Assembly (NCBI GenBank): GCA_034670405.1
Contig: JAXDDX010000058.1
Coordinates: forward strand, 62,001 to 126,000
DNA: 64,000 nucleotides
Direction: 5' to 3'
Origin: Hoplostethus atlanticus
Taxonomy: Eukaryota > Chordata > Actinopteri > Trachichthyiformes > Trachichthyidae
Below are positions 1 through 64,000 of this stretch, piece by piece. Under the pieces are notes generated by a model. The model did not search any database and had not been told where the DNA came from. It saw only the letters and a list, made by a program, of their open reading frames with translations. The position numbers were made by a program, and so were the translations under genes. How positions within the stretch are numbered: the first letter of the stretch is position 1; every line of letters begins with the position of its first letter.

Positions 1-756
1 AAAAAGCAGAAGGCTGGAGAATGAGAGAGGAAAAGAGTTCGGTGACCTGTGAAAGAGAGGAAGTTGTGTCAAAAATGTGAGAGGCGTGGAATAGGAGAAA
101 AAACAAGTGACGCATAGGAGGAGGCAATAGAGGGAGAACGCATGGCTAAAGTGCTACAAGCAAACAAATGACGCAGATCAATGAGACATGGAACTATGAC
201 AGATCAGTGTGTGCACGGGAGAGGAGAGGGAGAGAGAGAGGGGGACTCAACCTGGGAGTTAGAGGGCACTGGAGCGTTTGAGAGCCAGAAATCCAGATCC
301 GAAACCTAGAACAGCAGCGGAGGGAGAGGAGGGCGAGGAGGTGAGAGGGTGAGGGGCAAACAGCTTGTTTATCTTACTACTATTCATGAAAATGGATACA
401 GAGATTACACTGTTTTATTTCATGAATAAATCAAGTATTGGGCAAGAGACGGCTAACAGGAAACTGATACTTGACTTCAATAGAGCTGATTGATAGAGAG
501 GCTGGGAAGAAGCAATGGAAGTGTTAAGTCAATGAAAATGATCAAAGCAATGTGTCCGCTTGCCACTTTTAATTTAGAAAGAACTTCGCCCCTGCTGTTT
601 CCAAATAATTAATAATCAATCAATAGCCTACGAAAACATTGGCAATTTTTAATAATACATTTTTGTTCAGATTTTTGGATGATCAGAATTCTGTGTCAAG
701 TGAGGTCTTTGGTGAGAACCCTGTAGCTAGGTAGGAAACATCCTATGATGGCATAC

Positions 757-3700
757 CTCAGCGCTGGTGGAGGTGGGTGGTGCTGCCACCTCATTGGTCT
801 CTTCTGATTGGACTACCGGCTGACCCCCCAGAAGATCGTCCCCTTCCTCATGTTTGTGTTTCTTCTTCTTCTTCTCCTCTTTGCTCTTCTGCAAAAATAG
901 GAGAATAAATTCCTACCCGTGTCAGTGAGGTCATAACACTGGCAAAATAGGGTGAACGATGTTACTAGGAAGAAAGGAGCATATTCCTAGTGATGAAAAA
1001 GGCATCTCTCAATCTTACCTTCCTATCCTTGTCTTTATCCTTCTTCTTCTCTTTCTTCTCTTTGCCGCTCTTCTTCTTGGGCTCCTGTGGGGCGGCACTC
1101 TCTCTGTCTCCATCTTCTGCTGGGCTTTTTAGGACCTCTGTTGGACGGTGAGACCTGACCGGTATCTTCTCACTGTCCGCCAGGGGCCTGAACACACAAA
1201 CCAGCAACAGATACACCTTTGAGATTGCTTGGATGAGAAATACAAGATATAATCTGGTCAACCTGGAGCCACTGGCATTGTTTGAATCGTTTTTTTTAAC
1301 TAGCTTTCTTTCCTTGGAATACATTCTTCAATGACTACTCATCTGTTAGGAAATGTCAAAAATGACACGACCATCCACTCTGTTCAAGCACATACTCGAT
1401 ATTGTGCAGCAGCCAGGTCTCATTCAAAGCATCGATTGAAGCCATTCCTCAGGCAGAGTGTTGGACATTCTCAGACAGCTAGAGACTAGAGACTACACCA
1501 CTAAATTCCTCCATATTGTACTGATAAGAGCCATCAGGTTTATTTTCCCAAGCCTGACCCCTTCAGAGCAGTAACTATGTGCACTGTAGCCCCCTGCTGG
1601 CTATCCTCTAAAAAGGCATTACAGTTCTCTGTCACTACCCCAAAAGTGCATACTTATGTACTATCCTGTGAACCGACTTCACAGACATAGTTCAAACCTA
1701 CATCTAGATGAAGCAACTTTTTCCCCAATGGAGAGCCCCACTGTAAAGAATTTCTTTCTCTAAAACTAGATCTAGAGACATAAACTGGTCTTATGAGTCC
1801 CATATTATTGGAATTCAAATGTTCCTCCATTTCTACACATATATGATCAAATATGTTTAATGAAGACATTGTTAAAATTTGATGTTGTTTGAGTGGTTGA
1901 ACTTAAAAGTTAAGTTTTTTTTAAATCCACCCTTTTTTTTTTTACAGGCAGTTTCAGTCCAACTCTAATGAACACATCACAACTGGACTTGGTCCTGATT
2001 GGCTCCTGCAATCGTCGTCCAATCAGGCCAGTTTTCATTTGAACTGGAAAACCTCCAATGAGCAGGTTTACTTTTGCTGGTTTTGTTGGCCAATCAGTGT
2101 CCAGTAGTGTGACTGTTCTGCTTGTAAATACTTAGTCTTGAAATTCATTCAATTTAACAAATTCAACTTCTAAACTACATTTATTTGCAAAACACCATGA
2201 AGAACATGATTCTGATATTTGAAAACAAAATCATGAAAACTGAATAATATGGACCTTAATGATGTGAAAATCATAGCATTGGTGTAAGGGCACATGAACC
2301 ACTGCTATGTTGTAATTTCCAGCTAGGACAGGTGAGAATTTGGAGGCACGGCAAGTCTAACAAGGATGGGACTCAGCAAGGTTACAGGACCTTACAGTCC
2401 TGGGCTGGGTTTCCTCAAAGCATATTGGCACTAGGATTATGTTTGCCAAGTGCCAAACTGCTTTTGGGAAACTCATCCAGGAGTGTGAGTGGTGAAACAT
2501 GAGGCCTTGAGAACATCAGCAGGAGCCAGTTTAAGATTAACTTTCTCCATGAAACTATGATTTTTTTTTTGTCATCAGAGACATCTTCTGTCAAAAGGAA
2601 AACTCTCCCCTCTGCTCCCTGTTACAGTAAGAGCAGGGAGTCATACTAAGAGTTAGTATACTGACACAGATTCTGTCAATACAGGAGTGATATGCTGCTG
2701 ATATTGTCAAGCTGATATTGCTAAGGTAGAGGGGTAAGATACAAGGGATATTGAATATTTCAGCAGGTCAAAGGCTAAAATTTTCTGAGTGAGGGAGAGA
2801 GTATGAGAGAGAGTGATGATCAAGATAAAAAAAAGAAGCAAGGGAAAGGGCGGATAAAAACAGGAACCAGGCACTGCACCCAGATGAAAAAAGAGTTATG
2901 CTCTGCTATGTTAGTGGGAGAAGAAAGCTATCTATGTTGAGAGAGACATAGAGAGAGAGACAAAAACTGATAGCAGCATGGCAATCCATCTACAGTCTGA
3001 GCCCAGGTCCTGTGGCTGGGGTGCTACTCACCTGCGCCCAGCCGCTGCCACCAAGCTGCCCAGACAAAGAGGCAGTAGTGAGTGTGTGTATGCATAGAAA
3101 AGAGGAAGCAGAGAGCAGAGCACCATGAGAAGGAGTGAGCAAGGATGGAGAGGGCCAGGAAAAAATAAAAAATAAAAAATAAAAAATTCACATCCTCTGT
3201 AGCCAGGAAGCTTATCATATGCTGCCCAGGAATAGATATAACTTAGGCTGAGACAACAGTATAACATAGTGTTTAAACTGTGTTCCTGAACAGTTTTCCT
3301 GTTGCCCAGCCCTAACAAACCTGACTAATCAAAGGCTCAATGATTGGTTCATTAGCACAATCAGATAAGCAAGGGCTGGATTATTTGACAGAATTAAGGC
3401 AGAACTTTCCATGGAGTCTATGTAGCGTTAAGATCTGAGAAGGCTGGACTCACTTGTCCAGGTCAATGTCCAGGGCTTTGTGAGGGTCGTTAGGGTCTTT
3501 GTCATCGTCGTCACTGGGTAAGGCATTCTGAAGCAGGGAGAAAGGGGACTTATCAATAAAACATAATCACCATCTGAATAAATACCATTGCAATGAACCG
3601 TTTTTTTCAATAAATCCATAAGCACAACGTAAACATATCAAAAAAGAGAGCTGGAGAGATGTTGACTTCCTGTCTCCGAGTTGATGAACTGATTAACTCA

Positions 3701-6700
3701 GCAGTCAATACAAGTCCAGGGTCATAAAGCTTCTCAGAGTAGGAACATTTTGGTAGGATTTTTACATTCACATTAATGTATAAACAGCACTATGATTTAA
3801 AGGGGAACACCAATCAATTCAGGGATTCCTATATGTTATTCCTTATTTGGGTAGGCTATAACAACAACACAAGGTCTGGGGGGGAGAAAGAAAAGAAAAA
3901 TCAACACAATTTATTTTTATTGATTCAGACTAGATCCTGCAAATCCTGAGCACATTTTGAATTCAAAAACTAAAAAGGAAAAAGGCAGAAGATGAACTCT
4001 GAAGTCTGGGTGCATTCTTAAATTGATTGTCGTTCCCCTTTAAAATCATAGTGATGTTTACTCCAGCCTACCTCTGGCATCTCCTCGGTAACAATGTCCA
4101 CCATGTGCGCAGGCGTGATGTCCTCCTCGCTCTCTGGGCCGGAGTCGTGCTTCTTCCCTCGTCCGCTGCGCTTCTCTTTCCTCTTCTTCTTCTCTTTCTT
4201 CTTCTTCTCCGCCCTCTCCTTCTGCCGACGCTCCTCCTCCAGCTTCACGTACTGGTCAGACATAGGCAGACCTGAGGGAGAGGAGAACGCAAAGGGGAGG
4301 AATGATTTGAACAGATAGATGTTAAAGACAAATATGTCAGATGTAAAAGAAAAATATGAAAAAGCGTGCTATTTAGTTAACTACACCTAAACCTTGCCAA
4401 TTTCTTCATTGTTATTGTGACATCTGAAATGTTTTGTGGCGGTGTTATGTCAGTCTGACCCACCTGGGACTTTGAGAGGCACACTGAGGTCAATCTGCAC
4501 AACTGGGATGTGCTCAACTCCAGGGGTTTCCTGGTACACCTACACAGAAGAGACATTCATTTCTCACATCACTAGCAGTAAACACACAACAGTCATGGAA
4601 AAATATGACTTTGTACATCATGATAACAACACAAAATGATTAGATTGAATACACACACATTGGCTGATAGTCACCAATAGTGATACTGTTTTATTTGTGG
4701 GCTCATAAAGTTTACTGTGTCAGGTTCAAAACAGACTGCATTAAACAATGACATTTATACATCCGGTGAAATATATCCTGGTGGTTATGGCAAGCGTACC
4801 TTCTGAGACGATGGGGAGGCCTTGATGTAGAAGGGGTTGTTGGCTTGCTCTTGCTTTCTGGCTTCTCTCCTCTGGGAGGGCGAAGAAAACAACAGTCAAG
4901 GCCTCTACACAAATCAATCAATGAGGGCAACGCCTAACTTAGTTGTAGCATGAGAGGTTACACAAGAAGACCGATATACTCATATTATGGCTCAAATAAT
5001 AATTTTCAAATACAAGCGTCATTCAAGTGACGTTTTATGGACGAATTGGACAATTAATTGTAGAAACGTAATTTTCAATATACAATTAATTAATACACAA
5101 TTAACTGTGCTGACCTGGACAAGACAGAAGTTAGCACCGTGGCATTTCCAAAGCATTTCAGTTCATTCAAACACCGATATAAACTCTTCATATACTGTAT
5201 ATATAAGCTATTCATAAAGAAATATCCCCAGTTTGATTCATCTGTGCTACTATTATCAACCAGCATACCCTTGCCAGCTCCTTCTCGTCCACCTCTGTGT
5301 GGCGTGGGCGGGAGTGTTTGGTCTCCTCCTTGGTAAAAATAGCCTTGGGCTTCTCATCCTCAGACTCGCTCTCAGACGGAGGCTCGTTGATCCAGGCATC
5401 CAAGTTCAGACTGCACAAACACAAACTCAGTTACGCCTCACTGATCAAGGCTCCCAAGCAGAAATGCACGAGTGTACCAATGTTTTAGCTATTCTTGCAG
5501 GTAGACCACAATAAACATATTTTAGCAGAAACTCTGTTATGTCAAATCATGTAATAATGTAGCTTCCTTGACTGTAATGTTTAAAAGGTGATTTTATTGG
5601 CTAGCTTGCATCAAGGGTTTCCCCAAGGTGGTTCTCTACCAATGGAGGCTCCATTTATTACTAGAAAGCCTTTTAACATTCCCACTGTCGGACCACACAC
5701 TCTGCTGTATCACTGAAAGGTATCAGGAAGCATGATTTGTTATTGTTGTGTTATTGAGCTGCTGCCGGGTGATACATTCAGCAACACAATTTCATATGTG
5801 GACTAATCCATTTCTGGTTGAGTTGCAATGTGCCCTAGTTGCAAATCATTGAAATTAACATCATTATTATTCCCAGTTTGTTGCTCCTGAAGCTTCATTT
5901 GGATTGAGAAGATCTGAATAAGTCTGATGTAGAAGAGTAGAGTAGAGTAGAGTAGCTGTGGTTTATTTGTAAGCACCAGAAAAACACACTGACACCCATG
6001 ACTTAAATACATAGGGAGCTAATTACTCTTTATGTCCCAGGTAGCCACACTTTGATTCTACTCGTAAGAGTTGCGTGGGTAGTGTGTGTGTGTGTGTGTG
6101 TGTGTTTCTGAGCACTGAGCTAACTCACCCTTCAGGGACAGGCACTTTCTTCTGCGCCTTGGGGGCCACGGGGTTCAGCTCTCCGGCAAACAGAGCAGTG
6201 ACCTCCTCAGCCACTTCTACGTCCTTCTGCTGCAGTTTCTGGATGTACTTCACGAGCTGCAGGATGCATGACGCCTGGGGACAAGACGGAAGGGGAAACA
6301 GCAGTATTGATCAGATTTAGATGTAGTGTAATCTAATCAGATATACTATGATGCCAGTCCAAGGTCACAGTTGAAATGTACAGGGGTTCACCTTGACACT
6401 AGTACAGAGATATATTGACAGAGTTTTACAAGTGTTTCACATACAGTGCTAATATTTGGGTGGGCCTGCCAAGTAAACTTTTGGTGTGGATTAAATTTGG
6501 GTGCCATGATGTATGAAGTCCATGTGATATCCCTATCCATATGACTTCTGTTTACAAACACAAAAATGCAACCGAGTAAACTTTTCCGCTAGTGTTTGGA
6601 CCAAAGAAAACCAACTGTACATTACATTCACATTACAGGTATATTATTACATGATTTAAGACATGACTGGGTCTAATCATGTTGAACTACGGACAGTAAA

Positions 6701-9700
6701 CTACATATGCATCATCTACTACATGTTTGTGAGTGTTGCTCCTCCTCTGTCTTACCCTCTCCTGCACCTCCAGGTTGGCGCTCTGGACGAACAGCGGCAG
6801 TCTGTCTATCATCAGCTGGCTGGTTTCCTGTGCGGCGGTGCGGTCCGTGTTCCCCTCTTGGTTCCTCAGCACCGTGGCGAACAGCTTGGCTGCGTTCTGC
6901 ACATATACCGCCTGGATGTGGCCCGGCAGGGTGGCCACCTTGGGCCGCAGCATGGCCTCCAGCGTCTGCATGGGGTTCTCCAGGTGTCTAAAGGAGGGGA
7001 AGAGGAGATGGATTCAGAGAAAGGTCTGTTTAGTTTATTTTAATCGAGCTCACGGTCCCCTGGGAAGAACGAGCTGACGAGGCAAACGAGTGGAAGAAAG
7101 CGAGATATGCTGAGATGGCAGCAGAGGCAGAACAGCGAGGTTAGAGGGCTCGGGTACGGCTGGTAGTGGTTGGCTGTCGAGTCTTTGTATTGCTAAGCGA
7201 GTTGGGCATTCGTGGACGGAGCTTGAAACTTGTGGTTAGGAATATGTCCCAAGCAGCGGAATGAGCGAGTGAGTGGTTGTGGATAAGGAGGAAGCATGCT
7301 AGCTGGGGAGCACGCTAGGGTAAGCTCTGCTGGGTTGAGTGTTGTGTGGCCTTGTGTAGTACTGTGGTACTGTTTAGCATTGCGTGGAATAGAGTAGCGT
7401 AGTGTAGCACTGTGTGGCGGTATTTATGGTATGGTACTGTATTGTACTGTGGTATTGAGGGGGTCTGTACGGCTAGCTAGGAATGTATCGAGTTATATCA
7501 TTCAATGTTTTTTCAGAATTGCGCTTCTACAGGTGTTTGTCTTGGATTATGGCACAAGGGATAGTAACATGTTGTCCTGTGTATTAGTGAATGCAGGGTT
7601 CCTACTGTGGTACTGATGTAACATTACATGCTTTTTCCATGACTAAGTCAGAGCGCTTCCATGAACCATGTCTGAGCCAAGCTGTCAATCATTTTCCTAT
7701 CGAGTCATTGTCACGGACAAGTGGGGCATCAGAGCCTTGGGATATCTTATTACTGTCATAATACACTCAATCAAACCCTTACTGCAGGTTAGCCAATCTT
7801 TCCCCCCAGGTAGTGTACAGGACAGAAAATAACTGTGCGTCAGAGAGAATGCTTATTGCTTGGGTGCACCTGTCTTTTCATACCAGTGTATACTATGTGT
7901 GCATTCCAATGGGAGAAATCAACATACTCTGAGAACTCGCCACAGATCCAGGCTGCGGCGTACAGCACTTCACAGATGCCATTTCGCTGTGTGTTGCCGG
8001 TCAGCAGGTGGGCGTTGTCCAGCAGAGTGGCCATCTGGGCTACAGCAAAGGCCCGGATGGCCTTGACCCGGATGGCAACATCCAGCATTTGAGAGGCAAT
8101 GAGGTGGCCATGCCGCGTGCCTTCTAATCGGGTCAGCTCCACCAGGATACTGATGTACCTGCAAGATGAATATGGGAGGGAGGTGTGGTTACACATATAG
8201 CAGGGTGGACAATTAACACTAGAAAAATGCGAATGAGTCCTGGATGGTGACTGATAGGTTTGGCAATTCTACCACCATGTTTTTGAAGCCCATGAAGATC
8301 TACTACTACTCAAAAATCTATTTCAGCTGGTCGAACTTGCTTTTGTCTACCACACTGCATAGTGTCACACACTGGCTCTCTAACATGCATGTCCAGAAGT
8401 GGGAGTCAGGGCTAAGCTCAGGCGCAGAGCTGAACACATTTTTGAACAATTTGTTCAAATGTTTATAACACCAAGCCTGAGATGCAACCTCAATACTCAA
8501 GCTCTGTAAATGAGTTGAAAACAAAACATGGAGAATTGTATATAAATAACTGTATGACAACAATGTACGGCAACACTAGTATTAAGTAGCTGGCTGGGGG
8601 ACTGACCATTCAAAGTTGGTGATGTACTGGTAGTTGCCCTGGCTGCAGATGTCGATGATCTTTGTGAGCAGTTCGTCTCTGTAGGTGGTCCCTTCCGCTT
8701 TGTCCACATGCAGCATTAGCTTCTTCACAATCTCCATCAGATTCTTTTTGGATACCTTATGGGGAGCAACACAACTTTAACATATTTATTTGGTTTTATT
8801 TTGAATAAATAAATAATAGCCCTGGAGTGTTTATTGTCTTATGAGAGGCAGAAAAAGACCCCAAATCATCTTAGAGCCAAGGCATCACTTGGAGGTTCTA
8901 ACCTATGGTAAAAATAAGTTGGCTTGTAATGTAAATTAGTGGAGGTGGCAGATGAATTTTACCAGCAGCTATTACATACAGACAAAAAAGGCAGTGCTTA
9001 CAATTGAGATCATTTTCATCCCACTAAATTACAATGACACCAAGGTAATCTGGCGCAAAAATATTTTAGGGCAATCTAGGTCGCTTAAACTGAAAACAAA
9101 AGTCTTGGCTCGGTACCATTCCGTAGAGCAGGTCCAGGGCCCTCAGGCGGATAGACTCATCCTTGTCATCCAGACACTGGAGGATGAGATCCTTGTGGGA
9201 CTGCACTGACTTGGGGTGGGTCTTCAGGATCTTAGACATGGCCAGCAGGCCCAGGTACTTCACTACAACACACAACACGACCTTAGTGCTCTGGGCAACA
9301 GACATACATACATGCACCCTTGACATAGAGGTATGTCTTATGCCATCTTACACTGTTCTCTGGAGTAACTACTAGGTTTGCCATTCGTTTTTATTCAAGG
9401 AGCTACCTGTCATAGAAATTACAGTTGTTACTTAATTATGATTACAGTTTATCTGCATATGGTCAGTGTCCTGCAGAAACTTAAGATCTCCTTTCATTTC
9501 ACTGTAACTGACAACTAACATAGCCTCCAATGTGAGATGAAGCCAATCCATTGACAATGGACTGTTAATGTAAAAAACTCAAAGCGGTCAAATGAGCTTT
9601 TCCTCAACTCCTGAACAAGTGGCTCTTTGGAGATGGAAGGTTTCTGGAGGACAAAGAGCTCCTTTTATCCACTAACCTCTGTAGAATTTCACCTTCCTCT

Positions 9701-12700
9701 ACACTTCTTTATTGACAGTATTGTCACTCTAAAAGCCATAGCTTGTTCTACATAGGAAATACTGTTCAAAATATTACTATCTTAATCTAACAAGAGACTT
9801 CCATTTGATATTCTGATAACATTTAATATATCAATTAACTACATGGACAACACAAAGGAAAGGAACACAAAAACAAACACAGAACGGTGGGATGAACACA
9901 CAAACACATACACATGGGACAACACCTGGGACAACACCTGGACATGGACGTTTTGTTTTTCTTCACCACCCATTTATATCCTTGGCAGCTTTTCTTGCAG
10001 GAGTAAACGCTGAGAAAGGCAGAAATCTGCTGAATCATGTCAACCTTTCAATTATCTACTCTGGCAACAACAAACGCCTCTCAGGTTTTTGGATCAATAA
10101 GTGTGTGTGTATGGTAGTGACCTTGATGTGAGGTGAGGCTGGTCGCTGCAGTAAATACAGTGCACACTTGACTAGGGACATGCTGTCAGTGCAGCTGCAG
10201 GTACAATGGGCCTCCTTCACGAAATGTGTGTATGACCAGATTTGATCGTAAAGTGTTTGTACGAACACAGTCTCATTCATCATTTTTGTTTGCGTCTGAA
10301 TTTGTTCGTTGGTGCGATCAAAACCTACGAGCGCTTGGAAAATGCAGGAATATGTGCGTGAGGTTAGAGAAGCCAGCTTGTCGCCCTGGATTGGCTGGGA
10401 AAGTTTGGGTGGGGAATCTGAATGAGGAACGCTGCCCTTCCTTCAACAAATATCATTGAGGTTCCCTAGAGCACGGTACCTGCTCCAGTGGTTGTGCTGG
10501 GCAGCTCCCAGATCTGAATGTGTGCAACTGCATGAATGCAAAGCAGAGTGTTGCTAAAAAATAGCATGCATGGTTTTTTAGCATAATGTAAACATTGTGT
10601 ACCTGCTGGGTTCAAGAGTAAAACTCAGCTGCACAGGATTTTGAGGTTTTTTGGGGGGGCCGACTGACTGACCAACAAACCGAGTGACTTATACTAGCAG
10701 CTAAAAATCAGAGGCAAAGAAAGTTCATGTATGCATGGTCAATGAAAGAGCCACCTATAGGTGCACACCAAGGAAAAACAAAACATAAAACACAGGTCCA
10801 CAATCTGTTCTACTCACACCACAGGTCTAGAATCTACTCTATACACACACCACAAGGCATGGGGAGGGTCCAGATAACTCGAATGGCAGGATGCATCCAC
10901 CTCAACTCCAGTGGTGCAGCATGAACAAACTAACCTGCCCATGTAACAAGGAGTATGTAATATGCATGTAAAACCGCAATGCTTGATGGTAGCAGAACAG
11001 CGACTATGTGACTTAAGTGCAGTGGTATTCCAAACAGGCCACCTAATTGAGTGCAACAAGGTAATAACTTTCGAGTTATCCAGAAACAGGGGATCTACAT
11101 TGTTGTCGTCTAAATGGGTGGACTGTTCGCTACTCAGAAACACGCAGACAATGAGAGAGTGACACACTGCAGGCATTGACAGAGGGCTCACAGTTCTGGT
11201 CCGAGTCTTCGATCAGGATTCGCAGTTTCTGCACACAGAGCTGAGGGACAGAGAGAGAGAGAAAGAGCAATGGAAATAGAGGAGGAGAGGGAGAAGGGGA
11301 AAATGTTATTATCATCCCTGTAAACCTTTCCATCAATTTCAGTCTTGTCATGCGGGAAACACTTCAGAGAACATAAGGAAAGATGGGCCCTAGAGTTGAA
11401 AAATGGCCATTTCATGCATTCTTGATAAGTCACAAGGATTGAAACAGAGAAGAGAGTCTTGTTAGCCTGTTTTACCAGTTTGCTGTGAAAAGGTGTAGGG
11501 CAGACAGACTTGATGATGAGAAAGAGATGAATGAAAACATGCACTGTGATTCAACTGGAGTGGAAAGGGTTAATCAACATCTAACTGCAGTAAAGTACAG
11601 CTGAGCGAGTGGACCTCAGAGCCTTACCTGAATACTAGCACTGTGGTTGGGCATCCCAGAGGACAAGGAAATCAAAACTGCAATGCGGGACAAAGAAACA
11701 ATCGGATCTTAATGTGGAACTACACATTTTGTCAGAAGCAGAAACAAACAAGATACAAAATGTGCATTTACTCAAAATCTATGTCCAGAACATGTCCAAG
11801 TGCTTCTTGGTGAGGCACATGTAGACACTAAATCCCCAGGTTTGTTTGAGGTCATCTGAGACTGTTGAATTGGGTTCAGGCCGCATTTTAGTTTAATTCT
11901 ATAGCGGTGCTGAAAAATGCTGAGTTGTGAATGAGTGAAATGAAAGAAAATGCATGTGTTTTGTCAATAATGCAGTACTAGTGTACTGTATATCTTTGTG
12001 AATGAGGGAGAGGTTGAGGTTAAACCTGGAGATGGAGGCAGAGAAATAATATATGCCTTTAACATAGGCCATTGGGAGGACACTTATCTTACAGTGCCTT
12101 ACAGTACCATGAGCACATACATTTCTAGTAGGTTCGCCACCAGTGGGAGTCAAACCCCCAAACCTGGCAGTGTTAGTGCCATGCTCTACACACTGAGCTT
12201 AACAGGACCACTACACTGCCCAAAGAATAGTAGTACTGACCTGCAATCACGGTGTTGACACATTCATACAGTAGGGACATGGCAGAGGTACTGCAAGAAG
12301 GAGAAGGTAAGAAAGGGAGAGATAGAGATTATTATTGACATGTCCACCAGGCCAGACTACCTCTACCATCTGTGGTAGAGATAAAACAGAGGGATTTCTG
12401 TGCCATCTCACCTGTGGATTAGGTTAGTCAGAGGTTCGATCAGCTTCTTCCCCAACCGTGGCTCCAGGGGTGTGAGTGCGCCAAACTGTACAACACAAAG
12501 AGTGCTATGACACATACAAACTCCACAGTCACAGGTCTACCATGTAACTGTCTACCAGTGCAACAGGCATGCCCGCCCACACACCCACACCCCCACACAC
12601 ACACACACACAAAACTCTTCCTGTTGACTCACCAGCTTGATGATCTTGATGAGGACCCAGTTGTTAGTGGAGGAGGTCATGAGTTTGAAGAATAGCGGGG

Positions 12701-14926
12701 CCAGAGACAGGTAGTTCTTGGGGTTCCTCCTGGCCAGTTCACAGATAACGTTCACTGCTGCTGATTGGACACCTAAAGAGAAAAGGCTCTATCAGATAGG
12801 AAGTCAGGTTGTGCACATCAACATCATGCAAGCAATGAATTACTGCTTGCATGAATTAGTCTAACCAAGGTAGGCTTTTTCAGCCAGAAACATGAAGGTG
12901 ACTGTACACCTGTAACACCAATACAAAAATATCATTTATTTAGAGATCTCATAATTACATTTTAGGGTATCTAAAAAATATTAAATTTAACAATCTTCAT
13001 TGGGACATTGCTATTGCAACAGCAATAGTAATAGGATACAGCACAAAAATAGGACATAAATACAAATAAAACAAATGATGATAAAATGTGTTAATTAGAA
13101 ATGTATTGATCAAAGTATGGGAAAAAAACATCTACAGCATTATGGGGGTGTGCAAAGTAATAGCAGTAGAACATACTGTGGCAAAGACAATATGAAAATA
13201 TACGAGAGGTGTGAGATATATGCAGTATGATATGAATGAAAAACTCTAAATATATCAAATCAGGCAATAATTTATATTTTTCCATGACAACAGTTTGTTT
13301 TTGCCTAGTGGTCACTTCTGTCTGCTTATATTGCATCATAACCGGTGTGCATTTTGAGATTTGCAATGTTTTACCTTGAAATATCCTTTTGACAACGACT
13401 GAACTATGACTGTAGTGACTATAGGCTCACTGATATGGGACAGCACAGGTAGGGTCCTGGCAATATGCTCGAAAATCAGACACATTTCCTGTTTCCTGTG
13501 TTTTTGTCAGTGCAGCAGAAATAGTTCTGTGGGCTGCTCACAAATGAGCCTTCCTTATTCTCATATTCCTAGCTGCTGCATAATTCATTGGTCTCAGGTG
13601 ACTGTCTGGAGAATGTCTGTCCCCATGGGTGCCAGGAGAGTCTACGTTTTAACTACCTCGCACCGGAACGACCATGTCTGGCCCAAGCTAAGAGGGCGCA
13701 GCCGAGACCCCTGGCAAAAGTAGCAGTAAACTGTCTCGTCTTTCACTAGAGTAAAATGCAGGATACCAGCTGGATGGAAGATGCTGGATGCAGCGTCTTT
13801 CCCCAATACCTGGGTCTGGGTCCTCCAGTTTCTCCTTGAGCCTGGGGAAAGCAGGGCGCAGGGACTCCGGGTACTTCAGAAACACCTTGTACATGATCAA
13901 CACCGCTTTCTTCCTGATGTAGGGTTTAGTGTGAGACATCTAGGGTGGAAAAAGGGAGATGGACAGTTTGGATAGAGTATTGTGTTGACATCGATTGGCT
14001 TTTATCAGTGACGTGAATAAAGAGTAATGAAGATAATAGGGAAAGGAAGACCAGTGCAACTATTATGTTATAGAGAAAACAAAAGAGGAGAAGCCCTTTG
14101 TGGTAGACCTCTTGACATTTCTCAAGGGCTCACCAGAGTCATGATGTCATTGGCCAGGTCGCGAGCCAGGTCGGGGGTCACAAAGCACGAGAGGCCAGTG
14201 AGCGCAACACCTGTGTCATACTGGTTGGGACTGCTAAGATCCTGGGAAAGAAAAATGAAACGAGAGGAGATTAAAAAAAAGTGTGAGAGAGGTTTGGCAG
14301 AGGGGGAGATTATCTTCAGGCCTTGAGTGAAAAGGTGAGGAACTGACCTTCCGGATCTGATTGGTTGTCAGCATGATGACATCAGTACTCTCGTGAAAGC
14401 ACTGCGAGGCAGCCAGGTAGCCAATCCTCTGTAACACGAACAGCAACCAGAGACCATTTACATGTTACATGGCATTTTACTGGTGTAAATACATAGTGTA
14501 TATTACGATACAATGATATTATTACACAAATTTAGAAACCGATAGTAATTTCATAGACAGTTACCGATATAAAGGATCTGCTGGGACCATCCCTTGTGCT
14601 ATTTTGGGTGAGTGTCTATGTAGAGACCTAGCTTAGATGTTAGAGGAAAGGGGAGTCGGTGAGAGCTGGTATGTTATTACTGCTGAACACCTCCCACCAC
14701 AGATGTTTTGCCCAATTAGGCCCATGACAGTTCCAGATGTCTCAACAATAATAATCAGTTCTGACCAGGTTGAGTTCTGAGATCTGCATTTCCCAGACAT
14801 CTCATTTTATTCCTTTTTCCCAGTCTTACCTTGTATGTGAACTTGGAGGAGCTCATGACTTCAACGATGTTGAAAGCGGCCCAGCTGACATCATAGCCCA
14901 GCATTTGAAGCTGTAAACACAGAAAG

Positions 14927-14979
<53 letters not shown>

Positions 14980-17900
14980 GGGCAGAGTGAATAAAGGAGG
15001 AGAGGGTGCCTGGGCTGTCCCTGTGGAGCACAGGGAGGCTAAATGCATTGAGCTGAGAGCTTTCAAACGTAGCACTGATGCCAATCACAGGAGGACATCT
15101 AAGCCTAAATGTAGGCCAGATTGGACTTTAGATGCACAGAGAGCTTGGAAAAACCCATTACCGAAAAACACCCTTGCTTTAAGTTCCCATGTAAACCACA
15201 TTTTGTTGGTGAACCAAATCTCAACATCTATTTTCTAGTTTCGATCATCTGTTCACACATTTGGCTCCACTGTCAACAAACTGAAAAGTGGTAAGAATTG
15301 ATAACTTTAAATACTAACAGGCGTACAGACAGACATGATGTAGCATCACTAACAAGTTAGCTGTGCCCCCACGTACCCCTGTGTGCATCTATACACAGGG
15401 ACACAGACAGGACTATACTACCAGCCATAGACAGATCAGTGTATGTAGTGGGTGGAAGTGATGGACAGAACGAGTCAGTGAATCAGCGCAGGGTGCCGAG
15501 AGATCTTACGTAGGTGAGCTTGCACACAGCGTTGGCCTTGACAGCGATGTTGTCCTGCTTGAGCTCATGTTTGATCTCGTCGATGCAGGTGGAGATGTAC
15601 TTGGCCTGAGGGCAGACAGAAAAGAGGGCAAACAACAGAACAGATTAGGTGGAGCGATATCCAGGGAGAGAAATTTATACCAACCACCACCACACACATG
15701 CTGGTAAACCTTCAGCTGTTGCTGCTATGTTTGCCCAAACGTCCAGCCAGTTTGACAGGTAACAAACCACCATTCACAGGGCCTACTGCATTCTAAGGTA
15801 AAGTAGTCAAAGTGGCAGGTGAATTTTGGGATGTACCAGTGGCCTGTGAACTTAAACTGTTTCCTTCCCTGGTGATATAATTACTGATGTCCATGAAATG
15901 GTACCAATTACCTATCAGACTGTTGTCATCCACCATTATAACAGATTTACACTCACTAAACTAGTTCTTAGGCCTCAGACAAAGTTCTGGACTTATTGGA
16001 CAAGAATTGAACATGACCAAATGATTACACTGCATCATTCCAATTACACAGGTATTAAATAAGGGTTGTTTTCTCTGGTAAAAGGACACAGGTAATTTCA
16101 TAGCTTTTCTGTCCACTTCAAATAGAGGTCAAATTGTCTGAACCAGGTCTGGACTACTGCCTAAAGCAGTTAATACATTATATTTCCAGGAGAGTCTGTT
16201 AAATGAACTAGGCCTAAATGAATGAGTCAAAAAAATAACAACACAGCTCTTTTGACCCATGGCACAATAGACAACATTACTCATTCTCTACATAACATTT
16301 CCCTGCAATAGTGAGAAAACATAATGGCACATTTTATTCAACTGTTAAAGTAGACCTTTAGATAGAGCAATCAGTCAAATATTGGCAAGAGGAACAACCT
16401 TGGGAAAGGGACACGTACACATATGGCTCTGTGGAGTGTGAGTGTGTGTTGGTCATGTGTCTGCAGTCATGAGACAGCACAGTGACAGGAGGAGGTAGAA
16501 GGGGTGGGACTGCATTCTGCTATTGCTCCTGGAGAAAAGGAAGCTGGCAGGGCTGGAGGGCGGGCAGGGGGAGACACAGTATCACCAGACACACACAGTG
16601 CTTCCCCATCACAGTCTCCTTCAATGGCCAATTCACAACCCATTGAAATAACTTAAATAGTTGACACAGGGCCAACACAGGCAGTCTTTCTGCCAGCACA
16701 GCAGGTTGAGCTGGAGATATAGGGGAAACAGAGGATGTCTATGGCCTTCCAAGTATAGAAAGTGAAAGCTGAGTCAATGCTAGCTAGTGCTAGGCCTTTT
16801 CATTTAACACAAGCCAATTACAAGTAGGCCTCAAACTCCCATTGCCAATCCAGGATCTCATGTAAATTACACTTAGAACATCCTCACACCTTTGTTGATA
16901 TGCCTACTGTTCCAAAGACGTGGGAGAGAAGGAGTGAATGAATGAGCTGTGCAAGGACTCTGCACACACACACATGAAAAACAAATAGAGAGAGTGTATG
17001 CGAAACTGTGGGCTGGTCAGGGAAAAGTAAACTCACACACTGTATTAATATTTCAGCAAACTGTCCACTGTTGGCTGGGCAACCAACACCGTATCTAGGT
17101 AGGCCAGGTTGGGTTACCTATGGCGAACGGCTCAGTCCATAAGCTCAATCAAAAGATCAAGCATGGATAGCCAAGTACAGAGGAAAAAGCTAGCCTGGGT
17201 GGTCATTTTCCATTTCCAAAAGCATGGAAGGACAAACACAGAAGACACAACATCACAACCAAATCTGTATGCAGCTGATTAGGCCCGCTTGTGAGACTAC
17301 AAATAACCTTCGCCTGTAAAAAAAAAAAAAAAAAAAGGTTCCCTGGTGAGATGGCAAACACAGTACAAATCTGCATGTTGAAGAAAGATCATATCTAAAA
17401 ACAGCCCTCAGGGCAGACACAATAACTCAAAATTTCACACATGGCTTTGAGAGTGAGACAGGTGTATACAGCGTCACCACTCTGTGCAACAACTTGCCCC
17501 CACCCTACCTTACTACATGGGAGAGCATCATTATATCAGTAAAAACCTCAACACAAACCTCAAATCAACACAAAGCTCATAAGAAGAAGAGAAGGCTGAC
17601 TACTGAAATGGAAACGTGGCTTTCCCAAGCAGTGCCCTCTAATGGCCCATCCCGCCCGATCCCACCCAGGTCTGATTCTGTGATGAGCATTGCAATCACC
17701 CACAGCACTGATAAAGATGACATCACCCTGAATCAGTGATGTTCATAATGACTGATTTTCTGACGTTCTGACATTCAATAAAGCATGTTTTTATGACCAC
17801 GATCGAAAATAAATAAATCACCCACGTTTGATATTTTGATAGAACGTCAATCATGACGATCTTCGATTAATTATAGTCATGAAAGTCACACTCTGTCCTG

Positions 17901-18665
17901 TGTCTAGGAGAGCATCACACCATCCATTCAGTAACTGAGGGCTAAACGTGTATCAACATAAATGACAACTTTCCCCGGCAGAACTCAGGTTCACGACAAT
18001 CTGAAAATGAGCATTTTTTTTCCTACAAGAGGTAATCACTAGAAGCTGGATAGCTGCTCCAGGCTAGTACATTTAGCAATGCCTTCTAGTGTGACTCCTT
18101 TATCCGGATGAGTAATCTCCTAGCGGGCGGTGAAAATCTAGATAAACTACCCTCCTCTAACTTGCTGATAGTAACGTAACGTTATAGCTAGATGTCACCT
18201 AGGCGAGACTCGGGGTTGCTAGTTAACGTAAGGTGTATAACGTCACCTTGCTAGCTCACAAATTGACAGCTATGTTAAACCATCGAGTTAGCAAGAACAT
18301 TCACCCCCCACTATCTGTGAATAGCCAGCTGGCTACATAAACCACTGAAAACGACTAGACTATCACAAGTAGCTAGCGAGTGGAATGACTCGAGCAATAA
18401 GCTAGCGTTAGCTGGCCAGCCTACCTAACGTTACCTAGCGTTGACGTTAGCTGTTAATGCTGGTTAGCTAGCTGACGTTAGCCATAACAGGAATAGCGGT
18501 GCAAAAACACTGATGAATGTGAAGGTGAACATGTTCCAGGCGAGAGTATTTGCTAGTTGATGGTTTTACCTCATCTTCCTTGTGATTCCTAATGCCACGT
18601 ACTAAGTCCTGGAGGTTTTTATCGAACATCCGATCGATGCTCCCTTTTACAATCTTCAAAGCCAT
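757..18665 (-). CDS. ap3d1: AP-3 complex subunit delta-1 (5' and middle part; 3' end outside window)
   Basis: Large delta adaptin of the AP-3 coat, which sorts cargo from endosomes/TGN to lysosomes and lysosome-related organelles. Exons in transcript order: 18570-18665, 15510-15605, 14830-14910, 14348-14428, 14134-14241, 13810-13939, 12633-12772, 12412-12485, 12241-12290, 11628-11677, 11192-11240, 9117-9262, 8607-8755, 7928-8158, 6756-6987, 6129-6274, 5269-5410, 4800-4871, 4464-4539, 4072-4271, 3454-3527, 1019-1187, 757-888. All use GT-AG junctions and the phases join without a break, giving 908 codons. The start MALKIVKGSIDRMFDKNLQD is the family N-terminus. Residues 1 to about 600 are the helical-repeat adaptin trunk (e.g. 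DPDPGVQSAAVNVICELARR). An acidic and lysine-rich hinge follows (NLDAWINEPPSESESEDE, then KEKK-type runs). Human AP3D1 is about 1150 residues, so the C-terminal appendage region should continue past position 1. The gene is very well conserved; identity is secure from recalled vertebrate family sequence. Confidence 0.97.
1998..2094. promoter_or_regulatory. Cluster of four CCAAT boxes within an ap3d1 intron
   Basis: ATTGG at 1998-2002 and CCAAT at 2019-2023, 2055-2059 and 2090-2094, three of them extended to CCAATCA/TGATTGG form or close to it. Such spacing (about 20 to 36 bp) is typical of NF-Y-bound promoters or enhancers. Function is inference only. Confidence 0.35.
6082..6105. repeat. (GT)n microsatellite in ap3d1 intron
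   Basis: About 12 GT units, ending some 20 bp before the ap3d1 exon at 6129-6274. Confidence 0.9.
9263..11191 (-). other. ap3d1: ap3d1 intron between the LCVQKL and LKYLGL exons
   Basis: A 1.9-kb intron. No coding exon is recognisable. Short imperfect direct repeats of ACCACA...TCTACTC type lie at 10798-10850. No intact mobile element could be delimited. Confidence 0.5.
12091..12210. mobile_element. SINE fragment (tRNA-derived family), degraded
   Basis: Contains the words GCCTTACAGTACCATGAG and ATGCTCTACACACTGAGC near its ends. The latter is a mutated reverse complement of a tRNA-like A box (GCTCAGT...TAGAGC). The same words recur in the copy at 48870-48974, and the A-box part in the better copy at 48303-48438. 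It lies in an ap3d1 intron. Confidence 0.6.
14936..14976. repeat. (GA)n microsatellite in ap3d1 intron
   Basis: About 20 GA units directly upstream (gene sense) of the LQMLGYDVSWAAF exon; on the gene strand it is a (CT)n tract about 25 bp from the 3' splice site, so it extends the polypyrimidine tract. Confidence 0.9.
15606..18569 (-). other. ap3d1: ap3d1 intron 1 (3 kb), no coding content found
   Basis: Longest intron of ap3d1. I see no exon-like reading frame. It holds a poly-A run near 17319-17336. Its 5' part (18165-18480) is dense in GCTAGC and AACGTTA words, a composition also present just downstream of the safb start (44495-44610). Confidence 0.6.
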
Positions 18666-18960
18666 GTCTAGCTGTGACTTGTATCGCTTCTGTCCGGTGG
18701 GACCTAGCGCCTGGCAGAGGTCTTGTGGGTGCTGACCGACCCGCTGGACTGTCTCTCATCCACCCGGGTACCGTCTTTGCAGGATCCGCTGCTGTTTACT
18801 AATCCCGGGCAGATGAAGGCGAGGCTAGACGGGGCGTCCTGTGCTGTGCAAAGACGCTGGCAATGGTCAGTGTAGGAAATGGCTGACAAAATGGCGTCTA
18901 AAGTCAGCTGACTTCAGTATTATGCGAGATTCTCATATGGGAATCAATGAAATTAAAGGT
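18666..18960 (-). promoter_or_regulatory. ap3d1: ap3d1 5' UTR and probable core promoter
   Basis: Sequence upstream of the ap3d1 start codon, reading leftward into the gene. It is GC-richer than its surroundings. On the gene strand it carries a YY1-type motif CGCCATTTT (18888-18896), which in vertebrate genes often sits just downstream of the start site. No TATA box is evident. The exact start site cannot be fixed from sequence. Confidence 0.45.
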
Positions 18961-19256
18961 CTAATCTTTAGCGCTCACGAGTAGGCTATATACCGCTGCC
19001 ACTTTGTGTATTACTGAAATAGTAAGCCTATCAAATTCTTGGACTAAGCAATGGATGATAATGCCGACCTGACAGTCCATGCAGTGATGCTTTATATTAT
19101 TAGCAGGCAACTTGATGAGTTACATGTATTTTTTGCCAGACTTTCCACAGGCCTACAAGACATCCCTTTTATCACAAGGAGGCACAACTAATAAATGAAT
19201 AGCATGCTTTTACATACCAAGAAGAAATTAGTTAGGACCAAAACCATGCTGAGATT

Positions 19257-20300
19257 TTTATTCAAGTCTCAACTAAATGATAGAAATGTTTTGCCAATTT
19301 ACATAGCACTAAAAACACTTCTGCTGTATGCATATGACAGGCAAATGTCAAAATGGGCTGCAGGTATATGGGATCTGAATAGCTTTTATACAACTTGCAA
19401 ATACCATTTTAATCTGTATGGAGATATCCCATTTAATATGCAAGTTACTGAAAGCGGACACTATGGGAAGACAAGATGGCAGGGCGTGTAACTCCACAGC
19501 ATTCATTAGTTAAGACAAAAATATAGACGCAAATATCTGAAAACAAGGTTATAAAAAAGTAGGTGGACCTCAATTGGAAAACAGTGACTCAATTCCATGG
19601 CTTAACATTTCAGACTCGATTAATAGGAAGCAAGACCAGATAATTAAAAAACAACCGAACAGAAACGACTCACACAAAGTAAAAAGTACTGCACCACTCT
19701 CACTGTCCCAAACACACAGACAGTAGGCCTTTGTGATGTACTGTAGGCTTTATAAAAAAAGGTAAAGCCAATGGATGTACAGCTGCACAAAATCTTCAAA
19801 GTGAAACATTCACAGCATGGCTCCATTTCTGCCCAATTCCCCCACTGGGATCAGTAATGTTTCATCTTATCAATCTACCCCAGCCTAAATTCCTGTTAGA
19901 AGTGCTAAAATGGAATTACTCAATATACCTACAGTATGAAAAGACCAAAGTTAGAGTTAATGTGGGAGAAAAAAACAAGGTAGCCCAGAGCAGGAGTGTG
20001 GGGTGAGGATGGATTTGGGATGGGCTGAGTGTCGTAGAAAAGGAAAAATACATTTCAGAAACAAATCTTCAGACTAGTGAGCTTTCCTTCTTGCTGTGAT
20101 GAACAATGGACCAAAGTGTTTAAACACAGGGGCCTTCTGGTTTGATATCATTACAGTACAAAACATCCAAAACGTCAACATTGGCTTAACAGGTAGGAAA
20201 TGCTGGGTGTGGGATGCAACGCGGGTTTGGTCAGGAGGACCAAATGACGTCAAAACGTGGGAGGCCAACATCTTTTAGCACTGTAGTCCTTCAAGGTTTT
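19257..20300 (-). other. hdgfl2: Probable hdgfl2 3' UTR with candidate poly(A) signal
   Basis: Begins after the hdgfl2 terminal TGA (20301-20303). The first clean AATAAA on the gene strand that I noted is at 19257-19262, about 350 bp before the ap3d1 promoter region. The extent is inferred; no other gene is seen here. Confidence 0.4.
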
Positions 20301-23300
20301 TCAGCTTTCTATGGCAGGTGGTTCTGTCTCTGCAGAGATGCTGTGGTCTGCTTCCTCATACGTGTGTGTCTGTTCAGCAGGGCTGTCTGGGCTGGCTCTA
20401 ATCAGGGAAGAGAAGGCACACAATCACAACTACTGACAGACTGACCGGTAGGTTCTCACATGAGAGATCCATTTTCAAAATCACATAATTTACTCATAAC
20501 ATGACAACCAAATGTAGAGCAAGTAAATCGACAAAGACATGTTGCTGCAAAACTAGATGTTTACCTGCTTGGGCTCGAAGCCGTGTGCTCGTTATTCTCC
20601 TCCTGGGCAGGGGACTTTGGCTTCCCCTCTCCCTCCTACATCCTCTTTTTTCTGTTCTGATTCCCCATTCACAGGAGTGGAATCTAGAAAAGAAAATCCA
20701 TATTGATATACTGCAGATGATCATTTCATCTCCATCAAATATGTTATGACTGACAGGCAGGGTAGGTCACACCACCTACATCTTATCCCGAGAGAATATC
20801 AAGGCAATGTCTAAACCAGATGAGAGCAAGAGCAAAAGTCTAGCCTCTACCTGTGTTTTGTGTCTCCTTCCCATCGTCTTCTGGTTCCTTGTCCTCCGTT
20901 TTAAGTTTAGCCGGTGGCTCTGCCTTGCCCACAAACTGGAGTTTTAACTTGTTGTAGACATCACTAGCTTTTTCCATGACTGCACTGCTGGCTTTATACC
21001 GCCGAATCTACATCGTCAATAAGAAAAGGCAGTAGAAAAGTTCAGAATGAAGGGAGATCAGAACAATTATAGTTACATTACACTGTTACTACTATGTGAA
21101 TGCAAGATTGGTTTGCACACTTTTGATCAAACTGGTCACGCATTGTGACAAACAAGATCCCAGAAATCACTTAGCCCTTGTCAAATACTTTCACACAGGA
21201 TATTATTATACTTTTAAAAAAATATTATCAGAGTATAAACGGAAATGCACCTTTTTGAGTGTGGCAATAAGGTCAGCGTTCTTGTGCAGGATTTGGCTGG
21301 TGACAGGCACAGCCTCCAGCTCTACTAGGGCTTGTAGACAACGCTCTATGTCCTGCAAAACACACAATACAGAGCAGTGCTTAGATTTTCATTCCAAAAA
21401 GGCTGTTCAAGATGCTTTAAGACACAATGGTGGGAAACAATTTTTCTGCTATAAAAACAAAAAAAAGGATGTCTGGTCAGAGGTGTCACTTACAGGGTTG
21501 TCCACTTTGAGTGCAAACTTGATATCTGTGTGGAGTTTTTGTAGCTTTTCCTCTGGTGATGCCTCTGCATATAGAGACACCAAGTCATGGACAATTCATA
21601 TTTACTCTCATTGAAACAAGATGAAACAACATGACTGGACTCTGCTTTCGGTGAATCTGTCTAATTGTTGCATTGTTTTAGACTACGGAAACTGTCAGAC
21701 TGTACTGATACTTCGGCTGCTTCAATGGATAACAGTAGTGTTTGTGTGAACTGAGCGTGACTGTATGGAAAGACTGACCCTTTTTCTTCTCAACTTTCTT
21801 CTCTGGAGGCCTCTCTGATTTGCGTCTGGGTTTTTCAGGCTTAGACCTGAGGGAGAGGGAGCTCAGTGATCTGTGTACATTCAATTTTAATGAAGTTAAC
21901 CTAATGAGGTTTATATACTGTAGTCTTTGGTTCCCCGTGGTGCACTCACCTCGCCCTGGACTTCTCCTCTGACCGCTGGGATTTCTTCTCCTTTCTGTCT
22001 TTTCCGTCCTTGTCTTTCTTCAGTCTCGCCTTCTTCTGGTTGTCTGTCCGCTTGGCAGATTTTTTCACCTATGTGGTGGGAAAAGCAAAATGGAATCGCT
22101 GAATTTGTAGTTAAGCCACTGCACTCGGACCATCTATCAAAATTTCATGGAAGACAAAACGTTTTCTGCTGTATCGACAATAAATCCACTTCTGTCTTAA
22201 AAAGGATACCTGCAGACGGCAGGTGAATCCATTTAGCTAAATTAGATGATTTTCACATCTAATAGGTTTGTATTTAAAAAAAAAAAATAAACTAACAGTC
22301 TACATATAGGATCTCATACAATGTTATTTTTGTATATCTTCAAAGAACACAAATATCAATATATACAGCCTAGTTAATAACAGCGTTGTTATTAAAGATT
22401 AAGGTTCCAGGTGATGAGCTCTCAAAACGATGAATCACTGTCAGTGGATAGCTGAGTATGAACCAAAAACATCATAGGAAAAGTGACCACTGATGATTGG
22501 AGGGACAAAATCATGTGCGATCCTATTCCTCCGAATAAAGCAAAATGTAAATATATTTAGGAAGATTAAAAATAAAAGCATTATCCATGCTTCCTCATGC
22601 AATGTTTTTCTCCAGCTGACCGTACCTCAGCTGAGGATGAAGAATCCGAGTCAGAGGGCGCAGGGATTGGGGGTGGAGGGGGTTTCTTGGACTTCTTCAG
22701 CGGGTGATCGTCTACACCCTCATTTGAGCTGCTGCTGCTGTCACTGTCACTCCTATTTTTACTCTTCTCTTTCTCTTTCTCTTTCTCTTTTTTCTTCTTT
22801 TCATCTTCCTCCTTCTCTCTCTCACGTAACCGCCGGAGCTCCTCTGCCTCCTCCTTTTTCCGACGCTCCTCTAGCTCTCGGCGGCGCTCCTCGTCTCGTT
22901 TCTTCCATTCGCTGATACGGTCAGGCTCACTGTCACTGTGGATAACGGGGCCACCATTATGCTGCCAGTCACCGCAGACCGATTTGTAGACCGGGCATTC
23001 ATAATATATCAACAATGGTGCATGACAAGAAAACAATACAAAACGTAGAGCAGCCTGACCTGTCGCTGTCAGACGAAGATGACGGTGCCCGTTTTACCGG
23101 GGCAGATTTGGGTTTCCGTCCCCGAGGCTTTGGTGGGGGCTTTTCTGTGGATGAGCAAGGACAGGCACAAGGCAGGGACAACAAAGCACTGTTGGTTACT
23201 GATGTAAAAAGTAGAGCATTCAACTTTTCTCTCTTTTTTTGAGAGACATGAGTGGCTGAAAAACCGAGTTACTTGACTGAATGAAATGTCAATAATAAGT

Positions 23301-25590
23301 GTAAGTAAACATATAACTTACGGGTTTCTGGATGGGGCTGAAACTCATCAATCCTTCCAACAACCCTCACCTTTCTTGCGCCCCTGAGGGCCCTTCCGTG
23401 GAGGTGGGTCTGAGTCTGACTCAGACTTGGAGCCAGACTGAGATTCTGAGCCGGACACTGCCGGCCGTGGTTTCTCGTCCTCTGAGTCACTGTCTGCTCC
23501 TTTCTTCTCTGATTGAGACCCCGAGTCTGAGTCTGAGTCAGACGAAGCCTTCTGCAAGATCCCACAGAAAAAGAGGGGAAGGGAGGGATGGAAAAAGAAA
23601 GAGAAACATGGCATGACAAAATGTACTCGAACACTTTCATAGCACAAAAAGCTGCTTGAAGCTGGTTGAAGCTGATGGTTCACCTTCTTCTTCCCTCTGC
23701 CTCCTGCTTTCTTCCCGCCCCGTCCAACAGATTTCTTCTCAGGTGTAAAGTCCTATTTGGGAAAGCATCAAACAACACAACGTCACTTTAGCCCCATTCG
23801 GAAGGGGATTAGTTTCTCTAGGGGAGGTCAGGTAATTCAATTTATTACAGCGCTATTCAGTAATTTTAATCCCGTCCGGAACGGCCATGTCAGTGATTTT
23901 TCCCTCCTACCCCAGTAATAATTCCGGCCCCAAATACCTACTGTTTTTCAGCAAACTCACGGGTGCACTGATAATTTTAGTACCGTCCAGATAGACATCT
24001 TGGTAATTTGAGATATATATCACAGAGTTCGCAGGCTGTTTAGAACAAGAATTCTGGCGGGTATACTACTTCCTGGTGCGATGATCTTTTGCGCGCAATA
24101 GATAGCCTACCATATCGCCAGCTGTCATTTTATCGGTTTGAAATGGAAGCACTCGAGGAGGCTTTTGCTCTCTTGAATGAGATGAACGTACAATACAACG
24201 TTAGTGCTCCTGCTTGGGAGCCCATAAGAAGGCGGAAGATTAGAAGAGGCAGGTCCCGCAAACTGCTTCGATGCGCGAGTGACGTAAACATCTGGGTACG
24301 TCCGACAATTACGTTCCTCCGTCTGTAAATTTTAATCCCGTCCGGATCGATGACTGAAATTACCGAGGAGCCATGCAAATGTTTTATTACCCATGTTACC
24401 CTGTAAAACTAATCCCGTCCGAATGGGGCTTTTGTGTGATATCTCATGTGTAAATCATGATAGATTTGTAGTCTGTGTAGTTTCAAACACCCAACAATGG
24501 TGCCAGTGCCAATGTTTGTGTCTGTTAACCTGGTCGCTGTTCTTGCCAGAGTCTGACTCTGAAGGGGAGGGCTCTGGTTCAGAGGGGGATCCACTCTCCT
24601 CTCCATCTCTGTCACTGGATGAGCCCCGGGCCTTTTTTGGAGGAGGGGGCCGCTAAAACGTGAGACAAAACCAAGGGATTAGATAAAATTATACTTTGTT
24701 GACTGAAAATAAAAGAGTAAATATTTTGCTTTTGCTGTTTAACATGGGGTTACGGTTCATTATACAACAGCTTTTTTGAGCCAAGCAATCAAAGGTGCAT
24801 TCATACTGTGCTGATCATTCCCATTAAGCACTCACCATGCTTTTTTGGTTGCTATGACAACTAATAACTAGGGAGCTGGTTTGTGGTCTGTCTTGCTTTC
24901 TCCTTTTTTTCCCATTCTTATGTATGTATACAACAAAAAACCTCAGTCAGTGTACATATGTTGGTAACCCTTGTATAAAAGCCATATTACTGTTGAGGAT
25001 GTTGTTTACTATGTTTATGGGTACTTTGGAGCTGCCAACGGTACTCAGCTGCATCTCGTGCCTAGTGCATCACAGCTGTACCATAACTGTGGTAAAGAAT
25101 GCCCTCTCTGGTATTTACTATAGACTTATCTGTTCACCACAGTATTTGGCCACAACGTAAAGCAATCTTAAAGGAGTTTTAACATCATGGGGCTAAATCA
25201 CTGAAAAGGCAGTTATGTGTTGGCAGGGATTTAGTTCCAGTGACAGTGAAATTAAATGATTGCACAATTACCTTAGCGGGTGGCGGCTTCCGCTTCACTC
25301 CTCCTTCCCTTCCTCTGTCTTCACTTCCAGAATCAGAATCAACCTCACTTCCTGAGTCTGCTTTCTGAAGCACCGCAGGTTCTTCTTCCTCGTCATCCTC
25401 ATCACTTCCTCCTTCAGCATTATTTCCCTCACTGTCAGATGAACTGGCTGGCTGTGGACAAATTAGGGTAAGGAAATTAATAGGATGCATGTAGTCTTGT
25501 ATGTATTGTAGTCTACAAAATGGGTCAAAAACTCCCACATCGTCTCACACTTGCAATTGCAACATTTTAATAAGAAGAAATTCATGAACA

Positions 25591-25635
<45 letters not shown>

Positions 25636-26727
25636 GGTGTTCCACAGGTTTGGTTTTTCACACGTTTTTCTGATGAATTTCAAAACAATGGGTACAATTC
25701 TGACTACCACATCACCAGACGTCTTACCGCAACAATTTATTAACCACAGAAATTAAATGGAGGATCACAAACAACAAATGAGCAATAGGCATAAGACAAT
25801 TTAGTGGATAATACAGTATGACACCTGAAGGGAGAGAAACTATATCAAAAGTACCTGATAGATTCTGTGTTGATTTAGTATTATAGACTTTTCGCTTAGA
25901 ATTTCTGATAATAGAGTCAACTCACTACAGGTGGGGCACTGTAGGAGGCATGTGGATTGTTCTGGATCTCCCATAAACCTTCGTTGAATCCCTTCCTTTT
26001 GTTGGGCTTCCCGTAGCGCTCTCTGTACTTCTCATAGGCAAAAAGGTCCTTTGGTGCGAGGAATGCGCTGTAAAACAGAGAAAACAGGGGGAAAGTAACT
26101 ACATTTACTATGAAGCAACCAGTGAAATGTTATCCTGAATGTAAATAATGTGGTTAGTTCATGAAGACAAGCACAGAAGAGGTTGTTGACTTTAACTCTA
26201 AGGACGTTTTCCACTGACTTGAGGAAGAACTAGAGAATAGTAGACTGTGCCACCTAGTGAATGTGTCAGTATAATGCATCTGCCATCTTGCCAAACAGAT
26301 GGTGATGTGTGATGCAGGATCTGACACATCAACAAAAACATACTGCATATTAAACCTGACACAACTCAGTGGTTACACGTATGCCTTCATAAAGGACATA
26401 AGAAAACACAAATCAACATCACAAAAGAGGATATTGTGCTAACAAACAAACAAAAAAGGGCAACGCCAGCTCAACGCTGCATGCTAAAAATGTCCCCGTT
26501 TCATTGTCAAGTATATGCAGTTGTGTTCATCTAAGTTCATACAGTTTCCCAGTAAAAACTTAACAATTTTCTTTAAATGATTAATGATGTAATGAGTAAT
26601 GAACACTACTGTACTCACGTTTCATGTGTCCCAAAGAAGAAAATTGGGATTTTATTAGGAGGTGGTTTCACTGCCCCATCTGCCACATCTTCAATCTGTG
26701 AACAGACAGACACTCAGGTGAAAATGG

Positions 26728-26777
<50 letters not shown>

Positions 26778-27426
26778 AAGAGATACAGAAAGATATCATA
26801 GTTAAGATTTCAGTAGACCTAGGTCTATCGGGATAGGCTTATTAGTATGAGTTGGGACTCAAACAGAGTGTCATCTTGTTATTAAGTTATCTCTAGCCTA
26901 TAAAATATTGTAGATCTAATCAATCAATTGATTCACTGTGTATGGACATTATAACCTAATAACAACATTTAAGGACATTCAAATTGTCAATGTACAGGGA
27001 CTCAACGAGTTTTGGGTGCACAATACATTAGTATTGGATGAATAAGAAGACTTAAGTCAGAACATGCACGCACAACCCAAATGTCATTTCCAAATTAATA
27101 ACGTTAGCTCGCTGCTGTACGTTTATATGCAGATTAGGCCAAGAGCATCTCATGCAAATCATACACGTACAATTTCGGCCTAAACAAAGTGCAGCCTGTT
27201 GCCACAGCACACCATCTCGTTATGTAGCTGTGAGATAGGTATCCATGTCAGATACTGCGAAGGATACAGAGAACCTTCTCCAGCGTCCCATGCAGCTAGT
27301 CGCCTGCCTGCCCGCCCACCCCCTTCGCCCCAATGGGTTGCTGTACTTGCTTACCCTGGCTGGCCAGTGGGGGTACCCCTTCATTTTAGCGAAGACCAAG
27401 TCTCCGGCCTGGAAATTGTGTGGCAT
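20301..27426 (-). CDS. hdgfl2: HDGF-like protein 2 (PWWP and IBD chromatin protein)
   Basis: Nuclear chromatin reader of the HDGF/LEDGF family; the PWWP domain binds methylated H3K36 nucleosomes and the integrase-binding-type domain (IBD) recruits partner proteins. Exons in transcript order: 27355-27426, 26619-26695, 25926-26067, 25272-25451, 24530-24652, 23684-23752, 23371-23551, 23060-23144, 22626-22935, 21950-22068, 21779-21846, 21494-21564, 21251-21352, 20851-21007, 20565-20683, 20301-20397. The PWWP domain (residues about 1-95) starts [20 protein letters not shown] and contains PHWPAR. Long Ser/Asp/Glu/Lys-rich low-complexity linkers follow, then a [20 protein letters not shown] coil. 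The IBD (about residues 477-552) includes [20 protein letters not shown]. In exon 15 the frame as written ends at a TAA (20592-20594), but the last exon only continues an acidic HDGFL2-like tail if one base of the GGGG run (plus-strand CCCC, 20624-20627) is extra. With that base ignored the protein would be about 656 residues, against 671 in human. Confidence 0.95.
22403..22463 (+). ncRNA. Weak candidate box C/D snoRNA-like element in hdgfl2 intron
   Basis: A C-box-like GTGATGA (22411-22417) and D-box-like CTGA (22452-22455) are flanked by complementary GGTTC and GAACC, the layout of a box C/D snoRNA. However, it is on the strand opposite to the host gene and the C-to-D spacing (about 34 nt) is short. 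I give it only because the arrangement is visible. Confidence 0.12.
23790..24430. mobile_element. 641-bp TIR DNA transposon remnant, PIF/Harbinger-like MITE
   Basis: Ends are inverted repeats of about 25 bp: left AGCCCCATTCGGAAGGGGAT, right (reverse complement) AGCCCCATTCGGACGGGATT. Both are flanked by TTT (23787-23789 and 24431-24433), a 3-bp target duplication. Internally, the word TTTTAATCCCGTCCGGA recurs near both ends. A 79-residue open frame (24089-24328, plus) shows no domain I can name and may be a remnant of a transposase-linked protein. It sits in an hdgfl2 intron. The superfamily is inferred from TSD length. Confidence 0.75.
25589..25635. repeat. (ACT)n trinucleotide microsatellite
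   Basis: About 15 ACT units in an hdgfl2 intron. Confidence 0.95.
26728..26777. repeat. (ATCT)n tetranucleotide microsatellite
   Basis: About 12 ATCT units in hdgfl2 intron 1, just upstream (gene sense) of the second PWWP exon. Confidence 0.95.
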
Positions 27427-27660
27427 TCTTCTGCTCCTCTTTGCAGCTTTTTTAGAGAATCTTGAATTGCGTAGCGTTTCTGTGTCACTCTTCGTTGGCT
27501 GTTTTCAGGCCGACACGAAACCTGGAAACGATGAGGTTAGCTTGCAAGCTAACAGAACACTGATGTTACCGCGAGATGAGGCAGCGGCGTGAACACAGCC
27601 GCAAATACAAAACTCTTCCGGTAAAATGTTGCTCACAGACTTCACAATAAAGGACCTCGT
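27427..27660 (-). promoter_or_regulatory. hdgfl2: hdgfl2 5' UTR and promoter region
   Basis: Upstream of the hdgfl2 ATG. Contains an ETS-type core CTTCCGG near 27615. No TATA box. Start site not determinable. Confidence 0.35.
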
Positions 27661-29285
27661 ACTTAATGTTTTTATGAAAAGCAAAACATTGAATGTGACA
27701 TTTTGTCTGAATTAAATACATACATCATATCTTTATCAATTAACATAAAATAAAATTGGTTCTACATTTACACAGAACCCATACGAATACTGTATAAAGA
27801 TACTGTAAAAATCACAGCAAATCTATAAACTATATAATATCATATAGGAATATTTACAGTGATGCCATATGAGATAAAATACTACAAACAATAAGGTCAT
27901 TATTAACTCACTATTGAGTAACACAGACACATAAACCCCTCTAGGAATATTATAGTGACTTTCTGTTTGGATGTGACGACGCAAATTATAAATTGTGTCT
28001 CTTGGAAAAATTACTGAAACTGAATCAGTGAACTGAACACCATTTTGATAGATATTTGGTTATTACATGTCTAGGGCGCTAATATTTCAAAAGGAAATTG
28101 AGAATGAAAAAAATCTACTCCATCTATTTGCAGTAGCCGTATATAGTATAGGGTTGGATTATTCAAGATCTGATGATTCCATATCAACACACAGTAGTTC
28201 ATAGGAGGACTTCAAGATGTTCCCAAAATAAATAAAAATGTTATGTGAGCAGAGCCTTGTAATACAGAGCTCCCTTCCTTTGGAATGGGCTTCCTGACCA
28301 TGTGAGGGGGAGACTTCTCTCTGCATTCAAGTATAGACCAAAAACTCATTTGTTTTGTATATGCTGAGTGTAATGAGTGATTCTACTCAGAACCTAAGGC
28401 CAATTTAAAGTGTAAGGTAGCAGTTACTTTCACACATTTAAAAGAAATATTTTCACAAAACAGACTTAATTTTAACTTCTCTCCGCAATTCAACACTATA
28501 ACTAAATAAATTAGTAAATAAAAATGCACATCAGCATGGCAGTGGAAGTTACAGACCTCTATTTTGAAGAATGAATCATCTTCGGCGGCAAAACGGAAAT
28601 TAAATTGTGCATTGTTGTGAAAACCTTAATTGAGCCGGATGAGGCAGTCATTCCAAAATCGGACAGCTTCCGCTAGTTCCGATTGCCAGCGAATAAATCC
28701 CTCGCACTCTCCTTCGCTATTGGTCTGGCTTCCGGTCAATCTACTATTCTGACCAATGAAATGTCACAACATGTAAAATACAAATTTGATAACAGACGTA
28801 ACGTTTTGAGTCTTGTGGTTGCTGCATGGATGTAGTCTGTGTTTGTCATATACTCAGCTCGTTTCCAGTTTGATGAAATGTAAGCATCAGGATGAAAAAT
28901 GAAAATACTATAGTTTCTGACAATTTCTACTTTGTCTTGATAACTTATAAATTGCTTTTACACAGAGAGACAGACATGATATAGGCTACTATGTTCTATG
29001 GGTAAATTACATTGATGATGTATGCAATGTAAGACCAAGAAAAGTTGCTAGACAAGTAAAAGGAAAACATTTAATTAAATCCTTAATTACTGTAATGATC
29101 AGGAAATGGAAATCTGTTGTCAATTCAACAAGAACATCATTGCACACATAACCATGTTATAAAATAACAATGGCAACTAAATAAAAATAGCAAATAACAA
29201 AAGTACATTTAAAAAATGTGATACAGGAGTTTCAACCAAAAGGTAAATAAAAAATAAAACAAAAGTGAACATCTGCTGCTCCTTT
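27661..29285. other. hdgfl2-fam32a intergenic interval
   Basis: AT-rich, no coding frame of interest. The 28719-28757 segment carries ATTGG, an ETS core CTTCCGG (28729-28735) and CCAAT, a promoter-like grouping with no assigned gene. The fam32a 3' UTR probably occupies the right part (ATTAAA on the minus strand at 29070-29075). Confidence 0.45.
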
Positions 29286-30332
29286 TCATTTTGTCCAGCT
29301 GACCTTGGGAATATCATAATGCTCAGTCAGTGTGTCCAGGTGGCGATTGAAATCCTGAAAAACAAACAAAACATTAGGACATAGACTATGGATTTCTGGC
29401 ATTTTTCTGTTGATGAAGTTGAAAGCATTTCAACTGCATATTACATTGTACAGGGAGTTTTGTGACATGTGAATGCACATTTCACATTTTGAATAAACTT
29501 TAAACATTTTGATGGAATTTAGTCAACCAAATATTTCACTTGATTGAATGCCCAGTGTGTCACAAGTTTGAAGGTCTCAAGGACTCAATGCTGCTTTAAG
29601 TATGCCCAGTCTGACATGACTTACCTCAACTCTGCGTTTGTGTGTTTTTGATGCTTTGTTCAAAATCCTCTCCATTTGCTGTAGGGAAAGATATGGAAGA
29701 AGAAAATTAAAGGAAGGAAAGAGTCCATGACAAGTCTATGAGCTTGGGTCTCTCTCTCTCTCTCTCGCAGAGATGTGTTGTTTTTTTTCTTCTGTCAATT
29801 CTCTCGTCACATTGACCAACAGGTCAATTTCCCAAATAGTCTGTGTAGTCCTTTAATGAACACACTCCCACATTAGTATGGTGGTTCATGGTCTCGCATG
29901 GTAATTGAGGCCACAATAGAGAATCAGTTTGAGGCAAAGTAGATGGGCAATTTAGCCAACAATTGTGACCAAAAGTAGCTGCTCATTATATCTTTGTTTT
30001 TCAAAGCCCATTATGTTATCCACTTCACTGCAGACAATATTATCAATTTCCAATGCTTCGAATTGTTAATCAAGCACCATGGCTCTTAAATTCTGAATAA
30101 AAAGCAACTTACCCTCTTTTCTTGCGTCTTGTCAAAAGCAATTTGCGCGGGTGTCCTTTTGTCAACGTATCCTTTCTTGGTCTTCTCCTCCTCATCGGTT
30201 TGACTTGTCATCGCTTGCTGCTCCAAACGATTCTTCCTCTCTTTATCCTTCTTTTTCTTCCTGAAACAGAACATATGAGATGCTGATTGCTCAGTGGCTT
30301 ACCAGGCCACAAACACACAGACACAGACACAG

Positions 30333-30409
<77 letters not shown>

Positions 30410-30822
30410 AATATAACTGTTCTACTTGTTTCTCGACCAATGTGTCAAGACTGTCAACACGCTCGACTATAGCATTAACAGTTACTTTCAAAGCTACGTT
30501 ATCATCCAGAAGTATACCAATGACACCTTCAGATGGCACGTTAGAAAACTGGGTGGACCCCCAGGACTTCAACGTTAACGTAAGATAGTTAGATACAGCT
30601 ACCCTGAGTTGTTGTTCGATTAGCAAACAAGCTAACATTAACTTCGCCTTGCCACATTCTGTCAGTCGCGACTGGCTGACGAAATCGTTTTAACCGATGA
30701 AATATGTTGTGTTGTTCTAAAAATGCCACCAAAAGCCACAAAACGTACTTTTTCCCGGCTGAAATGCTCCCCAAACCTTTCAGTTTAAGGGCACTCTTCT
30801 GAATCGTGGCGTACTCAGACAT
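29286..30822 (-). CDS. fam32a: FAM32A-like small nuclear protein
   Basis: Small basic protein; human FAM32A is seen in the catalytic spliceosome, where its C-terminus reaches toward the active site and aids exon ligation (family knowledge). Exons in transcript order: 30749-30822, 30113-30260, 29625-29678, 29286-29354; all GT-AG, phases fit, 114 residues against 112 in human. Start MSEYATIQKSALKLKG resembles the family N-terminus. A lysine-rich segment, then DKRTPAQIAFDKTQEKR and the invariant C-terminal DFNRHLDTLTEHYDIPKVSW confirm identity. Head-to-head with mrpl54. Identity is secure. Confidence 0.96.
30318..30407. repeat. Compound (AGACAC)n/(GA)n microsatellite in fam32a intron 1
   Basis: AGACAC hexamers (30318-30336) run into about 35 GA units (30337-30407). 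On the gene strand this is a long (CT)n tract about 75 bp upstream of the fam32a exon 2 acceptor. Confidence 0.95.
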
Positions 30823-31587
30823 TTTCGAGGTGTTATGACCGCTGCTTCTCTTCTCTTTTGTTAGTATGGTAACCGGCCATGTAGATCAGTGCTGCCACCT
30901 ATCGGAGCCCACCGGAGACAATCTACAATATTTGTGGATCGTGGTAGATATTCTACGGAGCCCCCTAGGTGTCAAGGGGGAAACAATGGTAATTTGTTCC
31001 CTCGAATTAGTAATACATGTTCTCAAATTAGTAATTTATTCCCTCAAATTACTTGATTCGTTTCCTTGATTTAGCAATTGCTCTCGAATTAGTGACGTAT
31101 ACCAAATATTAAAGCGCGTCTCACTTGACCGCAGTCAAAAGTATATCGTAGTATATCCAGGTATTTCAACCCGAGATCAAAATAAACCTGTATTACACCC
31201 ACGTGGTCCATAATGACTGTGTCGAGAGGACTAACAGGGGAAAGGGGAATGAATTGGAGGTGATAGCCTAGCAAATCAGGGATTTTAAGTAATTTGAGGG
31301 AATTAATTACTAATTCGAGGGGACATATTATCAAATTGTTTTCCCTTGACACCTAGGGGACTCCGTAGGTTACGTATATTAAAGTACAACAAAAACCTAT
31401 CGGATTAAACGAACCAAGTGTCCAAGCGCCATAGAGCTGTAGTGTGTCTTTCCAACAGCAAGGGGCAGTAAACATAATCATGAATTACTTTTACAAAACC
31501 AACAACGAAGAGGAAACCGGAAGCAAAAAAAAAAGAATGTCAAACCATCGCATGGTGGTCTGTTTAGTTAAGTAACCTAAAATAAAG
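30823..31587. promoter_or_regulatory. fam32a/mrpl54 shared head-to-head promoter interval
   Basis: 765 bp separate the two divergent start codons, so the genes very likely share a bidirectional promoter. Visible elements are an ETS site ACCGGAAG (31516-31523) about 65 bp before the mrpl54 ATG and a foldback element filling the middle (30953-31368). A short upstream frame begins with ATG at about 31538 and ends before the mrpl54 start. Confidence 0.55.
30953..31368. mobile_element. 416-bp foldback/MITE with about 60-bp inverted ends
   Basis: Left end reads CTACGGAGCCCCCTAGGTGT; the right end, reverse complemented, reads CTACGGAGTCCCCTAGGTGT, and pairing extends inward through CCCTCGAATTAGTAAT on both sides (with short mismatches). 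A direct target duplication could not be settled. There is no transposase frame. Repeated words AAATTAGTAATT and CCCTCAAATTACTT occur inside the arms. Confidence 0.8.
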
Positions 31588-33334
31588 ATGTCAGGATACA
31601 GTATATTCAGGACAGTCACGCTAACGAAATGCTTCGCAGCCAATAGTACAACGGCGCTTTGCAGGAACAGCATTTTATGCAGAATTCCGGCATGTGGATA
31701 CGCGAAGAAAGTTGGTGAGTGAAGGACATCTCTGCTGCATACCCTTTCCCTTTGCTATTTGTCTCCAGGCACCGGGATTCAATTGTCTGTGATAATGAAA
31801 CACTTCTATCTAGCTGGCATTGCCACCTCTAGGCTATTTCTGTTACTCCACCATCTGATATTTAACATGGAAAATCAGTGGTGGTCTCGCAACATGCTAA
31901 TAAAAGTTTGCTCCTTAATGATCCTATTACCTGCTTAAGTGCAGTGAAATAATTTCTTCTGGTCATGTTATGTTATCAAATAGTGTTAGAATTTAACACA
32001 ACACCGACTTCTGGTCCCCTGAATGCCATTATCTCATAATTTCTCATAATTCAACACAATCTTGGTAGTTTGCTTTGTTCTTTTAGTTGTCAGTCAACCA
32101 AAGAAAAGAGACCAAATATGAACATGATGACCTTGATATGTTACATTGTCAAAATCACTTTTACCTCTCTCTCTCTCTCTCTCTTAGCGGGCAAAGGGAA
32201 AGGTAAAGGCATGGTCAAAGAGGAGATGAAAGGCCCAGAGATGTGTCAAGACCCAGAGAGGCTTACAACTTATGCTATAGGGGTTAACATCTTCAAGCAA
32301 GGAGAAGACCCCAAACTGAAGCCTCATGAGGAATACCCAGCGTGGTAAGGACACACATTCTCTCTACTTTTCTCATGTCCTCATCACTTAGGCCTAACTC
32401 CATTTCTGTTTACTGTCTAATGTCATTGCTTTCTTCTCCAGATATATATTTGTTGAAAAAAGAAAACAGTTTATTTGCCATTAAATGTATAATTAACCAG
32501 AATTGCATATGTACACTTAAACGCCATGCAGTTGTGCTCTTCTTTTGTGCAAAACAGCCTCCTACTTTTTAGTGTCTTTCCTTAAATTGAACTTTCATAA
32601 CCCTCCTGCACATGGATATCTATATAGGTGTGTCTATATAGGTGTATCTATATCGGGAGATAGCATGAAACCAGGCATTTTAATATTTAGTCCTATAAAT
32701 GGTGCCTGGATTCTAATTGCCCAAAACATAATATATATATTCTGCCTTTTGTCATTAGCTTTTGTTTATTTACAGAGCACTTATTTGTCATACATGATCA
32801 TTCTATGGAGTGTTTTATCTATTGTAATAAATTGAACACTGTGGCTCTGAGTCCTTCACTCCTTTCTGTTGGCTGTTTGTTCTTGTGTTGACGCAGCCAC
32901 AAGACAAAGCAGGTTGAGGGAAAGTTGGTACACGGAAAAGTAAATTACAACTCTTCACCACTAAATAACTCCTGGCACACATTAAACATCACAAATTGAT
33001 GGTACATAACAGTGTAAGAGTATCCAAGGCTGGGATTTTCCTTTTAAGGCTGGGGAGAGCATTTCCTGTCCACCTGTCGTTCGAGGACATCAGATAAGAC
33101 AGGACAGCTGACAGAGAGAGAAACAGAGAGAAGCGAGATAGACTAGTAAGACAGACAGTCTAAAACTGATGTGATTGCTCTCTCCTTTGTCCCTCAACCA
33201 GGCTGTTCCAGTTGCATCTGGGACCTCTGAAAAACCTGCACGAGCTGCAGTCCGACAGCTGGGAAAACTGGAGGCGCCTGAGGAAGGAAAGCATTTGGCG
33301 TTTCAACAGATTACATAAAGGAAAGAAGCTATAA
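31588..33334 (+). CDS. mrpl54: Mitochondrial large ribosomal subunit protein mL54
   Basis: Component of the mitochondrial 39S ribosomal subunit. Exons 31588-31714, 32188-32344, 33202-33334, GT-AG with compatible phases; 138 residues, equal to the human protein. The first 42 residues are rich in Arg, Lys, Ser and Thr, as expected for a mitochondrial presequence. Exon 2 encodes [19 protein letters not shown] and the conserved [18 protein letters not shown]. The final exon gives [17 protein letters not shown] and ends [11 protein letters not shown]. The start is chosen because the upstream ATG (about 31538) opens only a short frame. Expression is probably coupled to fam32a. Confidence 0.96.
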
Positions 33335-33698
33335 GCCCTCACTGGACTGACTGTGATCAGCTCTCCTCCTATAGAGCTGCGTGCTTGAGACTCCATAGAC
33401 TGAATTAGTCAACTAGTTGGTGCATATTCCTCTCAACCTCCTGATTGAAACACTGTTAGACCTCCTCCTTCACAACGTTCACTCAGTGGGTTATTTCAGA
33501 ACAATGAACCTGTACAATGCAGGGGTACCATCAGATATCTGTTAACAGTTGTTGCTGATCAACCTTTGCCTTTTGAGTATTTGTTTTAAAAACAATCTAT
33601 GTTGGGTCTGTGTATTGAATAGATTGTTAGTAAAATAATTTGATATAATGATCATCTGTTCCTCATTTGTAAAGAAAAATCATGTTTTGTTTATTTGG

Positions 33699-33704
33699 AA
33701 TAAA
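33699..33704 (+). terminator. mrpl54: Poly(A) signal, likely mrpl54
   Basis: AATAAA about 365 bp after the mrpl54 stop codon and about 190 bp before the inferred malt 5' exon. Confidence 0.5.
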
Positions 33705-33889
33705 TATGAATTTGAATCAAACTTTTTCTGCAGTTAAGGACTCTTTTTACAGAATATCTCTCAGTGATAGATTATGGGTGAATCGAACAGTTATTGATTT
33801 AATTTTGGAGTTGGACGGTTTGATTCCCTTCGCACAGGAGCGGCGAGTTAACACGAGATATACAGTAGATCATGGTAGGTAGGGCAGCG

Positions 33890-34089
33890 GTTCATGCAAA
33901 TGATCAGCACTACCGGGGATAGCAGAAATGAGGAACCGAAATGAGAAGAAAGCAACAGTGGCAGCCTGTTGGAGGGTAACAACGGAGACATCAGACATTT
34001 AATTTGATGTGAACTGCTGTCGCACTTGCTTCTGTACAACTGGAATATAATCATCGCTCTGAATATTATCGGAAGATACTGGAAAGTCG
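33890..34089 (+). other. Probable 5' untranslated exon of the malt-like gene
   Basis: Ends at a good donor (GTCG|GTGAGA, 34089/34090). Joined to the acceptor at 34543, it gives a frame to the start codon containing an in-frame TGA and no intervening ATG, so translation should begin at 34575. The left limit is a guess. Confidence 0.4.
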
Positions 34090-34574
34090 GTGAGAATTAA
34101 TAATTATATATTTAGAGAAATTTACAATATGTATTACGGCTTTCATCAGAATTCGTAGATGCCGGAAGCAGCAAATCGCGGTGCAGTTAAATTGCAGTGA
34201 CAGCCCAAAGTTTAGTTTCAATAAAACTCATCACTACATTTTGGTCACACTGTTGACGAATTTATTTCCTCAATGCATTTTTAGTCGCTCTTAGCTTTTA
34301 AAGCGACAGGCGACTTCCCCTCCACATCATTTCTTAAGTTAAAAACGTCAAGTAAGGAGAAGCCTAGACTGTAATGTCCCAGTAGTTTTCTCAAGTACCA
34401 GTCGCGGTGGTAAACAAGTGGAGGTTGCAACAATGTGTATACTGTTGTATGTCATCACTGTCAGCCACAGGCGTGACTGGCACCCAAGGGCCCCTGAATC
34501 AAAATGAACTCAATCCCGAGATGACGTGTACATTTGTTTATAGATACAGTCACAAACCAGGAGTCAAAGAGGAG

Positions 34575-36043
34575 ATGGGAGACTGGAAACAGAACCTTGG
34601 GACTTTGAGGGAAGGAGCCCTGAACAGGCTGGCGGAGATGTTGGACAACTCCAATTGTGGATGGAGACAGTTGGCCAAGATAGTGACCGAGCAACCTCGA
34701 TTCCAATGCAGGTGAGAAACTAGAATGACATTACATACATACATTACATAGTCCTATTAGGAGTCAGACAAGGAGTAAAGACTATGGACATCCCTTTTTG
34801 CCTAGGCAGCTCACCTGAGCTTTGACACCCCATCCAGTAATCTAAAGGATTTTCAGATATATGAAAACCATCATGAATCTGTGTTGACTTCCTTCCCTGC
34901 AGTGATAGTGAGCTGACCAGCTGCTCGCTCCAGGTGCTGAGCCCTAGAGGCAGCCCAGGACGCTTCCTCCTGGCTCGGTTAGCTGATCGCTCCTGCCCCC
35001 TGGACTTCCTGCTCCACTGCCTGAAGAAGATGGACCACCAGGAAGCTGTGCAATACCTCACCGCCACAGGTATAGGCAACTGAGGTGCCAGTCATACACT
35101 GGCCGTCAAAAGTTTGGGGACACCTAGCTTTTGAAAATGTTTTTAATAAATAAGCTTGTTTTCTATGTCGGTTTGCGATAACTTAACACATTAAAGACTA
35201 ACTAGGTTTATTTTGAGTATAACAATATTACACTTTATTTCTGACGACAAAATATTTGTGACGACTGACAAAAGTACTACCTTGGGAATAATGATATACC
35301 CCACCCATTTTATATCCTTGTTGTGATGTCAGCACTCACCAGTGGATACCTATCAGGTGTTTAAACCATCTTTGAGGCAAAAGATTTTCAATTTGTGCTT
35401 TTAACAGGTTTGGAAAAAGAAAACTGTCAAATCATTATTTAGGCAAACCTACTCTTCATACCAAGGAAGACACTTTGATGAACATGAAGCTGAATGTTGC
35501 ATAAATATACCCAAAGTGTTAGTAGCTGTTTTATGTTAACAAAACCTTCGTAGGCATTTTTTTCTTTTTTCTTTTTTTCTATTGAAAAGAGGAAATCAAG
35601 CATTACATTAAAGGCAAGGTGTCCCCAAACGTTTGACGGGCAGTGTACGTACATGGGTAGAAATGTATTTCAGTATGAGTAGAACCTATTTTAGTGGAGT
35701 GGCATTAAATAGTTATTAAATAGTATAATAATAATATTTGTAGTAGTATTCTAGTAGTGTAGTATAGTGTAATAATATAATAACATTAAATAGTCCCAGT
35801 TAAACGATCAGATGTTCAAAACAGAGCAAAGGTTATTGGTTGGTTACTAATATTTATTTAAGGAAACACGGATTTGGCTCAAGTCAGTGGAATTTGGGCA
35901 TTGTTTATCTTGTCTGCAGGGGCATCTTCTTTCACATGTTAGTGCTTGTAAAAGCCATGCCTGGCCTTCCTGTAACGCTACCTCATCCCTAAATTTAAAA
36001 TAAATATGCTGTGTTTCATGTCTGTGCATGTGAATGTTTTCTT

Positions 36044-36094
<51 letters not shown>

Positions 36095-39000
36095 ATGTGC
36101 GTGTGTTCATTGCACAGTGACGGAGCCGATCTGGATCACCGTGCAGCCCCAGCCCCAGCAGACCTCAGAGGGGGGCAGGGTGGTGTTGACCTGCAGAGCC
36201 TCTGGTCCCACTGGGCTCAGCTACCAATGGTTCAGAGGCAAAGACGAGGTCAGACCATGACACACTATCATAACGCGTTATGAATCTAAAATGTAAAATA
36301 AAACTTAAAACATTTAAAGATTTCAGGTCAACTGAGCTATGGTACTGTAACTGTGATACTAGATAGGATTGGTCATTTAGTGAATACATTCATTGATACA
36401 GGATTGGTAAGTTCCTTATGCAACCAACCATAAAAACAAAGCTACAAAGGCTGAATGAACAATCACTGATTTTTAATTGGATTTTGGGTGTATGGTGGGG
36501 AGCCTCCATGTCTCTAGACAAAACGGAAGCATTTGGCTGATGACAGGCCTTCTTCACGCTGTCCTGCGTCCCTCATACAGCCCCTGCTGACAGAGGCCTT
36601 ATCTGAGGAACAAACAGTGGATTGCATTCTCTGCTGGTTTCTCTCTTTGAGGACAGTCCAGATTTTCCCGACCCGGCTTGGCACAGGTCCGGTCATCACT
36701 CTCTTCTTAGCAGGCTGGCAGGAGTTTGAGCTCAGCGTCTTTGACAGGCAAGGAAACTTGGCTTGCATTGTTCCTCTCACTCTGCCCAACAGAGTGAGGA
36801 TCATCTCAGGATCATCTGTATAGCAGCAGGGTTCTTGGGATCCTTAATCACGATGGGCCTCCAGATGAAAGACTTCTCCTCATGGACCGTGTTGTGCATC
36901 ATTTATGAAGGAGGGGAGCTCGGTGCCCGGATCACCCGCATGCCACCCGCATGTCATCTGGGTTGTTGGGACTGTTGACTGGGATGCAAGTCCAGACAAA
37001 TGATTTGTCCTCTTGATGACTGTCAGATATCTGATGTCTGTTGGGATAAATGAATGAATGCAACACCACAACACAATCCTGAAGAGGATATAGGATTCTT
37101 CTTCTTCCAGTTCTTCTTGTTCTTCCTGTTCTTCTTCTTGTTCTGTAATAATCTAGGCCCTATTGGCCTTCCTAAGCAAATAAACCAAAGAGTAAAAGGA
37201 AGGGAACAGGAAAACATTTTCAACCAAATGTTTGTACAACACATACAATACGTAGGCCTACATTTATAGTATACATAATAGCATGAATTGATGGTTATGT
37301 TGGACATAATGGACTGTATATAACTCTATCTTATTGTTTGTTTTAGATTTTGGGTGGGCCTGGGAATGCCCCAGAGCTGGTTCTCTGCCCTTTGGCCCCG
37401 GTCCACCAGGGCCACTATATCTGTAGGGTCAACCATGGGGAGAACTGCACCTTCTCCCAATGGGCTCAGGTTCGCTTGGTCCACTCTGCAGGCTATAGTC
37501 CAGGTACTACACTCTTTAGGAGGAAGGGTACTAAAGGTCCTCCTCCCCTCCCCGCTCCTCTTCACTCCACTCGTCCTCTCTCTCCTGTCTTACTAGTCCA
37601 TCTCTCTTCCTCTCTGTCAGCTGTCCTGTCTTATCTGATGTCCTCTTCATTTCATATTTCATCACATGTCATTTGATGCCTTGTTATCTCAGGCTGTAGC
37701 AGCAGTCTCTTTCCGGGGTCGGTGAGCGGTCTGCGTATCGTCCTTCAGCCTCAGTCCCAGGTAGTGTCCGAGGGGGACGCTCTGTTTCTGGAGTGCCATG
37801 TTGAAGCCAACCCTCCTGCCCAGTACCAGTGGTACCACAACATGGAGATCATGCCACAGCACAAGACACATGCACTCAGGGTAAGCATTCATGGAGTCTG
37901 CTGTGAACTCAATGCTTACCTACAGTGTATGATAATAATGGTAATAGTAATAACAATAAGAAATGAATAAATAATATAATAATCTTGATTTATAAAGCAC
38001 TTTTCAAAACATTTTACAAAGGATAAAAAACATCAAAGCAGCAAAACCAATTAAAAACAAGGTAAGAAATATAAAAACAAAGGAATAAAATAAGGTAATA
38101 AAAGGAAGGTCAAAATCAACAAGGTCATTAATAGCATGTAAAAGCAGGTCTATAAATGTGATCAGTAAAATCGTCAGTAAAATGTAACAGTGGTGGTGAG
38201 CCGCTGGCTGAAAGTTTGATTAGAAATTGATAGTTTAGAAATGTAACAAGAAGGTATTTGCTTCTTAGGTCTTACGTCATCATTTGACTGGAGATATGTT
38301 CGGTCAAAATCAGTCTACAAATATGATTACATTATAAAAATAAGGGGCCTGCAAAGAATAAATTCTGTGGGCCAAATGTGACCCACATACTTAGGCGGTC
38401 CTGCACTAGATCTTTCTTGAGGGAGAGAGGTTAGATATGTCATACATTTATATGTTAGACAGTTAGCTCTTGAGCAGGCAGTGGTTCATTGTCTGTGACA
38501 CTACTTAGGTCATATTGATTGTTGCATGGATAAACCAGTGATCTTTCATTTTTAGCATGGCCTCTAACCATTAGGCCACTCTCCTGCCCTATCACATAGA
38601 GGGTAAATGCATCTGCACCTCTTACTTTTTCCACTGGTCAAAACATCCTATGGAAATACCATCTCTTTACCCACGGGCGTCTATTAGACTTCAGGATACA
38701 GTTGACAGCTAAACTTTGCATTGCTCTATATCAATGTGCCGCCTAGTTGATGTTCTGCCTTCTTTAACGTGGATGTCCTGTAGATCCCATGTTTGACCAC
38801 AGCACACAGAGGACAGTACAGCTGCAAGGTGTTCAACCTGTACCACGAGACATGGACTGACCCGGTCCAAATTAGCATTGGTGAGACTAAGCATCATTTT
38901 TTCTATTTCTATTCCAAAGTATTCAGAATGTAAACCTATGAATGAAAGAAATCTTAGAGGAAGAGGTCTTTGATAAGGCAAGTAGAACAAGAGAGAAACA

Positions 39001-42000
39001 TGCTTACAACAGATATACAGATAGGTGGAGCCTTTTGACCCATTTATAGGATCAACGTTACACATTTGTATCCACTGTACTTGTTGTATTTGATAATCAG
39101 AGCAAGTTTATGTTCAGTGATTAACTTCCTTTTTTGCAGGCCCCACTTCCATCAGTGATGCCTCCTGGGTTGATGGTCCAGGTATTCTTGATATTCTAGT
39201 TTCTAGTGCTCTTCCTCATTCCTTCACCCCACACCTTGATTTCTGTTTTTGTATGCACATCAGTGTGATGACAAAAATGCATGTACTTTGTGTTTTTCAC
39301 AGCTAGCCCTACCAAGCATAAAACCAGTTTTTATGGTGAGTTTTATGCACAAAGTCACTATATATGACACATTTATCAAAATATAAACAAATTCTATGCT
39401 TTTTCGTTTAAATGGTGATGCTTAATGATGGTGATGTCTGTCTTCCCCACCACACCACAGCCACAGACAAAGTTGCTCTCCTGATCGGCAACATGAACTA
39501 CCGCTACCACACTCAGCTCTGTGCACCCATGGCCGATGTTCACAAGTTGACCAACCTCCTTAGGCAACTGGATTTCAAGGTGGTTTCCTTGCTTGACCTC
39601 AACTGGCAGGAGATGCACAGCGCCGTTACTGAGTTCCTGTTGCTGCTTGACAAGGGAGTCTACGGTTGGTCTCTTATCCATTTGGAGAACGTGTAATGTT
39701 CAAAACTGGTTACAAGGCTGTGCTCTATTTGTTATGACTGTTTGACAGGCTGTAAACTGGTCTAACACTACTGACCGATGAAATAAGGACTAGAAAATAT
39801 CACTTGAATGAGATCATTTCAGGCTAAATGTGAATCTGAATCTCTGTTAATTTACTATCTTTGTCCTTCCTCTTCTTCGTCCATCGTCCTGCAGGCTTGC
39901 TGTACTTTGCTGGTCATGGTTATGAGAACTACTGGCAACAGTTTCATGGTTCCCATTGATGCGCCGGCCTCCTATACATCAGAACACTGCTTGTGTGTAC
40001 AGAATGTCCTTCAGAGGATGCAGGAGAGAGAGACTGGACTCAACATCTTTCTGTTGGACATGTGTCGCAAAAGGTATGAATGTTTTTAACTTGTGAGTGT
40101 TGTTTTATGTATTGCTGTGAACCTTAGGGATAATTAACTGTATTGTATTGTATCCTATCATACCATATTGTGTCATTATTATAGCATATGTCATGCCATC
40201 TCATATTGTCTTGTAGTATATATTGTACAGCTTGAATGGCAAAGCAGAAGAATCGTGTATCCATTAACACTACAGGCAGACCTTGTTTATCCAGATGTCA
40301 GACTTCCAACCTGACCAGTCTACCAAGCAGACATAAGGAGCTAAACGTTGAGAATAAGAGTTTAGAAGTGAGAATATGTCGTGATTATACGCAATATGTT
40401 GATACATGCAACCTCTGTGGAGAGAATTGGCATTTTTGCCTTTATTTGACAGTCAGTAGAGAGAGACAGGAAAGATCAGGTGAGAGAGGAGGGAAAATCC
40501 TATTCTCCTGTACAACCTCAATTTCCTGGTTAAAGAGGGTTCTACTGTATTCTGTTTTGTGCCTTCATACATTATGCTTATGTCCTCATTACCAGCTACA
40601 ATGCAGAGCATACAGATCTGAGCTTAAATCATTGTCTTTATTAGAAACCTAAATGATGATGTCATTCTACAACCGGGGCCATTGAAGGTGACAGCAAATA
40701 CAGTGTTTGGATACGCCACGTAAGTTGCTGATCTTCTGAGACCTTTCTAACTATAATGCAGCATATGGTGTCATGTATTGTCTTAATTCACATGCTCTGC
40801 TTCTTTACGTTGAATTAGTCCAGTGTGGGAGACAGGTATGAGTATGAGTTAGTCTCCCTGCTGGAGGGCAGAAGGTATCTCTCATGTTTCACTGGCCATG
40901 TTTAGATGTGTGGATGCAGAAGCATATGAAGTGAAGAGAGATGACCTGTCCAATGGCATCTTCATAAACTTCCTCAAACAGCGTCTCCTTGAAGATGAGA
41001 AGGTCACCGTCATGCTAGACAGAGTGGCTGAAGGTTTGTAGAGCGCAATTGTACAGTATGAGAGCTCCAATTAGGCCAACAGTAGACCATCAGCCAGCTG
41101 GCAGCCAGTTGGCTGTTCTCATTTCATGCATGGCTTTTACTTGACCTGACAGACTTTGGTGTTGTCCTTTTTAGTTTGAAATGTTTGACTAGTCTGCTGT
41201 GTTTAGCTCCAGTCTTGTGAGGTATTTCATGGTAAATATTGACAGGACTACTGGAATACATTCTATGGTTCGTGTGTAATGATACAAGATGTATTAATCA
41301 CACAAAACAATGCATACAATAATAGTTATTTACCGTTACCAGACATGGGTCGCTGTGAGCTCACACGAGGGAGGCAGGCTCTGGAGCTACGCAGTAGTCT
41401 GTCTGAACGACGTGCCCTCACTGACGAGATACAGAGCTCTGACTGTCCTGCAACCTCTTCAGCTCGCTACCTGCAGTGGGCCATTGCACACGGTACTTTT
41501 TAGAAAGGTTTACTTTTTTTTAATTTGGGCATGCAAGTTAAGATGGTTGGTTTCACCGACGTTGGATGGTTTCACCGACGTTGGATGGTTTCACCGACGT
41601 TGGATGGTTTCATCGACGTGGATTAAGCCTTGTGTAACTCAAATGTCTGTCTGTCTTAGTTCTACCTGAGAGCTGTAACCTGCAGTTTGACTGTGGAGTG
41701 AAGGTGCAGCTTGGTTTCGCTGCAGAGTTCTCTAACATCATGATCATCTACACTCGGATACTGGAGAAGCCCAAGGATGTCGTCTCCTGCTCTGCTCAGC
41801 TTACTGACTTCTCAGAGGTTTGCTGGTTGAGTCTCTCAAATCTCATCTCCCTTGATATCATAGAGTAAAGGTTTAAAAGCCATGAATTTGTTCTGGCCCA
41901 ATGACTCATCTCACTAAAAAAGTTATCTACTTTTTTGTGGTGGTAATGCCCTGAATGCCTGAGCCTCACAAAAAAATAGAATGTATGTATTGACCTTTGC

Positions 42001-42954
42001 ACTGTATGTTACTATGGCAGGATATGGTCATTGATCTGAAGAAGAGTAATCAGCAGAGTCTGGTTGAAGCGGGGCAGTTTATTGCTGACCAAGGAAAACC
42101 TTCCCTTACCAGAAGTCCCCAGCCTCTACACACGCCTCCGGGGCCTGCAGAGACTCAAGGTCAGGCCCTTATCATTGATTACATTTTCTAGATTAATGGT
42201 TTATTTTTACAAAGACAGATACAACCACAAGAAAATATTGCAAATAACTGCCCTTTAGTATCACAATTACTTTAGTAGTTAGTTTGTTTCCAGTTCCTGT
42301 CCTAGGAGCACGTTGATAGACATATACATGGAAGTAAACTCCGCTCGCTCAGGGACACTTAAGTAATATTTGGCACAGTTGGTACTCAGGATTGAACTTT
42401 TTTTTTGGTAAATATTCCTTGGTTTCTTTAGGGTAGAGCTCAGAACCTCTCACTCCTTTTTAGATTTTTCTCTTGGCAATGAAAACACATTTTGCTCTCT
42501 ACTGTCTTTATAGGAAGAGCTCACATTCACTGTGTGTCTTAACTACCGCTACTCCAACATGGATGAGGAAGTCCAGGAAAGGCAAATAAAAACCGTTGGC
42601 AAACCACTGGTCTCCAAACTCAACCTCCATGAACCCCGCCTGCCTCGCTCCTACTCCTCATCCTCCTTCGACCTTCACTCCTTCAACTGTTCTGAGTCTT
42701 CTTTGTTTGCAGAGGCTCTTAGGCCAGACTTGCCTGCTTCTGAAACATCCTCTATTGGTTCAGCCTCAACTACCTGGTCATATTATTCACAGACTTCAAC
42801 CAGGAGAGTAAATATACCAGAGGAGACTGTCAGTCCTGAGATGTTTGACTGTGATGCCCCTCAACATCTTACCACCAGCAAAAGCTTGCCCCATGACCCA
42901 GTAAAGGACACAAACTACAAGTTTAGTAACATGTGCAATTTCCATTCTCATTAA
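34575..42954 (+). CDS. malt1-like: MALT1-family paracaspase, probable paralogue; two frame breaks
   Basis: Arginine-specific protease/scaffold of CARD-BCL10-MALT signalling to NF-kB. Exons: 34575-34711, 34903-35069, 36118-36248, 37347-37503, 37693-37880, 38784-38880, 39140-39181, 39303-39335, 39461-39664, 39895-40073, 40645-40719, 40906-41033, 41343-41492, 41660-41817, 42021-42159, 42514-42954. Order: death domain (1-101), Ig1 (102-197; YQWFRG), Ig2 (198-292; YQWYHN), paracaspase (about 318-560), C-terminal Ig-like domain, 146-residue tail. The catalytic His lies in FAGHGYEN (about residue 393) and Cys in FLLDMCRKR (about 442), the same 49-residue spacing as human His415/Cys464. Exon 10 of this list has one extra base near 39933 (TGA at 39957-39959 if read literally); exon 15 has one extra G in GGGG (42071-42074). 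Ignoring both gives about 807 residues, close to human 824. The tail has IPEETVSPEMF where mammals have a TRAF6 motif. Could be real decay or assembly error. Confidence 0.9.
35097..35645. mobile_element. 549-bp Tc1/mariner-type MITE
   Basis: Flanked by TA on both sides (35095-35096, 35646-35647). Ends are inverted: left CACTGGCCGTCAAAAGTTTG, right (reverse complement) CACTGCCCGTCAAACGTTTG, both continuing GGGACACC. This TIR type (GTCAAAAGTTTGGGGACACC) is common among vertebrate Tc1-like elements. No transposase frame, so non-autonomous. Inside a malt intron. Confidence 0.88.
36049..36093. repeat. (GT)n microsatellite before malt Ig exon
   Basis: About 22 GT units, followed by GCATGTGCGTGTG; ends 25 bp before the exon starting at 36118, replacing a normal polypyrimidine tract. 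Confidence 0.95.
36344..36850 (+). repeat. Dispersed sequence, copy 1 (malt intron)
   Basis: Two blocks, 36344-36408 and 36724-36850, match the segment 57895-58107 on the opposite strand. Shared words include GATACAGGATTGGT, TTTGAGCTCAGC, ATTGTTCCTCTCACTCTGCC and AGCAGGGTTCTTGGGATCC. In copy 1 the blocks are separated by about 315 bp absent from copy 2. No known family recognised. Confidence 0.65.
41543..41618. repeat. Minisatellite, 19-bp unit x 4
   Basis: Unit GTTGGATGGTTTCACCGAC, four near-perfect copies in the malt intron just upstream of the exon at 41660. Confidence 0.92.
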
Positions 42955-43164
42955 GGGGGACTCACACTACAATTTGGCCATTACACACATTTGCACAAAA
43001 TCATCAAAAGAAAGTCAAAAGAAAGAAAAAGAAAATAAAAAAACTTGTGAATTTGCCATTTAATATAATTAACCCAGCATGCACAGTTTTGGTCCATTTT
43101 GCTGTTGTTGTTCTCTTCTGATCTAACTTTTTATGCAACTCGCTTATAAACATTTTCTACAGAA

Positions 43165-43170
43165 AATAAA
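43165..43170 (+). terminator. Candidate poly(A) signal of the malt-like gene
   Basis: AATAAA 211 bp after the stop codon, followed by a T/G-containing stretch. A second AATAAA inside an A-rich run lies at 43034-43039. Confidence 0.5.
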
Positions 43171-43618
43171 TGAAATCAGGTCTATTTTGAATGCGCTGCA
43201 AAAATAATTGATTACCTTACATTTCAGGTTTGATGAGGTGTTTCTTTTGATTATCATAGTGAAGAAAGAGAACATGTAATTGTTCAAAGGTGAATTCATG
43301 AAATGTTTGTAGACCTTTTTCTAACTGCTGCTTTGATACATTTCTCTGTATTGTACTCACACAACAAAAAGACAATACTGATCATTGGCTACCAATTACA
43401 TTTCCAATTGTTTTTTCCTGTGCTGTTTTAGCTATAATTGTGCCACAGATATATTAATACATAATATAATAATGTATATTGGCTATATCCTATTTATTTG
43501 CCCATATGTTACCCATACGTTAAGTTATAATGAAATTACATGTTTCCTGCTTAGGTTGTAGTTACCAGGTCCTATACATTACAGTATACTCTGTGCCTTT
43601 CATGTGTACGACTACTAT

Positions 43619-44041
43619 AGGCTTTTCACACTTGAATTACTTACACTTATAATAGCCCTGGGTTAATTTATCTCATGTTTCACACTAGTTTTCTTTAACC
43701 CTGGGCTAACAATTGACCCTGGGTATTCAGTGTTCAGGATTTCACACTGTAAGCTTGTAGACCCCGGGTTAACGTTTAATGCTAATGTTTAACTCGCTGT
43801 TACATTCTAACCCCACAACGTTTCACACTATTGTTCTCAGCACCGCGTTTCGGGGATAGCACCACAAAAGCAGTGCTAACCCTGCTTCGTAGCAGGGTTT
43901 GTTAACCCAGGGTTAAAAGCGGTGTTAACCCTCTTTCAAAAATGCAAGTGTGAAACGCTGCTTAGCCTGGGGTTAAATGCGTCCTTAACCCAGGGTTAAG
44001 AAAGACGTTAGCCCGGGGTTAAGTGTAGTGTGAAAAGCATA
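43619..44041. mobile_element. About 420-bp TIR element (MITE) with GGGTTAA-rich interior
   Basis: Left end GGCTTTTCACACTTGAATTA and right end, reverse complemented, TGCTTTTCACACTACACTTA form terminal inverted repeats. The interior carries many palindromic blocks of TTAACCC(A/T)GGGTTAA type. No coding capacity. TSD unresolved; the hAT superfamily is possible. It lies between malt and safb, ending about 25 bp before the inferred safb promoter motifs. Confidence 0.75.
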
Positions 44042-44042
44042 C

Positions 44043-44236
44043 TAGTGTACTCCGCCACAGCTGTACTGCGCTTGCGCAGTGCCATCATTCTGCACACCAT
44101 CGCCATTTTGCAGTAGTTAGTGAGCAAGCCAAGGACGTTATATAGAAGGAGCAAACCGCCTGTTTTCATGCAGCATTACCAAACACAGTTTGCCGCGATT
44201 ATTCAACACTGAATAAATAATTTATTTATCAAAACA
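44043..44236 (+). promoter_or_regulatory. safb: safb promoter and 5' UTR
   Basis: Contains an NRF1-like TGCGCTTGCGCA (44067-44078), a YY1 motif CGCCATTTTG (44101-44110) and a weak TATA-like TTATATAG. The YY1 word is on the sense strand, as at the ap3d1 promoter. The upstream boundary is set by the MITE end at 44041. Confidence 0.5.
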
Positions 44237-47200
44237 ATGGCTGACTCTTCAGTAGAAGTAGAGGTTCCGGAGGGTGCAGAGGTTCGCAAATTATCGGATC
44301 TGAGAGTTATCGATCTTAAGGCCGAATTGAAGAAACGGAACCTGGACACCACGGGCATCAAGAGCGTGCTATCAGAGCGTTTGAAGAAGGTATTGCTATC
44401 CCGTCTGCTCTCTTGTATACAACCCAATAATATAACGCCATTGCCGAAGTTTTTGATTTCTGAAGCTTAGCGAATGCCCTCTTTCAACTCCTCGCGCTTC
44501 AGCTCTGACTAACGTTAGCTAATAACGTTACGAGACCCATTGACAGCTAACGCTAACTGGCTAACGTTACCGCAACTATGTTAGCGCTAGCTGGCTAGCT
44601 AAAGGCCTTCATTTGTATGGCAAGCTAATCTTGTCAAGCTTTTTGCCTAATTTGAATGTGTCTGTTTTCTATATGTCTTGCTCTGGAGTATTTATTCAGT
44701 ATGCGTTTGTTCATTTGCTCTAACGTTACTCCGTGAACAGGCAATCGAGGAAGAGGGTGGAAATTCGGATGAAATTGTTGTTGCTCTGGAGCCAACCCCA
44801 AAGAAAGCTACACCTAAACGGGCTGTAAAAGGTAAGCAACAGATACACTGACACATGCTTTCTGTATTTTTTTTTGCATTTCAGTTAGTTAGGATAGCCG
44901 ATGAAGACTTTGCCTAAACAAAAGCATTGTCTCAACAGATGCAAGGCAAGACACTGATGGACCAGAGGACAGCACCGTTGAAGAGGATTCTCGTGATGGA
45001 CAGGTGAGTTTGTTGGAAATTAAATGTCAAACTAGTTTTCACAAATATAACATATTTAAATACATACACATAATTGGACGTGCTCCCTGGCCACTGAAGA
45101 GTTATTAGGTACTAGATATTACCGTTAATTTTCTCTTATCTAATCAGGATGAGCTTCATGATGACCAGGACAACATGCAGGACATGGACATTCTTGACAT
45201 GAATGTTCTGGATGAGGCAGAGAATGACAATGGCATACCTGCTGAGGAAGATGAGGATGAAATCCAGAATCTTCACACTGAAGAAGACAATGAAGATGAG
45301 GAAGATGCACTGATGGATGAGGAACAGGAGAACAGGGCAATTGAGTCAGAGGATGAATCCAAAATTGAAGATGTGAGTAACTGTAGATCACCTGAGGTTA
45401 GACTAATTTTATGTATTTGTTCAACTTGGAAATTTTTGCCAGTTGTCAAGTAACGATTGTCAGGTGCTTTTTTTTGTTTTGGCTGTGGAATGAATTATCT
45501 CATTTGAATGCTATTTGTTTGTGTTTTAACAGATGGATGAGTCTGAGTTTGTAGATAAAGATGAAGACCTGACATGCCCATCACCCAACATGGTATTGTC
45601 TCTCACAAATGTTTTTGTATGCAAAGTTGCTAATGCTTCAGTAAAAGCAAATGGACATTCACATTTTTAATGATGCCACCTTTTGTTTTAGGTTCAAGAA
45701 AAGGAAGCAGAAGCAGATGACTCCAAAGAAGAAACAGGTACTCTTGAAAAAGGGTTAGAAGTTCACATGAACACAGACCTATCTTTTTTTACAGTGTTGA
45801 GCTTGGAATGCAATCCTTTAGTTTAATTTCAACCAGGAAGGGAGACTGGAAGCCCAAAGGGAATTGCTGGGTTTGTGTAGAAATTTGGTTAACCATAATG
45901 GTGATATCAGTATTAAACACTTAATTGGTTAATATATCAAATACATTTTTGCACCATCAAAAGAGCAGTGGTTAACGAATTGATACACATTGACAGCAAT
46001 TAAATGTCAAGGCCAGGGAGGTTTTAGCTGTTGTAGGTGATTCAGTGTTTCTAGGTTGCCACACGAAGATCAAGACAAAGAAGAACCACCGAGGCTCATC
46101 GTTTGATTCCAGCCTTTTTAAGGACTATGAATTATAAATCCATTGGACATGAAACTAATGGACTTGATCTGAAATTCTGGTCAACGTGAATGGACACTGG
46201 TCAAGTCAAAGATTGAAAGAAGATGGACTAATTCACTCAGCCTCTACTGCTGCTCTGCTGATCTTGTGACTCTCTTCAGCACTGAACTCTTTTCTGCTTT
46301 GGATCAGGTGAACTGAGTCAAGTGGTTCAACTTGAGAAATGAGCCGAGGTCTTAGTCCCTCTAGCTGCTTGGTTGTCCCTTAGCCTTTGGGTTCTTTTCC
46401 AGTCTCTCAGTAGGGTGTGCTGCATCGTTTTAATACTTTGATCTAGGAGCACAGGGCAGGAGTCATGACGTTCCTAATCCAGGCCTTGCCAGTTCCTCGT
46501 TAACCATTGCTGTGTTTCAGAAGTGATTAAACTCTGTGCCATTCTATTCCTGTTAAATCCGTAGAAAATGACAAAGTAGCCGGGTCTTGTTTATCTGAGC
46601 CGCTTAACGAAGATCACCACCAGAGCCAGGAGACGACCCCTGAAGAAGAGCAAGCTGCCACCGCCGGAGGGGAAGACAATGCGTGCGACATTGGAGCCAA
46701 AACCGACAAGGCCACTTCTGGTAATATGGAGAGTGACACGAAAGAGGTTGGGGACATACAGAACGTCCCGGAAGAGACAGTTGACACTGAAAGCGAAAAC
46801 ACTCAGGCTATTAGTGTAAGCGAACAGGGCACCGCGGGCGAAACTGTTGATTCAGAAATGGGGTCTAAGGAGGATGAGAAGACAGAAGAGAACGCTGCTG
46901 CGGATTCATCCTCGGCAGTGAAAGAGTCCTCTTCTGTAGAGGGCGATGATCAGAAAAAGAGGTTTGTTGTTTTCTGTCTACTAGAAACCAAAATGGCTAT
47001 CTCTGTTGCATTGGCTCCTTTGTGCTAGCAAAATTTGGATGCTCTTTTGGAGGTAAAAAAATGGTTTGTGCATTTGTCTGAAGTTTTCATTTGTCATTCC
47101 TTGCACTCACTTATCCCACTTTATTACCCATTAATGATTAATGTATTGGGATTGTCTTGGGGCATAGTTCCATACATTCACTGTTAAATCACTGCACTAT

Positions 47201-47473
47201 GGTACGTGATGGGTTGATCACTGTCAGTTTTGTACTGTACCATAAAACACGTAAGTATAAACCTCTGTATGGGAAAAGATCCCAGGTATCCACACTGTTG
47301 TATGTTTATTGTTTGTTTTCTCTGTCTCTAGTTCTGAGGAAAAAGATGGCAAGACTGAGTCAAAAGATGAAAAGGGTGAGTGGATGAAATTATTTCTTAT
47401 TATTTTCCTTAAAATGTAGTGAATGATTGCTCACTCTTTTAAGTGTATGTGTGTGTGTAGCCTCTGGAGGAGG

Positions 47474-47515
<42 letters not shown>

Positions 47516-50500
47516 AAACAGTGGCAGGAATCTATGGGTCAGCGGTCTCTCTTCCACTACCAGAGCAACTGATCTGAAGACCCTCTTCAGCAAGTATGGC
47601 AAGGTTAGTCCATATGCGTGTCCTTTGCTGGAAGCCAGAGCATTTCTAAGTTATCATTGTCAACGCGCTAGAATTGTCTGACATTACAAATTCTTAAAAT
47701 TTGATTGAAAAAAATAATTTTAATTGTGTTTTCACTTTTCCATGTTCACCTTTTCCTCCTTGTCCTTCCTGCTGCCCCTCCTCCTCAACCATTTTCATTC
47801 AGGTTGTTGGCGCTAAGGTGGTGACTAACGCCAAGAGTCCTGGGGCTCGCTGCTATGGCTTTGTCACCATGTCCTCCACAGAGGAGGCCTCCAAGTGTAT
47901 TAGCCACCTCCACAGGACTGAGTTGCATGGCAGGATGATCTCTGTGGAGCGGGTGGGTGGATTGTTGTTGATGTGCAACACTAACCACAACTTAAGAGTG
48001 CTAGGAGGAAGATTTCCAACTTAAGGATGCTCATTGGGCCTTAGGTCCCAGGTCCAGGTTATAGGCCGTTGTGTTCTGTGTTTGGTTCCCCTGTCAAATC
48101 AACGGCGTAGATGCACGTAAATGTGTCCACGTAGCTACACAGGGATGGGGTTTATGGGTAAGCGCAGCCTGCAGATGCTTTCAGAGGGGTTGACATGCAC
48201 ACCTTCAAAATCTTAACGTGTTGCTGTGGTGTGCGTCAAACGCTGATTGGTTGACCAGGGAAGTATATCTGGTAGCATTGGGAGTTGGGCCATGACCCAA
48301 AACATTACATTACATTATAGTCATTTAGGAGATGCTATTATCCAAAGCGACTTACAAAGGTGATAGTTGACACTATGTTGGACTCGAAACCCATGACCCT
48401 GAGACTCTCATGCTCTACCGACTGAGCTAACTGGGCCATCAATAATGGAAATAAACCAAAGCATTTAAACAGAACAACAATAGAGCAGTTTGAGGAGCGA
48501 CTCTCAGATGAGGTTCGCCAAATAAGAGAAATTGTTGAAATTGGTTCATTTGATTCACCTTTTGTAAAAAATGAATGAAAAGGTTTTGCACCCAAAAGCA
48601 CATTGGGCTGTTTGCTTCAGTTGTCTCTTGTGAATTAATCATTCATCCATTTCTTGAATGTTGCAGGCCAAGAATGAGCCTGCAGGCAAGAAGCCAGCAG
48701 ACAAGAATGACTCCAAGAAGTCTGGCAGCGACAGGAGACACTCGTCTGACTCCAAGTAAGGCTACCTGCAGGCTGAGAAACGTGTTTGAAAATAAACACA
48801 CATGCTCACATGCTCCCATGCTCCCTCTTTCTCTAATAATAACACAACATATCCCATTTGGTGTCTCAAGTGCCTTACAGTACCATGGGTACATTTTATG
48901 CATGGCTTGCCCTAGTGGTAATACCCCCAACCCCTGGTATTAGTGCTGTGCTCTACTTTGAGTTATATAGGATCAAAATAAGCTATCCACTAAACAGGAC
49001 CATGGGGGTAATGGTTTAACATGGTGTTCAACTGTCATAATGTGTTAAAACTTCTGCAGGTCCGATGGGAAGGATGAGAAGTCTGAGGGTGAAGGAAAAG
49101 ATGGCAAAGGTGAGACAACGATTACTCCAAATCAGTATCTGCTCTATCACTGGCTAATTGTTACCCCTCTAAAACCTTGATTAGCAGCTCACTGAATCTG
49201 ACATGTGGTTGTTTTATAGGGCGTAACGAGAGGACTGTAGTAATGGACAAGTCCAAGGGAGAGCCTGTCATCAGCGTGAAAACCAAAAGCAAGGAGCGAG
49301 TAAGTTAAACATTGATCCCTAGAAGTCTAAATCCCATCCCATCTCTCATCTACAGCTTCAGGGGTGATCCTCTCTGTGTTGATCAGTGTTTTCCACAAGC
49401 ACATTTAGTAGCCAGCCAAAAGAGAAACATGGTGGGTCTGAGGGCATGCTCACCCAGGGAAAATATTTACTGGGTTTCCGCGGGTCTTTAAGTCTTAAAT
49501 TTAACTTGCTGGAACCTGCAGAAACCCTGTATTTAGATGAAGAAGCTAAATTGTGGTGTTTTTATCAATTCTGACACTTGAATTATTGAGTAGTTGAATG
49601 TGTTTACCTCAAACTGCATATTGTAGGATTACGGTTGACTTAATTTCACTATGGAAAACTCTTTGATTGGATGAGATGCAACAGGAGCAAAGCTCCTTTT
49701 TCCTGCTTTGGCACCACGCTAAAACTGAAGCATGCAGCAACAGGTGTGTTTGATGTGCGACTACAAGGCTCCTAACATTAATATGATTATCAGATTCAGG
49801 AGAATACCCTACCCTGCAGTAAAAACTTACCAACAAACCACCACCAAAAAAATTACTATTAAAAGTATCTGGCTGGAGAGGAGTCAGTAATTGGCTATCT
49901 GGCAGAAATACTGGTTGATATTTAAGTCCTTTAGTACTTGCAGATTCTTAAGCTTAACCAAACAATTGGGCCAGGGAATTATTCTATTCCTCACCTTTCT
50001 CCTTACCCTTTCTCTCCTTTTTATATAGAGCACCAAGAGTCGAGACCGCAAGTCACCCAGCAAGGAGAAGAAAGACATCCTGTCATTTGACCAGATCAAG
50101 GAGCAAAGGGAGAGAGAGAGGCAGAGGCAACGGGAAAGAGAGATAAGGGAGGTGGAGAGACGCAGATCCACTGGGTAAGGAGGATGGTGGGAGTCTAGAA
50201 GCAGCAATGTCAAACCACTCTATAGTTTATGTTCTCATAAGTCTCCAAAACAGCACATATTGTGGATAAATTATTAGATTGTTCCTCGCTGTCTTGTCTC
50301 AGTGATCGGGACCGTGACGGCCGCTCGGAGCGCGAGCGTATCCGCCTGTTTCGGGAGAGGGAGGAGCGGGAGCGTTTGATACGGAAGAGGAACTGGCTGG
50401 AGGTAAGCTCCTTTTGCTCTTTATTTCTGAGAATATTTGAAGTGTTTCATTCCAAAATGAGATATCCACCATTTGAAAAAAAAATAATAAAGCACATTAT

Positions 50501-53500
50501 GGGTTAAAATATTATCATTTTAAGACCCCCATTTTAAGAGTTCTGTTTTTGGGGGTGGAATTGTGTTTTTCTAATATGGACCGATGTATTTTGGGTAGCA
50601 AGATTTTTCCAAAATGGGTATATTGTGTTTTGGAATTAAACATTTCATTTTATTTGAAGTTAGGTGCCGCCTTCCGTTTCTCTAACCTCAATGTGAGAGG
50701 CTAAAAGAGATTGGCTTAAAGTCATTGGAATCTTATTTTGCAGGATTTCAGGTAATTCGAGAAGGGAATGCTACTTCATTAGAAGAAAAATTGTATGAAA
50801 AGTTAAGCTCCTACAAGGTATGTGTTGACAGTCATATTGACTGCATGGTATGTTATGGCTTCGTTACCAGGCTGAGAAACAGCGCCTAGATGCAGACCGC
50901 ATGGAGCGTCAGTTCCTGGAGCGGGAAAGGCTGCGCGTGGAGTACGAGCGGCGGCGCGAGCAGGAGAGGATCCACCGGGAGCGAGAGGAGCTGCGACGAC
51001 AGCAGGAGCAGCTGCGCTTCGACCAAGAGCGACGCCCCGTTAAGCGGCCTTACGACATGGAGGGCAGGTACGTAAACGTAGGCTGGTCTTATGGCATTGT
51101 GAAACGGAATAAATACATCTCAGTATCAGTGTGATGTGACATATCATTCACCCCTATTGCTAGGGTTCAAAATGTCTACAGATGAGGACTTGAATTAGCT
51201 AGCCCACCACAAATTAGCCTTGCTTTTTACTGGGTCTGTGGATAATTGCTCTGATATAGTACCTGTAATTCTTTCCCTGAATTATTGATCACCTTTCATT
51301 GATCACCTTTTATAATATACATTTACATTGTAAGCATTAAGCCGATATTAACCAGTGTGACAGTAGAATAAGCTTACATTTCTAGAGCACCAGCATTACA
51401 AGGAACCCTTGTTCAAGGTGAAAGCCTCAACACAGATAATTGATGCAACAGTATTCTGTCTCAACTGGATATTAGCTGCTCAGTGGATGAAATTATTTGT
51501 GTTTGGATTCTGGTGCTTGTTCCTGTTCAGGAAAGACGACTGGCCTGATAAGCGTATAGCCATAGATGACCGGTACAACCGATCAGACTTCAGTCGCCAG
51601 GATCGCTACCAAGACTTCGACCACAGGGATCGTGGGCGTTACCAAGACGACCTGATTGTAGAGAGGCGGGACAACACGCGTGCCATAGCTGGTGACAGAG
51701 ACAGTCAGGTAAGAGGCCCTGACCTAATAGACAGACCTTCCTAATAGATTATGTTGTATAATATCAGAACATCAGAAATTTGTTCGGATACAAAATAAAC
51801 TACTTGTTGTGTATGGCAGCAATACTCAGCGTTGAAAGGGCCTATGTTTGTGGCATGGCAGGCCTCGATGAAAACATTACGTCTTGAAGTGTCTTTGCTA
51901 CGTGTTACTCATTGACAGGGTTCCTTCATAGGTCTGGAAAAGGAGTTTTACAATTTGCAGGTCTTGAATAGTGTGGGGAAATGCACACAATGTCCAGAAA
52001 AATGATGTTCACTCACAATACACATGACACATTTTACATTTGTACATCCACTGTCACTTAATATTTGTTATAGAGTAACGTGGCTTAGCTGGTCATATTG
52101 CCCATTTTGAACCTTGAACACCTCAGTCAGGGTGATGGTGTTTCCTTTATTTATGTAGCGGTGGTGGGTCAGACAAATTTTTATTTTGGTACCACATCTC
52201 AGTAATGATTCTTGCACAGGTTGCGGTGCTAAAAGAGTTTTTTAGGGGTAGTCACAAAATTTTTTCTAAACATTAGACAACATTTAATATACCTAAATTT
52301 CACACTTTCTATCGCTGGGGTGGTGCACTACTACCCCTAGAGGAAATCCTCATTTTGGAACTGGTATGAAATGGAAAATGTGTAGCAACTCTGCATTGGA
52401 TTACAGAGGGCTGCTGAATGGTTAATGTCATTATTTCTCTGTAACCCCGGTTGTCTGTCTCTCCATACAGCACTTCTCAGACCGGTCAGAGAGGCACGGC
52501 AGAGAGGGCAGAGACTCCTGGACCGGAGGATACGACAAGCGCCTGAACCCCAGGTCAGCACCTGGCTAATAGGCGTACACTGGCCTGGGTTACCGCTACA
52601 TTGAAATACACGTTGGCAAAGGCCAATGCGAACATTTTTATCCTGAGGAGTAATTCTTTTGGTCTGTCGTCTTTTTAGAGATGGAGGCCGAGACTGGGAA
52701 TCGGGACGGAAGATTGATGGAGACAGGGCATGGCAAAGTAGGAGGAGTTCTACTTTATTTTGCATTAAATGACTGTAGTAATTGATGCTCTGTTAAAGGC
52801 CTGTTGGTCAATTTACCCTTCATGTGATGAGAGGATTGGCAGAAAAAACTCCATCACTAAAAGATCTATCTTCATACGTTAGATAATGCACTTAACTTAC
52901 ATTATCCTAACACGTTAGCATGTGCACAGGACAAGAGATATCTACCAGAGACGTGATTTTGGTCATCGCATGTAAAAGATGAATTGACCGATGAGCCAAT
53001 TTCCCTCAAAAATTAGTGTAATCCTTTAAAACTATGATTTTGAGGCATAGTAGGTAGGATATTGCGTTTTGTGGGGATGGGAATTGGTAAATGGGACAAA
53101 TCATGTAGAGAACAGTGGGCTGTAAAGAAACTGGCAATATGCCTGTAAATGTTGGCAAAAAAAAATGTCTCCCATTGCTATGAATACTGTCATCTTGGTC
53201 TGATGTCTTGATCATCTGTTCCAGGTAGAGACGGTGCGATCCCAGGCCAGAGCCACTTGGCTCGTGGAGGAATGGCAAGGTGAGCAATGGATAATGTCAA
53301 CCTCCAACACTGGCATTTTATTTAGTGGAGATTGAAATACTTTTGTAACAAACAAATAATTGTGTGTGTTGTTTTCTACCCCCAGCCGTGGAGGCTACAT
53401 GAACACAGGAACATCTCAGTCTCTTTCTGGAGCTCTGAACAGACAGAACCAGCTGATGCAGGGCAGTGGACTGCAGAGTGGGGCCTTCGGACGGCGCTAC

Positions 53501-53503
53501 TGA
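44237..53503 (+). CDS. safb: Scaffold attachment factor B
   Basis: Nuclear DNA/RNA-binding protein acting in chromatin organisation, transcriptional repression and splicing. Exons: 44237-44389, 44741-44831, 44939-45003, 45148-45372, 45533-45592, 45692-45737, 46565-46961, 47332-47375, 47461-47603, 47803-47952, 48667-48755, 49060-49109, 49220-49299, 50029-50174, 50303-50402, 50871-51067, 51531-51708, 52471-52553, 52679-52737, 53225-53279, 53386-53503. All GT-AG and in phase; 842 residues against 915 in human. SAP domain at about residues 17-55 ([20 protein letters not shown]). Acidic region in exons 4-7. A 14-Ala tract (366-379) precedes the RRM (about 382-460; RNP2 LWVSGL, RNP1 RCYGFVTM). [20 protein letters not shown] is the SAFB signature after the RRM. 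Glu/Arg coil in exons 14-16, Gly/Arg tail ending FGRRY. The frame is fully intact. Confidence 0.96.
46055..46137 (+). other. safb: Possible alternative terminal exon of safb
   Basis: Acceptor TTTCTAG at 46048-46054. Continuing the phase of the preceding exon (ends 45737, phase 1), it encodes 26 residues ([15 protein letters not shown]...) and stops at TAA 46135-46137. A variant poly(A) signal ATTAAA is at 46526-46531. Use would give a short SAP-acidic isoform lacking the RRM. No independent support. Confidence 0.2.
47473..47515 (+). repeat. safb: Coding (GCT)n repeat giving 14 alanines in safb
   Basis: Thirteen GCT codons and one GCA in frame, directly between GGG and [11 protein letters not shown] at the start of the RRM exon. 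Confidence 0.95.
48303..48438 (-). mobile_element. tRNA-derived SINE, near-complete copy
   Basis: On the minus strand, a tRNA-like head with A box TAGCTCAGTCGGTAGAGC (48412-48429) and B box GGGTTTCGAGTCC (48380-48392), then a LINE-like tail GTAAGTCGCTTTGGATAATA and a terminal ATGTA-type repeat. Resembles fish SINEs with Lys-tRNA-like heads. Within a safb intron. Not a functional tRNA: the acceptor arm is not conserved. Confidence 0.85.
48870..48974. mobile_element. Degraded SINE fragment in safb intron
   Basis: Shares GTGCCTTACAGTACCATG with the fragment at 12091-12210, and retains TGTGCTCTACT...GAGTT from the tRNA-like head. Divergent. Confidence 0.5.
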
Positions 53504-53870
53504 TGTCTGACTGCTCTGTCTGTCTGAAGACATACACTGGGACTCTTTCAGGAGGCCATGCCAGGGATGTGATCTTCTTCAGGTTTATTTTTTTTTGTAT
53601 TTCCTTCATTTTTTTTGGATGGAGATTCCCAGCTTGCACCATGTTATTTTTGGGATTTATATTTTGTTTTTTTGTCCCTGGTGTTTTCTTTCAGTTAAAA
53701 ACAACTATCTCCTTGAAAGAAGGTTGTGTAGAACAAGCAGGCCTGTGGTCATGCCAGAGCTGTGTGTTATGTCAATTGGAAATGTTTTGTAGTCATCCGG
53801 GATGATGGACCTAATTGCACCATTCCCCTCACAAATTTCTGTCTGAAACATTTTGGAGGATTTTTCTCTC

Positions 53871-53876
53871 AATAAA
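53871..53876 (+). terminator. safb: safb proximal poly(A) signal
   Basis: AATAAA 368 bp past the safb stop. Confidence 0.6.
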
Positions 53877-54391
53877 TGAGTCCCTGTTCGCCTGTCACAT
53901 GTTCACTGGGGAAGTGAACTTTGTCTGCTTGTAAATTGCTCACAAAAGCTTTGAAGTTCAGACCTGATGTTTTTAAGTCTCCTTTTTGACATTTTCCTTT
54001 TTAAGAGAGACTGGGTAGTGAATTGTCACTGCACAATAGGGTTTTAAAATTCCACAGGTCACACCCTGGTTATCCATGCTTAACCTTTTTTTTTTTTCCA
54101 CAAATGTTAGATTTTCTATTTACTGTACTTATTTTGTGCTAGTGTTGCATATTGGTGACAGATGCCCCAGGAGAGTTTGTGTTTAGAAGCTATTGACTGA
54201 GCTCTGTGCTAAAATGTAATGTATTGTGTTTCGGCCCAGATTTTCTCCCAACTATGAAATGTTGTATTAGATTTTGTGTATAAAAGCCTTTTTTCCTGTC
54301 AGTGTTGCCGCTGTTACCCTGTTCAATGACGGCATGCGCATCGGAGTGCTGATGTCTCAGTTTAAAGTGTTGACTGAAATTTTCCTTCAAC

Positions 54392-54397
54392 AATAAA
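54392..54397 (+). terminator. safb: safb distal poly(A) signal
   Basis: AATAAA followed by a T-rich stretch (TTTTTCATTTCGTTTTTGC). With the proximal signal this predicts two 3' UTR lengths of about 0.4 and 0.9 kb. Confidence 0.6.
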
Positions 54398-54419
54398 AGG
54401 TTTTTCATTTCGTTTTTGC

Positions 54420-57400
54420 AGTGGTGCTACTTTCTTTTAAGTAGCCAAAACGAGATTTAAGATGGTCAGTTTCAAGGTCCACATTATAGCAGTTTGTTAG
54501 CGTTCACAACAAGAAGCAGCAGAAGCTGAGCTGACATTTTGGTGCCATCCTAGACTTGATTACGTCCTCTTTGGTGCCAAGATCATTATAGTTGAATAAA
54601 ACTAAAACATGAAAACATTTAAGTAAATTATATCAAAAGCAGCCAATTTTGTGTCTTATGTACACAAATGGTGCCACTAATACATTCCATATAAGGAAGC
54701 AAAACTAAACTGACTACCAAACAGCAAATGAAAACTAAACTTAAATGGAAAGTCAAATTTGAATAGAATTTGGAAACAGCCCAATCCTCTTGACCTGTCT
54801 GAGGTTACCACACAGCTGCTTGTACCCAGACTGTTGTATCAGGACACTGTGCCCCAAACTGTTACTCAACTGGAATTCCCCCAAGGATGGACATCACACG
54901 TGACCTGTGCTGTACTGGAGGTCTCCAGCCTAGACTGAAGAAATGAGGTGAGAAGCTAGTGGCTGCAGGGCCAGTCCAAGGGGTCAACCTCGGAGAGGTG
55001 GTTGAACTATATCAGCTCACTATGTCATTATCAGTACAGTGAAGTGGGTTGATGTGAAATTCTCAATTCAGAATAAATAGTAGCATATTACAGGTTGTTC
55101 AGGGTTACATATGTCCTGAACAACCTGTACAAGTTACTGCATACAAGGAATTGGTCCTGTAGGCGACATTAAACACAAAACACACTAAAAGTAATAAGTA
55201 GAAATTAGGGAATAGGTCTCTTAGCTAGTATATGAAGAAGTAATATACAAATATAATATAATATAATATATAAGGGAAGCTATTGAAGTCTGTGGTAGAT
55301 AAATAATAAAAGAAGCAGGAATATATACAGGTCTGGGGAATATTGCACTGGGATCCAGAGGATGAATAGATGTATATATAAAACTTTACAGCCAGAACAG
55401 AGTTGAGTATTTAAGAACAGACTAATGTCCGTTTGGTGCTTTTGACCCTTGTACAGCAAACTGATGGGTCATGAAGACGCCTACTGTCAGTATTTGCTTG
55501 GGTACAGTTTTTCCGGATATAGCTGTGTCATCAATATATGTTTAATAAGGGAAAGGAAGTCATATGTCACTTCCTTGGGTCTATTCTATTACGGGGCCCA
55601 AGTTCCTTTTCTAGAAATGAAGTTCCTCTCCCCATTAATACCTCTGCCTGTCAGGGCGCTGCAGGTCCTAGTCTAGATGTGTGTCATTCAAAATAAGGAA
55701 GATAAAGCAAAATTTGTTATTCCTGTGATTTTAGAAAGTTCAGTCTATTTATGAACACTGTTCTCTATGAACAATCTTCTCAAAGCTGAAATCCAGAGTG
55801 TGAAGATGGATGGATCGGAGACTGGCTGTGGTTATATGGGCTTTATAATCCCTGTCTGTTAATTTAATTGTAGTGCTAACAGGTATAAACTAGAAAATGT
55901 GTTTATATCCTTTTAAAAATCACCTGCTACCAGGGTTTGTCTTTCAGGATCAAGAGTTGGTTCTCTTGTTCCCCAGCTTTGGGAGAGACTTGTTCATGTT
56001 CATTATAGGAATAATGTGAGTTCTGGGTTGAGTTTCCTTTATTAAATCATATGATGTAGAACGCTCCTGCCTGCCCCTCTCTACACACAGCCAGTCTCTG
56101 CCATATTCATAATAGTGCATCTACTGTACACTAGATTAAGTTAATATTATCACATTATTGATATATGATTTATGACAATAGTTGCCTGCAAGAGCCTGCA
56201 ATCTTCATCACCTCTCTCTGTCATTCTGTTTGTGTCCACCAGAGGGTGTCATAGCATCATAAATAACGGGTCATTTATAGTTATTTATTTATATTTCCAC
56301 TGCAACAGTGGAATCAACCAACATCACTACAATCCCAAAATCACAAGCAACCAATAGTGAGGAGTGCAAGGGTCAAAGTCACCCCATCCATACACTAGTT
56401 GTAACAAATACTGCTGTGTCCCTAGAATGGACATGAATGATAAAGAAGTGCTAGGTAAAGTAATAAAAGACAGCAGGGAAAGGGAGTGGAGCATGAGGTC
56501 GATCAGGAAGAAGATGTGAGTAAAGGGCGAGAGGAGAAATCATTTCCACTCCAGCAGACCATGTTGAGTTACCGGACCACAAGTACAAACAAATAACCAG
56601 ATGTAGGACACACAGCTAAAGTCAACACCACCAGACCTACTGGGCAGAGGAGCACAGAGGGTCTGGTCTATGGACACAGACACACACACTCACTTGCAGG
56701 TAGACAAATGGGCATGCACCCATTCACACGCACTGAGGTGAACACACACAGAGCCACACACACATGCACGTGGCCATCAGTCCTCAGAGTCACCCACATG
56801 CTGTGTAACATCATTTACCCAGATTCCTGCCCTTTGGAAAAGGTCTGTGTTTAGTTTTTCTGATGTCTGTCCTGCGGAGGACTTTGGGATTGAACTCTCA
56901 CACACAAACACACATGAAAACTCTGAAAACTTTGCCTAGAGCAAAGCCTTGCTTGGTTCAGTAAGTCACACTCGTGAGTTAATTAAAAACTTGACTCGCA
57001 GGTTTTACTCATAATCTTTGGAAATCTTTGCTTGTTGATTAGATTTACTTTTCTAGCTTTTCTAAGTTTACCACAGTTGGTTAAACCCAGGCTCTTATAG
57101 GGTACATGAAGGTGAGATCCTAGCCACCACAGCATCCACATAGAGGTTCACTCATTGGACAGCTGAACTGAACTGAACTGAAGGCTCTTGTGAGGTTGTC
57201 AGTCTTTTCACAGCGGTTGGACCTGATGACCTTGTGTGTCCTCTCTGTATTCTGTGATACCAGCATTTCCATACCAAGCTGGTATGTTTATACTTGCTTC
57301 AGATCATTTACTAGTGATTCAGAACAGGTGGGCCAATGGTACTCCATTTCCTCGCTATGTCTTAGTCTTCGTCTCTGTCTCTCTCTCTCTCTCTTTCTGT

Positions 57401-57790
57401 CTCCCCACATAGTAGTATGGGGAGAAAGAATAGATAATATTATGATGTGTGCAGATCCCAGAGCCCCCCCCAAGTCCTCCACAGACAAACATGATGAAAT
57501 TCACACCATATTGCACAGCTAGCAGTGACTTCTTATGGAGTGCTTTATTGCTATAATTGGTTCAAGTCTCAACCGTATCACTGTGGTAGCAATGCATGTG
57601 AATGTGAGATACCACAGCAGGGGGACTGGGGCATCGCCCTATGTTTCTGTTGCATGTATACATTTGATAGTATATCCATATATATATCCATGTATGTAAG
57701 TGCATGTGTGTGTGATTACATGTGTGTGTGAGTCTGTGTGTTAGTCTGCAAGGCGTCACACCTCAGACCACAGCGAGCGGAGCCACCAGG
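54420..57790. other. Intergenic, no gene seen
   Basis: AT-rich; only short, unconserved frames. Holds a 15-bp perfect hairpin (55089-55129), an ATAAT-rich patch (55245-55272) and a short CT run (57377-57395). Confidence 0.5.
55089..55129. repeat. Perfect 15-bp inverted repeat, 11-nt loop
   Basis: TACAGGTTGTTCAGG (55089-55103) and its exact complement CCTGAACAACCTGTA (55115-55129). Too short for a typical animal pre-miRNA. Confidence 0.9.
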
Positions 57791-57894
57791 AGCTTCCTTA
57801 GACAGCAGATAGAAAACAAAGCTGAGACAACATCTTTATTATGGTTCCACAGAAGTGAAGCTCACAGCAACAGCTAGACCTGCAGGGGAGGGAA

Positions 57895-58107
57895 GGAGGT
57901 CTGCGGATCCCAAGAACCCTGCTGCCATACGGATGATCCTGAGGAGAGTCCAAACAACAGGCTCCATGCCTGGCTGTTGGGCAGAGTGAGAGGAACAATG
58001 GAAGCAACGTTTCCTGCCTGTCAAAGATGCTGAGCTCAAACATTTGACCAATCCTGTATCAATTCATTCATTTACAATTGACCAATCCTAGTTACAGTAC
58101 ACACTAT
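57895..58107 (-). repeat. Dispersed sequence, copy 2 (inverted relative to malt intron)
   Basis: Contiguous match to the two blocks at 36344-36408 and 36724-36850, with a private insertion of roughly 30 bp (CCAGGCATGGAGCC...). Downstream on the minus strand an AATAAA occurs at about 57835. Confidence 0.65.
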
Positions 58108-59667
58108 TCATAACCCAATAGTTATTAGAATAGAAATAAAATACCCACCTACTTTCTCACCGCTGCCAACACAGACACTGGCATCGTTTGGGGTCTTTGA
58201 AATGACTTGGTTGTGAAATGTGGTCTACATTATCTTGGCCAATTCGTGTCTCCCGAGTTGGGACAGTGATGAGTTGGAAAAGGCCAGTTCACCCAGGCTG
58301 GTAATGACTACTGAATGCACCAGGACCTAGGTCTGCCCTGAACAGCCCCATGGCCAGCTGCCTTCATGGATAGAACGTGATACAAACTAATGGCTTGTTG
58401 CATTCCCTACATAGCCTCCAGACATACCCTCCTACACACATGTGAAAACTGCTCATGTTCTGTTCATGCATGTTTGAGAGTTTCAGAGACGACCTTGTAG
58501 AAAACCCAACCCTGGGGAGCACACAGACCTGTCAAAGTATGTGTGTGTGTGTGTATGTGTGTGTCTGTCTATGCACACATGGATACATGCATGCTTGCAT
58601 AATGTCCCATGACAGTGTAAGTAAGTGCATGTGCACATAGGCATTTGTGTGTATGGGAGTTTGAAGACAGAGTTTAAAGAACGGTTGATGCCAATTCTCA
58701 GCATGAGATCTTTATGTTTTATAGAAGAATGGAGGAATTTCTCAGACACACAGATGTACATGTGTACTATTAGAGCAACAGATGTTAGATTCAGCCCATA
58801 TGTTCATCTGTGTGTGTATGTATGTGTGTGTACATGTGTATATGTGCATGTGCACTCTCACTGACAGAGAAAATGTCTATGTAACATATGGGAGAGTGGG
58901 GGTTGGGGTTTGGCTTGGTATGTGGACTAAGGTTTCACTCTCTATATATATTCAAACTTTACATGTATATATGTCAGACCTGATAGACGAGAAGGTTTCT
59001 GGATTCTTACTTGCCTCATGAGATCACCCCATCATCACACTCAGCTCTTATATACTGTCTGAGTGGCAAAACCCTCCCACTAAAGTCTCACGTTTTTTGA
59101 AAGGAATATCGGCCGACATTGGCACAGTTTGTCTGTGCTGGTTTGTGTGTCTACAGTCTACAGCCTGTGCATGTAAGTGATTTTGTGTGGCTTTTCCCTT
59201 CAGGGGATTCCAATAATACAGAATATGCAATGCTCATGCATGTCCAATCACTAAGACATTATGGAAGCTTTTAGAAAATGATATGTTGTACTCGGCAAAC
59301 AGCAGGCAGCCTATCAGGAAAATGATTTTGCTGTAACAGCTCTCAGGAAGTTCATCTGTAACAGTGCAACATATTCCAGCTTTTCCTAAATTACATTATA
59401 AGAAAATATTTTCCCAAGGGATTTAATGCCACACTGTAACTGGATGTCTCTGTCTGTTTCCAATTAGAGAACAGACTGTTTCCCCCCCCCCCGCAAAGCT
59501 CCAGTGCTCTGTAACCTTACTAGCCGACTTAATTCACCCAATGGAAAGGGCAGGCGTGTAAGGTTCATTAAAGGGACATACACAGAGCAGGCATATGTGT
59601 AAGTGCACACACATGTCACCCTTGAATAGAGGAATGAAATACTGGTCTCGCCCTGTCCTCCTCCTCT

Positions 59668-59717
<50 letters not shown>

Positions 59718-59948
59718 CCTTCACCTCCTCCTCCACTCTTCTGTGGCTCTTTTATGACCTTGCTCTCTGTTTAACAGAGATGTAAAAAATGGACTCCCAC
59801 TGAGGAGCCTTTCTCCGCTTGTAATGGATTTCTTAATGGGCTTTCCAATTATGGCCAACATCTAACGTGATGTGGCGCATTAGGTTTTTTTTTAGCTTTA
59901 AAGACACCAGTGATTAATCCATGTGGCTGGTTGAACCATGACTCATAC
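58108..59948. other. Intergenic, GT/CA-rich simple repeats
   Basis: No gene. Imperfect GT tracts around 58528-58566 and 58808-58852, a C10 run near 59482-59491 and the CA array listed separately. Confidence 0.5.
59671..59716. repeat. (CA)n microsatellite
   Basis: 23 CA units. Confidence 0.95.
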
Positions 59949-59960
59949 ATTTTTTTTTTT

Positions 59961-60606
59961 CAAGTTCAAGTTCAAGAAGTTTATATGTATGTCACATACA
60001 CACACGGGGTGTGCAGTGAAATGTAAAAAGTGGCAATGCTCAACAGAAATGTGCAAAGGGCAAAATAACAGGTTCACACTATTTACAATAAAAAAACCAA
60101 CACAATATTTACAATATCACAGTAAGAGCTCTATATAAAAAACAACACAATATTTACAGTAAGAGCACTTTGAAATAAAAATATAGTAAAAAAGGGAAAT
60201 CGTATGTATGTAATATAATATAAATTATGTGTAGTCTTTACCTAAGTGTGTGAGTGTGTGTGTGTATGTGTGCATAAGAGGGGCAGTGTGTGGGTCTTGG
60301 TGGGGGCCCTGGTGAGGTCAGAGTTCACAGTCCTGATGGCCTGAGGAAAGAAACTCCGTCTCAGTCTCTCTGTTTTGGCAGCGTGACTACGGAGGCGCTT
60401 GCCTGACCGCAGCAGCTGAAACAGTCCGTTGTTGGGGTGGTGAGGATCCTTCATGATCCTGCAGGCTCTGGTTCTGCACCTCCTGGTGTACAAGTCCTGC
60501 AGGGTGGGGAGTGTAGTTCCAATAGTGCGTTCAGCCGAACGCACTACTCTCTGCAGAGCCTTCCTGTCCTGAGCGGAGCTGTTGCCGAACCAGGCAGTGA
60601 TGCTTT
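59961..60606 (-). mobile_element. 5'-truncated non-LTR retrotransposon (LINE) 3' end
   Basis: On the minus strand, the C-terminal end of a fish LINE ORF2, beyond the reverse-transcriptase core: ITAWFGNSSAQDRKALQRVV, then TIGTTLPTLQDLY and the Cys/His-like patch RCRTRACRIMKDPHHPNN. Stop at 60242-60244, then a 3' UTR ending in the common fish LINE tail (GAACTTGAACTTG next to a T run on the plus strand). The match to the family breaks off abruptly near 60600, as for 5'-truncated insertions. The frame is open over this piece, so the insertion may be fairly young. Confidence 0.8.
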
Positions 60607-60886
60607 TGTCTTCTCTTCTTTGATATTCACTTATCTCCAACTGGCTCCAAGGTCTTGGCTGCACCTTGCGAAGGTTGGTTCATCTCCTGTTGTGTCTGCA
60701 AAATGACGACAATGGAAGAGCATGGAAACCTTACAAACCCGTAATCAGATGAGGAAGAACACAACAAGACGCCTATAAGTAAAACAATGAGAGGCTGGCC
60801 TTGGACAGGCTGCATTGTGTTCTGCATGGAGCGAAGAGTTTATCGCTGGCAAACCAACATATACACTTAAAAAAAGCACTGTACAT

Positions 60887-60888
<2 letters not shown>

Positions 60889-60937
<49 letters not shown>
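60889..60937. repeat. (AC)n microsatellite
   Basis: About 24 AC units. Confidence 0.95.
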
Positions 60938-60939
<2 letters not shown>

Positions 60940-61692
60940 TGTTCAGACACATACATCTACCCACCCCTCACATGCATGATCTTGCTTGCACACAATCTTG
61001 ATACACACAGGAGCTCCTGATAGACAGTGGACAGGGAGGTGTGTGTGATGTGTTTGAGGAAGTATGTAGACTATGCCACTGCATGACCAGTTGTGAACAA
61101 TGGCCAATGGGTATAAAGCAGTAATTCACAGCTCAACAGCAGATGATGGAGCGAGGATGGAGAGAAAACAGGAGATGTACAAAATCAGGCTACAGCAACT
61201 AAGAGATGAAGAGAGGATGGCAAGAGGCAGAAGATGAAAGAAAGGATTGAATTTTGAGGATTAGAGGAGAAGAGGGAACTGTAGCCCCATATGTTAATAG
61301 ACCAAGTCACTTTTGCACATTTACAAGAGTTGACAAAAACATAAACAGCAAAATGTCTGGCGATCATCTACATACATGCCCATCACCAACAGATCTCTTA
61401 TTGAGCAGGATGGTGGCAGCTTCATAAGATTGGCTGTAGATTAAACAGAAAATGCACTCCAAGGAGGATGTCAACTCAAGCCACATACTGTGCACACATG
61501 GTTTAACTGGGTTAACCTCTTTGATGCACAAGCTTCCCTGCTAGTTTGCTCTCCAAGAATATTTATGTTGCATCGTGCTGTGAAATCAAAGCCCCGTTTT
61601 CCTAGAATCAGCCTCCTTGGTGAGTCATCAAAATGGATGGATGGGATTCCACTGTCTGCTGTGTTTGAGAGTGTGCGTGTGCGTGTGTGACT

Positions 61693-61698
<6 letters not shown>

Positions 61699-61723
<25 letters not shown>
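61699..61723. repeat. (GT)n microsatellite
   Basis: About 12 GT units following a GTGCGTGTGCGTGTGTG stretch. Confidence 0.9.
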
Positions 61724-61858
61724 CATGGGTGCATGTGTGCTTGTATGTTATGATTAGGGTAAAGGTTAGGAGTCGCTGTGTGGCTCTACACCTGTGTGGC
61801 GTGACATTTTACTACAGTGCTCGGCACTTTTGAAGACTGAAAACACACTAAAAGACCA

Positions 61859-61861
<3 letters not shown>

Positions 61862-61896
<35 letters not shown>
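61862..61896. repeat. (GA)n microsatellite
   Basis: About 17 GA units. Confidence 0.95.
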
Positions 61897-61900
<4 letters not shown>

Positions 61901-62394
61901 GATGGAGCGGTATTTACCACTAATGTAAATGTTTGTAACCAATTTTGACCTCCCTCATGGACCTCAAAGATCTAGATCAGTGCGTTTGGACCAGCAGATT
62001 CATGAAGCAGCCTGCGTGGCACAATATTCTGCAGTTCTCTTTGCTGGATTATCACGTTTGCGCTCAACACGCTGTAACCACTCTGTGATTTCACAAGCAA
62101 CAGCCAACATAATCTCTCAGAAGTTCCAAAAAGAGGAATGTGAAACAATTGCTTGATGTTTGGGTTTGCAAGGCTTTGGATGAAAAAGCCCAAAGAGGGA
62201 AATAAAGGAATTCCACCCCGGCAGGAAGTCTACCTTCTTTTTGTTATCCAGATGTTGTGAGTTCGCAGTGATCTTTTAATTTCCTCAGAAGAACTCACGG
62301 TCAAAGCCAAACCAATTGGAGTGCAGAGGGCCTGCACGACACTAAAGTGGGACAGAACTGATCTGTAAACAGGCCAATACACCACAGGCAGTCT

Positions 62395-62472
62395 GTCTAC
62401 TGCTGTCTGCCTGTCTGTCTGTTATACTCAACTACTGCTCTGGCGTTTTGTCTGCCTGTCTGTCTTTCTGTC
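62395..62472. repeat. Imperfect (CTGT)n tracts
   Basis: Two CTGTCTGCCTGTCTGTCTGT-like blocks about 50 bp apart. Confidence 0.75.
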
Positions 62473-62801
62473 AGAATCAACTGCTGCTCTTGCTCTTCTA
62501 CTATCTTTCTGTCTCCCATCTGTCTATCTCTCCTTCCTCTACTCCCTCTCATTCCATTTCTGACCATTGCATGCAATCTTAACAATGTCCAGCTTCCCTC
62601 TGAGTGGTTGAGAAAGCGTTGATTTAAAACCTTTCTCACAAAATGTATATATCAAGCTGAAAAGCTTTTTTTGATGTGAAAATTTTGCAGTGATTCTCCA
62701 ACATTTCTGCCTTGTCCTTTATCCTCACAGCTCTCCTTTGGGGTCTGGTAGGACAACTGCAATGAATGCACTATTTGAGATTGAAGCGATATGACTGGGA
62801 G

Positions 62802-62850
62802 GTTAACTACCATGTTAACTACCATGTTAACTACCATGTTAACTACCATG
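62802..62850. repeat. Minisatellite, 12-bp unit x 4
   Basis: GTTAACTACCAT repeated four times exactly; it contains a HpaI-type GTTAAC palindrome in each unit. Confidence 0.93.
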
Positions 62851-62965
62851 TCCCATTGGAGGTTTAGATCTCAGAGACCGGGGGATAGGCGTTGCTCCTC
62901 TATCTAACCATTGGGTTGGGCCCGTTGGTCAGGCCATAAGCATCACCTCCCTAACAATCACAGGG

Positions 62966-62966
<1 letters not shown>

Positions 62967-62996
<30 letters not shown>
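62967..62996. repeat. (CA)n microsatellite
   Basis: About 15 CA units followed by CACATTCA repeats. Confidence 0.92.
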
Positions 62997-62997
<1 letters not shown>

Positions 62998-64000
62998 TCA
63001 CACATTCACACAGACATACACATCACACACGCAAGTTGCAAGTTAAAAGACTCAGCAGACTATATTTGGAGATGGCAAATATACAGCAGATAATTACTAA
63101 GAAAAATTGTTCTAGGGTTCAATAGTGCATGAAATGTCGGCCTTTCATGAAAGAAAGAAAATCTATTTTTTCCACTCCTCTTTTATACATCTAAACTGAG
63201 GTGGACAACTGTCACCTGCCAACAGCAATCTTCATGCCATGCAAATCTACAAGACTAGATCCAAAGAACAAATAGGGAGAACATTTTACCGTGGAGTTAC
63301 GGTTTCAGCACCTGTTTGCGTCGTGAACCATCTCTATCCAGCAGAAAACTCCACAGCACAGTAAAAGTACATCTGTAGCGCATTTTGTTATAAATCAAGG
63401 GATTTCACAACACAACACACAACATGACCTTCCTTCTGAGTCACATGTAATTCTTCTAATCCAGGTTGATCTCAGTTGGTTTGTTTCTACGGTGGATCGG
63501 ACTCAATAGAATAATATTTCTACAGCACATTTAGAGGGCATATGGTTTGGCATTGATCCACTAGAAGAATTTAATGGTAATACACAAATACATATCAAGT
63601 TTAACTTTACAATCAAACATTGCAAGGTATGACTGTACTCACATTAAACATATAGAAATATTATTACAGAAAAGTTACGCTTTAGGTCAGTCTGAACTTT
63701 TTTGCCCTTGTTTTGGAGACAGCTGGAGATAATAGTGTGTCATACTCTTGTTCAGGTGTTACAAGAACACAATCATAAAACAGGTTTTACAGGGCTCGTA
63801 CTCATTTATCCCACACCAATTACTATCCTTCCAATGTTAGTTTGACTAGTCTTTGCCTTACATCCAGAATAAATCAATCAAAATCAGATGGTTTAACTGC
63901 CTCTGTGAAGTATGTGTGATGAATTTACATGACAAGGTATGAACAAAGGGCTTTTATTTATTTAAAAAAAAAATTTAATTTAATCCACAGGAAAGCTTCC

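Follow-up and report, generated by a model that had tools for sequence, protein, structure and literature searches.

The Paracaspase Locus and Its Neighbors

The window, that is the whole stretch of 64,000 nucleotides analyzed here, contains a MALT1-like type 1 paracaspase gene on the plus strand (34575–42954), flanked by AP3D1 (1019–18665) and HDGFL2 (20851–27426) on the minus strand and by SAFB on the plus strand (44237–53400, where its last exon is cut). The paracaspase gene runs from ATG to TAA through 16 coding exons with a total of 2426 nt, and all 15 introns are bordered by GT-AG. A search of PDB combined with Pfam gave the order death domain, Ig, Ig, caspase-like domain and Ig3. Exons 1 and 2 (34575–34711 and 34903–35069) encode the death domain, matched with phmmer to the MALT1 death-domain chains 8j5i and 2g7r (E 2.1e-13); Pfam at E 0.001 gave no death-domain family in the paracaspase, and the assignment comes from the PDB search only. 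Exons 3 to 6 (36118–36248, 37347–37503, 37693–37880 and 38784–38880) encode Ig1 and Ig2, with a match to MALT1 3k0w (E 3.7e-23) and two stretches assigned to Pfam Ig_3. A (TG)n microsatellite lies at 36036–36106, immediately 5' of the acceptor of exon 3 (36118), whose polypyrimidine tract it leaves poor. Exons 7 and 8 (39140–39181 and 39303–39335), recognized by exon phases, are 42 and 33 nt long and form a short linker.

Exon 9 (39461–39664) matches the first part of the caspase-like domain of human MALT1, and exon 10 (39895–40073, 179 nt, with AG acceptor and GT donor) carries both catalytic codons. The rest of the protease domain and the start of Ig3 were aligned to exons 11 to 14 (40645–40719, 40906–41033, 41343–41492 and 41660–41817), which form a single open frame of 170 codons. 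Intron 13 contains a minisatellite at 41544–41619 with about four copies of a 19-bp unit. Exon 15 (42021–42159) encodes Ig3 and matches Pfam MALT1_Ig (PF18703) with E 2.4e-30, for a query that ended a few residues beyond the second of the two frame breaks described below. Exon 16 (42514–42954) encodes the end of Ig3 and the C-terminal tail. H415 and C464 are the catalytic residues of human MALT1, and D365, D462 and E500 are the acids of its Arg pocket. These five and W580 are the same residue in the window paracaspase. The gene thus has the death domain with two Ig domains, the caspase-like domain with His, Cys and acidic Arg pocket, and the MALT1 Ig3 domain of a type 1 paracaspase, and what it lacks is one continuous reading frame, which is interrupted by two +1 breaks.

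The neighboring genes served as controls for the reading frame. Their counted exons, placed on GT-AG sites, comprised 22 coding exons of AP3D1 (2592 bp), 14 of HDGFL2 (1753 bp) and 21 of SAFB (2426 bp, counted to 53400 only), together 6771 bp with neither a frame break in any of the three genes nor a stop. Human references were used for these genes; an 89-residue stretch of the window AP3D1 is identical to the AP3D1 chain 9c5c_D. The counts leave out two poorly aligned 3' exons of AP3D1 (888–757 and 376–332, with a TAA at 376) and four weakly aligned 3' exons of HDGFL2 (20781–20755, 20710–20640, 20602–20565 and 20397–20364), for which no breaks were reported. A 30-nt aligned "intron" of HDGFL2 at about 23519–23490 was counted as exon, being open, and the aligned SAFB exons 45443–45463, 46055–46185 and 46241–46307 were among those swapped for hand-read exons. 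The alignment also indicated a SAFB frameshift near 52564; this was rejected, as the human reference is dissimilar there and the hand-built exon chain reads through unbroken on GT-AG sites.

Several repeats were observed around these genes. SAFB has a GCT run at approximately 47475–47517, which encodes a polyalanine tract just 5' of the RRM. The interval between the paracaspase and SAFB holds a MITE-like stretch (43618–44041); its 22-nt terminal inverted repeats show 82% complementarity, and several palindromic TTAACCCAGGGTTAA-like repeats lie inside it. On the minus strand, 12143–12199 gave a weak tRNA match in Rfam (29.7 bits), perhaps a tRNA-derived SINE, where ARAGORN found no tRNA gene, and a further tRNA-like repeat was apparent by eye near 48300–48440.

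Two Frame Breaks in the Assembled Gene

Exons 1 to 9 of the paracaspase form one open frame, and the first interruption lies in exon 10. Read in phase with exon 9, exon 10 gives GLLYFAGHGYENY-WQQFHGSH-stop, also written GLLYFAGHGYENYWQQFHGSH, and ends at the TGA 39957–39959, codon 407 of the gene. Read one base later, from 39934, it gives GNSFMVPIDAPASY...FLLDMCRKR. A protein-to-genome alignment with a custom-written aligner, in which the human MALT1 sequence from the PDB search output was the reference, placed the +1 break at 39933 and did not move it at frameshift penalties of 12, 20 and 30. Identity to human MALT1 was 63/79 residues before this break and 151/234 after it, the lower second value comparing different domains and being in itself no sign of decay. 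The phmmer E-values were 5.6e-38 before and 3e-99 after the break, and the match on both sides of 39933 is far beyond chance. The catalytic His codon (39915–39917, human H415) falls in the frame upstream of the break and the catalytic Cys codon (40063–40065, human C464) in the shifted frame. The simplest reading of 39933 is one extra base. The original prediction had described a single extra base (T at 39933 or an equivalent one) in the exon 39895–40073, with the catalytic His in the incoming frame, the Cys of FLLDMCRKR one base later and literal translation ending at the TGA between the two catalytic residues, and both the alignment and the reading of the two frames agree with it on each of these points.

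One extra base is an incomplete account of the gene, as the same alignment demands another +1 break at 42072, inside the GGGG run 42071–42074 of exon 15. Before this second break, frame 0 ends with ...NQQSLVEA; after it, the next frame continues with GSLLLTKENLP...SLYTRLRGLQRLK, for which the human counterpart is TPEETGSYLVSKDLP...CLYTRLSSLQKLK. Exon 16 keeps to this post-break frame until the TAA at 42952–42954. An A-run near 42095 had been a candidate site for the second break and was replaced by the G-run on the basis of the alignment and the frame pieces. The TRAF6 motif of Ig3 (42057–42075) spans the break and reads SLVEAG, with loss of the Pro of TPEETG.

Both breaks are present in the assembled sequence, and the remaining gene is open and well spliced, with no internal stop in any of its three frame pieces. 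The original prediction had rightly allowed for both an assembly error and a broken protease. Since there are two breaks, a broken protease takes two events and an assembly artefact takes two errors.

Identity of the Paracaspase

The gene had been called malt. MALT1-like it is, but its neighbors and its TRAF6 sites indicate that it is probably a paralog of the PCASP2/3 type and not the MALT1 ortholog. Human AP3D1, HDGFL2 and SAFB lie on 19p13.3 and human MALT1 on 18q21. The TRAF6 sites that PMC5978004 presents as specific to PCASP1 are PVETTD at the C-terminus and TDEAVECTE in the linker, and neither was seen by eye in the translations of exons 6 to 8 and 16. The synteny together with the missing PCASP1-specific sites suggests that the gene is a paralog of the PCASP2/3 type and that human MALT1 is not its ortholog by position. 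For PCASP2 and PCASP3, section 7 of PMC5978004 reports MALT1-like activities, uses zebrafish PCASP3 as a positive control and states that both equal MALT1 in the efficiency of NF-kB induction.

A scan for the protease domain gave 3 pattern stretches in a collection of viral genomes and 41 in a collection of prokaryote genomes, with no confirmed relative among them; this is expected of an animal gene and is uninformative about fish. The layout of the genes and the repeats, which are of a kind known from fish, suggest that the source is a teleost. Literature searches on the loss or pseudogenes of MALT1 paralogs in teleosts, judged by title and the start of the abstract, returned nothing on point (the topic of PMC5684396, for example, is MALT1 expression in sea bass), and searches on PCASP2 and malt2/malt3 gave nothing useful beyond PMC5978004.

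Origin of the Frame Breaks

A one-base coding indel is an ordinary kind of change, whether it arises as an assembly error or in the animal. We consider it the best explanation, with a probability of roughly 0.6, that the two breaks are consensus errors which survived where polishing of the assembly was locally insufficient, and the breaks are most probably not in the animal. The locus would then hold an ordinary PCASP2/3-type paracaspase gene to which local under-polishing added two false one-base insertions, and the animal's own gene would be predicted to encode a full-length, catalytically competent protein. Several observations favor this explanation. Firstly, the gene contains no other stop, all its introns are bordered by GT-AG and it has retained the catalytic and Arg-pocket residues and W580. 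Secondly, compared with the human sequence each break inserts a single base, in one case within a run of four G. Lastly, the distance between them is 2.1 kb, which a patch that escaped polishing could explain.

The density of the breaks can be set beside published error levels. Over the four genes there are 2 breaks per 9197 coding bp, about 1 per 4.6 kb. Rhie et al. (PMC8081667) place long-read CLR vertebrate assemblies at Q30–35 before polishing, name short indels that give frameshifts as their commonest error, give one error per 10 kb for polished assemblies and describe TLK1 as having retained frameshifts in a locus that was left unpolished. The density in the window therefore lies between the unpolished and the polished levels of that account, which supports consensus errors. 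Kim et al. (PMC9516821) distinguish eight types of false gene loss, frameshift indels being one of them, and their account finds far fewer frameshift errors in Illumina-based assemblies; the probability of consensus errors would thus be lowered if this assembly were Illumina-based.

Three further observations weaken the case for consensus errors. The three neighbors are free of breaks over 6771 bp, and the probability that two uniformly placed errors would both hit the paracaspase is about 0.07 (9197 coding bp, four genes). The first break lies outside any homopolymer. The altered TRAF6 motif of Ig3 could be a sign of relaxed constraint.

The strongest alternative, plausible but in our judgment less likely than not, is that the breaks are real and that the assembly has recorded a recent null allele of a paracaspase paralog, segregating or fixed, with nonsense-mediated decay (NMD) of the transcript or a stub of 406 residues as the outcome. 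It accounts directly for the clustering of both breaks in one gene beside three neighbors with clean counted exons. One paralog could perhaps be dispensed with if, as PMC5978004 states, PCASP2 and PCASP3 match MALT1 in NF-kB induction, and the TPEETG that the same account gives as common to the three paralogs reads SLVEA-G here. Against a real null allele, the indels are accompanied by no stop substitution, no loss of a splice site and no loss of a catalytic residue. If each frameshift indel is assumed to come with 4 to 14 neutral substitutions, however, a gene free of stop and splice hits would be expected with a probability of 0.61 to 0.17, and the missing hits are therefore weak evidence against it. 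Natural decay favors deletions over insertions, whereas both breaks are insertions.

The consequences of a real null allele would differ from those of a protease that is merely dead. Six exon junctions follow the premature stop, the last of them 767 nt downstream, and by the 50–55 nt rule the transcript, if real, would be a target of NMD, so that little protein of any kind would be made. Any protein that did appear would be a stub in which the death domain and both Ig domains are followed by half of the protease; it would lack the Cys and Ig3. The locus would offer a snapshot of an immune protease paralog in the first steps of its loss, and would allow one to ask what the animal manages without it. 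If both breaks were genuine and also fixed, which seems unlikely, the lineage would only just have lost a PCASP2/3-type paracaspase usable for jawed-vertebrate NF-kB signalling. The gene would then have been caught at its first two hits with the active site intact, possibly leaving a stub that binds BCL10 and is devoid of the catalytic Cys and Ig3.

Another alternative is that two haplotypes, or near-identical duplicates, were merged into one chimeric sequence during assembly and that one of the pair has decayed. The window gave no sign of a duplicate of exon 10: no convincing second copy was found in its 64 kb, the best other matches having E 2.2 for the upstream peptide and 0.43 for the downstream peptide, and we regard a chimera as very improbable. 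The lack of a convincing second copy likewise speaks against the least probable alternative, a bypass of the exon 10 break by splicing or +1 ribosomal frameshifting that would make protease activity conditional; the +1 frame is open throughout exon 10 (39808–40089) and any shift within exon 10 5' of 39957 would reach the Cys, but none of the splice choices tested both mends the frame and spares the core (an intron within exon 10 was rejected, as splicing at any of the 14 frame-compatible GT-AG pairs of at least 17 nt that lie between the two catalytic codons would cost the conserved core 22 to 112 nt), skipping of exon 10 is out of frame (exon 9 ends in phase 1, and the phase that exon 11 requires is 2), inspection by eye showed no known +1 recoding site at the break, and exon 15 would take a second event.

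If the breaks are consensus errors, automated annotation could mistake an immune gene for a pseudogene or insert a spurious tiny intron that rescues its frame. Introns of 1–2 bp of such a rescue kind are described for PCDH17 in PMC9516821.

Comparison with Known Paracaspases and False Gene Losses

The window gene shares its domain order with human MALT1 (PCASP1, PDB 6f7i), to which 255/393 aligned residues of the linker, protease and Ig3 are identical, and it has retained the catalytic and Arg-pocket residues. Unlike human MALT1, it has neither PVETTD nor TDEAVECTE (by eye), and the human counterparts of its neighbors lie on 19p13.3, not on 18q21 with MALT1. It is similar to the jawed-vertebrate PCASP2 and PCASP3 in its type 1 paracaspase architecture and differs from them in Ig3, where SLVEAG takes the place of the TPEETG that section 7 of PMC5978004 reports for all three paralogs. 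The false frameshift gene losses described in PMC9516821 and PMC8081667 were verified by mapped reads; the present case, read from the assembled sequence, resembles them in that short indels interrupt coding exons that are otherwise intact.
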